Positions 1-46,833 of a stretch of 46,833 nucleotides of DNA are shown here, one piece after another (the first letter of the stretch is position 1; each line of letters opens with the position of its first letter). Source of the stretch: a virus. The stretch is from positions 1-46,833 of the IMG/VR virus record IMGVR_UViG_3300022752_004296. One strand, 5' to 3'. The notes under the pieces were generated by a model. It searched no databases, was not told the origin of the DNA, and saw nothing but the letters and a program-made list of their open reading frames with translations. Both the position numbers and the translations under genes were made by a program.

Positions 1-1
1 A

Positions 2-1771
2 ATAGTTGTTAAAAATTCGATTGCTTATAATCTTGATGAATATAATAGCAGATTAAATTATTTACTAACAAGCCTTTCAAATAGTGGTGTAACCATAGCA
101 TATTTATTATTATCTGATGCGGGTCCACAATATACTTCTGATTTTTATAATAAACTCTTACCGGTAGATACTGCAACTAAATTTGATGCTTTTACTCAAA
201 TGAAACAGGCATTATATAAATATGCTACTTTAGAAGATAATGTTTCTATGCAAACAATGCCAGTATATGCTTTTGATGTTGATCAAAAAATACATATTAC
301 AGATGCACAAATGAATGTTGATTCAGATTATTATATTAGATCAATGTCAGTACCTTTTAACAGTGAAGGAATGATGTCATTAGAAGGAATTAAAATAACT
401 CCTTTATTTATGGGATCTGGATTAAATAATCCTTCTGCTATTGAGGTTCCTACATATACTACAACTGCCGCTCCAGGAATAACTGTTAAAAGATATTTTA
501 TAACAGATTCATCAAACAATACATTAAATATATTTGATTCGACTACTGCTGGGCCACTATCTGTTATTTCTTTACCAGCAACCGCAAATGATTTAAAAGA
601 AATTACTTATTATAAAGATACAAATCAAATTAATAAACTTTTTATGTTAAATTCAAATTTATATTTAAATGTATATGATATTAGTAATGCTGGTTTAAGC
701 ACAACAATAAATTTAGAAAATTATTTATCAGGAGCAAGAAGTCAATATTATGGAGCAGATCTATTGTTAGCGGGTAATACTATATCTGTTTTATGTAAGC
801 CTAGAATTTCTTCATACGATACAAAAATAATAAATTTAAATGCTACAACATATACAACAACAGCAGCAACAATTCAAACTATATCTCAATCAAATATGCC
901 AGTTTCAGGAACAGATAAAATTTCTTTTACTGGAGATACTATTAATGGCTATTTAACATTCTATACATATAATAATTCACAACCAATAATTTATAGTTTT
1001 TCTGGATTAGGTGGAAATGTTTTAAGTCCTGTTTTAGTATCAACTAATAACATAAGTCTTTATCAACCTCAACTAAGCGCTGGATTTAAAAGTACCAATA
1101 GTAGTAAAATACAGTTCTTTGGCGGTGTAACAGTAGGGGGATCTACAACTGGATATTATGTAGTAGGAGATAATAATATTATAAGATTAAGAAATATTGT
1201 TAATAGCTTTAGTGCTACAGCCTATACATTTGGAGCCTTTGATTTAGATAAAAATAATATAATAAATGTAGTAGACTTGGGTCAAGCACAAACAAATTAT
1301 GCAAGTAATCCTGCAACATCAAATGATTTCAGAAGTTTTTTTACAACAACTGCATTGACAGAAATGGTATTAAATGGTACAATATTAAAGCCAGCACTTC
1401 AAACTACATATCCTACTGGATCTACAATAAATTATAGTTTTTCAGCTGTTAATTTTGGTACATATTCAATAACATCGACACCTGTATTTGGCTATACTGT
1501 AGGAAGCTTAACTGGTTCTGGCTTAGGTGCAACTGTTGGACTATTAACTTCTATTGTGCCAACTTTTTATTTACAATCTCAAGAAATAGGAAGTGGTACT
1601 AAAAACTACTCAAGCGTTGTCAAAGATACAAATACTTCGAGTGGAAGTTTTATAGGAACAGAAAATATATTTTTACATCCAACAGATGGTATTTATATTG
1701 TGGCGGGTTCAAATATTTATTTAGCGGGTTATACTTTAACAAACAATAGTGCGCAATTAATCTTTACTTAA
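2..1771 (+). CDS. Phage virion (tail/adsorption-type) protein, 5' end cut by window edge
   Basis: The frame is open from base 2 through an internal ATG at 200, so the gene starts upstream of the window; 589 residues are visible. The N-terminal part (visible residues about 1-130) looks like the C-terminal body of a phage structural protein. From about residue 145 the sequence is Ser/Thr/Asn/Gly-rich, with repeated beta-strand units that resemble a beta-propeller or fibre domain; this is inferred from composition. Visible residues 414-425 read D-L-D-K-N-N-I-I-N-V-V-D, matching a DxDxN...D EF-hand or dockerin-like calcium loop. There is no signal peptide or membrane segment. It is followed after 13 bases by another fibre-like gene with a strong AGGAGG ribosome site, so both belong to a rightward virion module. 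The family was not recognised. Confidence 0.72.
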   Translation: MVVKNSIAYNLDEYNSRLNYLLTSLSNSGVTIAYLLLSDAGPQYTSDFYNKLLPVDTATKFDAFTQMKQALYKYATLEDNVSMQTMPVYAFDVDQKIHITDAQMNVDSDYYIRSMSVPFNSEGMMSLEGIKITPLFMGSGLNNPSAIEVPTYTTTAAPGITVKRYFITDSSNNTLNIFDSTTAGPLSVISLPATANDLKEITYYKDTNQINKLFMLNSNLYLNVYDISNAGLSTTINLENYLSGARSQYYGADLLLAGNTISVLCKPRISSYDTKIINLNATTYTTTAATIQTISQSNMPVSGTDKISFTGDTINGYLTFYTYNNSQPIIYSFSGLGGNVLSPVLVSTNNISLYQPQLSAGFKSTNSSKIQFFGGVTVGGSTTGYYVVGDNNIIRLRNIVNSFSATAYTFGAFDLDKNNIINVVDLGQAQTNYASNPATSNDFRSFFTTTALTEMVLNGTILKPALQTTYPTGSTINYSFSAVNFGTYSITSTPVFGYTVGSLTGSGLGATVGLLTSIVPTFYLQSQEIGSGTKNYSSVVKDTNTSSGSFIGTENIFLHPTDGIYIVAGSNIYLAGYTLTNNSAQLIFT

Positions 1772-1784
1772 GGAGGAAAAGGAA

Positions 1785-2450
1785 ATGGGTTTTACAATGC
1801 CAAATTTTCAATTATTTGGATATAGTACAACTGGAAGTGATTTAAATTTAACGTTTGATTTATACAAAGCTGTCACAAATAATTTTAGCTCTATGGATGC
1901 AAATGCAGTTCCCCGATTTACAACCACTGCAATAACAATGACGGGTAGCTATAGCACAAGTGGATTTATTCGTGCAGCTAGTTTTAGTACTACTGGAGCA
2001 GTTTTAGCAGGATCTTTTACTACAAGTGGAGCTGTAACTGCAGGATCATTTACAACATCAGGTTTAAATTATGCTATAAATTTTAAAACTCCAGGAGTAT
2101 ACGCTTATCAGGGAAGCACTCAAAATATAGCAAGTTCTGCATCAATAAATATAGATACTACTGCAGGAGGAATACAATATTTGCAAATTCCTGCGGGTGT
2201 TGCTTTAGCAACAGTAAATTTAACTGGATTTACCACATATACGGATTTTTCTTTAATAATTGAAAATCTTACTACAATAAGAAGATCTTTGGCCTTTCAA
2301 ATTGCTGGATCTGCTGCAAATATTGTATATAGTGGAACAACAACTCAAGTTACAACTGCGACCACGGGTCAGTTTATAAGAGTAAATGTAGCTAGCTTTA
2401 ATGCTGGTGGAACTAATAAATATTTAGTTACACAAACCATACAAACATAA
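1785..2450 (+). CDS. Fibre-like virion protein with 11-residue repeats
   Basis: This 221-residue protein starts at an ATG preceded by AGGAGG. It is Thr/Ser/Gly/Ala-rich, with no charged core and no enzyme motif. Residues 55-93 contain three and a half copies of an 11-residue unit of the form S-[FY]-[ST]-T-[ST]-G-x-x-x-A-[GA], as expected for a beta-structured shaft. The N-terminus resembles short phage tail proteins, and the C-terminal about 120 residues are predicted beta-rich by eye. It is the last gene of the rightward virion module, ending just before the shared terminator. A structural role (tail fibre, baseplate decoration or head decoration) is inferred from composition and context. 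Confidence 0.6.
   Translation: MGFTMPNFQLFGYSTTGSDLNLTFDLYKAVTNNFSSMDANAVPRFTTTAITMTGSYSTSGFIRAASFSTTGAVLAGSFTTSGAVTAGSFTTSGLNYAINFKTPGVYAYQGSTQNIASSASINIDTTAGGIQYLQIPAGVALATVNLTGFTTYTDFSLIIENLTTIRRSLAFQIAGSAANIVYSGTTTQVTTATTGQFIRVNVASFNAGGTNKYLVTQTIQT
1947..2063 (+). repeat. In-frame 33-bp tandem repeat, 3.5 copies
   Basis: Units begin at 1947, 1980, 2013 and 2046 (last one partial). Each 33-bp unit encodes 11 residues (Ser-aromatic-Ser/Thr-Thr-Ser/Thr-Gly then variable, Ala, Gly/Ala). The protein repeat is better conserved than the DNA, with many third-position changes, so it looks like an old, selected coding repeat. Confidence 0.8.
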
Positions 2451-2456
2451 AAATAA

Positions 2457-2479
2457 GGGGTAGACTTAATGTCTACCCC
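2457..2479. terminator. Bidirectional intrinsic terminator between convergent genes
   Basis: A perfect 9-bp stem, GGGGTAGAC / GTCTACCCC, with the 5-base loop TTAAT. On the - strand it is followed by CTTATTTTT, and on the + strand by AATTTTG, so it is stronger leftward. It lies between the convergent fibre gene (ends 2450) and the RuvC-like gene, whose stop codon (2466-2468) is in the loop. Confidence 0.88.
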
Positions 2480-2963
2480 AATTTTGTATTTTACTGGATA
2501 TATGTTCACCAAGACAAATCGCATCTGCTTCATCTTGTGTTACTTCATATCCATACTTTTCCCGCACATGTTGTTGTGCGGAATTTTTTTGTTCTATTCT
2601 AGAGCGACCTTTTATGCCGCAACTTGATTTCCAGCTTGCCGCATAAACTAAATGTACTCCAATTTTTCTTTTATATAGCTCTGCTAATAATACTCCTTGC
2701 AGCATAGCTAGTTTTTTATAAGTTTGCATATTTGATTGTTCTTGAATTTCTTCAATAACTACTTGTATATCTTGACCTTCTTGCTCAGCCTCTTTTATCT
2801 TATCTATCATCCAAAAATTTAATTCAACAATCCTTTGAATAAATTCACCCTCAAATTTAATCTTCCCATATTCTATTAGTTCTGAATCTTGCCAAACCGA
2901 ATATCCAGTGATATTAGAAGATTGATCAAGAGCTAAATATATCACTGCCCTGTACTGCCCCAT
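2466..2963 (-). CDS. RuvC-like Holliday junction resolvase / RNase H-fold nuclease
   Basis: A 165-residue RNase H-fold nuclease that likely cuts branched DNA during recombination or before packaging. The acidic residues of the RuvC family are recognisable: the first Asp in LALDQSS near the N-terminus with the following GYS strand, a Glu pair in VIEEIQ, and a C-terminal D-E-A-D-A block followed by a helix, typical of phage RuvC proteins. The length matches small phage RuvC enzymes. It overlaps the dUTPase gene by 22 bases. The ATG at 2963 has only GGTGG right in front of it, so a GTG at 2945 that overlaps the dUTPase stop is a possible alternative start. Confidence 0.83.
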   Translation of the reverse strand: MGQYRAVIYLALDQSSNITGYSVWQDSELIEYGKIKFEGEFIQRIVELNFWMIDKIKEAEQEGQDIQVVIEEIQEQSNMQTYKKLAMLQGVLLAELYKRKIGVHLVYAASWKSSCGIKGRSRIEQKNSAQQHVREKYGYEVTQDEADAICLGEHISSKIQNWGRH

Positions 2964-3400
2964 CCACCAGCGCGGCCGGCTATCACATAATCATCATCAA
3001 CCAAAAAGAATTTTTCAAAAATTCCCTGAGCTATGCGTTCGCCTATTTCTATTTTTTGAGTAAATCCAGACAAATTGTATAAACAAATTCCAATGTTTCC
3101 ATCATTATTGAGATTATTATAATAATCTGAATCAATAATTCCAACAGAGTTTTTTACAACTATACCTTTTTTTAAAGCTGTCCCAGATCGCGGGTAAATT
3201 TTTAATATTTCATCAGCTTGCATATAAGCTTTAATATCTGTCCATACAACAATTGAACTACCATTTACAATATAAGCTTCTATTGGACTAACAAAATCAT
3301 ATCCGGCCGATCCACTCGTACTACGCTGTGGAATTACAATATCTTTTGCATGTTGACGATGTGCATCTATAACAATTTCAAATCCTCTAAGTTTATTCAT
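2942..3400 (-). CDS. dut: dUTP diphosphatase (trimeric dUTPase)
   Basis: Hydrolyses dUTP to dUMP and pyrophosphate, keeping uracil out of phage DNA and supplying dUMP to the ThyA encoded at 43-44 kb. All five motifs of the trimeric family are visible: SAGYDF (1), PRSGTALKKG (2), GIIDSDYYNN (3), IGERIAQGIFEKF (4) and the glycine-rich C-terminal arm AGGWGSTG (5). The length of 152 residues is normal. The ATG overlaps the upstream stop in an ATGA, with AGGAGAAGGA just before it, so translation is likely coupled to the gene upstream. Confidence 0.95.
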   Translation of the reverse strand: MNKLRGFEIVIDAHRQHAKDIVIPQRSTSGSAGYDFVSPIEAYIVNGSSIVVWTDIKAYMQADEILKIYPRSGTALKKGIVVKNSVGIIDSDYYNNLNNDGNIGICLYNLSGFTQKIEIGERIAQGIFEKFFLVDDDYVIAGRAGGWGSTGQ

Positions 3401-3597
3401 GCCAAATCCTTCTCCTGATTATATTCTTTTGTAATTTTAACAACATAGTATTCATTATCTTTTTTTACTTTTTTTGTTATACTATGAGCAACAACATTAT
3501 AACCTTCAGATTCTTTAATTTTTACCACAAACTGTTCAGCTTCTTCTTCTGTTGTAGCAAAATAACTTTCAATAAATTTTAAATTTTGAACTGACAT
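3397..3597 (-). CDS. Small hypothetical protein
   Basis: A 66-residue protein, Lys/Glu/Val-rich, with an alternating helix-strand pattern and no recognised motif. The ATG at 3597 has AGGAGG 5 bases upstream, and the stop overlaps the dUTPase start (ATGA). The residue pattern is compatible with a small two-strand, one-helix fold. Its function is unknown. Its place in the promoter-4238 operon with dUTPase and RuvC suggests expression with DNA metabolism genes. Confidence 0.6.
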   Translation of the reverse strand: MSVQNLKFIESYFATTEEEAEQFVVKIKESEGYNVVAHSITKKVKKDNEYYVVKITKEYNQEKDLA

Positions 3598-3605
3598 ATT
3601 TCCTC

Positions 3606-3839
3606 CTATCCCACAATTGAGCTAACTTCAAAATATTTATATTCTGTTATTAGCTCTTGTATAATTCTTTGAGTTATTGCAGTTGGACCAATTAAATATA
3701 CTTTATCAATACCATGTTCTTGCGCGGCTTTAAAGATATGTCCAGCATCAGTTTTATCTAATTTAATTTCGGTTCCATCATTAATCATTCCAGGTGTTCC
3801 AATTGTAAAATTAAAACAATTTATTGTTAATGTCTTCAT
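3606..3839 (-). CDS. Small hypothetical protein
   Basis: A 77-residue protein with no recognised family. The ATG at 3839 overlaps the stop of the upstream gene (ATGA) and has GGGGAG about 10 bases upstream. The middle (AAQEHGIDKVYLIGPTAITQ, residues 38-57) has the look of a helix followed by a hydrophobic strand and a Gly-Pro turn. No catalytic motif can be assigned. Confidence 0.58.
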   Translation of the reverse strand: MKTLTINCFNFTIGTPGMINDGTEIKLDKTDAGHIFKAAQEHGIDKVYLIGPTAITQRIIQELITEYKYFEVSSIVG

Positions 3840-4219
3840 ACTTCGTCAACTCCCCAATCAAAAATACATAATTGAAAGTAAACATCATCAATCCATAATT
3901 CCAAATGATTTTGTTCATTATTATATTCATAATATTTAATATCACTCATTTTAACATATGGATTTTCATCACTTTTATAAAAATAGCTTTCTTCAAAATA
4001 ACCATACATATTTTCAACTATTTCTTCAATAGAAGCTGATTTTATTTTAAAAACCGTATAATAATCAATTTGTTTTGATAATAAAATATAATATTGAGTA
4101 CCAATATTTTTTATTAAAAACTTTTTAAATTGATGAATAATTTCATCTTTTGGTTTTATTGTTGCATTTTGCAACATCATTTTTCCTACATCTTCCATGC
4201 GAATATCTGATTCTGCCAT
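3836..4219 (-). CDS. Hypothetical protein
   Basis: A 127-residue protein, rich in aromatic and acidic residues in its second half (several Tyr, Trp and Asp), without recognised motifs. The ATG at 4219 is chosen over the GTG at 4228 because GAGGTG lies 6 bases before the ATG. It is the first gene after promoter 4238-4266 and thus leads the short operon to the RuvC gene. Function unknown. Confidence 0.6.
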   Translation of the reverse strand: MAESDIRMEDVGKMMLQNATIKPKDEIIHQFKKFLIKNIGTQYYILLSKQIDYYTVFKIKSASIEEIVENMYGYFEESYFYKSDENPYVKMSDIKYYEYNNEQNHLELWIDDVYFQLCIFDWGVDEV

Positions 4220-4237
4220 TATTTTCACCTCATATTT

Positions 4238-4266
4238 ATTATAACATAGAGAGAATAGAAAGTCAA
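4238..4266 (-). promoter_or_regulatory. Sigma-A promoter, extended -10
   Basis: On the - strand TTGACT (4261-4266), a 17-bp spacer ending in TGT, then TATAAT (4238-4243). It drives the five small genes ending with RuvC. Its -35 lies in the loop and arm of the inverted repeat at 4250-4278. Confidence 0.85.
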
Positions 4267-4278
4267 TATCTATTCTCT
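4250..4278. repeat. 10-bp perfect inverted repeat over promoter -35 and polymerase stop
   Basis: Arms AGAGAATAGA (4250-4259) and TCTATTCTCT (4269-4278) with a 9-base loop. It covers the DnaE stop codon (4270) and the -35 of the next promoter. No T-run follows on either strand, so it is a weak candidate for a terminator and a good one for an operator or RNA-end hairpin. Confidence 0.8.
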
Positions 4279-7200
4279 ACTACCACGCAATACCAAATCT
4301 CCATTTTCATTTATCTCATCAATTAAATATAGAGTTTCTGTTGGAGTATGACTATAAGTCTTAGGAACAAATTCATTTCCTCGTCTATATCCTGTTAATA
4401 AAATTTTACGCCCACGCTTAAACCAAGATTTTTCTGTTATTTTTTTAGAACCATCATCTTGCTTTTCACTCATTTGTCTATCATAATAAGCAAATTGTTC
4501 AGGTCTAAATTTTGCATACACAACTCCATTTGCCGTAGCCAAAGCAATAGTAGATTTAATCTTATCTTTGCCGACAATAGTTCCTGCTATTACTGCGGTT
4601 TCATAGATGGGAATATTTTTATTTTTAAATTGTAACATTTTTTCTATGCGTGGCTCTTCTGGTAGAGTTAAAAATCCACTAACACCATACTTTGTTTGAT
4701 TAATAAAATCTAACTCATGAAAAGAATAGTAGAAACATACAGAATCCATTTCCCATGCCGCGAGATTGCCCTGTGCGTATTTATCCCATTCTTCTTGAAA
4801 TGTTCGTTCATTTAAAGCATTTAATAAATAATCTTTATTTTTAGAAATCCAATCTCTTATTCTATCCATTGATTTATCATAAAGCTTTTCCCATGTCTTG
4901 ATTAAAATACCCGATTTATTATCTACTAATTCTATATTTCTTTCATCAAAGTTTTTTACATAAAAAGCTGTCGCTCTATCATCCAATAAATAATAAGAGC
5001 CTTGTTTGCAATAGGTTTTTAAATATCTATTAAATTCATAAACTTTCATGGGCTCCGCTACAGATGAATCAATTAATTCATATTCAATAAGTTGTGGCAG
5101 ATTTTGTAAAGTGACTTTTTGTTTGACGCCCATGGTCATTTGCAAATATCTTGTCATTATTTCTTCTCTGGGTTTTTTTTCAAGATAGTCAAATGCCCCT
5201 GATTTAATTAAAGAAATCATAGCAGTTTTTGATAGCGGACATTTTTCCATAAAATCTTCAAGGTTTAAATATGGTCTATTTTCAACTATTCTATTTACTA
5301 CATCAGTTCCAACATTGGATAAGCCTTTTAACCCAAAGTAAATTCTTTGAGATTCAATATCTGGCTTAAAACTAAAACTAGATTTATTAATATGTGGCAG
5401 TGAGACTTCTACCTCTCTTGATTGCATATCGCCAATAGCAGTCGCAATTTTAGCATAATCTGTGCCGCGCTCATCATCGACATCTTCACTAGCTCCTGCA
5501 TTAACTGTAAGACATGCAGTATTCCAATATAGATTATCATACTTATTATAAAGATTTAATTCTTGTAAAGCTATTGTTGTGTATGGCATTGTGTGATTGC
5601 GGCTGAATGAATAACCTAATTGAGGTTCAATAGCTGTTGCATAGACATAGTCCATTAATTCTTTGCGGCAAGGTGATTTTTGATAAATCATTTTTTTAAG
5701 CTTTGGAATTTCATCCATCTTTTTCTTGCCTACAATTTTACGTGCATAATTAGCTTCTTCTAATGAAAAGCCTACTAATTGTGGATTCATTAAGATTTCC
5801 ATCATATCTTCTTGTGTATTTGGAACTCCAAAAACTGAAAGATAGTGCGGTTCAAGCATTTGTACTTCTGGCTTATTTAAACCTGCATTTTTAACTTCAT
5901 TATACCAAAGTTGAATGTTATTTTTAAAGTTTACATATTTATCAACTAAAACAGTTCCATCTTCTAATGGCATCAATCTCATTAAAGAATTTGCACTTGC
6001 CGCATCATCTAATGAAATTGGCTTAACCTTTTTAATGGCTTGACCGCCAACCATAGTATCAAATTGAAATAAATTAATTACAGAACCAGACCATGAAGGC
6101 TTCCAAACTGCATCAGAATAATCAAGTACATCTGGATGAATATATTTATCATATGTTGATTTTAAACTTCCTTGCCATTCTATTTGATTATCTTCTAATA
6201 ATAAATCTAGAGTTACACGTATCTTATCTAATGCCTCTATTGTTAAAAAATCATATTTTAAACAACCCATATAATCTGAATCATTCATATCCCATTGAGT
6301 GATAGGTTGTCCATTTGGAGCTTTCATTAATGCGTTCATTTCATAAAATCCATTATTAAAAATATAAACACCTGCGGCATGAATAGAGCGCTTATTTACT
6401 AAGCCTTCAATCTTTAAAATCATAGCTTCAAGACCTAGATATCTATCTATTTCTTTTTTGAGCATATGAATTGGATTACGACCTTTTTCTCGATTTCCAT
6501 ACAAACAATCTTGCAGCGGCCAAGTAAATCCACGTTCCTGTGGAATCATTCCTGTTAAATATAAACCAATATCACTATCAATTTCAAGACCTCTGCATGC
6601 AGTTAGAATGGCACTCTTTGGTCCTTCAGTTCCAAATGTACAAATATTTAAAACATTTTGTTCGCCAAAAAAATCTTTTACTGCTTCTAGTATTTGTGTT
6701 CTGCGTAGGGCTTGTGTATCAAAATCAATATCTGGTAATTCTGGTCTAGTTGCAGTTAAATGACGCCAATGTGGTAAATTCCACTTGATAGGATCCAATT
6801 GAGTTATTTCCAAGAGATAGCAAGAAAGAAATCCTGTGGCGGATCCGCGCGCAACTCCAACAAGGCTGTCTCCCTTATCCCATACTATTTCAATAATTTT
6901 AGCCATGGTATTATAATAGGAAGTCATGCGTAAATCTAATGTCTCAGAAATACCCCATAATTCTTTAGCCTCTTGATCTAATCTTTTCAAATATTCTTGA
7001 TTGAATAATTTTTTTTTAATCAATTGATTAATACAGCGAGTAATCCAATATTTATCTTGTTCATATGAACTCTTATACATTTTATGTAAAAATTCATAAT
7101 CTTTAATTTCATTTTCATTTATTTGTTCTGGAATTAAATTTATAGTTGGAATTGCTTGTGTTCGATATAAATCATAAAACTCTACTTTATCTAATATTGT

Positions 7201-8064
7201 TCTAGAATTTACAACCATTTCTTTAAATTCTTCTTGTGAAAAATCCAATTTTAAATAATCCCAAACTTGATCTTCAGACATAATATAAGCAGTAGCATAG
7301 AAGTCATCTACTTCGCGCTCACCATGTTTTGAATTTAAAAAAGCCTTGTGAATTTCACGATCTTCTTGATTTAAGTAATGAGAGTCTGTTGCAAAAAGCA
7401 TTGGTATATTAAAGTATTTGGACAGGGATTTCATCCTTCTATTGACTAATCTTTGTTCTTCAGCTGTATTTGGTGCAATTTCAAAAAATAAATCATCTCC
7501 AAAGCAATCTTTTAAAAATTGTACAAATTCAACAATTTTATTTTTATAAAGCTTTATTTCATTTTCATTTCCAGCTTGCTCGGCCGCATCTAATTTTAAA
7601 ATATATTGAGATAGTTCCCCACCTATACATGCGGTAGTTGCTATTAATGTTCCAGGATAAGTTTTACATATATCTAAAAGTTCTTGTTTTGTAACAGGAA
7701 CTCGTTCCATGCCTCGATCAAAATAAGATTTAGACCAGGCCGCAGAACTTAATACTCTTAGAGCTTTATGACCTTCGGCATTTTTAGCCATCAATAAAAA
7801 ATGTGGATATTTTCCACCCATTGATCTGTCATCAGTTAAATAAATCTCATTTCCTAAAATCAATTTAAAATCTTTATTTTGATAATTTTTTTTATAGTGT
7901 TGGATAGCTTCAACATGAGCACATAAAGCTTCATGATCAGTTATAGCAACAGCAGAAAGACCAAGCTCATAAGCTCGATCCATTAAATCTTTTGGCTTAA
8001 TTATACAATCAAGTAATCGCAAATTTGAGTAATGTGTATGATTGTGAACTGAGACATAGCTCAT
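4270..8064 (-). CDS. dnaE: DNA polymerase III alpha subunit, DnaE type with PHP domain
   Basis: The replicative DNA polymerase of the phage, 1264 residues. An N-terminal PHP domain (about 1-270) keeps its metal-site residues: HNH near residue 6, ITDHE, GNE, an H-L-L strand and a TDSHY near 235. The polymerase core has the catalytic Asp motif PDIDFD (Asp445/447/449) and the third Asp in KYDFL (near 605), as in DnaE enzymes. A helix-hairpin-helix region and a C-terminal OB-like domain (about 1120-1210) follow. No PolC-type exonuclease insert is seen. The ATG at 8064 is preceded by AAAAGGAGAAAGC, and a strong promoter lies 35 bases upstream. It is a single-gene unit between the terminator after speD and the hairpin at 4250-4278. 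Confidence 0.93.
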   Translation of the reverse strand: MSYVSVHNHTHYSNLRLLDCIIKPKDLMDRAYELGLSAVAITDHEALCAHVEAIQHYKKNYQNKDFKLILGNEIYLTDDRSMGGKYPHFLLMAKNAEGHKALRVLSSAAWSKSYFDRGMERVPVTKQELLDICKTYPGTLIATTACIGGELSQYILKLDAAEQAGNENEIKLYKNKIVEFVQFLKDCFGDDLFFEIAPNTAEEQRLVNRRMKSLSKYFNIPMLFATDSHYLNQEDREIHKAFLNSKHGEREVDDFYATAYIMSEDQVWDYLKLDFSQEEFKEMVVNSRTILDKVEFYDLYRTQAIPTINLIPEQINENEIKDYEFLHKMYKSSYEQDKYWITRCINQLIKKKLFNQEYLKRLDQEAKELWGISETLDLRMTSYYNTMAKIIEIVWDKGDSLVGVARGSATGFLSCYLLEITQLDPIKWNLPHWRHLTATRPELPDIDFDTQALRRTQILEAVKDFFGEQNVLNICTFGTEGPKSAILTACRGLEIDSDIGLYLTGMIPQERGFTWPLQDCLYGNREKGRNPIHMLKKEIDRYLGLEAMILKIEGLVNKRSIHAAGVYIFNNGFYEMNALMKAPNGQPITQWDMNDSDYMGCLKYDFLTIEALDKIRVTLDLLLEDNQIEWQGSLKSTYDKYIHPDVLDYSDAVWKPSWSGSVINLFQFDTMVGGQAIKKVKPISLDDAASANSLMRLMPLEDGTVLVDKYVNFKNNIQLWYNEVKNAGLNKPEVQMLEPHYLSVFGVPNTQEDMMEILMNPQLVGFSLEEANYARKIVGKKKMDEIPKLKKMIYQKSPCRKELMDYVYATAIEPQLGYSFSRNHTMPYTTIALQELNLYNKYDNLYWNTACLTVNAGASEDVDDERGTDYAKIATAIGDMQSREVEVSLPHINKSSFSFKPDIESQRIYFGLKGLSNVGTDVVNRIVENRPYLNLEDFMEKCPLSKTAMISLIKSGAFDYLEKKPREEIMTRYLQMTMGVKQKVTLQNLPQLIEYELIDSSVAEPMKVYEFNRYLKTYCKQGSYYLLDDRATAFYVKNFDERNIELVDNKSGILIKTWEKLYDKSMDRIRDWISKNKDYLLNALNERTFQEEWDKYAQGNLAAWEMDSVCFYYSFHELDFINQTKYGVSGFLTLPEEPRIEKMLQFKNKNIPIYETAVIAGTIVGKDKIKSTIALATANGVVYAKFRPEQFAYYDRQMSEKQDDGSKKITEKSWFKRGRKILLTGYRRGNEFVPKTYSHTPTETLYLIDEINENGDLVLRGSRE

Positions 8065-8098
8065 AAGCTTTCTCCTTTTAAATTTCATCTATATTAAT

Positions 8099-8127
8099 AT
8101 TATATCACAAATTATTAATTCTATCAA
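8099..8127 (-). promoter_or_regulatory. Sigma-A promoter of the polymerase gene
   Basis: On the - strand TTGATA (8122-8127), a 17-bp spacer ending in TGA, then TATAAT (8099-8104). It sits directly after the speD terminator T-run, about 35 bases before the DnaE start. Confidence 0.88.
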
Positions 8128-8128
8128 T

Positions 8129-8157
8129 AAAAAAAAAGACTAGGTCTTATCCTAGCC
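8129..8157 (-). terminator. Intrinsic terminator after speD
   Basis: On the - strand GGCTAGG, a 6-base loop, CCTAGTC (one G-U pair), then nine T. The speD stop TAG (8152-8154) is inside the first arm. Confidence 0.92.
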
Positions 8158-8523
8158 TCTTATGCCTCGTTCAAAATAATTTTCTTGACATTCTTCAGGA
8201 CCCAATATTTTTTTAAAAATTTCAAGCCCTTGTTCTGGATAACAAACATCGGAGCAAGTATAGCAATCAAATGCTATAAATCCATATTCGGGATAAGTAT
8301 GAATGCTTAAATGAGATTCTTCCAAAAGAACTAAAATTGTTAATCCTTGCGGATCAAACTCTTTGTACATTACATTCACTACTGTTGCACCAGTACCTCG
8401 TGCCGCTAACTCACATAGCGATTTCATAAATTGCAAATCATTAATTAAATCATAGTCACAGCCCCATAAATCTGCAATCATGTGTTTGCCATATGTGCCG
8501 AATGAATTTTTTACTTGTTCCAT
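8152..8523 (-). CDS. speD: S-adenosylmethionine decarboxylase, pyruvoyl type (class 1B)
   Basis: Removes CO2 from S-adenosylmethionine to give the aminopropyl donor for spermidine synthesis. At 123 residues it is the size of bacterial SpeD proenzymes, which self-cleave to form a pyruvoyl group. The cleavage site Glu69-Ser70 and the catalytic His75 and Cys90 are present with the same spacing (+5, +20) as in the Thermotoga enzyme. The ATG at 8523 follows AAGGAGATAAAA; longer in-frame starts would overlap the helicase. It begins 3 bases after the helicase stop and shares its promoter. No spermidine synthase (SpeE) is present, so the product must go to a host enzyme, or the purpose is to lower SAM. 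Confidence 0.94.
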   Translation of the reverse strand: MEQVKNSFGTYGKHMIADLWGCDYDLINDLQFMKSLCELAARGTGATVVNVMYKEFDPQGLTILVLLEESHLSIHTYPEYGFIAFDCYTCSDVCYPEQGLEIFKKILGPEECQENYFERGIRG

Positions 8524-8525
8524 TT

Positions 8526-9659
8526 TTATCTCCTTACAATAATTATTTTTTGAACAGATCGAGTTACGGCTGTATATAGCCATTGTTTATGAGTATCTGG
8601 ATTTAACATTTCTTCAAATACTAAAATTTTATCAGCTTGACTTCCTTGAAATCTGTGTGTAGTTATTGCATAAGCCCAATCAAAAAGTTTAACATCTTTT
8701 AATACTGGAATACGCCGACCTGCTCTATAGATCCATTGCTCTTTTGGTTTTTGATTTTGATACAAAGCAGTATCAACGGTTATTTTTTTAAATAAGTCGT
8801 CTATATAATCTGGCTTAAAATCAATAGTTTGTTCTTTATTTGTAGAAAAATAAATTTTATCTATAAATCCAATTGTTCCGTTTACTAGCGGTAAATTTTG
8901 ATCATGGGATAGGGTGTTCCAATAATTTTTAGTACAAATTATCTTTTCTCCCTTTTCAGGAATAGGATTTTCATATCCTAATATTTTGCGGATTGTCGCA
9001 TTAATTTCATTTCTAGTATTATTATAGCCACATAAAATTTGATCTGCCCAAGTAAACATTCCCGCTACTAAATCAGATCTATCTATTATCATTATATTTT
9101 CATTTTTTGTTAAAGATAGGGATTTGCCCGCACGAATATCCATAGATAGTTGAATAATAGGATTGTCAGCCTCTTGCCGCAAAATTTCAGTTAATACGAT
9201 ATCGGGACGATCTAACAATCCATTTGTTTCACCTATTGGTGGTAATTGTCCGATATCTCCTAGTGCTATAATGGGAATCCTATGACTGCGTGCCACTGTT
9301 AAAATATCATTTGAAACCATTGATATTTCATCTATAACAATTAATTTATAGGGATAGTCCAATTCCTTTTTCTTTACATGAACAAAATCTCCACCCTTAT
9401 TTATAAAAGAAATATATAATAATGAATGTAGTGTTGTGGCAGGAATTCCTTTTTGTTGTAATACCAAACTAGCTTTGCCTGTAAAACAAGCAAAGGCTAC
9501 ATCATCTAGAGTGTAGCCCAAAGATTCTATAAGATATTGAACCAGAGTAGTTTTTCCAGTTCCCGCAAATCCCGCTATGGTAATGAGGGGTTTTTTTTGA
9601 GCCAATAATTTTTTGACTTCTTTTATAGCCCATTCTTGTTGTTGAGTTAATATAATCAT
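8526..9659 (-). CDS. SF1 DNA helicase, Dda/RecD-like
   Basis: A 377-residue ATP-dependent DNA helicase. Motifs in order: Walker A GFAGTGKTT (about 29-37), a FTGKAS motif (about 58), Walker B VIDEIS (about 105), motif III GDIGQLPPIG (about 134-143), motif V TTHRFQGSQAD (about 335) and motif VI YTAVTRS near the C-terminus. The size and motif spacing suit T4 Dda-like or short RecD2-like helicases, which work at origins, forks or in recombination. The ATG at 9659 is supported by AAGGTGAT just upstream; an in-frame GTG at 9668 is less likely. It is followed 2 bases later by speD in the same transcript. Confidence 0.92.
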   Translation of the reverse strand: MIILTQQQEWAIKEVKKLLAQKKPLITIAGFAGTGKTTLVQYLIESLGYTLDDVAFACFTGKASLVLQQKGIPATTLHSLLYISFINKGGDFVHVKKKELDYPYKLIVIDEISMVSNDILTVARSHRIPIIALGDIGQLPPIGETNGLLDRPDIVLTEILRQEADNPIIQLSMDIRAGKSLSLTKNENIMIIDRSDLVAGMFTWADQILCGYNNTRNEINATIRKILGYENPIPEKGEKIICTKNYWNTLSHDQNLPLVNGTIGFIDKIYFSTNKEQTIDFKPDYIDDLFKKITVDTALYQNQKPKEQWIYRAGRRIPVLKDVKLFDWAYAITTHRFQGSQADKILVFEEMLNPDTHKQWLYTAVTRSVQKIIIVRR

Positions 9660-9676
9660 TTTTATCACCTTTTAAT

Positions 9677-9705
9677 ATTATAACATATTCAAAGGAATTG
9701 GTCAA
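9677..9705 (-). promoter_or_regulatory. Sigma-A promoter for helicase-speD
   Basis: On the - strand TTGACC (9700-9705), a 17-bp spacer ending in TGT, then TATAAT (9677-9682). It begins right after the terminator at 9707-9734. Confidence 0.9.
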
Positions 9706-9706
9706 T

Positions 9707-9734
9707 AAAAAAAATCCCCCTCGATTAGAGGGGG
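9707..9734 (-). terminator. Intrinsic terminator of the tail-gene island
   Basis: On the - strand CCCCCTC, loop TAATC, GAGGGGG, then ATTTTTTTT. It closes the operon that ends with the small gene at 9739. Confidence 0.94.
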
Positions 9735-9738
9735 TTAT

Positions 9739-9993
9739 TTATTCATCTGAATCATCAGGAAAAAGTTCTAAATTAAAAACTTCATTTGTTGTTTCATAAA
9801 GTTTGAACATAGGATTATTTCTTACTTCTTCATATTGTTGATCTGTCATTAACCAACCAGTCCAATAATGCGTATGTATTTTATTTTTAAATAAAGCCTG
9901 TATAAAAGGTTCGCTTTCTGTTCCTAATGAATTTAAAAAAGCATTTGCTGCAGACTGATCTTTTTTTTCAATTACAATAATTTTATGTATCAT
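9739..9993 (-). CDS. Hypothetical protein at end of tail-gene island
   Basis: An 84-residue protein with an acidic C-terminus (PDDSDE). The ATG at 9993 overlaps the stop of the LamG-like gene in an ATGA, which favours coupled translation. No motif is recognised. Unlike its upstream neighbours it is charged and looks globular, so it may be a chaperone or accessory factor for the tail proteins; this is inference from position only. Confidence 0.6.
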   Translation of the reverse strand: MIHKIIVIEKKDQSAANAFLNSLGTESEPFIQALFKNKIHTHYWTGWLMTDQQYEEVRNNPMFKLYETTNEVFNLELFPDDSDE

Positions 9994-10760
9994 ATTATAT
10001 TTATACCCCACTTTGCTGCAAGATAAGCATGAATGCGGCTAATTTCATCTTCACTTAATGCTCTATTATAAACTATTAATTCGCATATCTCACCAGAAAA
10101 AGGTTGACCTGCTGATGCAGCTGCATTTGCACCCATCCGCACAGCAAAAGAATTTGTTGCTGAAGAATTTCCACCAAAAGTTGTTAATGTATATTGTGAA
10201 TAAGGAAGTCCATTATAATATATTTTTATAAAACCATTTATATAGTCTATAAGACCAGAACAAATAAAAAATTGATTGCCATCTACTGCAAAAGTATTTG
10301 TATCAGCGCTTATTGTAGCTTCTCCATCTATCCTTCTCCCAGTGATAGTAGGTAGATTATCTGATCCTTTACTAAAATTAAATCTATTTGTATTTGAAGT
10401 ACTAGCTCCAATAGTAAATGGTCTTCCCCCTGTTGCGGTAGGGTTCCATTTTGCAACAAGAAACATAATACAACCAGGAACATTATTCATTATGCCAACA
10501 GCAGCAGTTGATGCTAAAAAATCATCTACTCCATCAAATACAACGGCGGGCAATCGATTTTGTCTATTTGTTCTAAAAGTAGGTTGTTGCGTTGTACTTA
10601 CCTGAGAAAAGCTCCATGCATTTGTAGATAAATCTGTCCATGATGATACTGCAGTATTATCAGATTGAGCTATAGTTGAAGCATCAAACCATAGTTGTAA
10701 ATTTGTAAATTGTGAAGGTGAAGAATTGGGATTAAATTCTGTTTTTGAAAGTAGTGTCAA
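9990..10760 (-). CDS. LamG/concanavalin A-like carbohydrate-binding virion protein
   Basis: A 256-residue protein with one LamG/concanavalin A-like jelly-roll domain. Typical marks are LWFDAS near the start, W-x-D-L-S, the strand AVVFDGVDDFL (about 90), repeated beta-strands, and the ending GEICELIVYNRALSEDEISRIHAYLAAKWG (split: residues about 222-250), common in phage and bacterial LamG repeats. Such domains bind glycans. A TTG at 10760, 8 bases after GAGG, is the best-supported start; an in-frame GTG at 10769 overlaps the ribosome site. It is translationally coupled to the gene at 9739. Confidence 0.82.
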   Translation of the reverse strand: MTLLSKTEFNPNSSPSQFTNLQLWFDASTIAQSDNTAVSSWTDLSTNAWSFSQVSTTQQPTFRTNRQNRLPAVVFDGVDDFLASTAAVGIMNNVPGCIMFLVAKWNPTATGGRPFTIGASTSNTNRFNFSKGSDNLPTITGRRIDGEATISADTNTFAVDGNQFFICSGLIDYINGFIKIYYNGLPYSQYTLTTFGGNSSATNSFAVRMGANAAASAGQPFSGEICELIVYNRALSEDEISRIHAYLAAKWGINII

Positions 10761-10775
10761 ATTAAGCACCTCACT

Positions 10776-11201
10776 TTAAACTGTTCTAATAATTGCAGTT
10801 ATTGTTCTTCCAGCTGCTTGAGTTACAGGAGTTGCTGCAGTACCACTACGAAATCTTAAAAAAGTATATGGAATATAATCTGCAGGTGCCAAAGGAATAA
10901 ATTTACTAGATGTTGTAAATGCTGTTCCACCTGTTTTTAAAACCATTTCAGCTCCATATTTATCATAAACATCAAAAAAGTTAGTATTATCAACACTAGC
11001 TTGCATAGTTAAATCTGCGGCAGTCCATGTAACTGCAGAAATTAAACCAATTAAAACTGATCCTCCTAAGCTTAATGTGCTTGATAAAGTTGCTCCGGAA
11101 GCAAATGTAGCTATTGCTACTGATGGAATATTGGTTCCTGCAACCATGCTCGGTGTATTAATTACATTAAATGATGCTACATTATTATTTTCATTAGCCA
11201 T
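10776..11201 (-). CDS. Small tail/decoration-type virion protein
   Basis: A 141-residue protein, Ala/Thr/Ser/Val-rich with few charges, in alternating strands typical of beta-sandwich virion proteins. The start ATG has AAGGAGTGAAATAA before it. No family was recognised. Placed between a BppU-like and a LamG-like gene, it is probably part of the same tail-tip or baseplate accessory structure. Confidence 0.58.
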   Translation of the reverse strand: MANENNNVASFNVINTPSMVAGTNIPSVAIATFASGATLSSTLSLGGSVLIGLISAVTWTAADLTMQASVDNTNFFDVYDKYGAEMVLKTGGTAFTTSSKFIPLAPADYIPYTFLRFRSGTAATPVTQAAGRTITAIIRTV

Positions 11202-11219
11202 TTATTTCACTCCTTTTCA

Positions 11220-11537
11220 TTATAATGGGGCGGGTACTACATAAACTGGAAAATCTTGAATTGCAGTAAATTGATATCCTGTTGTAGGAAATGCTACATT
11301 TACAGTTAATTGATATGTATCATCACCTACAGAAAAATCATCTTCAATACTTGTATATTGAACTAATCCATTTATACCATCTAAAATTGTACAAGTTTTT
11401 GTTAATACAGTATCTGATCTTTGAATATATAATGATACTGTACACCCACTTACATTTACTACTTTTTTATCTTGATCAATAATTGTAAATCTTAGGGAGG
11501 TACCAATATCTCCCTGTCTTATTTTTGTTGGGACCAT
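11220..11537 (-). CDS. BppU-like baseplate/tail protein domain
   Basis: A 105-residue protein. The N-terminal pattern K-I-R-Q-G-D-I-G-T-S-L-R-F-T-I-I-D-Q-D, followed by V-S-G-C-T-V and regular beta-strands, is that of the N-terminal domain of phage baseplate upper proteins and related Ig-like tail modules found in Gram-positive phages. Those proteins hold receptor-binding tips to the baseplate. Here the domain stands alone. AGGAGG lies 7 bases upstream of the ATG. The match is by eye. Confidence 0.7.
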   Translation of the reverse strand: MVPTKIRQGDIGTSLRFTIIDQDKKVVNVSGCTVSLYIQRSDTVLTKTCTILDGINGLVQYTSIEDDFSVGDDTYQLTVNVAFPTTGYQFTAIQDFPVYVVPAPL

Positions 11538-11547
11538 AGTAAACCTC

Positions 11548-13293
11548 CTATTGATTTCTTTTATTTGTTATTATTTTTGAACTAATTTCTAATTTTTGAA
11601 TAATTTGTTGTTGTATTTTTATTGGAAGACTACTTCCAAATACATAACCAACAGCAGAATTGCTATATTTTTCATATGGACCATCCAATAAATAAACAGT
11701 GTCTGATAAAGACTTTCCTCTTATTATTGAAGAATCTATTACTATTACTTCATCAAGATCGGTTAATATAAATTGTTTTATAATTTGTGCATCTGTGGCA
11801 TTTAATGTTTCTGATACATTTCTTCCAATTATTTTTAAAATTGATGAATCAGATACTGATTGTGAATCTGTTTCTATTTGAGAAAAAGTTTTAAATTGAA
11901 CATCATCTTGTGCTTGAAACTCACCTAAAACAGTGGATTGACTACCTAAATTAAAAATAACAAAATTATTTAAATAAGTATTATAAGCACTGGCTTCTGC
12001 GCTACCTTTATAATAATTAAATCCAATTTGATTTTGCGCAGCTGCGTTATTATAAGTTACACCAGTTTGACTTATAATTGTAATTCCGGTTGTAGTTATT
12101 GTTGATTGAGAAATTACATCAATTTGATCATTTTTAACCTGAACCGCATATCTATAAATAGTTCCTGCTACATGTGATGTAACTCCACTAGCTATTGTTG
12201 TAGTTATTCCACCAGTAGTCCAGTTTAAAGAAACTCCAGTACTTCTTAAATCTAACCATAAATAACTTGAATCTGTAGTATTATATCTAAAATATGGAAT
12301 AAATGCTCTTCCTGTAGTTCCTGCTACTGGAGCAAAAACTTCATCAAATTCAAATCTAAAATTATTTGTATTTGGAAAAATATCTTTAAATATATTTGCG
12401 GATCCATTAACATCATTAGAAGAATATAGTCTTGAAGTATTGATTCCACCTAATAAAACAATGAATGAAATTCCAGCATTAGTTCCTACTGAACTATAAG
12501 GTCCTCCAAAATCTATTGATCCTACAGTTATTCCAGTTGTTACTGCACGATTAAAAGAATCATAAACTATCGGTGAATAATCAATATTAGTATTAGAAGT
12601 CACTTTAACACTACTTATTGCACCATATGGATATGTTATTGATGCAATATTGTTTAAAGCAGTTTCAAATGTAAAATTAATTGGATTGTTTAAAAGTGCC
12701 GCAGTGTAAAATGTACCTCTATAGGTTGCGCCTGCGCCATTAATTCCTACATATACATCTATTTGTCTTCCTCTAAATGAAAGCTTGAAATTATGTGGTG
12801 CTGTATATATTCCATTATATATTGGATTAAATGGAATGCTCTGTGAACCAATTCTTTGTAAATCATAATTGTTTGATCCATCATTTTCTTGAATTTCAAG
12901 AGTTGTTAAATTTATAGCAAATCTTATATTCGATGCACCAGATGAAGAAAGTCCATTTGAAGCTATTCTAAAATTTGGTCTAGGATAGACAGCAGTGCCT
13001 CCACCCCATTGTCCATTAGATGACCACTCTAAATCATAATTAGTGCTTTTTCCTGCGCTAATTCCAACACCAAATCCAGATCCTCCTGTAGTTACACAAT
13101 ACATATAACTAGTAGTTGTTCCCAGTGTACTAATTCCCCATACTGAAGAACCAGCACCAGTTCCAGCATAAAGAGGTTTCCATTTATTAAATCCAATTTG
13201 AGGTGTAGCATTTATAGCTGTCCATGTTGGATTAACAGCTTGAACTCTATTTGTAAAAGTATCATATACTAGTGTTGTTCCTGAAGAGGCCAT
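11548..13293 (-). CDS. Large tail/adhesion protein with two jelly-roll-like repeats and helical tail
   Basis: A 581-residue protein. Two units start alike, YDTFTNR at residue 10 and YDSFNRA at residue 244, each followed by about 220 residues rich in Ser/Thr/Asn/Gly and beta-strands. This indicates a duplicated concanavalin A-like fold. From about residue 460 the composition changes to charged, Ile/Ser/Asp-rich sequence likely to form helix or coil for oligomerisation or attachment. There is no enzyme motif. It is the largest gene of the island and the best candidate for the receptor-binding protein. AGAGGA lies 12 bases before the ATG. Confidence 0.68.
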   Translation of the reverse strand: MASSGTTLVYDTFTNRVQAVNPTWTAINATPQIGFNKWKPLYAGTGAGSSVWGISTLGTTTSYMYCVTTGGSGFGVGISAGKSTNYDLEWSSNGQWGGGTAVYPRPNFRIASNGLSSSGASNIRFAINLTTLEIQENDGSNNYDLQRIGSQSIPFNPIYNGIYTAPHNFKLSFRGRQIDVYVGINGAGATYRGTFYTAALLNNPINFTFETALNNIASITYPYGAISSVKVTSNTNIDYSPIVYDSFNRAVTTGITVGSIDFGGPYSSVGTNAGISFIVLLGGINTSRLYSSNDVNGSANIFKDIFPNTNNFRFEFDEVFAPVAGTTGRAFIPYFRYNTTDSSYLWLDLRSTGVSLNWTTGGITTTIASGVTSHVAGTIYRYAVQVKNDQIDVISQSTITTTGITIISQTGVTYNNAAAQNQIGFNYYKGSAEASAYNTYLNNFVIFNLGSQSTVLGEFQAQDDVQFKTFSQIETDSQSVSDSSILKIIGRNVSETLNATDAQIIKQFILTDLDEVIVIDSSIIRGKSLSDTVYLLDGPYEKYSNSAVGYVFGSSLPIKIQQQIIQKLEISSKIITNKRNQ

Positions 13294-13311
13294 GATTCAA
13301 ACCATCCTCTC

Positions 13312-13791
13312 TTAACTAAATGTAATTTGCCAAGTAATTGCAAGACTATCAGAAGAAGATGTAAATTGAATATCTCCAGTAGTTTGGCGAGCTATAATAG
13401 TAAAACCTGCTCCACCTGAAGTAAGTCCACCAAAAATTCCAACTTCACGAACTACGGTTAAGCCAGTTGAAGTTAATCCAGTTAAAGTTCCTTGATATTG
13501 TACCATATTAGAAGGGGCACTATTACTTCTTGTAGTTGTTACTCGGCTGTAACTAGTTCCTGCGGTACTTAATTCAGCTCCTAAAGTAGTATTACCAGCC
13601 GCAACTGCATAACCTGAACTTGTACCAAATCCAAACCAAGTTCCAACAGTGGCTCCTGATCCCAAAATACTTCCAATCCATTGTTTTCCATAATCTGTTA
13701 CTACATTTTGTTTACTACCTTTTTCAATGGTTCCATCTACACGAGTTAATTCCCATGAAATGTGACCAGTCATTTTTACACCATCATTCAT
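13312..13791 (-). CDS. Virion protein, first gene of the tail island
   Basis: A 159-residue protein. A charged N-terminus (about 1-35, with W-E-L-T-R-V-D-G-T and N-V-V-T-D-Y-G) is followed by a Gly/Ser/Thr-rich beta domain, a layout seen in many phage tail-fibre and tail-collar proteins. AAGGAG lies 10 bases upstream of the ATG at 13791; a second ATG six codons in is also possible. It leads the six-gene island that ends at 9739. Confidence 0.65.
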   Translation of the reverse strand: MNDGVKMTGHISWELTRVDGTIEKGSKQNVVTDYGKQWIGSILGSGATVGTWFGFGTSSGYAVAAGNTTLGAELSTAGTSYSRVTTTRSNSAPSNMVQYQGTLTGLTSTGLTVVREVGIFGGLTSGGAGFTIIARQTTGDIQFTSSSDSLAITWQITFS

Positions 13792-13814
13792 TTATAAAAC
13801 ACTCCTTTATATGA

Positions 13815-13842
13815 ATTATTATAATTAACATTTTATAATAAT
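13815..13842. repeat. AT-only 10-bp inverted repeat upstream of tail island
   Basis: Arms ATTATTATAA (13815-13824) and TTATAATAAT (13833-13842), loop of 8 bases. One arm contains a TATAAT on the - strand (13818-13823), but no -35-like sequence stands 17 bp upstream of it. This is the only place that can hold the promoter of the tail island apart from read-through, so an activator-dependent or late promoter is possible. Confidence 0.7.
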
Positions 13843-13859
13843 AGTAAATTTAGATTCGC

Positions 13860-15596
13860 TTAAAAGTACCATTTTTGCCCTCCGGTAACTTCATATGATT
13901 CTACTAATATTTGTGGAGTTATATTTCCATTCCATTCATTTATAGTACATTTTCCTATTAAATCAATAGAAATAAATCCATCTGATAGAAGGCTTTCATA
14001 TTCTTCTTTAGAAGATTTAAATTTTATAAATGATATTAATCCATTTTGAATTTTAAGAGTGGGGCTATTATCAGGAGACATTAAAGTTAAATTTGTTTTT
14101 GTTACTTTTAAATTTTTCACAACGACAAAAACTTCTTCTACTCCTTTTCCCCATAAATCTTTCAAAAATCCAATATCCATTAAATCTTGATAGTTAATAT
14201 TTTCAGCTTCATAAATAAAGTCAACTAAAAATCTAGGAGAAAAGTCTATGCTTTTTAATTCTTCATTAGAATATTTTATTAGCTCTTCTCGCTTTTTATC
14301 ACTAATACCCACTCCAAAAGCATTTGAATGCCCTTCCGCATATTCTACTAAATCTGAATCACTTAAAAATTGTTTTAAATCCATTAAATCAGACTTATCA
14401 TAACCTCGACCGCTGCCTTGAAACAATCCATCTCCAGTATTTCTTAATAATAAAACAGGTCTTTGATATCGATACATTAATTGATTAGCTATTAATCCTG
14501 ATAAATTTTTATCAATAATATCTTCTACTTCCACAATAATAATTTTATTTTCATCAAGTTTTTTTTCTTTTATAATATTATTAATTAATTCCAATCCTGT
14601 GTCTCTCATGCGATTTTGACGACTTCTTATATTTGCGCCTTGCCGCACAGCTTGTTCAACATAAGTTTCAGTTTCACCACTTTTTGCACCTCTCTTAGTT
14701 GATGGTATTGTTTTATAAGCATACTTTTCAAGCATAGCAGAAAACAATAAAATCTTTTCTTCTGGCTCACCAACTCTAATAATTGCATTAATTATTGGAG
14801 CTATATAAAAACCAAGAGCCGAGGGAGTTACTCCATCTTTCATAGAATAAGCTTGGCGTTCTACAAGAGCTTTGATAAAGGGATTGGTGATATTTGTAGT
14901 TCCTTTAATTATTAGGTGTCGAGTTTCAAATTCCCTCATATCCACCATATCTGCAACCATACCAAGAGCAACTAAATCTAGTAATTGATCTGCTATGGCT
15001 ACGCCGAATAATTCGTCTAATACTTTACAAAATTTATAAACAATTCCAACTCCGCTTAATTGTTTGTTGGGATATTCATCAAGTTGTGGATTTATGACTG
15101 ATGCTGAGCGAGATCTTTCGTGCGCTTCATGATGATCAAGAACAATACAGTCAATTCCTTTATCTCGTAAAATTCTATGTTCTTCATGTTGATTCGATCC
15201 AGCATCAGGCACTATAATTAATCTAAATTCATTTTTTTCAACATTTATTACAAATTCTTTTGATAATCCATGTTCTTTTCCTGCATGTAATGCAAATTTA
15301 AATTGATCAAAATATTTACTATTGTATCTCCAAATATAATTCAATAAAAAAGCTGACGAGGTATAGCCATCACAATCTGAATCTACTTGAACATAAATCT
15401 TATGTCCTTTTTCTAAATGTTCAATAAATAGATGAGCAGCTTCTTCAATAAAGTCTAATAGTTTTGGATTGTGTAATTCTGAATCTGTAGTTTTTAAATA
15501 TCTGGAAACGTCTGCCAGATTAATTCCACGATTAACTAAAACCTGTTCTACTACTGTTAGCTTGTCATCTGGTGGTGATATTAAAGTATATTTCAT
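13860..15596 (-). CDS. recJ: RecJ-like single-strand DNA exonuclease (DHH family)
   Basis: A 5'-3' single-strand exonuclease for recombination and repair. The 578-residue length matches RecJ. The metal motifs are present: VDSDCDG (about 74-80), VPDAGSN (about 131), the signature DHH in IVLDHHEAHE (about 153-155), and the DHHA1 motif EGHSNAFGVG (about 418). The end resembles the RecJ OB domain. The ATG overlaps the primase stop by one base (TAATG), so the two are translated together from the promoter at 16714-16743. Confidence 0.93.
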   Translation of the reverse strand: MKYTLISPPDDKLTVVEQVLVNRGINLADVSRYLKTTDSELHNPKLLDFIEEAAHLFIEHLEKGHKIYVQVDSDCDGYTSSAFLLNYIWRYNSKYFDQFKFALHAGKEHGLSKEFVINVEKNEFRLIIVPDAGSNQHEEHRILRDKGIDCIVLDHHEAHERSRSASVINPQLDEYPNKQLSGVGIVYKFCKVLDELFGVAIADQLLDLVALGMVADMVDMREFETRHLIIKGTTNITNPFIKALVERQAYSMKDGVTPSALGFYIAPIINAIIRVGEPEEKILLFSAMLEKYAYKTIPSTKRGAKSGETETYVEQAVRQGANIRSRQNRMRDTGLELINNIIKEKKLDENKIIIVEVEDIIDKNLSGLIANQLMYRYQRPVLLLRNTGDGLFQGSGRGYDKSDLMDLKQFLSDSDLVEYAEGHSNAFGVGISDKKREELIKYSNEELKSIDFSPRFLVDFIYEAENINYQDLMDIGFLKDLWGKGVEEVFVVVKNLKVTKTNLTLMSPDNSPTLKIQNGLISFIKFKSSKEEYESLLSDGFISIDLIGKCTINEWNGNITPQILVESYEVTGGQKWYF

Positions 15597-16702
15597 TATT
15601 TTTCCCCCAGCGTGAATCGTTTTTCATATAGTTTCATAAATACATCTCTTCCTCTTTCGATTGGAGATTCTTTTAATTTTAATAATCCTTGTTTATCAAA
15701 CACAAATGATATGTTTAATCTATTAGAATGTTTTTTATAAATATTCTTTAAATTTTGTGTTTGGGAATTAAATCCCTCATCTCCAACATTTAAAAATTCT
15801 TTATCAAAAGCAACTATCATTTCTTCAACTCCTAAATCAACTAATATATCAACCTGTCTTTGAGAAATATTTGAACCGCAGCAAGCCAATGAAATATTAT
15901 TTTCTTTTGAAAAAACTGAATCAAATAACATAACAGACTTTTCTCCCTCAAAAACAATAGCTTTTTTAGCTCGCTTTATATTTGGATAATTCCAATTTAA
16001 TCCATAAAGAGCATGAGATAGTGGGTGATTATACATTTCTCCATTAATGAGAGCTGGACGATATTTACCCCAAATTTCCTCATCCTCTTTAACTAGTGTT
16101 CTTTGTCTAATTCCAATCAATCTATTCTTTTCATCATAATGCGGAATGATAATTGCATTAGTTACAGGATTATATTTAATTCCAAAGTGTTGCATTGTAC
16201 GAACAGATATTCCTTCTTTTTGCCAATCATCAATAATAAAAAATGGAAGTCTATCTAATACTGAGGCGGGATATTCTTTTAATTCTTGTTTTTCAAGTGT
16301 TTGTATAGAACGGATTTGTGCGTATCTATTTAAGATATCCCAATCTTCTGATTGGATTTGTGACTTTTGTCCAGTAAATCCTTTGTCATCTAATCTACTC
16401 CAAACCCATTGGACAGCTTGAAACATTTCTAGTTTAATACCACGAATAGCATTTGATTTGACGATTAGATCAAATATATCAAATGCTTCTCCGCAATTAG
16501 TGTAACACTTAAATAGTTTTGTATTTGGATAATAGTAAAGTTTATGACTACCTTCGCCGGGATGATTGTGACAAATTGTTTCACATACTAGAGCCTCGTG
16601 TCTAGGAAATGGTCTATTAGACCCAAGCTCTTGTAATAGTTCACAAATTTTGTCTTCATCTAATAGATTCTTTACTAAATTCTTGTCGAGGATAATAATC
16701 AC
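15596..16702 (-). CDS. DnaG-type primase (zinc ribbon plus TOPRIM)
   Basis: Makes RNA primers for the phage DnaB/DnaE machinery; 368 residues. The N-terminal zinc ribbon is visible as C-E-T-I-C-H-N-H, followed by C-Y-T-N-C (about 43-73). The TOPRIM core has VFEGEKS (about 253) with its Glu and an FDKEF Asp motif. The C-terminal helicase-binding domain is short. Start choice is uncertain: the only conventional codon is GTG at 16702, inside its own AAAGGGG; ATT or ATC codons a few bases on would be better spaced. It is coupled to RecJ downstream. Confidence 0.9.
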   Translation of the reverse strand: MIIILDKNLVKNLLDEDKICELLQELGSNRPFPRHEALVCETICHNHPGEGSHKLYYYPNTKLFKCYTNCGEAFDIFDLIVKSNAIRGIKLEMFQAVQWVWSRLDDKGFTGQKSQIQSEDWDILNRYAQIRSIQTLEKQELKEYPASVLDRLPFFIIDDWQKEGISVRTMQHFGIKYNPVTNAIIIPHYDEKNRLIGIRQRTLVKEDEEIWGKYRPALINGEMYNHPLSHALYGLNWNYPNIKRAKKAIVFEGEKSVMLFDSVFSKENNISLACCGSNISQRQVDILVDLGVEEMIVAFDKEFLNVGDEGFNSQTQNLKNIYKKHSNRLNISFVFDKQGLLKLKESPIERGRDVFMKLYEKRFTLGEK

Positions 16703-16713
16703 CCCTTTTTATA

Positions 16714-16743
16714 ATTATATCATATTTTAATTATTTGCGTCAA
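16714..16743 (-). promoter_or_regulatory. Sigma-A promoter inside the 3' end of dnaB, for primase-recJ
   Basis: On the - strand TTGACG (16738-16743), an 18-bp spacer ending in TGA, then TATAAT (16714-16719). The predicted transcript would start near 16707, only a few bases before the primase start region. Confidence 0.75.
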
Positions 16744-18256
16744 CAACAATGTCCAAATCTTGTATTTCAATAATTTTATAATTATCATCAGTCATAAATA
16801 GAGCACGTACTCTACATATAGAAAAATCAGCCGCACACCACAATTTTACAGATTTAAATTTCCCTCTGCGGTTTTTATAAACATGATGCACCAAGTTTGG
16901 CATTGGTAAACAAGCTGCTGCTACAATAGGTTGCAGGGCTTCTCGATCACTTTCATTAACAGGAACCGTAATAATACCCAAGTCTATTTTATCTGCTATT
17001 GCTTTTGCTCCACGAAGCACATTTTGATTTGATGTTGTACGATCTTCCCAATCTGCATTTAATTGTGTTCCTGACATTACAAAAATTCCCAATTCATTGC
17101 ACAGGTCTTTTATGCGGATTGCCAGCATAAATAAAATATTATCTTCTCGTAATTTCATGCCGCTTGTACGTTGAGTTATTTCTTCTAATATTTTTAAAGA
17201 AGTATGAATATAATCAAAACAAACATATTTTACTCCATTGTCCCGCACATTTCTACGAATAACTGATTCAATATCCCGCAAAGAAAAATCTGGTAGATGT
17301 TCAATCCATAGAGGACTATTACTCAATACTTCTATTGCTTTTTTTATTCGATCTTCTTCTTCAGGAGAATATTCTCCATTTAAAATATTATCCTCTGGAA
17401 TCGCTGATAAAAATGCCAAAGCCATAGTTTGAACCTCATCTATTTCTAACTCTGTTGTTATAAATAAGGTAGGTTCTGATGTTCCATTTGAAACCCAAGA
17501 GCATTCATAAGTATCATAGATTTGATTGGCGGCAAAGTTAACCGCATCAGCAATCATCATGCGCGTTTTACCTGCGCCCGTAGGAGCTGACCGCAAATAA
17601 AACTTTTTAAGTCTAGCACCGCGTGAAATAGTATTAATAAGAGGTCCATATAGTGGAACACCAATTTCAGGAGATTGCTTTAGACTTTCAATTAAATCAG
17701 CTAATCCATCTCCAGCATGTCGTGCTTCACTTGCAACCTTACCCAAATATTCTAGTTTTATATCTTCAATTCTTTGATTAACTAAATTAGCTATATCGTC
17801 TATTGTGCTATTGTCTAATCGATCTTCTTGCTCTTGCAAATCATTAACTGTTAATGAATCAGTATTATAAAACCAAGAGATGTCAATACCATAGTTATCG
17901 AAAGCTCTTAATAAAGTAAATTTTTTCAATCTATTGAAATAGTAATTAAAACTATTTAAATCTGAAAACTCTTTTAAGGCTTCTAAAAATTCAAACCCTT
18001 TATTATCATTAAATATTTTTTGTACACCCGGTCTAGATGATAAATAGTTTTCTATATCTATTGGATCAATTTCATTCAATCCTTGTGTCCGCAAGGCATA
18101 CACAGAATTAAAAATTATTTTATGAAAGCCATCTGTAAAATCTGCTGTTGTAAAATAATATTTATCAGTTTGATCAAATAAATGGGGATACTTATATAAA
18201 GAAGCCAGTACTTGAAGTGCTGATTTTCTATCTGTATATTTAGATGTTTTCGTCAC
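16727..18256 (-). CDS. dnaB: Replicative DNA helicase, DnaB family
   Basis: The hexameric fork helicase, 509 residues. The N-terminal helical domain occupies about residues 1-130, followed by a linker. The RecA-like motor has Walker A SAPTGAGKT (about 223-231), Walker B VCFDYIH (near 343), the H3/H4 region SGTQLNADWEDR and the C-terminal arginine-bearing segment KNRRGKFK. The GTG at 18256 is preceded by GGAGG at 10 bases, inside the upstream gene, which it overlaps by 17 bases. Primase, RecJ, Sak4 and SSB are close by, forming the core replication block. Confidence 0.93.
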   Translation of the reverse strand: MTKTSKYTDRKSALQVLASLYKYPHLFDQTDKYYFTTADFTDGFHKIIFNSVYALRTQGLNEIDPIDIENYLSSRPGVQKIFNDNKGFEFLEALKEFSDLNSFNYYFNRLKKFTLLRAFDNYGIDISWFYNTDSLTVNDLQEQEDRLDNSTIDDIANLVNQRIEDIKLEYLGKVASEARHAGDGLADLIESLKQSPEIGVPLYGPLINTISRGARLKKFYLRSAPTGAGKTRMMIADAVNFAANQIYDTYECSWVSNGTSEPTLFITTELEIDEVQTMALAFLSAIPEDNILNGEYSPEEEDRIKKAIEVLSNSPLWIEHLPDFSLRDIESVIRRNVRDNGVKYVCFDYIHTSLKILEEITQRTSGMKLREDNILFMLAIRIKDLCNELGIFVMSGTQLNADWEDRTTSNQNVLRGAKAIADKIDLGIITVPVNESDREALQPIVAAACLPMPNLVHHVYKNRRGKFKSVKLWCAADFSICRVRALFMTDDNYKIIEIQDLDIVVDANN

Positions 18257-18743
18257 TCAATTCTGCCTCCAATTCTTCTAATGTTAAAGGTTTTTGTTTT
18301 ATTAATGGTCTTAGTTGCGGCGAGCTAATGTTTATTGTTTTCTTTTCAATTTTAAAATTTAAAGATTGATTTTTTGCACCATCAACTTGCAACCAATATC
18401 TGCGAGCTTCATTATAATAGAATGGAACAAGTCCAATACCTTCTGCTCGATTTATTTCTTGTTTTTTAATAACATAGCAATAGTGTAAAGTTCCATGTAT
18501 TCCACTATAACTATATCCATAATTATCAATATAGTTTTTTATTTGCTTAGTTACAACACCAAAATTTACTCGCTCTCCAAAAAGATCATTAATATAAGAT
18601 AGTAATTTTTGTCTGTCTTCATTTGCTTTTTGATTTTCATCGGTACATTTTTTGTGTGCATATCTACCAGAGCTTAATTGATTAAACTCTTCTTTTTCTC
18701 TATAAATTAAATTTGCACAATAAAAACATTTTACTGGTTTCAT
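18240..18743 (-). CDS. Small zinc-knuckle protein upstream of DnaB, possible helicase loader
   Basis: A 167-residue protein. The N-terminus has C-F-Y-C and H-K-K-C (residues 6-33), a likely C2HC zinc site. The middle (about 45-110) is a helical, Tyr-rich segment, and the C-terminus is charged. Proteins of this size and zinc layout occur next to DnaB in phages of Gram-positive bacteria, and a loader or adaptor role is inferred only from this position and its overlap with dnaB. GAGGTGATAT precedes the ATG, and a terminator hairpin sits immediately upstream. Confidence 0.65.
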   Translation of the reverse strand: MKPVKCFYCANLIYREKEEFNQLSSGRYAHKKCTDENQKANEDRQKLLSYINDLFGERVNFGVVTKQIKNYIDNYGYSYSGIHGTLHYCYVIKKQEINRAEGIGLVPFYYNEARRYWLQVDGAKNQSLNFKIEKKTINISSPQLRPLIKQKPLTLEELEAELSDENI

Positions 18744-18753
18744 ATATCACCTC

Positions 18754-18782
18754 AAAAAATTAATGGGGAGCCAAGGCCCCCC
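18754..18782 (-). terminator. Intrinsic terminator abutting the next gene's ribosome site
   Basis: On the - strand GGGGGGC, loop CTTG, GCTCCCC (one G-U pair), then ATTAATTTTTT. The ribosome site GAGGTG of the gene at 18743 begins at the end of the T-run, so no promoter fits between. It may act as a leaky attenuator. Confidence 0.82.
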
Positions 18783-18790
18783 GGTTAATT

Positions 18791-19765
18791 TTACTGCAAC
18801 TCCTTTAACTCATAAACAATAATATCCAACAATTCAATTTGATCTCTAGTTGCTTGACTAGCTTTTTTGCCTTTACCCAAATGTCTTTCAACAACTTCAG
18901 TAATCCTGGGAGAGTACTTTTGACTATCTTTAGCCATAAGGTCTCCTGTAATAGATTGAAATTCAAGCATTAAACTATCATAATCAAGCGTACTCAAATT
19001 CTGACTGTTAATATTGTTCTTGCCTTCAACAAAGAATTGTCCATCTTCTTCAGATTGTTTATCAAGTGCAGTGCTAATAGCACCTACTAAATTCTTATAA
19101 TTGAATTCAATATATTCTGGTGTATGCTTAAAACGAGATCCTGCTTCAAATCGAGGAGTTCCACGAAGGAAAAGCATTGTTTTATTTCCATCATCAGTTT
19201 CAACTGTTCTACTATATGCAATGATATCGCACATACGACCGCAAATTAAGCGAGCTTTTGTGGGTAGAGTTGGAATAATTTTAGTGTACTCTTGACCTGT
19301 TTCAGAAATAAATTGTTTTTCAGTACTGTGACTGATTAGCACTAAACCAAAATCTTGTTGAACAATAGAACGTAATTTAGAATCAAATTCTTTTGCAACT
19401 TGTGAATATCCACCACCATAAGGAATTTTATTAATGGCATCTACTTCATTTATATTACAGATGTATTGCTCACAATAGTCATAAGCAAGATCCGCAGTAT
19501 CAATAATAATTGTTTCATAAATTTCTTTTGCTTTTGGATCTTTTAATTGGCGAAGAATTTTTAAAAAGTCTGACCAACTATTTACTGGGGCAGCTTTAAC
19601 TCCCGGCAAAGCCGCATAACCTTTTTCAAAAGCAATAATAAGTGATTTAGGAAACTTTGATGCTGTTGTAGTTTTACCGCTTTTAGGCTCTCCATAAAAC
19701 ATTACAGAGTATCCACGCAAATCTCTACTGACTTCATGTGGTTTAATATCAAAAATATCTAACAT
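18791..19765 (-). CDS. Sak4-like RecA-fold recombinase ATPase
   Basis: A 324-residue ATPase. Walker A is GEPKSGKTT (residues 25-33), and Walker B is the hydrophobic strand ending in IIIDTAD (about 85-91). A LVLISHST strand (about 140) corresponds to the sensor region. This pattern fits the AAA_24/Sak4 family of phage single-strand annealing or recombinase proteins, which act with an SSB. The SSB gene is directly upstream, as is usual. AGGAGG lies 8 bases before the ATG. It ends in a Lys-rich C-terminus, then the terminator at 18754. Confidence 0.88.
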   Translation of the reverse strand: MLDIFDIKPHEVSRDLRGYSVMFYGEPKSGKTTTASKFPKSLIIAFEKGYAALPGVKAAPVNSWSDFLKILRQLKDPKAKEIYETIIIDTADLAYDYCEQYICNINEVDAINKIPYGGGYSQVAKEFDSKLRSIVQQDFGLVLISHSTEKQFISETGQEYTKIIPTLPTKARLICGRMCDIIAYSRTVETDDGNKTMLFLRGTPRFEAGSRFKHTPEYIEFNYKNLVGAISTALDKQSEEDGQFFVEGKNNINSQNLSTLDYDSLMLEFQSITGDLMAKDSQKYSPRITEVVERHLGKGKKASQATRDQIELLDIIVYELKELQ

Positions 19766-19784
19766 TGATCTATCCTCCTATTTA

Positions 19785-20666
19785 TTAAAAATTAAAGTTA
19801 CCAACTGCTACAGATCCAAGTCCTTTAGATGGAGCAGCTTTTGCGCCACTAGCACCTTTAGATGATTGATATGCTTCAGTTTTTGTTTTTAACTCAGCAA
19901 TATAAACATTTCTAGCTTGAAGAGCTACTTGTAATTCATTTGGACTCAATTGGCTTTCATCATAAGCTTCTGTGTTTGCGCCAGTAATAACGAATTCTTT
20001 TCTTGTATAAGAAGACTTTACAACCTTTGCATCTCCAAATGCAGACTCTTCAGTTTTTTCATTTACGATAGTTGAGTTAACTTGGTCGCCCCAAATTTTA
20101 ATAAAAGTCATTGGCTCAATATTGTTAAAATATTTTACACCAGCTTTGTTTTCAACAACAAATTTTGCAGGTAGAGCTTGGTTTGCATAATTAAAGATAA
20201 TGGCATTAACATACAAACGACCAGTTTCTTCACCATTGCGCAATTCTGGTTGAACTGATTTAATAACAGCATCAACTTCAAAATCAGCTTTTGCATTAAC
20301 TGAACTTGATACATTTACAAAACCGCCACGATTGATAAGAGAACAAACTAATTCTCCTTCTTTATTAAACCAATCATTTGTACCTAGTGCGGATGCAATA
20401 CGAAGCTTTGTAGGATTTGTTGCCCCATCATGTTTAGCTTGACCATTATCAAAAATTCCTTTTAATACAGGATATTTCTGATTTGCTAAACCTTTTGTCG
20501 TTTTTTCACTTTCATAGACTTCAACTGTGATTACATTACCATCAGTAGTTTCAACATGAAGCTTTCCCGCAATATAAGCAGTTCCGTTATTTTGTGCCAC
20601 TCCAGATCGCAAATCTTTTTCAACCAAGATTCCTTCGACAGTTGTTTTGTTAATCATTTTTTTCAT
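19785..20666 (-). CDS. Single-stranded DNA-binding protein (OB fold), phage type
   Basis: A 293-residue protein that probably coats single-stranded DNA at the fork and partners the Sak4-like ATPase. The N-terminal half (about 8-200) has two beta-rich segments, as in duplicated OB folds. The C-terminus is a flexible Ser/Gly/Ala/Lys stretch ending in G-N-F-N-F, like a protein-binding tail, though without the acidic residues of bacterial SSB. Identification is by composition, size and context. The ATG at 20666 is preferred over the one at 20690 because AGGGG lies between them. It is driven by a perfect consensus promoter. Confidence 0.75.
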   Translation of the reverse strand: MKKMINKTTVEGILVEKDLRSGVAQNNGTAYIAGKLHVETTDGNVITVEVYESEKTTKGLANQKYPVLKGIFDNGQAKHDGATNPTKLRIASALGTNDWFNKEGELVCSLINRGGFVNVSSSVNAKADFEVDAVIKSVQPELRNGEETGRLYVNAIIFNYANQALPAKFVVENKAGVKYFNNIEPMTFIKIWGDQVNSTIVNEKTEESAFGDAKVVKSSYTRKEFVITGANTEAYDESQLSPNELQVALQARNVYIAELKTKTEAYQSSKGASGAKAAPSKGLGSVAVGNFNF

Positions 20667-20707
20667 TTTGGCATATGCCCCTTTTTCCATTTATTTACTA
20701 CATTATT

Positions 20708-20736
20708 ATTATATCATTTTTAAAAACAACTGTCAA
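20708..20736 (-). promoter_or_regulatory. Perfect consensus sigma-A promoter for SSB-Sak4
   Basis: On the - strand TTGACA (20731-20736), a 17-bp spacer ending in TGA, then TATAAT (20708-20713). Both hexamers, the spacing and the extended -10 are ideal, suggesting a strong early promoter. Confidence 0.93.
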
Positions 20737-20743
20737 TTAAATC

Positions 20744-21880
20744 TTATAGCTTAATTACTGGAATTTGTCGCTGAGATTGTTCTTGAATTCTTTTTTGTTG
20801 TATAGCATTCATTAATATATTTTTATTATTTAAAGCCTCCGGATCTGTTGGTTTAAATTTTAAAATTTCTTCATTATGATGAAGTGCTCTATCTAAATCA
20901 CCTAAAAGAGCAAAACAATTTGCTAATATAGCATGTGGTAACCAAGTCCAACAATTTTCCATTAAAATAGGAGAATATTCAGGTTTGACTAACATTGTTG
21001 TTAATTCAGCCCAAAAAATAGCTAATTTTAAATTTCTATTTTCTAAAAAATAATTTGCAATTTGACTTGTTGCCTCAGCTCTTGGATTATCATATTCAAA
21101 ACTTTTTGTTAAATAAGGCAGTATATTTTCCCTCTTGCCTAAAAAATTAGATGCTTCTGAACATCTTCCACAAGCAGAAATTGCATGTTCAATCCATAAA
21201 TCATTGCCCTGTCTTTTAAACATTTTTTCATAAATCTCTATTGCATCAGCATATCTTTTATGATCAAATAACTCATTTCCATAATGATATAATTCTCTAG
21301 CGTCTAATTCTTTTCCATTGGCTATTTGTGTTTCATAGATGCGAATATTCCTATCGGCATTTGGCTCAGTTCTATTTGTTCCATGCACAATTCGTATATC
21401 AATTCCAGCAATTTTTTCTGTTTCTGGAATAATTATACATTCATGTACAGCTCCACTCCATTGATAATTTTTTGAGCGTTTAATAAGTCGTTCTCTTTGA
21501 ACACTCATTAATGGAACTCCATTATCATCAAAGCGAACTATATATCCCATCATCCATGCATCTATATTTGTATCCATGTTTATTTTTAAATTTAATAACT
21601 TTTCCATTTCTTGAGGTTCCCAAAAATCATCAGCATCCATCCAAAGAATATAATCTTTAGTAGCTTTACTAAAAGCAAAATTTCTTGCTGCAGAAAAATC
21701 ATCTATCCATTTAAAATCATAAGTTTTTGCACTATATTTATTACATATCTTTTTAGTAGGCCAACTAGGAAAAGTTTGAACAATAATAATTTCATCTACA
21801 ACTTTTTCAATAGATTTTAAAGCTCTATCTAAAGTATCAATTTCATCTTTAACTATCATACATAAACTAATTGAAGTCAT
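20744..21880 (-). CDS. Family 2 glycosyltransferase with TPR-like tail (divergent paralogue)
   Basis: A 378-residue protein. The N-terminal GT-A domain (about 1-190) carries SLCMIVKDE, W-I-D-D-F-S-A-A-R-N and the metal site MDADD (about 81-85). Helical pairs like TPRs follow, as in Firmicutes SunS-like transferases. It is clearly related to the gene just upstream (21877-22992) but has VQTFPSW where the relative has VDTGSRD (residues 34-40), so it lacks the Asp that normally holds the nucleotide base. The ATG overlaps the upstream stop (ATGA). The sugar and acceptor are unknown; protein or surface glycan modification is plausible. Confidence 0.85.
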   Translation of the reverse strand: MTSISLCMIVKDEIDTLDRALKSIEKVVDEIIIVQTFPSWPTKKICNKYSAKTYDFKWIDDFSAARNFAFSKATKDYILWMDADDFWEPQEMEKLLNLKINMDTNIDAWMMGYIVRFDDNGVPLMSVQRERLIKRSKNYQWSGAVHECIIIPETEKIAGIDIRIVHGTNRTEPNADRNIRIYETQIANGKELDARELYHYGNELFDHKRYADAIEIYEKMFKRQGNDLWIEHAISACGRCSEASNFLGKRENILPYLTKSFEYDNPRAEATSQIANYFLENRNLKLAIFWAELTTMLVKPEYSPILMENCWTWLPHAILANCFALLGDLDRALHHNEEILKFKPTDPEALNNKNILMNAIQQKRIQEQSQRQIPVIKL

Positions 21881-22992
21881 AATTTAATTACCGTTCCTTT
21901 TTTAGAATTCATTTTTTCTTTTATTTGTTTTTTATTTTTTAAATAACCTTTTTGATTTGGAAACATTTTTATTAAAATGTTATTGTGTTTTAAAGCTTTT
22001 TCATAATCGCCAATAGCAAAATATATGTTTGCTATATATTGATGTGGCAACCAATCTTCTCTATTATCTAGTAAAATACCTTGATGTTTTTCTTCAAAGC
22101 CAAGACACATTTGACACCATTTTAAAGCAGCTTCTACTTTATTTTGTTCCCAATAAGTTTTTACAATTTTTAAAATTATTGTTTTACTTGGTGGAGATTT
22201 TTTTAAAAATTCAAAAAGAATATTTAAAGATTTAGTATATTGATTAGTAGAAATATAGCATTCAGAAAGATATGCTATTGCTTGAATATACAAACTTCTA
22301 TTATCAGACAATCCTTTTTCAATGGCTTGATTAAAATATTTTATTGATTCTAAATAATAATTTATATCTAAATATTCTATTCCAAGATGAAAAAGATCTC
22401 TGCTATCTAATTCAATATTTTCTTCAATCATTTTTTTATAAATATTTAAATTTCTTTCACTTGGGATATCCGATTCTGATTTAAGTTTTTTATGTGTTAT
22501 ATTTATATCATTTATAAAAATACTATTTTCTGCAGAATTTTTTATTGTTTCATGAACTTTTCCAATCCATTTTAAATTTTTAGATTTTCTTATAATTCTT
22601 TCTCGTAAAGATGTTAATTCTAAATTACCATTTAAATCAAATGATACTTCATATTTTGTAACTATACAATCATAAGAAAAACTATCTAATTTATTTTTTA
22701 AATCTAATAAATTTTTTTGGCTATTTTGTGTAATTATATCATCTGCATCCAACCACATTAACCACTCGCAATTACCTTTACTAAAGGCAAAATTGCGAGC
22801 AGCCGCAAAATCATCTATCCATTCAAAATCATAAATTTTATCTGTATATTGTAATGCTATTTCTTTTGTGCGATCTCTTGATCCAGTATCAACAATAATA
22901 ATTTCATCAACAATATCTTTTATACAATCAAGACATCTAGCCAATACCGCTTCTTCATTTTTTACTATCATACATAAACTAATTGTAGACAT
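21877..22992 (-). CDS. Family 2 glycosyltransferase with TPR-like tail
   Basis: A 371-residue protein. The GT-A domain has SLCMIVKNE at the start, VDTGSRDRT (34-42) for the nucleotide, the block W-I-D-D-F-A-A-A-R-N, and the metal-binding LDADD (81-85). Residues after about 190 form helical repeats resembling TPRs. This build is typical of SunS-type and other Bacillota glycosyltransferases that modify peptides or make surface glycans. AAGGAGATTTTAA precedes the ATG. It follows Dps by 11 bases and overlaps the next transferase by 4 bases, so the pair arose by tandem duplication and is co-expressed. Confidence 0.88.
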   Translation of the reverse strand: MSTISLCMIVKNEEAVLARCLDCIKDIVDEIIIVDTGSRDRTKEIALQYTDKIYDFEWIDDFAAARNFAFSKGNCEWLMWLDADDIITQNSQKNLLDLKNKLDSFSYDCIVTKYEVSFDLNGNLELTSLRERIIRKSKNLKWIGKVHETIKNSAENSIFINDINITHKKLKSESDIPSERNLNIYKKMIEENIELDSRDLFHLGIEYLDINYYLESIKYFNQAIEKGLSDNRSLYIQAIAYLSECYISTNQYTKSLNILFEFLKKSPPSKTIILKIVKTYWEQNKVEAALKWCQMCLGFEEKHQGILLDNREDWLPHQYIANIYFAIGDYEKALKHNNILIKMFPNQKGYLKNKKQIKEKMNSKKGTVIKL

Positions 22993-23003
22993 TTAAAATC
23001 TCC

Positions 23004-23441
23004 TTATTTTGAACTGGATCGTAAGAAATAAATTATTTTTTCATATGTAACTAAATGTCCACTAAATTTTTCAACTGCAGCCCATGCATTAATTTTATCT
23101 GCTTCAGCAACTACTTCTATTGTTAAATCATAGATAATTTGAAAAGTTTCAAGTGCTGTATCAATAGCTTCTGAGGCAGTACAGGTTTTACTATCAAGAG
23201 TAGGCAGCATGCTGGTTGTTGAAATAACATCTAGTTTTGTAATGGGATTATCTTGAAAAAATCTAATTTGCTCTGCGGTTTCATCTTCATTATCATTTAA
23301 AGTTTCATATAAGTCACCGAGATATGGATGTAGAGTAAAAAACAATTGATCTTCTAAATTCCAATGTAGATTATGAATATTTATTGCACCTGCATGTAGT
23401 GTTGCTTGATAGGTTTTTAATAGCTGTAATAATTTGTTCAT
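23004..23441 (-). CDS. dps: Dps-family ferritin-like protein
   Basis: A 145-residue protein of the Dps family, 12-subunit cages that oxidise and store iron with peroxide and protect DNA. The inter-subunit ferroxidase site is complete: His26, His38, Asp53 and Glu57, with the same spacing (12, 15, 4) as in known Dps proteins, around the signatures NLHWNL and FFTLHPYL. No long basic N-terminal DNA-binding tail is seen. A consensus promoter ends only 6 bases before the ATG. It leads an operon with two glycosyltransferases. Confidence 0.92.
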   Translation of the reverse strand: MNKLLQLLKTYQATLHAGAINIHNLHWNLEDQLFFTLHPYLGDLYETLNDNEDETAEQIRFFQDNPITKLDVISTTSMLPTLDSKTCTASEAIDTALETFQIIYDLTIEVVAEADKINAWAAVEKFSGHLVTYEKIIYFLRSSSK

Positions 23442-23447
23442 GTTAAT

Positions 23448-23476
23448 ATTATATCCTCCTTTATTATATTTGTCAA
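23448..23476 (-). promoter_or_regulatory. Consensus sigma-A promoter overlapping the dps ribosome site
   Basis: On the - strand TTGACA (23471-23476), a 17-bp spacer, then TATAAT (23448-23453). The spacer contains AAGGAGG. The -10 ends 6 bases before the dps ATG, so transcripts from it would start at or near the A of the ATG. Confidence 0.82.
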
Positions 23477-23478
23477 TA

Positions 23479-24276
23479 TTAATTAGTAAAAAAATCTTTA
23501 TATTTTTCTGTAAAAATTAAATCTGGCAATAATTCTTTTGGATATTTTAATTTTGTATAATTTTCTTTTTTCATACTTTTTAAAAAATCTTTTAATTGAT
23601 TTTCATTATCAGCTTCTCTATGAGCAGCATCTTTTAATTTATTTTTTAATCTTTGCTCTCCTCCAAAATATGTAAAATGCCAACCACCATTTTCTATAAT
23701 TGCATTTGGTTGAGATAGTCTTACTTTATTTGTGCATATTAAATTTTTTGATTTTAAAATTTTTGGATGATACCAAATAAAGGGAGAATTGTCTTCATTT
23801 AATTTTAAATTATCAATAGAAAAATTGAACATATTCATTGCAAGTGAAACAAGTTTAAAATCATTTAGAGTTGTATGGTTTTCTTTTAATTTTAATATCT
23901 TTTCTTTGTTTGGAATTTCATCCAAATCTGAAACAATAATTATATCATCTGATTGAGAATCAAAAATTCCATTTTTTAAATATTTTCTTTGGTACTCTTC
24001 TCTTTTCCATGATGGAATAGAGTCCTCACTAGATGTCCAAATGGGGCTTTCCAAACTATCTTCATTTGGAAAAGAAATAAAATAATATCTTATCTTATTT
24101 TTAATTTTTTCATCAAACCAATCAAATGAAAAATTTTGTTGTTTTTCTAATCCAGATTGAGTTTTATCAGCTTCAACAATAATAAAATAATCAACAATAT
24201 CTTTTAAATAATCTATTCTAAAATTTATTAATTCTTTTTCATTATTAAAATTAAAACAATCATAAATTTTTATCAT
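23479..24276 (-). CDS. Family GT17 glycosyltransferase
   Basis: A 265-residue protein resembling GT17 enzymes (the family of beta-1,4-mannosyl-glycoprotein N-acetylglucosaminyltransferase and many bacterial relatives). Signatures: I-Y-D-C-F-x-F-x-N-E at the start, FIIVEADKTQSG (about 32-43), the metal motif SDLDEIP (about 115-121) and G-G-W-H-F-T-Y-F-G (about 198-206). There is no signal peptide; it acts in the cytoplasm. The ATG at 24276, just past the upstream stop, fits the family start; an ATG at 24291 is possible. It is the third of three glycosyltransferases in a row. Confidence 0.85.
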   Translation of the reverse strand: MIKIYDCFNFNNEKELINFRIDYLKDIVDYFIIVEADKTQSGLEKQQNFSFDWFDEKIKNKIRYYFISFPNEDSLESPIWTSSEDSIPSWKREEYQRKYLKNGIFDSQSDDIIIVSDLDEIPNKEKILKLKENHTTLNDFKLVSLAMNMFNFSIDNLKLNEDNSPFIWYHPKILKSKNLICTNKVRLSQPNAIIENGGWHFTYFGGEQRLKNKLKDAAHREADNENQLKDFLKSMKKENYTKLKYPKELLPDLIFTEKYKDFFTN

Positions 24277-24277
24277 T

Positions 24278-25120
24278 TTATTTATCACCATAAACTTTTT
24301 TTATAATTTCATTCATTTCTAAATTTCTATCATATTGATGTAAAACATAATATTCTTTTCCACTTTTTGAAGAATAAACTCTATTATCTCTTGTTATTGG
24401 AAAAGTATCTAAATCAGATTCTCCTGGTTTTCCTAAATATAAAGAATGATGCAATGCCCATGCATCTTCATAGTCTGGAATTAAAATTTTTGACTTTACT
24501 GGTTCAAGAGTTGCAATTAAAGATAAACCAGGTAAATCTGTTCCCCAGTTTTTAATAGAAGATCCTAAAAAATAAAATAATGCTAAAAAATCAACAAAAT
24601 CTGGACACTTTCCTCCAATAACATCTGGATTTAATATCCGCTCATCCATTAAATGGTCTAAGACAAAAGGGCCGAATGTATTTATCATGTGATTTATACA
24701 CCATTCTGAACCTCTTAAATAGGAGGGCTCTGCTCCAATTAATATTGTTTTGTCAGGATTATTTTTAAATGCAATATCCATAAATTCAAATGGATCTTTT
24801 TGAAAACAAACATCTCTAGAACCTGTAATCAAAATATATCTATATTCTTTTTTTCTAAACTTTAAAAAAGTCCATAAAGATCCAAATCTTTCAATACCTC
24901 CAAAGAAAGTATTGTGTTCATAAGAACCATCTTCTTTTTTAAGAGAAGGTGATAATATCATATAACCCCTAGATTCAATCTTTTGCACTAAATCTTTGCT
25001 TGCATTATGAACCAACATAATTTTATCAGCATTGATATTAGCTTTATCAATTGAGTTCATCCAAATTTGCATATCTTCCCAATTTAATTGATGACAAAAT
25101 CCTATAATTAAATCTTTCAT
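24278..25120 (-). CDS. Putative glycosyltransferase (paralogue of the next gene upstream)
   Basis: A 280-residue protein sharing matched blocks with the gene at 25133-25996: R-F-G-S-L-W-T-F-L, ILITGSRDVCFQKDPF (about 95-110), D-V-I-G-G-K and a C-terminal L-H-Q-Y-D-R. The SRDVxFQ(K/S)(D/N)PF segment sits where nucleotide-sugar transferases carry their DxD metal site. The GT-A fold assignment is therefore probable but not certain. AAAGGAG precedes the ATG. It is a likely tandem duplication product within the three-transferase operon. Confidence 0.68.
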   Translation of the reverse strand: MKDLIIGFCHQLNWEDMQIWMNSIDKANINADKIMLVHNASKDLVQKIESRGYMILSPSLKKEDGSYEHNTFFGGIERFGSLWTFLKFRKKEYRYILITGSRDVCFQKDPFEFMDIAFKNNPDKTILIGAEPSYLRGSEWCINHMINTFGPFVLDHLMDERILNPDVIGGKCPDFVDFLALFYFLGSSIKNWGTDLPGLSLIATLEPVKSKILIPDYEDAWALHHSLYLGKPGESDLDTFPITRDNRVYSSKSGKEYYVLHQYDRNLEMNEIIKKVYGDK

Positions 25121-25132
25121 AATAAACTCCTT

Positions 25133-25996
25133 TTATTCATATAAATCATTTATGTATTTTAATATATGACTAGATCTATCATATTGATGAATTAAATCAA
25201 ATTCTTTTAATTGATTATAAGTTAAAACTTTATTATTTTTCCAAATTGGTGATGGTTCTATGGGTACAAGTGGTAATTTAAAATCTTCAAAAAAATATAA
25301 TCCAACTTGAGCAGCCCATCCTTCTATTCCATAAGAATAATATATACTTGATTTTAAAGGCTCCAGAGAAGCTACAAAGTTTAGTACAGCTTGATCTGAA
25401 TAAAAAACTGGATTATATTTTATAATTTGATGAATTAATGCAAAAAAATCTGCAACTTCTCTAGTTTTTCCAGCAATAACATCTGAACTAAATATTGGAG
25501 AATTTTCTATATTTAAATATGCAGCTTGTCCCAACGTGGCTAATGCATTCGGACCATTAAACCATGTTTCATTTTTAAATAATGTTGGTTCTGGTGATAA
25601 TATAATTTTTTTATTTTTATTTTCTTCAAAAATATTTTTAATATAATTAAATGGATTTGATTGAAAAATAACATCTCTACAACCAGTCATTAATACATTT
25701 TCATATAAATCAATTTTATCTTTTAAAAAAATCCATAAGTGACCAAACTTTTCTATTGCTAGATTTTTATTAGTTGTATCAAATTCATATTTATATGATC
25801 CATCTTTCTGTGGATTAGAAGTTGCAACTATTAAAAATCCTTCATTTGAAATTTTTTCTATTGTTTCTTTATCCATATTATAAACAATTAATATTTTATC
25901 TCCAGAAAAATCAGTATTATTTATTGATCGAATCCATGGTTTTAAATCATTCCATTTTAAACTAAAGCTTGTAGAAATTAATAAGTCTTTTTTCAT
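25133..25996 (-). CDS. Putative glycosyltransferase (paralogue of the downstream gene)
   Basis: A 287-residue protein. Conserved blocks shared with its neighbour include K-F-G-H-L-W-I-F-L, VLMTGCRDVIFQSNPF (about 96-111), D-V-I-A-G-K and I-H-Q-Y-D-R near the end. The overall layout of alternating strands and helices with one Asp-rich site suggests a GT-A enzyme. The ATG at 25996 is chosen because TGGAGAAAATT lies before it; longer versions would run into the terminator hairpin. No promoter fits between that hairpin and the gene. Confidence 0.66.
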   Translation of the reverse strand: MKKDLLISTSFSLKWNDLKPWIRSINNTDFSGDKILIVYNMDKETIEKISNEGFLIVATSNPQKDGSYKYEFDTTNKNLAIEKFGHLWIFLKDKIDLYENVLMTGCRDVIFQSNPFNYIKNIFEENKNKKIILSPEPTLFKNETWFNGPNALATLGQAAYLNIENSPIFSSDVIAGKTREVADFFALIHQIIKYNPVFYSDQAVLNFVASLEPLKSSIYYSYGIEGWAAQVGLYFFEDFKLPLVPIEPSPIWKNNKVLTYNQLKEFDLIHQYDRSSHILKYINDLYE

Positions 25997-26006
25997 AATT
26001 TTCTCC

Positions 26007-26036
26007 ATAAAAATTTGGGGCTGCCGAAGCAACCCC
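26007..26036 (-). terminator. Intrinsic terminator with UUCG tetraloop
   Basis: On the - strand GGGGTTGC, loop TTCG, GCAGCCCC (8-bp stem, one G-U pair), then AAATTTTT. The stable C(UUCG)G loop makes it a strong hairpin. The ribosome site of the next gene (ATG 25996) starts right after the T-run. Confidence 0.92.
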
Positions 26037-26044
26037 TGTATTTT

Positions 26045-26293
26045 TTAAGCTTGATTTGGATCAAAATTGCGACCAGTATCTGTTAAAACCAACAACTTAA
26101 TTTCTTTTGCTTTTCCAGCGTCATCATTTACTACAACTGGAACTCTAATACCCAAGCCATTTTTAACCAACTGATTCATTAGTGCATTTACACCTTGCCA
26201 AGAAATTCCTAGAGCATCAGCAGTTGGTTTTAGTTGAACTGGATCTGCTTGTCCTTTTAAGTAATTAATTAATCGAATTGTGTTATCTGTCAT
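26045..26293 (-). CDS. Small winged-helix DNA-binding protein
   Basis: An 82-residue protein whose spacing fits a winged helix-turn-helix: helix 1 RLINYLKG (about 6-13), helix 2 PTADALG, recognition helix WQGVNALMNQLVKNG (about 33-47), then a two-strand wing VPVVVND...EIKLLVLTDTG. It probably regulates transcription. It has its own perfect promoter and a strong terminator directly after it, giving a monocistronic unit, as is common for phage regulators. AAAGGAG precedes the ATG. Confidence 0.75.
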   Translation of the reverse strand: MTDNTIRLINYLKGQADPVQLKPTADALGISWQGVNALMNQLVKNGLGIRVPVVVNDDAGKAKEIKLLVLTDTGRNFDPNQA

Positions 26294-26338
26294 TTTAATA
26301 ATCTCCTTTAAATTTAATTTAATTTATTTGATAAATAT

Positions 26339-26367
26339 ATTATATCATTTAATTTTATATTTGTCAA
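26339..26367 (-). promoter_or_regulatory. Perfect consensus sigma-A promoter for the winged-helix gene
   Basis: On the - strand TTGACA (26362-26367), a 17-bp spacer ending in TGA, then TATAAT (26339-26344). An unusually long A/T-only leader of about 40 bases follows. Confidence 0.93.
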
Positions 26368-26374
26368 ACATATT

Positions 26375-26578
26375 TTATTGATTCTCTTCATTTTTTACAG
26401 GCTTAGTATCATGCCAAATTTTCAAACATTTTTCAAAATGATCCGTTCTTTCATATACCCAAAACGTTTTTCCATTTGAATGGGTATTCTTACTCATTGA
26501 ACGAAGTCCATTTGCTTTTAAAAAACGATGAAAATTAATTGAGAAACATTGAAAAAAAGTCTTTTTATTGGACATCAT
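26375..26578 (-). CDS. Small hypothetical protein (DUF5659-like pattern)
   Basis: A 67-residue protein. The pattern F-F-Q-C-F-S-I-N-F-H-R-F-L-K-A-N-G, then G-K-T-F-W-V-Y-E-R-T, then C-L-K-I-W resembles small proteins of unknown function (DUF5659-like) found in phages and Bacillota; the match is from memory of the pattern. It starts with tandem ATG codons after AAAGGAG and has its own perfect promoter. Confidence 0.65.
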   Translation of the reverse strand: MMSNKKTFFQCFSINFHRFLKANGLRSMSKNTHSNGKTFWVYERTDHFEKCLKIWHDTKPVKNEENQ

Positions 26579-26604
26579 TCTTCTCCTTTTATTAATATAA
26601 TAAT

Positions 26605-26633
26605 ATTATAACATAAATTTAAATTACTGTCAA
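26605..26633 (-). promoter_or_regulatory. Perfect consensus sigma-A promoter
   Basis: On the - strand TTGACA (26628-26633), a 17-bp spacer ending in TGT, then TATAAT (26605-26610). It drives the 67-residue gene and lies 4 bases beyond the stop of the gene at 26638. Confidence 0.93.
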
Positions 26634-26637
26634 TATT

Positions 26638-27804
26638 TTATCTTGTTGACTTAGGATGCTTTTCTGGCAATAAGTCATTATCAGTTATATATTTACTATC
26701 TTTTGGCTTTCCATGTTCTAATAAATATAAATAAGCATTTACTCTTGCCATCGCCCATTGGCCCCTAGTAACACCAGGTCTATGTGAAGTTGAGTATGCA
26801 CCTGCTCCCCTACGATACACTGCTTTTAATTGACCTAATGTTACATGAGTCCAGTCGGGTTTATTATCTTTTTTCATTTTTTCATTATGTTCAGAAACTT
26901 TATTTTTTAATCCTAACTCTGTTTTTTCGTCAATGTCAATATCTCCACCTGGACTTTTTGCACTGCCAGGTTTATTTGTGTCACTGCCTTTTACTCTATC
27001 TTTTGCTGGAGCGGGAGTGCTCTGTCCAGTTTTTTTTTTAAACAAATCAAATCTAGACAGTCCTTTTAATTTATGACCTACCATAGTACCAGATGGTTCT
27101 CCATCTCGATAAACTTCTATTAAAGCAGCAGGATCATCTTCAGAACCTGTAACTTTAACAGGAATTTCAGGAACATCCCCATCTCTAATTATTTTTTTAA
27201 TTTTTCCTTGAGCTGTCCCACCTGCAGAATCCCATCTAACCATATCGCCAACAGACATTTTAAATCCTGCTGCGCAGTTACATTGTTCCATTGGTTCTCC
27301 ACATTCTGAGCAAACATCTTCTTCAAACAACTCAGTTTCTTGATCTATTTCCATATGCGCGCCAACTTTAATTTGATCTCCATCATTTTCCAACCAAGCT
27401 GCAAAAGGAAACATTTCAAGTTGTTCTTCAAAAGCATTCCAATATTGGACATCTGCATCAATTTCTGGATTTTTGTGGTCGGCAGACCAAACTATATAAT
27501 ACTTGCCGCTAGGAGCTAAGTCTTGAATTGTTCCAATAGAAACATATCTACACTTAGTTCCATCTCCGGCATCTTCTGGTTTAGCATTCATTAAGGCTTC
27601 TTGTACGGCTTTAAAATCTATTTCTTTTAATTTTTCCATTGGATCAGCTAAAAAATCATGCTTACTCTTTTTCTTTTTAGCTTTTGCTCGTCTTTGAATA
27701 TCTAATGCAATCGCAACTGCTTGCTTGGGATCGCGACCAGCTTTAATTTCTGTTTTGATATTCTTTTTTAAAGCTTCATCTGAATCACTCTGAATCAATG
27801 GCAT
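26638..27804 (-). CDS. Composite phage protein: helical head, zinc knuckle, tudor-like domain, C-terminal conserved module
   Basis: A 388-residue protein. An N-terminal Lys/Ala-rich helix ([21 protein letters not shown]) is of the type seen in small DUF6496-like proteins. Residues about 160-185 hold a four-Cys knuckle (C-S-E-C, C-N-C). A tudor-like barrel begins at [18 protein letters not shown], like hypervirulence-associated TUDOR domains. A Pro/Lys/Gly linker leads to a C-terminal block with [15 protein letters not shown] and M-A-R-V-N-A-Y, a pattern I associate with phage head-maturation and XkdF-like proteins. The function is unknown. ATG 27804 has AAAGGA upstream. Confidence 0.62.
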
Positions 27805-27880
27805 TGGTATCTTTCCTTTCAAATAAATTTGTTTCTATTTGATAAGGCAAAATCTTCAAACTCGATTTATAAAACTTGTC

Positions 27881-28099
27881 CTAATTATTCCTACTTGGAT
27901 TATTTTTTTCTTCGATTATTTTTGTGACCGCTATGCTAATTCTATTAACATAAACTTTATCTAAAGTATGTCTTAAAATTTCTTCTAATTGATTAAGACC
28001 AATTTTTTCTTGAAATTCTTCTGGAATTATGATTCCAGTTGAGCCATCATCATACATTTCAATATTTACGCCAGCAATCATTTTTTTTGTTTCAGACAT
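27881..28099 (-). CDS. Small hypothetical protein
   Basis: A 72-residue protein. A short beta hairpin (V-N-I-E-M-Y-D-D-G-S-T-G-I-I-I-P) is followed by a helical half (E-E-I-L-R-H-T-L-D-K). AAGGAG precedes the ATG. It lies 14 bases after the ribonucleotide reductase stop and is probably co-transcribed with it. No family recognised. Confidence 0.58.
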   Translation of the reverse strand: MSETKKMIAGVNIEMYDDGSTGIIIPEEFQEKIGLNQLEEILRHTLDKVYVNRISIAVTKIIEEKNNPSRNN

Positions 28100-28113
28100 T
28101 TTTATTCTCCTTT

Positions 28114-30489
28114 TTATCTAATTCCACAAGCTCCACCTTCGCAGCCTTCCATGCTTTCATCTAATTGATCAGAGTATAAATCAGAATCATATTTAGCTAA
28201 CAAATCTAATCGCAAAGGTTTATGAATTGCAGACATATCTTTAAATTGTTCTTCTGTAATTGTTTCATATGGTGCTAATTGATAAGTACCTCCATCAAGA
28301 GCAAGGAAAGAAACTCCTACATATTCATCCCAGTTATGAAATATCTTTTCAAATAGTTCACGCCACTCTTGCGGCTTTACTGTAATAGTATTTGATGTAT
28401 TCATATCTGTGTAATATCTTTGAAAATGACGATAAATTTCAAATTGTTCTAAAGCACTGACATCTTCTTTGGTGCGTTTTGCGCCAGTAGCTACAGGAAA
28501 ATCTATTACCCATGTGCGGGCATTAGTCATTTGTTCATAATAATCTGCACCCGAAGTTCCTACTTCAGGATTAATAGTCCAACCAGAATCACGCACAGCA
28601 AGAGCTAGTGGGTCTTTACTGTTTATGCGGATGCGGCGAATATGGTGTGGTGCGTGTGAAAAATGTAATCCAGGACTTACTCCACCGGCAACCTGTGATA
28701 GAGTTCCCTCGGGTTTAATAGCAGTAACAAAAAGTGGAACTGGTACACGAAGTTCATCGGCATATTGTGCAACTGCATCATGTCCCACTTTACGTAGAAC
28801 ATCTAAAAGCTCATCTTGGGTTTTTTGATCCCAGCCAAGCATTTCCATAGCATCTTGATATCCTGTTAAACTACAGCCCGTTAAACGTGCCATAGATTGA
28901 ACGCGGTGCCATTCAGGTAATTCAAGTTGAATTAAAGTCATACGCAATCCCGCACGAGCAGATAATCTTTGAGCTTGAATTAATCCTTCTCGATCAAGCA
29001 CATAACGAGTTCCTTTAGGACCGCTAACCGCATGAACAAAATTTTTAACATTAATAGTTGTTAAATTACATAAACCTTTTGAGAATAAGATAATTTCCGC
29101 ACAAGGATTTAATCCAATTTCTTTGGCTATTGTTACGATAGATTCATGATCTGGTCTTTTAATACCCATTGCATTTAAGATTCTACGGCCTGCTTCATAT
29201 AAATTAATCATACCAGGCTCACCCTCAAGTTGCATCATGTCACATAATAACATTACGTACTCTCTTGATGGTTTGTCAATAAAAGCTGCCGAGTTATTAG
29301 ACATGCGGCGATGATGAAGATTTGTTCCCATATACATTCCTGTATCTCTAAAATCTTCGTGCATCTTTGAAAATCTTTTGACAGGGTAGGGGACTCCAGC
29401 TGCTTTTACAGCCTTTTCAATTTCACAAAACTTTTCATAGTGTTCTGGTGTCCATAAACCATTTAATCCAAATTTAGCAAACACTGATTCATAATCATTA
29501 GGATCTAATAGAAAGATTTCTGCAGTTCTACGAACACCACCAACAACTACATTATAACCAATTAAATTTGCTATATCCATTACATGAATAGGTCTTGCTT
29601 GACCTTTTTCGTGTGAAGATATCTGCATTGGTTCAAGATTTTCTGGATCAAGTTTATTTTGAATTACATTTAAAATACCTTGAAACATTTCAATTAAAGG
29701 TTCTGGACCTGAAGCAGTGCCCCCAAAAGTTTTTAGTGGAGTTCCATTGGGTCTAATAAAATCAAAATTCATTTTAATTTTATTTACAGATTTATATTTA
29801 TCTAATGTTAAAACATCAAAAAATAAACCTAATGCTTCAACCCAACCTTCCTTACTATCTCCAATAGTAATTGTGACTTCTATTGTTCTTCCATCAATAT
29901 CAGAGCCGTTTTCAATTATAGTTTTATCAAGTTGACCTGGACGACCTACATACTTATAATTTTCAAATTCAACTTCATATCCATAGATTCTAATTGGTGG
30001 TAATTGTTTTGCATCATCTAATCGACAACCAAATCCTGCCCCAGTGCCAACCAATAGAGCATAAAATAAATCACATAGGTCGCGCCATTTAGTTATTTTT
30101 GTATAGGCGCAATTAAAGTTTGCCATAGCAAATTTTTGAATACCTTTATTATTAGCATCTCCAGCCCACATTGTGCGGCCACTTAAAAACTGATTAAGTC
30201 CATACATTGATTCAAAAAACTCAATGCTTTCTTCTCTCATTCTTTCTTGTCTTTGTCTAGTAATGGGCATTCCAATTCTTTGACAATGCTCCCACTCTTG
30301 TAGCATATTAAATTCTACTGCTCTTTTAACCGTTTCTTTCCATACTTCTCGACGTCCTTTTTGTTGAAGAAATCTGGAATAAGTTCGCAAGTATACGAAC
30401 ATACCCAGATCATTCATTCGAGGACTAAAGTCTGCATAGTTAGAAAGGAAATCATCAGAAAATACATTAAACAATTCTGATCGCTCCAT
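28114..30489 (-). CDS. Adenosylcobalamin-dependent (class II) ribonucleoside-triphosphate reductase
   Basis: Reduces ribonucleoside triphosphates to dNTPs for phage replication, using a vitamin B12 radical, with or without oxygen. All functional residues of the Lactobacillus leichmannii type are placed: redox Cys127 and Cys474, thiyl radical Cys463 with Asn461 and Glu465 (NPCAE), and the C-terminal shuttle pair Cys783-x4-Cys788. The spacings 463-474 and 783-788 match that enzyme; 791 residues is slightly longer, with an insert before residue 463. It is monomeric and needs no small subunit. The ATG has no Shine-Dalgarno sequence. Promoter 30513-30542 lies just upstream. Confidence 0.95.
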   Translation of the reverse strand: MERSELFNVFSDDFLSNYADFSPRMNDLGMFVYLRTYSRFLQQKGRREVWKETVKRAVEFNMLQEWEHCQRIGMPITRQRQERMREESIEFFESMYGLNQFLSGRTMWAGDANNKGIQKFAMANFNCAYTKITKWRDLCDLFYALLVGTGAGFGCRLDDAKQLPPIRIYGYEVEFENYKYVGRPGQLDKTIIENGSDIDGRTIEVTITIGDSKEGWVEALGLFFDVLTLDKYKSVNKIKMNFDFIRPNGTPLKTFGGTASGPEPLIEMFQGILNVIQNKLDPENLEPMQISSHEKGQARPIHVMDIANLIGYNVVVGGVRRTAEIFLLDPNDYESVFAKFGLNGLWTPEHYEKFCEIEKAVKAAGVPYPVKRFSKMHEDFRDTGMYMGTNLHHRRMSNNSAAFIDKPSREYVMLLCDMMQLEGEPGMINLYEAGRRILNAMGIKRPDHESIVTIAKEIGLNPCAEIILFSKGLCNLTTINVKNFVHAVSGPKGTRYVLDREGLIQAQRLSARAGLRMTLIQLELPEWHRVQSMARLTGCSLTGYQDAMEMLGWDQKTQDELLDVLRKVGHDAVAQYADELRVPVPLFVTAIKPEGTLSQVAGGVSPGLHFSHAPHHIRRIRINSKDPLALAVRDSGWTINPEVGTSGADYYEQMTNARTWVIDFPVATGAKRTKEDVSALEQFEIYRHFQRYYTDMNTSNTITVKPQEWRELFEKIFHNWDEYVGVSFLALDGGTYQLAPYETITEEQFKDMSAIHKPLRLDLLAKYDSDLYSDQLDESMEGCEGGACGIR

Positions 30490-30512
30490 TCATATATTGT
30501 ATTGTTGTGTTT

Positions 30513-30531
30513 ATTATACCACAACATATTG

Positions 30532-30542
<11 letters not shown>
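30513..30542 (-). promoter_or_regulatory. Sigma-A promoter of the ribonucleotide reductase gene
   Basis: On the - strand TTGACT (30537-30542), an 18-bp spacer ending in TGG, then TATAAT (30513-30518). Its -35 overlaps the last arm of the upstream terminator. Confidence 0.85.
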
Positions 30543-32315
<1,773 letters not shown>

Positions 32316-32318
32316 ATT

Positions 32319-33617
32319 CTACTCCTTAAAAGCAGTTTTAATTTCATTAATCATATATTGTAAATTATCTAAGCTTAATCCAGGGTAAACTCCAATTAAA
32401 AAAGTATCATTCATTATTTTATTTGAATTATCTAAATTTCCTATGGCTCTATATTCAACACTCTCAAATGCAGGTTGTTTTATAATATTTCCTGCAAACA
32501 ACATTCTAGTTTGAATATTTTTAGATTCTAAATACTCAACAACTTTATTTCTAGAATATTTTGTTCCATCTTTAATTGTAATTATAAATCCAAACCAACT
32601 AGGTTGACTATTTTCAGTAGCTTCAGGCAGTATAATCTTATCTTGTAAATCAAGCAAACCTTCTTTTAAATAATTAAAATTATTAATTCTTGCATTTATA
32701 AAATTAGGTAATTTTTTTAATTGTTCTATTCCTACTGCTGCCTGCATATCAGTTACTTTTAAATTATATCCCAAATGTGAATATGTATATTTATGGTCAT
32801 ATCCATAAGGTAATGACCCTAATTGCCAACCATATCTTTTTTTACAAGTATTATCACAACCAGACGCACACCAACAATCCCTTCCCCAATCTCTAAATGA
32901 TTCTAATATCATTTTTAATTGTGGGTTATCGGTATATACCGCACCACCTTCACCCATTGTTATATGATGAGGAGGATAAAAGCTTGAGGTTGCAATATCA
33001 CCAAAAGTTCCTGTTAATTTGCCATCATACAAAGAACCAAGAGCATCACAATTATCCTCTATCAACCAAAGATTTTTTTCTTTTGCTATTCGAACGACTT
33101 CTTTTAAATTAAATGGATTTCCCATTGTATGTGCTAAAACTATTGCTTTAGTTTTTGGAGTTATTGCCTTTTCTATATCTTCAATTTTTATATTATATGT
33201 TCCTAGATCAATATCAATAAATACAGGAATCAATCCATTTTGAACTATTGGAGCTATTGTTGTTGGAAATCCTGCCGCAACAGTAATTACTTCATCTCCA
33301 CGATTTAATTTTCGATCACCTAATTTGGGTGAAGTAAGAGCGCTTATTGCTACTAGATTAGCGGATGAGCCAGAGTTTACTAATAAGCAATATCTTACAC
33401 CCATCATTTTTGCAAATTCTTTTTCAAATTCATTAGAAAATCTACCAGAAGTTAACCAAAAATCTAATGTTGCATCAGTTAAGGCAATCATTTCTTTTTC
33501 ATCGTAAATCTTGCCAGCATAATTAATTTTTTCTTTTGTTTTATTTTTATGAAAAAGATTGTAAAATTCTATGACCTTTTCATGAATTTCTTTTCTTTTA
33601 ATTTCTTCTAAGTTCAT
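32319..33617 (-). CDS. rfbH: RfbH/E1: CDP-4-keto-6-deoxyglucose 3-dehydratase, PMP and [2Fe-2S]
   Basis: Removes the C3 hydroxyl of CDP-4-keto-6-deoxyglucose in 3,6-dideoxyhexose synthesis; 432 residues with an aminotransferase (DegT) fold. The lysine that would hold PLP is replaced by histidine in [13 protein letters not shown] (His217), the mark of E1. The iron-sulfur motif is exact: Cys190-X57-Cys248-X1-Cys250-X7-Cys258. E1 needs a reductase (E3/AscD/RfbI), and none is seen in the window. GGAGG precedes the ATG, which lies 20 bases inside the cyclase gene. RfbF and RfbG of the same pathway are upstream in the operon. Confidence 0.96.
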
Positions 33618-34644
33618 TTAAATAATCCTCCAAAATTTTAACTGCATCTGATGTTTTAAAATTATTAATTTTTTTAAATTTTAAATTTTTATCACACAAA
33701 ACTAATGGCAAATCGTTTGTCATTCTTTTTTTATCTTTTTTCATAAAATTTATTACATCATCTATTTTAAATTCAATATTTTTTATATTAAAAATTAAAG
33801 TTCTATTTATAAGATTATTTATATAATCATTATTTATCTTTGAAAAATTATTTGCTAATAACATACCTAGGGTTACTGCTTGTCCATGAGGAATTTTAAA
33901 CTCTGTTGCAGATTCTAAGGCATGACCAAAGCAATGTCCATAATTTAAATAGTTTCTTATACCCATATCAAATTCATCTTTTTCTATAAATCTTTTTTTA
34001 ATATATAAAGAATTTTTAATTGCTTCCATAATAGTTTTTTTATCTTTTTTTAAAATTAAATCAAAAGAATTGTTTAATTTTTTAATGTATTTTTTACCAC
34101 CCAAAATATGGAGTTTTACAATCTCTCCTAATCCACTAAAAAAATCAATATTATTTAAACTATTTATAAATTCTAAAGAAATGAAAATCTTATTTGGAGA
34201 AAAAAAAGTTCCAATTAAATTTTTATAATCATTATAATTTATTGAAGTTTTACTTCCTATACAACTATCAGACTGTGCTAGTAACGTTGTTGGTATATAG
34301 TACCAAGTAATTCCTCTAAATAAAGTAGAGGCAACAAATCCACTAACATCTTGAACAATGCCTCCACCAATTGATATTATTTTCATATTTTTTTTAAACT
34401 CTAATTCAATTGCTTTATTATAAATTTTTTGAGCCATAGCTAATGTTTTATTATCTTCTTTTGCATCAATAATAAAACAAAATTTTTCTTGAATTAAATT
34501 TTGAAAATAGTTTTTATAAATAGCCCATACATTACTATCAATTATAAATAAAGAATTTTTAAAATCTAATTCATTTAAAAAATTTAAATCTTCAAAAAAA
34601 TAAACAAAATAATTTTTATTATTTGATTTTATTTTTATTGACAT
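33598..34644 (-). CDS. Dehydroquinate-synthase-like sugar phosphate cyclase
   Basis: A 348-residue member of the sugar phosphate cyclase family (AroB, 2-deoxy-scyllo-inosose synthase, valiolone synthases). Compared with Aspergillus AroB, the metal ligands Glu174, His237 and His253 and the active residues Arg110, Asp126, Lys132, Asn142, Lys177, Lys216, Arg230 and His241 all fall at equivalent spacings; NAD motif GGGIVQD at 93-99. An M-x-K-D-K-K motif near the C-terminus matches the AroB-specific lysine region. One change is H-G-Q where AroB usually has H-G-E. The protein is very Lys/Asn/Ile-rich. Its place inside a CDP-sugar operon argues against simple shikimate supply. GGTGG precedes the ATG. 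Confidence 0.92.
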
Positions 34645-35291
34645 AAATAACCACCATCTATAATTATAGTTTGACCTGTTATATATTCATTTTCAAAAGA
34701 AAGAAAATATGCCATCTTAGCAATGTCTTGTACATTTCCCAATTTTTTTAGGGGTATTTTTTCTATAATTTGTTTTATTTCTAATTCATTGTTATTTTTT
34801 CTAGTTAAATCTGTATCAATAAATCCCGGAGCAATAGAATTCACAAGGATATTTTTATCTCCTAATTCTACTGCAAGTGATCTTGTTAATCCATCTAATG
34901 CTGCTTTTGCAGAACTATAAGAAAATCTTTTTGGCTTTGAAACAAAACTCCAAATTGAACTTATATTTATTATTTTTCCACCATTTTTCATTTTAGGAAT
35001 TACTAATTGAGACAGTTTAATTGGAGATAAAATGTTAATTTGAAAAGTTTCTAGGAGATCTTCTTCAGATAAAGAAGAAGTGTCTCCTAAAATATTAATC
35101 CCTGCATTATTTATTAATACATCTACTCTAGATATTTTATCCATATAATTTTCTATGGATTTAAAATCATTTAAATCAAGTTCTATTCTTGTTGGATTTA
35201 AAACTTCAATTCCCATGCTTTTAAAATATTTTACAATTTCAAAACCTATTCCACGAGATCCCCCAGTAATTAGTACAACTTGGTTATTCAT
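34635..35291 (-). CDS. Classical short-chain dehydrogenase/reductase
   Basis: A 218-residue NAD(P)-dependent oxidoreductase. The dinucleotide motif is TGGSRGIG (9-16), followed by NNAG (61-64) and the catalytic tetrad N-S-Y-K: Asn85, Ser112, Tyr125 and Lys129 (YSSAK). The C-terminus I-T-G-Q-T-I-I-I-D-G-G is typical. The ATG at 35291 is supported by GGTGGAGAGT, and it overlaps the aldolase by 8 bases and the cyclase by 10, so the three are translated as a unit. A likely role is reducing a keto group made by the aldolase or the cyclase; the substrate cannot be read from sequence. Confidence 0.93.
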   Translation of the reverse strand: MNNQVVLITGGSRGIGFEIVKYFKSMGIEVLNPTRIELDLNDFKSIENYMDKISRVDVLINNAGINILGDTSSLSEEDLLETFQINILSPIKLSQLVIPKMKNGGKIINISSIWSFVSKPKRFSYSSAKAALDGLTRSLAVELGDKNILVNSIAPGFIDTDLTRKNNNELEIKQIIEKIPLKKLGNVQDIAKMAYFLSFENEYITGQTIIIDGGYLCQ

Positions 35292-36099
35292 ACTCTCCAC
35301 CGGCATCTTTGATCAATTTATCATATCTGTTTTGAAGCATTTGAATTCTAGTTTCATCTTCTTTAAAAATCATACCATAGAAATCTCTTTTATTTTTTAA
35401 CCACATCAATTCAAATCCAACAGCTTTTAAAATGCCTTTATCATATCCTTTTGCAAAAGCATCTGGGCACTTAAAAATAATTTTTCGAGTTTCATATCTA
35501 TCAATAGAATTTTCTGGTAATTGTTTTAAAAAAGGTATTGTTTCTGCAGAAACTCCTCCACCCACAACACACTCTAAACCTTTTGATTTTGCTTTTTGAG
35601 TTAAATCAGAAATTATTTCAAAGATTTTTGATGAATTTACATCTTCTCTTTTTAAGCCCAAAGATCCTGTTAAGTCAACTCTACCTATAACAATTCCAGT
35701 TAATTCTTTTATTTCTGGAAGATTTAGCATTTCATCAAAATTTTTATATCCAGTAACTGTTTCAATATTTATCATAAACTTCATATCTTGTCTTTCTTCT
35801 TGTGGAAAAACAAATTTAATTGAAGATAAATATTTTTTTAATGCAAAAGGAGATTCTATCATTGGAGCTATAATAGTATTAACCCCAACAACCCTAGATT
35901 CATACATGTCTCGAATAGCTTCGCATCCACCAATTTTGATTGCTAGATCAAGCCCAGCCCTTGTAATAACTTCTTTTAATCTGAGAGACTCTTCCATTCT
36001 AGTGCCTTCAGCCTCAAACTCAGCTTTAATTCCAATTACATTATGATTATCTTTTAAATCTTTTAAAACAGAAACCATTTTTTTTTCTAATAAATTCAT
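35284..36099 (-). CDS. HpcH/HpaI-type aldolase (pyruvate or oxaloacetate class II)
   Basis: A 271-residue TIM-barrel protein of the HpcH/HpaI (citrate lyase beta-like) family, whose members add pyruvate or related enolates to aldehydes using a divalent metal. The metal ligands are visible as Glu113 in INIETVTGYKN and Asp142 in IGRVDLTGSLGL. The strand VGVNTIIAPMIESPFALKKY (70-90) matches the barrel segment before the active site. I cannot place the usual catalytic Arg with certainty. It starts immediately after the thiamine enzyme stop (GGAAG ribosome site). With that neighbour it gives two ways to use pyruvate in one sugar operon. Confidence 0.85.
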   Translation of the reverse strand: MNLLEKKMVSVLKDLKDNHNVIGIKAEFEAEGTRMEESLRLKEVITRAGLDLAIKIGGCEAIRDMYESRVVGVNTIIAPMIESPFALKKYLSSIKFVFPQEERQDMKFMINIETVTGYKNFDEMLNLPEIKELTGIVIGRVDLTGSLGLKREDVNSSKIFEIISDLTQKAKSKGLECVVGGGVSAETIPFLKQLPENSIDRYETRKIIFKCPDAFAKGYDKGILKAVGFELMWLKNKRDFYGMIFKEDETRIQMLQNRYDKLIKDAGGEYE

Positions 36100-36100
36100 T

Positions 36101-37885
36101 TTAATACTTCCAATCTTTTATAATATTTTCCTCAAATTCTTCTCTACTCAAAAAAGGATATAAATCTTCTAAAGGTTTAGAAATCAATCTGCCATCTGGT
36201 AATTTTTCAGATGATAGTTTGGGACTAAAAATATAATTTAAAGTTAAATCAACTTCAATTATAGCTGAGCCTGGAGTATTAAGAATTTTTTTTATTTTCT
36301 TATTAAGGTTTTTATTAGTAGATAATTTTTTATAAGGAATACCATATGTCTTAGCAATTTTTTTTAAGCTTGGAAAATATAATCCACTGGATTCATCACA
36401 ACCAACATATCTTCCGTTAAAAAAATTAGATTGTGTTTGTCTTATTGAACAATATCCATTATTATTAAGAACAAAAGTTTTTATAGGCAGGTTATAGTGT
36501 TTAATTGTTGCAAATTCTTGAATATTCATTTGTAAACTACCTTCACCTGTTAAACATATTATATCATATTTATAGTTAGAAAAGCAAGCTCCAATAGCCG
36601 CGGGGAGATCATATCCCATCGATGCGCATCCTGAATTCCAAAATATTCTTTGATTAGATTTTACTACTCCTGCCTGAAATAAAGCAACACAAGCTGTTCC
36701 ATTTCCAGCAACTACTATATCATTATCTTTTAAATTGGTTGTTAATTCTTTAACAAAGAAGTAAGGATGAACTTTATCAGAATTTTTATATTCTTCTAGT
36801 ACTACTGGATATCGATTTTTTCTTTGGATATTCCACTCCAACCATTCTGACCATATTGGATTAATTTTTATTTCTAAAAGCTTTTTTATAAAAATTTTTG
36901 CATCCCCGTGAATAATCATATCTGATTCTATTGTTGGTTTTTCTAATTCTTTTTTATCTATATCAATAAAAATTTTTTTTGCATTTTTTCCAAAGTTTTT
37001 CCAATTATAACTAATCTGTCTTATATTATTCCTAGATCCGATTGAAATTATTAAGTCAGCATTTTGAAGAGCAAAATTTCCAGCTCTTGTTCCTAAAGTA
37101 CCAATTCTTCCTATAAAAAATTTATTATCGGTATTTATCAAATCAAATCCATTAAATGTAGAAAGTATAGGAATTTGAATTTTTTCAACCAAAGAAAGAA
37201 AATCTTTTTCTGCTTTTGATATTCTTATTCCATGTCCAGCTATAATTACTGGTCTTTTTGATTTTTCTAATAATAATTTTACTTCATCAATAATTAAATT
37301 ATCAATATCATAATTAGTTTTGGGAGGATCAAATGATATTAAATCATCTTCGTTTACCATTGAACCTTGAATATCTAATGGTACCTCAATCCACACTGGA
37401 CCTGGCCGACCCTCAGTTGCATGATAAATTGCCTCATCTAATATTTTTTTTGTTTCTTTTGCATTTGTAATTGTTTTAGAATATTTGGTTAAGTTTTTTA
37501 CCAAAGAAATTATATCAATCTCTTGATCTCCTAATTGTCGAAGTGTTGAATTATAATAATTTATTGTTGTTTCTTGTTTTACTTGTCCAGAAATATATAA
37601 AACAGGAATTGAATCTGTCCATTGACCCATAACTCCAGTTAATGTATTTGTTCCACCTGGACCACTTGTAACTAAAACAACCCCAAGTTTTCCATTTAAT
37701 CTTGAATATCCTTCAGCCGCAATAGCAGCAGCTTGTTCATGATGATTACAAATATAATTTATTTTTTGATTTGTTCCAACAGAGTCGTTTAAATGCATAG
37801 CGCCTCCACCAGTAATCATAAAAATATCTTGTACTCCATAATTATCTGCTAAATGTTTAATTATAAAATCTGAAATTTTTATCAT
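36101..37885 (-). CDS. Thiamine-diphosphate enzyme of the acetolactate synthase family, YerE-like
   Basis: A 594-residue protein with three Rossmann-like domains, as in IlvB. The Glu that activates thiamine is Glu50 (N-H-H-E-Q-A-A-A), and the GPGGTNTLTG loop follows at 75-84. The ThDP/Mg motif is G447-E-G-S ... N-N-N-G-Y (474-478), with the usual GDG changed to GEG. In sugar operons this family includes YerE, which attaches a two-carbon unit from pyruvate to C4 of CDP-3,6-dideoxy-4-hexulose on the way to yersiniose. Since RfbF, RfbG and RfbH are encoded alongside, that role is inferred here; plain acetolactate synthase is unlikely. AGGTG precedes the ATG. Confidence 0.87.
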   Translation of the reverse strand: MIKISDFIIKHLADNYGVQDIFMITGGGAMHLNDSVGTNQKINYICNHHEQAAAIAAEGYSRLNGKLGVVLVTSGPGGTNTLTGVMGQWTDSIPVLYISGQVKQETTINYYNSTLRQLGDQEIDIISLVKNLTKYSKTITNAKETKKILDEAIYHATEGRPGPVWIEVPLDIQGSMVNEDDLISFDPPKTNYDIDNLIIDEVKLLLEKSKRPVIIAGHGIRISKAEKDFLSLVEKIQIPILSTFNGFDLINTDNKFFIGRIGTLGTRAGNFALQNADLIISIGSRNNIRQISYNWKNFGKNAKKIFIDIDKKELEKPTIESDMIIHGDAKIFIKKLLEIKINPIWSEWLEWNIQRKNRYPVVLEEYKNSDKVHPYFFVKELTTNLKDNDIVVAGNGTACVALFQAGVVKSNQRIFWNSGCASMGYDLPAAIGACFSNYKYDIICLTGEGSLQMNIQEFATIKHYNLPIKTFVLNNNGYCSIRQTQSNFFNGRYVGCDESSGLYFPSLKKIAKTYGIPYKKLSTNKNLNKKIKKILNTPGSAIIEVDLTLNYIFSPKLSSEKLPDGRLISKPLEDLYPFLSREEFEENIIKDWKY

Positions 37886-37893
37886 GTTTTCAC

Positions 37894-38763
37894 CTATTTA
37901 TCATATAGTAAAAAATCTTTATTTATTGTATTTAAATTATCTTTGTACCATTTTTTTAAATTTTCTATTGAGTTTTCATATGAAGTAAAATTAAAAGACA
38001 ATTCATTTAATAATCTAAAATTACTTCCACTATATTCAAATCCTAAACCAAAATCCCCTATCTGTATTTCATTTTTTTCTTTTATGATTAACGCTAAAGA
38101 ACTTAGATTAATTGATTTGGTTGGAGTAATATTATAACTTTTATATTGTAAATTGTTTTTATTTTCAATCCAATATATTAATATATCTATAAAATCATCA
38201 ATAAAAAGATAATCAAAAACCCTATCTTTTTTTATTGTTATTGGTAAATTATGCAATGTTTTACATATTGCATTTGAAATAAATCTTATACTATAATCTT
38301 CATACTTTCCAAAAACTCCAAATAATCTTAAATCATAAATATTATTTTTTTCTAATAAATATTTAGTACAAATATATTTATAAAAACCATTAGGGTCTTT
38401 AGGAATAGATTTATCAAAAAAAGATTCTTCAACTTTTTTCAAATCTTGATTTGTGTTATAGACAGCCCCAGAGCTTAAAAATATCATTTTATCAAAAAAT
38501 TCATTATTTCTTGCTATATTAAAAAACATTCTTAAATTTTCTTCTAAAATATTATTGGGATCTGCAGCATTTCGATGTCCCGGTTTCATTGCAGAATGAA
38601 TTATGATATCTATTTTATTTTTTTTAATAAAATTTTTTACTTCATTTTCATCTAAAAGATTTAATTCATTTCTTTTCGGATAAAAAAGATCGTATTTATT
38701 TTTTAACGATTCAATTATGTTTCTTCCAATAAACCCAGATCCACCAGTTAATAATATTTTCAT
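37894..38763 (-). CDS. NAD-dependent epimerase/reductase (extended SDR)
   Basis: A 289-residue extended SDR acting on a nucleotide sugar. The N-terminal loop is TGGSGFIG (6-13). A Ser in FLSSGAVY and the YxxxK pair (F-Y-K-Y-I-C-T-K, about 127-134) complete the active site. The length and position between RfbG and the YerE-like enzyme fit a CDP-sugar 4-ketoreductase or YerF-like reductase, but this is inference. The ATG overlaps the rfbG stop in an ATGA. Composition is extremely A/T-rich: bases 38101-38160 contain only 11 G or C. Confidence 0.88.
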   Translation of the reverse strand: MKILLTGGSGFIGRNIIESLKNKYDLFYPKRNELNLLDENEVKNFIKKNKIDIIIHSAMKPGHRNAADPNNILEENLRMFFNIARNNEFFDKMIFLSSGAVYNTNQDLKKVEESFFDKSIPKDPNGFYKYICTKYLLEKNNIYDLRLFGVFGKYEDYSIRFISNAICKTLHNLPITIKKDRVFDYLFIDDFIDILIYWIENKNNLQYKSYNITPTKSINLSSLALIIKEKNEIQIGDFGLGFEYSGSNFRLLNELSFNFTSYENSIENLKKWYKDNLNTINKDFLLYDK

Positions 38764-39782
38764 AATAAATATCTTTCTATTTGTTTCATTGTTAGTTCTT
38801 TTTTATTTTTTGCACGGTTCCATTCAAGAGTCATTTCTAGTGCATCATCTAAAGTTAGTTTGGGATGCCAATTTAATCTTGTTTTTGCCTTAGATGAATC
38901 TAATTTTAGAAAGTTTGCTTCATGAGTGGAATTATTTATTTCAGAATAAACTTTATTACATAAATAATTTACAACATATTCTACGGTTTTATTATTTATT
39001 TCATTTGGACCAAAATTCCAAGCCTCAGAAAATTGTTTAGGACTAATCCAAAGTTTTTCAGCTAATAAAATATATCCCCATAAAGGTTCTAGCACATGTT
39101 GCCACGGGCGCACAGAATTAAGATTTCTTACTTCTACTGTTTGATTTTTATTTATTGCCCTTATGCAATCAGGAACCAATCTATTTGGAGAAAAATCTCC
39201 ACCACCTATTACATTTCCTGCTCTTGCTGTAGCAATTCCAATATTAGATAAAAAACTTTTTCGATAAGAATCAACTACAAGTTCAGCACAAGCTTTACTG
39301 TTTGAATAAGGATCATATCCTCCAAGGACATCATTCTCTCTATATGACCATTCCCACTCTTTATTATCATAACATTTATCTGTGGTAACAACAACAACAG
39401 ATTTGATAGTAGGACTGTTTCTAATAGCTTCTAACACATTTGCAGTTCCAATAACATTAGTCATATAAGTTCCTATTGGATCTTTATATGAATCAATTAC
39501 TAGCGGCTGCGCTGCAAGATGAAAAACAATATCAAAATTATGTTTTTTAACTGTTTCTTTTAGTGGAGATAAATTAAGAATATTGTTTTTTACATATAAT
39601 ATATACATATCTAAATCTAACATCTTAAACATTGAAGGATCTGTTGGTGGTTGCAGTGAATATCCAGTTACTTTTGCTCCAAGAAAATAGAGCATTAATG
39701 ATAGCCAACTACCTTTAAATCCTGTTGCTCCTGTAATTAAAACCTTTTTATCTTTCCAAAATTTTAAGTCCAAATTTTCCAT
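38760..39782 (-). CDS. rfbG: CDP-glucose 4,6-dehydratase
   Basis: Converts CDP-D-glucose to CDP-4-keto-6-deoxyglucose, the substrate of RfbH; 340 residues. Marks are TGATGFKGSWLSLML (NAD loop, N-terminal), FHLAAQPLV, the TTDKCYDN strand, ENDVLGGYDPYSNSKA with the catalytic Tyr and Lys, and ARAGNVIGGGDF. The FKGSWL and DPYSNSK forms are specific to CDP-glucose rather than dTDP-glucose dehydratases. The ATG at 39782 fits the family N-terminus; an in-frame ATG at 39803 exists and neither has a strong ribosome site. It overlaps rfbF upstream and the epimerase downstream. Confidence 0.95.
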   Translation of the reverse strand: MENLDLKFWKDKKVLITGATGFKGSWLSLMLYFLGAKVTGYSLQPPTDPSMFKMLDLDMYILYVKNNILNLSPLKETVKKHNFDIVFHLAAQPLVIDSYKDPIGTYMTNVIGTANVLEAIRNSPTIKSVVVVTTDKCYDNKEWEWSYRENDVLGGYDPYSNSKACAELVVDSYRKSFLSNIGIATARAGNVIGGGDFSPNRLVPDCIRAINKNQTVEVRNLNSVRPWQHVLEPLWGYILLAEKLWISPKQFSEAWNFGPNEINNKTVEYVVNYLCNKVYSEINNSTHEANFLKLDSSKAKTRLNWHPKLTLDDALEMTLEWNRAKNKKELTMKQIERYLL

Positions 39783-40537
39783 GGTGCAGCACCACTCTTC
39801 CATAATTCTTCAAGATAATTTTTATCTCTTAGAGTATCCATACATTGCCAAAAATCATCATGATTATAGGCAATCAATTCATTTTCTCTAGCAATTTTTT
39901 CTAGGGGTGCTTTTTCAAATAAAACTTGAGGGTCATCAATATAATTGAAAACTTTTTTATTTAAAACAAAAAATCCGCCATTTATCCAGCTATTATCATT
40001 TTTTGGTTTTTCTTCAAAGCCATAGACTAAATTATTATTATTAATATTCATTAAACCAAATCTACCCGGAGGCTGTATTGCAGTAACTGTTGCAATCTTA
40101 TTGTATTTATTATGATGTTCTATTAATTTTTGAATATTTATATTTGATACTCCATCTCCATAAGTCATCATAAAATTATCTTCTTGAATATATTTTTCAA
40201 TTTTTTTTATTCTACCAGCGGTTAAAGTATCTAAGCCAGTATCGACTAAAGTTACTTTCCATGGTTCATTTGTTTTATTATATAATATTCTTTCATCATT
40301 TATAAAATCAAAAGTTACATCAGAGTTTTGTAAATGATAGTGCTCAAAATATTCTTTAATAAATTCACCTTTATATCCAAGACAAATAATAAAATCATGA
40401 AAGCCATAATGAGAATATATTTTCATAATATGCCAAAGTATTGGTTTACCACCAATTTCTATCATAGGCTTAGGTCTCAAATGAGATTCTTCGCTTATTC
40501 TTGTTCCATAGCCTCCAGCCAATATAACTACTTTCAT
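39764..40537 (-). CDS. rfbF: Glucose-1-phosphate cytidylyltransferase
   Basis: Forms CDP-glucose from CTP and glucose 1-phosphate, the entry step to CDP-linked deoxy sugars; 257 residues. The nucleotide loop LAGGYGTR (6-13), R-P-K-P-M-I-E-I-G-G-K-P-I-L-W-H, the metal Asp in YGDGVSN (about 128) and F-W-Q-C-M-D-T-L-R-D near the C-terminus are all as in RfbF. The ATG at 40537 is preceded by TAGGAG at the right distance. It is the first sugar gene of the operon and follows the small phage gene at 40540 by 2 bases, so it has no promoter of its own. Confidence 0.96.
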   Translation of the reverse strand: MKVVILAGGYGTRISEESHLRPKPMIEIGGKPILWHIMKIYSHYGFHDFIICLGYKGEFIKEYFEHYHLQNSDVTFDFINDERILYNKTNEPWKVTLVDTGLDTLTAGRIKKIEKYIQEDNFMMTYGDGVSNINIQKLIEHHNKYNKIATVTAIQPPGRFGLMNINNNNLVYGFEEKPKNDNSWINGGFFVLNKKVFNYIDDPQVLFEKAPLEKIARENELIAYNHDDFWQCMDTLRDKNYLEELWKSGAAPWKIWT

Positions 40538-40539
40538 TT

Positions 40540-40827
40540 TTATACTCCTAGCGCATTTAATTTTTGACAATAATCTTCAGCAGATTTTTTATTTAGAAAT
40601 TCTAATTTTAATCCTGCGGGACCTCGATAAACATGGTCCACTTCGCATAAATAAGATTCTCTAAATACTTTAACAGAATCAGAATAAGAATCTTCTACAA
40701 ACTTAATCCAATCTATTGCTCTATCTTTTCCTAATAAAAAGGCTTGAAGAAGCCAATCTTCTTTAAATCTATAATTTTTATGATAGACGATAAAGTTTTT
40801 AGATTTTAGTTGTTCTATTTGAAACAC
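40540..40827 (-). CDS. Small hypothetical protein
   Basis: A 95-residue protein, probably started at GTG 40827, which has AAGGTGG 9 bases upstream. It is rich in aromatic residues and Lys; residues about 60-90 look like a strand-strand-helix (V-D-H-V-Y-R-G-P-A-G-L-K-L-E-F-L). No family recognised. It overlaps the previous gene by 29 bases and lies 2 bases before rfbF, which ties the sugar genes to an ordinary phage gene string. Confidence 0.6.
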   Translation of the reverse strand: MFQIEQLKSKNFIVYHKNYRFKEDWLLQAFLLGKDRAIDWIKFVEDSYSDSVKVFRESYLCEVDHVYRGPAGLKLEFLNKKSAEDYCQKLNALGV

Positions 40828-41011
40828 TTCTTTTCGCCACCTTTGGTTTTTTTCCTGGATTAAATAATTGTATTCGAGGATCTAATATTTTAGGAGCTTG
40901 ATTCTTTATCATATCTTGAAAAATTTGTGTTTGTGTTACTTCTTTTAATTGTTGGTCATAGAATTTCATTTCTTCATTTGCTCTACTCCAACGCTCTGTT
41001 AATTGTCCCAT
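40799..41011 (-). CDS. Small basic hypothetical protein
   Basis: A 70-residue protein. The first 40 residues form a likely amphipathic helix (E-R-W-S-R-A-N-E-E-M-K-F-Y-D), and the last 20 are basic (K-K-P-K-V-A-K-R). ATG 41011 follows AGGAG at 9 bases; the ATG at 41032 lacks a ribosome site. Function unknown. Confidence 0.58.
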   Translation of the reverse strand: MGQLTERWSRANEEMKFYDQQLKEVTQTQIFQDMIKNQAPKILDPRIQLFNPGKKPKVAKRSVSNRTTKI

Positions 41012-41024
41012 TGTAAAAATTCTC

Positions 41025-41390
41025 CTATCCATCTATTCTAGATTTAGAAATTGTTCCCGGCATCCTTGTTGAGATTAATTTTGTTTTTAAATTATTTTCT
41101 TTGATGCAACTGAATAGTAGCTCTTCCATTCTTTCTTTTCCTTTTGGATTAGCTGTATGTAAATAAATAGTATTTGGAAATCTATCTGGATGCTTAATAA
41201 ATGATTTACAAAAATCTGTTCCTGTTGGATTTCCTTCTCCTAAATCATGGTCTAATGATAGAATATCAAATTCAACCTTGTCTAAATTTAAAGACATTAT
41301 TTTTCCAATACATGCAGCAGCAGTCTTTACACCAATCCAACCATCTGGAACTGGGCGACTATTGTCTAACCAAATATTAATTTTTTCCAT
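41025..41390 (-). CDS. Cyclic-phosphate processing receiver-like domain protein (cREC/REC)
   Basis: A 121-residue receiver-like single domain. The pattern INIWLDNSRPVPDGW (3-17), then ILSLDHDLGEGNPTG (about 43-57), T-I-Y-L-H-T-A-N-P-K-G (about 74-84) is that of the cyclic-phosphate processing receiver domain family, common in phages and linked by context studies to RNA ends with cyclic phosphates. The conserved Asp residues (LDN, LDHDLG) are present. The exact reaction is not known to me. It overlaps the upstream gene by 14 bases. Confidence 0.82.
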   Translation of the reverse strand: MEKINIWLDNSRPVPDGWIGVKTAAACIGKIMSLNLDKVEFDILSLDHDLGEGNPTGTDFCKSFIKHPDRFPNTIYLHTANPKGKERMEELLFSCIKENNLKTKLISTRMPGTISKSRIDG

Positions 41391-41805
41391 CGCTTATCTC
41401 CAATTGTTTTTTAAATTCATCACTAAGCATATCACCAGATAACTCATTCCATTTAATTCTTTCTGGAGGATTTTTTAAATTTTTATATAAATCATTTTTT
41501 CTTTCAATGTAAAAATCAACAACTTCTTTCAATTCTTCCATTTCTGCTCGATCTTCATTTGCGCTATTTTCTAAAAATTGTGCATCATTACGAAGCCGCG
41601 CAACCTGTTTCATTTTTAATTTTGATCGCTTATCTAAAAACTTTATTAAGGCTCTAAATTCTGCTATCTGCAAACCAGTTAATTTGTTTGCATACTTCCA
41701 ATCTTCCTCATGGGCTTTCGCGCGACCTACAGCTCTCACTGGACCTTGAACCAAAGTTACTTCTGCTTGATGTGTTTCTTCAGAATACTTTAGAAATCTT
41801 TTCAA
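41377..41805 (-). CDS. Coiled-coil hypothetical protein with TTG start
   Basis: A 142-residue protein, mostly Lys/Glu/Arg/Leu helix; residues about 45-125 look like a coiled coil. The only sensible start is TTG 41805, which has AAGGAG 9 bases upstream inside the preceding gene (26-base overlap). No enzyme motif. It may be a structural or adaptor protein; unknown. Confidence 0.62.
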   Translation of the reverse strand: MKRFLKYSEETHQAEVTLVQGPVRAVGRAKAHEEDWKYANKLTGLQIAEFRALIKFLDKRSKLKMKQVARLRNDAQFLENSANEDRAEMEELKEVVDFYIERKNDLYKNLKNPPERIKWNELSGDMLSDEFKKQLEISDGKN

Positions 41806-42046
41806 TTACAGCATCTCCTTTTTTAGTTTTGAATTCTCTTGCTGCAACTTTTTCAGCAAAAACATCAAATACAAAGTCGTGATCGCAACTTCTAACTTCA
41901 TAGTGATTGACCTCTTCTTTGCATTTAATACAGTATATATTTTTTAAATGATTTCTTTCTCTTTGTTTAGAATTTTTTCTAGGAAGAGAAATTTTATTTG
42001 TGCACTGAGTACAATAAAAATTTGAGTAAGTTACAGCTCTACTCAT
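41780..42046 (-). CDS. Small zinc-ribbon protein
   Basis: An 88-residue protein with two Cys pairs, C-T-Q-C (residues 12-15) and C-I-K-C (38-41), separated by a basic stretch rich in Arg/Lys/Asn, which forms a likely zinc ribbon. A C-D-H-D-F segment follows at about 53. Such small zinc ribbons in phages can bind nucleic acid or host RNA polymerase; no specific role can be assigned. Confidence 0.7.
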   Translation of the reverse strand: MSRAVTYSNFYCTQCTNKISLPRKNSKQRERNHLKNIYCIKCKEEVNHYEVRSCDHDFVFDVFAEKVAAREFKTKKGDAVIEKISKVF

Positions 42047-42061
42047 TTCAACATCTCCTAT

Positions 42062-42370
42062 TTAAATAGTTTCTCCATTATAAACAATTTCTACATTAGA
42101 TAATAACTTTAAAACATTTAATAATTCTTTTAAATTTTTATAATCATAACTCACAACTTTATTATCCACTTTTACACGAACATGAGTTGTTTTTTGAATT
42201 TCTCCATCATATTCAGAACCCCATTTTAGAACAGTGGTATCAATATAAATTCGATGTTTTTTTGCGTTATCTACAATCTCTTCATCTTCTTGAATAACTT
42301 TTAAATATTCTTCAAAAAATTTTTGTAGCATTTGATCTGCACTAATAAATTTTTTATTTTGTTCCACCAT
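42062..42370 (-). CDS. Hypothetical protein, first gene of the long sugar operon
   Basis: A 102-residue protein, acidic in the N-terminal half and beta-rich in the second half (T-H-V-R-V-K-V-D-N-K-V-V-S-Y-D). ATG 42370 with GAGG 5 bases upstream is preferred over GTG 42376. It is directly behind promoter 42388-42416 and heads the string of genes that runs into rfbF. Unknown function. Confidence 0.6.
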   Translation of the reverse strand: MVEQNKKFISADQMLQKFFEEYLKVIQEDEEIVDNAKKHRIYIDTTVLKWGSEYDGEIQKTTHVRVKVDNKVVSYDYKNLKELLNVLKLLSNVEIVYNGETI

Positions 42371-42387
42371 TTCCACCTCTTGTAATA

Positions 42388-42416
42388 ATTATACCATATT
42401 TTTATGGGTTTGTCAA
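42388..42416 (-). promoter_or_regulatory. Perfect consensus sigma-A promoter of the 12-kb operon
   Basis: On the - strand TTGACA (42411-42416), a 17-bp spacer ending in TGG, then TATAAT (42388-42393). No terminator or further consensus promoter was seen down to 30570, so it may serve all sixteen genes from 42370 to gmd. Confidence 0.92.
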
Positions 42417-42604
42417 TCTGAATCAAAAAATTCACCCTTATTCAAAAATACCCTAAATTCTTTTAGGGCTTGTATTTTTCCTAGATATTGATCGGGATTT
42501 GCAAGTTCTCCATTTGTTTCTAAACCAATTTTATAAATATTTTGATAAATTAAAATCATTTTATCTAAGTATTTATCAATTTTTTTCTTTTTTAAATTCG
42601 GCAT
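42413..42604 (-). CDS. Small helical hypothetical protein
   Basis: A 63-residue protein with a Lys-rich N-terminus followed by helices and an acidic end (F-D-S-D). ATG 42604 follows AAAGAGGGAATCAAA; longer in-frame versions overlap the upstream gene without a ribosome site. Its stop region overlaps the -35 of the next promoter. Confidence 0.6.
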   Translation of the reverse strand: MPNLKKKKIDKYLDKMILIYQNIYKIGLETNGELANPDQYLGKIQALKEFRVFLNKGEFFDSD

Positions 42605-42800
42605 TTTGATTCCCTCTTTCAAATGCATAGTCATATTCACCTTGTTCAATAGCAAATAAAAAAGCCTCTAGTCTTGCCTCCATCTCTGAACTAATTGAAT
42701 AAGAAGAAACTCGATAACAAGAGTCACACATAACAGTGCCACTAGTTCCACTCTGTAAAATTCTTTTTATTTGATTTATTATTTTATTTTTATCTACCAT
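42576..42800 (-). CDS. Small hypothetical protein with one Cys pair
   Basis: A 74-residue protein. The middle (C-D-S-C at about residue 24) has a single CxxC, and the rest is helical and acidic. The ATG at 42800 overlaps the stop of the cytidylyltransferase-like gene by one base (TAATG), so translation is coupled. Function unknown. Confidence 0.6.
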   Translation of the reverse strand: MVDKNKIINQIKRILQSGTSGTVMCDSCYRVSSYSISSEMEARLEAFLFAIEQGEYDYAFERGNQNAEFKKEKN

Positions 42801-43234
42801 TATCGATTCTCCCATTCTTTTAAAATCCAACTAGAACTATTCTTTTTATGCTCTCCACCTACACCAAATTCAAATAATAAATCTTTATCTTTAAAAGACA
42901 TTTCTGGAATATTTACTTTTGTTCTATCCCCACCATTTGCAAATAAAATTGTTTGTGTCGTAAACATTTTTCTTGTTTTTCTAATAGCATCTATTGCTGA
43001 TCCATCATCATCATTAAAATTTATAACTAAATCAACCATTCGCAAATTTGAAATTATGCATTCTCTTTCCTCAAAATTCATAAATGCTTTTCCTTTTTTT
43101 CTAATTAGCCAAGAGTCACTATTGATACCTACCACAAGAAAGTCTCCCAGTCGTTTGGCAGCATTAAAATAAGCTATATGACCAGAATGAATTGGATCAA
43201 ATCCTCCAGTAACTAATACAATTTTCTTTGACAT
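42800..43234 (-). CDS. Cytidylyltransferase-like nucleotidyltransferase (RfaE/TagD fold)
   Basis: A 144-residue HIGH-superfamily nucleotidyltransferase. The signature VTGGFDPIHSGHIAYF (7-22) contains the HxGH motif, and VVGINSDSWLIRKKG (about 34-48) and E-E-R-x-x-x-I (about 55) match the family that includes HldE/RfaE C-terminal domains and glycerol-3-phosphate cytidylyltransferase. The usual late IST/RTEGISTT-type motif is replaced by K-N-S-S-S-W near residue 133. It couples CTP or ATP to a small phosphate, perhaps feeding the sugar pathway or cell-wall chemistry. AGAGGGG precedes the ATG. Confidence 0.86.
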   Translation of the reverse strand: MSKKIVLVTGGFDPIHSGHIAYFNAAKRLGDFLVVGINSDSWLIRKKGKAFMNFEERECIISNLRMVDLVINFNDDDGSAIDAIRKTRKMFTTQTILFANGGDRTKVNIPEMSFKDKDLLFEFGVGGEHKKNSSSWILKEWENR

Positions 43235-43313
43235 AAAACCCCTCTTTTTAGGAAAAAAATAAAAAATTGATTTGTAAGTATTTTTTGGACTATAAAATTA
43301 TGTTATATGAGGC

Positions 43314-43335
43314 AAAAAATCACCGTCAGGCGACT
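43314..43335 (-). terminator. Terminator-like hairpin after thyA
   Basis: On the - strand AGTCGCC, loop TGAC, GGTGATT (two G-U pairs), then a T-run. The thyA stop is in the first arm. The 80 bases from here to the next ATG hold no consensus promoter. Confidence 0.75.
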
Positions 43336-44179
43336 ATATGGCTAAATCAAACTTTAAGTTTGTATGTACAGGGTTATAATCACTTATTATAAAATCATCT
43401 ATATTTAAATCAAAAAAGTTTGTTTTATCAGTTTTTAAATAAATTACAGGATTTATAGATGATCCTACAGTATCTAAAAGAATATCTGCATTTGGAATAT
43501 GTAAATCATAAATATGTAAATTTTGTACAAGATGATTAAACTTTCCTAAGCCAAAGCCACAATGATGAGCAACCATCATTTGCAAACAAACATATTGAAT
43601 TTTATTTATATGTCCTGCAGTTAAATAATCACAGGAACGTTGTACTAATGTTAGGTCTAAAACTTTTCTTATTCTATCTTTTTGATCCCTTACAGACCAA
43701 ATGGTTTCATAAGCGCAAGGATATAACCCATCACTGTTCGCAAAATCTTCTTGATTCCACATTGTCATTATATGACGTCGAGAATATGGATTCGATTTTA
43801 AGCTTTCTAAAAGCTTCTCTATTTGATTCCATTTTTTTATAGTATGTCCATATCTTAAACCTATAGTACCAGGGTTTAAATTTGACTCCCATGAGTCCCA
43901 CCAATGTATATCATACTTTTCTTTTAATAATTTTAAATCATTTGATTGGTCTTGATATATCCATAATATTTCCTTTATAGCAGATTTTACAGGAATCTTT
44001 CGTAGTGTAGTTAAAGGAAATTCTCCTTTGGATAAGTCATAAGTTTCAAATACTCCTGTTATAAATTTACTATTTGCAGGAGAACCATTTTGCCACTTGG
44101 GACGAGGACCTTGATCCCAACAGCCCTCATTAATAATTTTTCTAATATTTTCTTTAAACTTCAGATCCGCTAGTATCAT
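43334..44179 (-). CDS. thyA: Thymidylate synthase ThyA, Bacillus/phi3T type
   Basis: Methylates dUMP to dTMP using methylene-tetrahydrofolate; 281 residues. The catalytic Cys155 is in LYPCAYETIW. QRSCD (180-184) and Asn192 give the same R-x2-D-x7-N spacing as E. coli ThyA; Asn at this site marks a dUMP enzyme rather than a dCMP hydroxymethylase. The N-terminal layout (RPKWQNGSPA, YDLSKGEFPLTTLR, AIKEILWIYQDQS) is that of Bacillus ThyA and phage phi3T thymidylate synthase. ATG 44179 has TTGAGGACAG upstream and overlaps the previous gene by 26 bases; a TTG at 44194 is poorer. dUTPase and RNR supply the pathway. Confidence 0.95.
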   Translation of the reverse strand: MILADLKFKENIRKIINEGCWDQGPRPKWQNGSPANSKFITGVFETYDLSKGEFPLTTLRKIPVKSAIKEILWIYQDQSNDLKLLKEKYDIHWWDSWESNLNPGTIGLRYGHTIKKWNQIEKLLESLKSNPYSRRHIMTMWNQEDFANSDGLYPCAYETIWSVRDQKDRIRKVLDLTLVQRSCDYLTAGHINKIQYVCLQMMVAHHCGFGLGKFNHLVQNLHIYDLHIPNADILLDTVGSSINPVIYLKTDKTNFFDLNIDDFIISDYNPVHTNLKFDLAI

Positions 44180-44396
44180 CAGCACTGTCCTCAATAGTGT
44201 ATTCTAAATCGTTTAAAGTCAATAAAAATTCTCGAATAACTTTTGGTGCATTAGGAAACTTGGATACTAGTTCATCGCTTTGTTTTAAATTTAATCCTTC
44301 TGGTAATTCTTCCAAAGCTAAATGTTTATTTTGAAACCACAATAATAAATCAATTCCATTAATTTTTTTATTAATTCCTACTTTATTTTCTTCCAT
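44154..44396 (-). CDS. Small acidic hypothetical protein
   Basis: An 80-residue protein, helical and acidic, ending in a Ser/Asp/Glu-rich tail. It begins at ATG 44396 with AAGGAGAATTCAAA upstream. No motif. It overlaps the thyA start, so it is probably translated in step with it. Confidence 0.6.
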   Translation of the reverse strand: MEENKVGINKKINGIDLLLWFQNKHLALEELPEGLNLKQSDELVSKFPNAPKVIREFLLTLNDLEYTIEDSADDTSGSEV

Positions 44397-44420
44397 TTTG
44401 AATTCTCCTTTTTAGTATTT

Positions 44421-45635
44421 TTATAAACAGTTTTCACATAAATAACTGTCTTCTTCTTCATTATGTGTTAAATCATGATTAGGATAGCTCTCTTCACAAC
44501 TATCACAGGCGGAATAATTTGCTTCATAACAATCAAGACAAATAGAGCTTCCAGTAGAGTTTACATAAAAAGCATCTTCACTATAAGTGAGTGCTCCGCA
44601 ATCATCACAAACTACATGATCTCCACAACCTGCACAGAGAAATCCCTGTGAATCTATTATATCATAATTACCACAATTGAGGCAAGCAACTCTAGAACCT
44701 ACAATTATTTTTTTATCTTCATCTTTATTCATATCCATAAATAATCTGGGTGTAAAATTATTCCCACTTATAACATCATTATAATGTATCTTTGTTCCAC
44801 CTGTTTTTGCATTAGCAATAAAACTTGAGCGATGAAAGTCTTTTGACTCAATCCAATTTCCGGGATATAAATCTTTTATCATTTGAATTATTTGTTCTTC
44901 TAGTTCTTCAGAATAAAGTGGATAATTTTTTGATAAAATAAATTTACTTCTTGTTTTATCTATGTGAACAAGTTGTCGCCATTTTTTAGAATTCCATAAA
45001 ACATCTGGTGGAAATCCTTCAATAGATTGTTTTTGATCTGATGCTAAATAAGCAACAATAGTACTTTTATCTGACATAAGTGATAATGTGCCAGCCGCAT
45101 ATTCTCCATCAAGAGATTGACATGAGCGCCAGTTATGATTGTTCTGTGACATGGATAAGTAATCTAGAGGATGAATTGACAAGCACAAATTCCCAGACAT
45201 TTTATCTGAATTTAAAACTTGAGAATATTGTGTTTGCCAATAGTTTAAATCAAAAGGTTGTAGAAAATATTTAAATGCTTTTGATAACTTCATACCTTTT
45301 GGAATTGAAACTGTTTCTTTAAAATTATCAATTACTAAATTTTGATAAAATCCTTCTATTCCATTTTGAGATATAAATCTTAATAACTCATAATCTTCTG
45401 TATATTTTAACAGGGCTTTTTTAAAATTATGAAATTCTTTTTCTTTAATTTCAGGATCGCGAGATGTTACTACACCCCTTTTTTCTACAATCAAATTCAT
45501 TCCAAAATCTTTAAAGAATTGATTTTTATTTTCTTCAAATAAATCAAAGTTTATCTTTGGGTAGCTGACGATTTCATTTAAAACAGCATAAACAGAATCT
45601 TTAATTTCTTTATCCAAAGACATTCTCTCAACCAT
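44421..45635 (-). CDS. Phage protein with multi-zinc-knuckle C-terminus
   Basis: A 404-residue protein. The first about 300 residues are an unrecognised domain with a conserved-looking N-W-R-S-C-Q-S-L-D-G-E-Y block (about 170) and several Trp/Tyr. The last about 85 residues hold six CxxC pairs (CLNC, CAGC, CDDC, CLDC, CDSC, CENC), forming two or three zinc knuckles. Similar proteins are familiar from large Bacillota phages, but I know no function. GGAGG lies 11 bases before ATG 45635, which overlaps the peptidase stop by 8 bases. Confidence 0.72.
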   Translation of the reverse strand: MVERMSLDKEIKDSVYAVLNEIVSYPKINFDLFEENKNQFFKDFGMNLIVEKRGVVTSRDPEIKEKEFHNFKKALLKYTEDYELLRFISQNGIEGFYQNLVIDNFKETVSIPKGMKLSKAFKYFLQPFDLNYWQTQYSQVLNSDKMSGNLCLSIHPLDYLSMSQNNHNWRSCQSLDGEYAAGTLSLMSDKSTIVAYLASDQKQSIEGFPPDVLWNSKKWRQLVHIDKTRSKFILSKNYPLYSEELEEQIIQMIKDLYPGNWIESKDFHRSSFIANAKTGGTKIHYNDVISGNNFTPRLFMDMNKDEDKKIIVGSRVACLNCGNYDIIDSQGFLCAGCGDHVVCDDCGALTYSEDAFYVNSTGSSICLDCYEANYSACDSCEESYPNHDLTHNEEEDSYLCENCL

Positions 45636-46647
45636 ATTTTCTATTACCTCCTAAACCTTTTGTAGCCTCAACAAGAATCTTTCTTTTTGTTGGTGTGGCA
45701 TCATAAAAACAGTCTAAGCAAAAATCTTCATAGCCTTCAAATTGAGAAAAGTTTTCAATCTTAGTGGGCTTGCCGCAATATATACAATGATACTTATCAT
45801 CGTAATAATATTTATTATCTTCTTCTTCATCCTCATACCCATATCCATAATAATAGTCTTCATAATAATAATGATTGTTAGTAGTATTAGTAATTCCTTT
45901 ACTATTTAAATAACTTGTATAAGTTCTAGGAAGTTCTTTATATTCAAAAGGTTTTGGATTGGCCACTTGATCTTCTAAGATTTGAGATACCTTATTAAGA
46001 GTATCCTCCAGAGTATTCAAAAGAATCAACTCCCTACTTGTATGCTCATGCAAATATCCAGCAGAAAGATTTACACCAGCAATGCCCCATTCAGGACAAA
46101 TCTCACATATATCTGTGTATGTGCCAATAGCAGTTTTAAATCCAAAACTATTAATATAATTCTCAAATGGCCTACTATCTAAATCATAGTACACAGATTC
46201 TTGATGACCTTTGCGGTCAAGCTGTATGGCAAAATTAATTGGAACATCAAGCTTCTTGGGGTCAAGACTAGTTGATAACGATCTAGCACCAAGTCCGCCA
46301 ATCTCTTCATTCCAAGTAAAAGCTATGTGTGGCTTATATCCTTGAAAGATTAAATTTAAAATTATAAATACGCCGCAACGATCGTCTCCACCTATGCCAC
46401 CGGGAGACCACATTACTTGCTTCTCTTGGTCAAAGTATATTTCTTCTTCTATTGGTTTTATTTTATGCACAGTATCTAGATGCGCGCAAAGCAAAACAGG
46501 AATATCACCTTTGACAAATAAGTATTCACCATCTGCCTCTATTATATTATCTGGTTGATAGTAATCGTTTAATACCATAAACAGATAGTCATGTAAACCC
46601 TCTTGTTCTAATGGTAGTATTGCTTTTAATAAATCTACTCTTGACAT
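45628..46647 (-). CDS. M20/M28/M42-type zinc aminopeptidase with C-terminal zinc ribbon
   Basis: A 339-residue protein. The two-metal peptidase core shows LLCAHLDTVHK (first His/Asp), GGIGGDDRCG (bridging Asp), FTWNEEIGG (catalytic Glu pair), QLDRKGH (Asp ligand) and LHEHTSRE (last His), in the usual order within about residues 50-215. There is no lid domain of full length. A Tyr/Glu/Asp-rich low-complexity linker (about 260-290) leads to a zinc ribbon with C-I-Y-C and C-L-D-C. It probably trims peptides in the host cytoplasm; the substrate is unknown. ATG 46647 follows GAGGAG. Confidence 0.85.
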   Translation of the reverse strand: MSRVDLLKAILPLEQEGLHDYLFMVLNDYYQPDNIIEADGEYLFVKGDIPVLLCAHLDTVHKIKPIEEEIYFDQEKQVMWSPGGIGGDDRCGVFIILNLIFQGYKPHIAFTWNEEIGGLGARSLSTSLDPKKLDVPINFAIQLDRKGHQESVYYDLDSRPFENYINSFGFKTAIGTYTDICEICPEWGIAGVNLSAGYLHEHTSRELILLNTLEDTLNKVSQILEDQVANPKPFEYKELPRTYTSYLNSKGITNTTNNHYYYEDYYYGYGYEDEEEDNKYYYDDKYHCIYCGKPTKIENFSQFEGYEDFCLDCFYDATPTKRKILVEATKGLGGNRKYG

Positions 46648-46651
46648 ATTA

Positions 46652-46833
46652 TTACTCCTCATCTTCTTCATAGTAATCATCGTCTTCATATCTTGATTCA
46701 TAATATAAATAATCAGCTTCTTCTAAATAGTTATTACAACCACAAGCACAAGGTATATATTCTACTCCTACAAAAATTGTAATATATCCAAACGTCATAA
46801 TTATATCATCTATATTTCTAAAAGCTTTTGGTA
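46652..46833 (-). CDS. Partial hypothetical protein, 5' end cut by window edge
   Basis: The - strand frame is open to the right edge; 60 residues are visible. It has a C-A-C-G-C cluster followed by a strongly acidic, Tyr-rich tail (E-D-D-D-Y-Y-E-E-D-E-E). The stop TAA is at 46652-46654, just before the peptidase ATG, and the codons for its last Glu residues form the GAGGAG ribosome site of the peptidase. An internal ATG at 46798 could also be the start. Confidence 0.55.
   Translation of the reverse strand, partial: PKAFRNIDDIIMTFGYITIFVGVEYIPCACGCNNYLEEADYLYYESRYEDDDYYEEDEE

Follow-up and report, generated by a model that had tools for sequence, protein, structure and literature searches.

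A probable SAM decarboxylase gene of Bacilli kind in a virus record with an SPbeta-like replicase

Among the polyamine enzymes reported from phages, SAM decarboxylase (AdoMetDC, the product of speD or speH) is by far the commonest, and one phage has been reported with both AdoMetDC and spermidine synthase (PMC9992855). Phage SpeD homologues can be AdoMetDC, arginine decarboxylase or ornithine decarboxylase; the SpeDs of four named phages brought spermidine back to E. coli delta-speD, and those of S-PM2 and P2559S are assayed phage AdoMetDCs (PMC9992855). For cells, a SpeD without SpeE has been described as a flag for the look-alike arginine (SpeDA) and ornithine (SpeDC) decarboxylases (PMC10407285). 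The same source gives S63, H68 and C83 as the self-processing and catalytic residues of T. maritima AdoMetDC, reports that the Glu-Ser processing site and the catalytic His and Cys are common to SpeDA and SpeDC too, names one proline as invariant in bona fide AdoMetDC but not so in SpeDA, and lists Gln, Thr, Phe and Tyr as the diagnostic residues of SpeDC (PMC10407285). Cellular SpeDA sequences are said to differ little from AdoMetDC.

We investigated a member of this family in a record of 46,833 bases (the window, meaning the whole stretch of DNA that was analysed), which belongs to the class of linear virus records, often fragments. Two phage relatives that also carry speD, L002 and L114, were compared with it.

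The speD gene and its predicted product

The sequence-only reading had placed a SAM decarboxylase gene at 8152-8523, and this was borne out, with an open reading frame at that place and profile scores far above chance. The frame lies on the minus strand, runs from an ATG at 8523-8521 to a stop that ends at 8152, and encodes 123 aa. A longer mechanical call of 143 aa, starting at 8583, was set aside; ATG 8523 is preferred because a clear Shine-Dalgarno sequence, AAGGAG (8535-8530, minus strand, found by eye), precedes it by 6 bases, just upstream of the stop codon of the neighbouring helicase gene. The features of the gene are as follows.

8152..8523, minus strand: speD, probable class 1b AdoMetDC proenzyme, 123 aa (family profiles, alignment, AlphaFold/Foldseek)
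8314..8319, minus strand: codons of Glu69 (8319-8317) and Ser70 (8316-8314), the predicted place of cleavage and source of the pyruvoyl group (T. maritima alignment)
8299..8301, minus strand: codon of His75, equivalent to T. maritima His68 (alignment)
8254..8256, minus strand: codon of Cys90, equivalent to T. maritima Cys83 (alignment)

PF02675 (AdoMet_dc) is the sole Pfam family in the protein (113.2 bits, against a cut-off of 25), the NCBIfam equivalog TIGR03330 scores 122.6 bits (cut-off 75.65), and PHROGs gives the protein the same function (PHROG 3125, E 4.2e-30). Enzymes of the HTVC201P type also belong to the Pfam AdoMetDC family, and membership of it does not by itself fix the substrate. 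Glu69-Ser70, His75 and Cys90 align with T. maritima AdoMetDC within its motifs ESHLTIHTWPE and FTCG; residue numbering and alignment thus agree with the earlier claim that the pyruvoyl site is intact. Cleavage between Glu69 and Ser70 is predicted to give a beta chain of residues 1-69 and an alpha chain of residues 70-123 with an N-terminal pyruvoyl group.

The AlphaFold model of the protein, built from an alignment of 26 sequences, has a mean pLDDT of 92.8. Foldseek matched it to T. maritima AdoMetDC 1vr7 (E 1.5e-14, rmsd 1.0 Å, TM 0.85/0.89); the top five PDB matches are the T. maritima and Aquifex enzymes, and all of the PDB matches at E<=0.001 (8/8) are AdoMetDC. Weaker rows, to the PII-like SbtB (E 0.013-0.022, TM to query 0.33-0.34), we take as a common alpha-beta layout only, and the fold cannot tell AdoMetDC from the look-alike decarboxylases. 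Residues, motifs and predicted fold together support the earlier reading of an intact pyruvoyl enzyme, which is probably AdoMetDC.

Setting of speD in the virus record

The speD gene follows a Dda-like helicase in a predicted two-gene unit, whose order is a terminator-like stem, a promoter-like site, the helicase, speD and a hairpin.

9716..9734, minus strand: terminator-like stem of 7 pairs (6 G-C) with a T tract, which would close a transcript upstream of the helicase
9677..9705, minus strand: promoter-like TTGACC-17-TATAAT with TG before the -10 (extended -10), 11/12 matches (consensus scan)
8526..9659, minus strand: Dda-like SF1 helicase, which opens the unit (phrog_325 E 8.8e-91, PF13604)
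8134..8161, minus strand: intrinsic terminator-like hairpin of 11 pairs, overlapping the end of speD
8099..8127, minus strand: promoter-like TTGATA-17-TATAAT (TG), ahead of the DNA polymerase III alpha unit

The helicase was mechanically called from a GTG at 9668, and its ATG at 9659 comes after the ribosome site AAAGGTG (by eye). Two bases separate the helicase stop from the speD ATG; together with the 9705-9677 site and the terminator, this gap fits the earlier proposal of a promoter common to speD and helicase, which remains a prediction. The hairpin at 8161-8134 has a folding energy of -12.1 kcal/mol (z -2.94), equalled by 0/200 shuffles, and the promoter-like site at 8099-8127 suggests that speD closes its own unit. 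Terminator-like sites are enriched in the speD region (8 found, 1.2 expected), and promoter-like sites near speD at a looser threshold show no enrichment (18 found, 16.4 expected).

Of the sites with at least 11/12 matches and an extended -10, nine lie on the minus strand and one on the plus strand; a first-order simulation of 30 sequences predicts about 0.2 for each strand. The nine minus-strand sites are spread over window 4238-42416. Transcription units with such sites are probably served by the sigma-A-type polymerase of a host. The same class of site also stands before several other genes and does not mark speD as early. Early timing of speD would nevertheless be a fair guess, because clusters I and II of SPbeta are early and its late cluster is reported to be transcribed by a phage RNA polymerase (PMC8270828).

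The pairing of helicase and speD is not conserved: in L002 and L114 the upstream neighbour of speD is another gene, which looks structural (by eye). In all three records speD lies downstream of a RecJ-like gene, and the polymerase gene adjoins it in the window and in L002, where it follows speD directly (for L002 and L114, by visual matching of the genes); the L114 record ends before that point. The mechanical start of the polymerase frame (4270-8088), at 8088, is probably too early; by eye, an ATG at 8064 has an AAAGGAG site ahead of it and agrees with where the L002 homologue starts.

No nucleotide-level relative of window 1-24000 was found in the phage collection at megablast sensitivity. 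For the DNA polymerase III alpha, the best 20 of 1,350 matching phage records (43-45% identity) all come from Enterococcus or Bacillus phages of the SPbeta or VRE9/EF1 kind, and the 1,350 as a whole span many hosts; the best matches point to a Bacillota host. The SPbeta c2 record has 134,416 bases, and if sizes are similar the window may cover far less than a complete genome.

The record also carries a RecJ-like exonuclease, a primase, a DnaB-like helicase, a Sak4-like protein, a dUTPase and a RuvC-like resolvase. We additionally observed a glycan and sugar-nucleotide island at 20744-40570, an unusual cargo for a phage fragment, with several glycosyltransferase-like genes, epimerases, an aminotransferase, a nucleotidyltransferase, a 3-dehydroquinate-synthase-like protein, a thiamine-pyrophosphate enzyme and an HpcH/HpaI-like aldolase. 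Elsewhere there are genes for a ribonucleotide reductase (791 aa, 28114-30489), a thymidylate synthase (43334-44194) and a small protein with the Pfam domain cREC_REC (cyclic-phosphate processing receiver; 41025-41390, 80.3 bits).

A spermidine synthase gene had been described as missing, and this holds for the 46.8-kb record, in which PF01564 gave no match at E<=1 with control genomes positive; it does not extend to the whole phage, of which the record is probably a fragment. The same profile found nothing at E<=1 in the window and three relatives (0/4 records), nothing at E<=0.001 in a set that overlaps these (0/6 records), and nothing over its cut-off in further viral records (0/35, drawn from 80 viral loci), all of these records being possible fragments. 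A tblastn search with the MaAM05 SpeE over 90 viral loci, which include overlapping and near-identical records and so make the 35-record profile search the better test, gave nothing beyond the query's own source. We therefore rejected the lone speD as an anomaly, since it is the usual state in phages (PMC9992855; 0/35 viral records). The absence of speE from the record is hardly informative, lone phage speD genes being already known and common, and the window is a further example and no surprise.

Several records with other arrangements were encountered. One further phage record with speD (G023, the record of L123) has a PF01564 match below cut-off at 13286-13564 (E 1.4e-4, 16.7 against 22.9 bits). 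In Microcystis phage MaAM05 (MW495066), four annotated genes lie side by side at 2465-5243: speE, speB (agmatinase) and two speD homologues, of which one is canonical and the other divergent, possibly encoding a look-alike decarboxylase. Together they resemble an almost full route to spermidine on a single phage. The paper on Microcystis phage PhiMa05, which may not be MaAM05, mentions one SpeD, and a term search of it gave no hit for speE or agmatinase. Near one end of an unannotated 735-kb phage record (LR756503), positions 830-1204 encode a protein 56% identical to the divergent MaAM05 SpeD. Phages with speD in the collection searched are mostly cyanophages, with Bacillus phage vB_BcoS-136 and Moorella phage MTATph1 also present.

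AdoMetDC or a look-alike decarboxylase

We aligned 69 homologues for motifs and for a tree. The window motifs FDPQG and ESHLSIHTYPEYG...DCYTC resemble those of T. maritima, S-PM2 and P2559S. In contrast, HTVC201P, an assayed arginine decarboxylase, has ETSH and AFHSWDE and is without FxPQG. The SpeDs of phiYS40 and phiN3 also lack the FDPQG and ESHLSIHTYPEYG motifs, although they are AdoMetDCs by assay (PMC9992855), so that the presence of the motifs is suggestive and their absence would be indecisive. In its central region the window protein carries two prolines (P58 and P78), evidence against SpeDA that is weak, because phiYS40 and phiN3 lack both at these columns of the alignment and the conserved proline of PMC10407285 may be another one.

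The window, L002 and L114 form a clade (support 100/98), from which seven divergent rows are split by a branch supported at 100/94. These seven are four pelagiphage-type sequences including HTVC201P, phiN3, speH_1 of MaAM05, and LR756503; HTVC201P is the only assayed arginine decarboxylase among them, and none is an assayed SpeDC. In the alignment the window protein is unlike these divergent rows. The position of phiN3 here, as an AdoMetDC by assay, has a parallel in the published work, where it falls in the ODC clade (PMC9992855). When 9 of the 69 rows, those on long branches, were dropped, the separation rose to 100/100 and the window clade joined Bacilli SpeD and the Bacillus phage BcoS-136 (99/87). 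A tree constrained to hold the window with the seven divergent rows gave p-AU 0.062, with no formal rejection. A clade test of the window clade with Bacilli (p-AU 0.0515) was set aside because BcoS-136, which lies inside that group, had been omitted from it. The trees drew on 17 of the 80 Bacilli loci and 30 of the 80 viral loci, and their rows include neither SpeDA nor SpeDC from cells.

A scan of bacterial genomes with the required pattern ESHxS[IV]HTY gave 585 relatives, of which 80 were taken; these are 44-52% identical to the window SpeD, and nearer kin may exist. We take all 80 (of 585) loci to belong to Bacilli genera or groups, the placement of Tumebacillus having been looked up. SpeE (TIGR00417) scored over cut-off in all 11 of the Bacilli genomes searched; the SpeD related to the window protein is the sole PF02675 gene in 6 of the 11, and the other 5 carry a second one. 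Because SpeE is present in 11/11 and SpeD is single in 6/11, the Bacilli SpeD clade is best read as AdoMetDC, following the genomic reasoning set out in PMC10407285. The universal presence of SpeE among these 11 also means that a Bacilli-type host is expected to have the partner enzyme.

These results bear on a second identity for the window protein, that of a neofunctionalised SpeD which, as in pelagiphage HTVC201P and some freshwater phages, would decarboxylate arginine (SpeDA) or ornithine (SpeDC) through its pyruvoyl group and so feed putrescine synthesis. We consider this identity improbable. The lone SpeD would be a genomic flag for it by the standard used for cells (PMC10407285), but the cellular kin of the window SpeD co-occur with SpeE; several phage SpeDs are such enzymes (PMC9992855), but the window protein differs from HTVC201P at ESH, IHTYPE and FxPQG, and P58 and P78, for what little they weigh, are in place. 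PF00491 (agmatinase/arginase) gave no match at E<=0.1 in any of 5 phage records, all possible fragments, which also tells against it, and the tree test at p-AU 0.062 leaves it some room. On balance the sequence evidence leans against SpeDA or SpeDC, as the less good fit, and towards AdoMetDC.

Role in infection and comparison with known systems

We propose that the window encodes a working phage AdoMetDC (SpeD/SpeH) of Bacilli kind, which boosts the host spermidine pathway in infection, and we regard this as probable. By homology, the proenzyme would cleave itself at Glu69-Ser70 to give the pyruvoyl enzyme, which would decarboxylate SAM, its presumed substrate; the SpeE of a Bacilli-like host would then combine decarboxylated SAM with putrescine to give spermidine. 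During infection the phage-supplied SpeD would thereby relieve a rate-limiting step of spermidine synthesis in the host, with early timing and a benefit to the phage as further presumed steps. Feeding host SpeE, as suggested before, is the simplest reading, given SpeE in 11/11 genomes of the Bacilli kin and a host assumed to be Bacilli-like.

The other suggestion made from the sequence, that the enzyme drains SAM and so starves SAM-dependent host defence with an effect like that of the T3 SAM lyase, seems to us very unlikely. SAM would be the substrate if the protein is AdoMetDC, and the host-type look of the promoter and the company of a helicase would permit early expression; yet no feature sets the window protein apart from an ordinary SpeD, the biosynthetic role accounts for the same facts, and phages have a dedicated SAM lyase (PMC7877911). 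Nothing of the sequence or fold of a SAM lyase was found in the speD protein, which has AdoMet_dc as its only Pfam family and AdoMetDC as 8/8 of its PDB matches, and a literature search for a phage SpeD acting as a SAM drain listed no such paper. A stronger form, in which AdoMetDC co-expressed with a recombination-type helicase would outpace host SAM resupply and weaken SAM-dependent defences, with spermidine as a by-product, is more doubtful again. The gene might also be a passenger, captured from a host and without a role in infection; the upstream neighbour varies among relatives, which makes the locus look fluid, but the reading frame is open in the window, L002 and L114, and it keeps its place downstream of the RecJ-like gene in each of these records, with the polymerase gene adjoining it in the window and L002. 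Moreover, speD shows the signature of purifying selection. Between the window and L002, dN is 0.25 and dS 1.52 (the one usable phage pair, dS being saturated for window-L114 and L002-L114), and in all three phage pairs changes gather at third codon positions, where they far exceed second-position changes in the two pairs with the window (57 to 22 for window-L002 and 67 to 19 for window-L114, each over 121 codons). A passenger accordingly seems very unlikely, and we retain a biosynthetic AdoMetDC as the preferred reading.

With the window, the known speD phages gain one that has a replicase like that of SPbeta and a SpeD of Bacilli type, and the case explores how far sequence alone can tell a genuine AdoMetDC from the arginine and ornithine decarboxylases that look like it. 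In a culturable relative, if found, the effect of phage SpeD during infection, a rise in spermidine or a fall in SAM, could be tested directly.

Compared with described systems, the T3-type SAM lyase is like the window protein in that it would consume SAM and has an alpha-beta fold, and one phage SAM lyase has been likened to the PII-like superfamily (PMC7877911); its chemistry differs from that of AdoMetDC (PMC7877911), and the significant family and fold matches of the window protein are to AdoMetDC. The HTVC201P homologue is likewise a phage-borne member of the family with no SpeE in its immediate neighbourhood, but it differs in the ETSH and AFHSWDE motifs, the lack of FxPQG and its separate clade. 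The speD of cyanophage S-PM2 encodes a phage-borne class 1b AdoMetDC with similar central motifs, although it belongs to another SpeD clade and another phage group. Bacillus phage vB_BcoS-136 has a SpeD 39.8% identical to that of the window, and in the pruned tree the two fall together with the SpeDs of Bacilli; the BcoS-136 protein has an annotated length of 357 aa, with additional regions at both termini, and stands in a different gene setting. The Bacilli SpeD/SpeH proteins (Tumebacillus, Paenibacillus, Brevibacillus and Thermoactinomycetaceae), at the 44-52% identity given above for 80 of 585 relatives, share ESHLSIHTYPE, DCYTC and the class 1b length with the window; they read SESHLS and CYTCG where the window has EESHLS and CYTCS, and they are encoded by bacteria, whose speE lies at another place in the genome.
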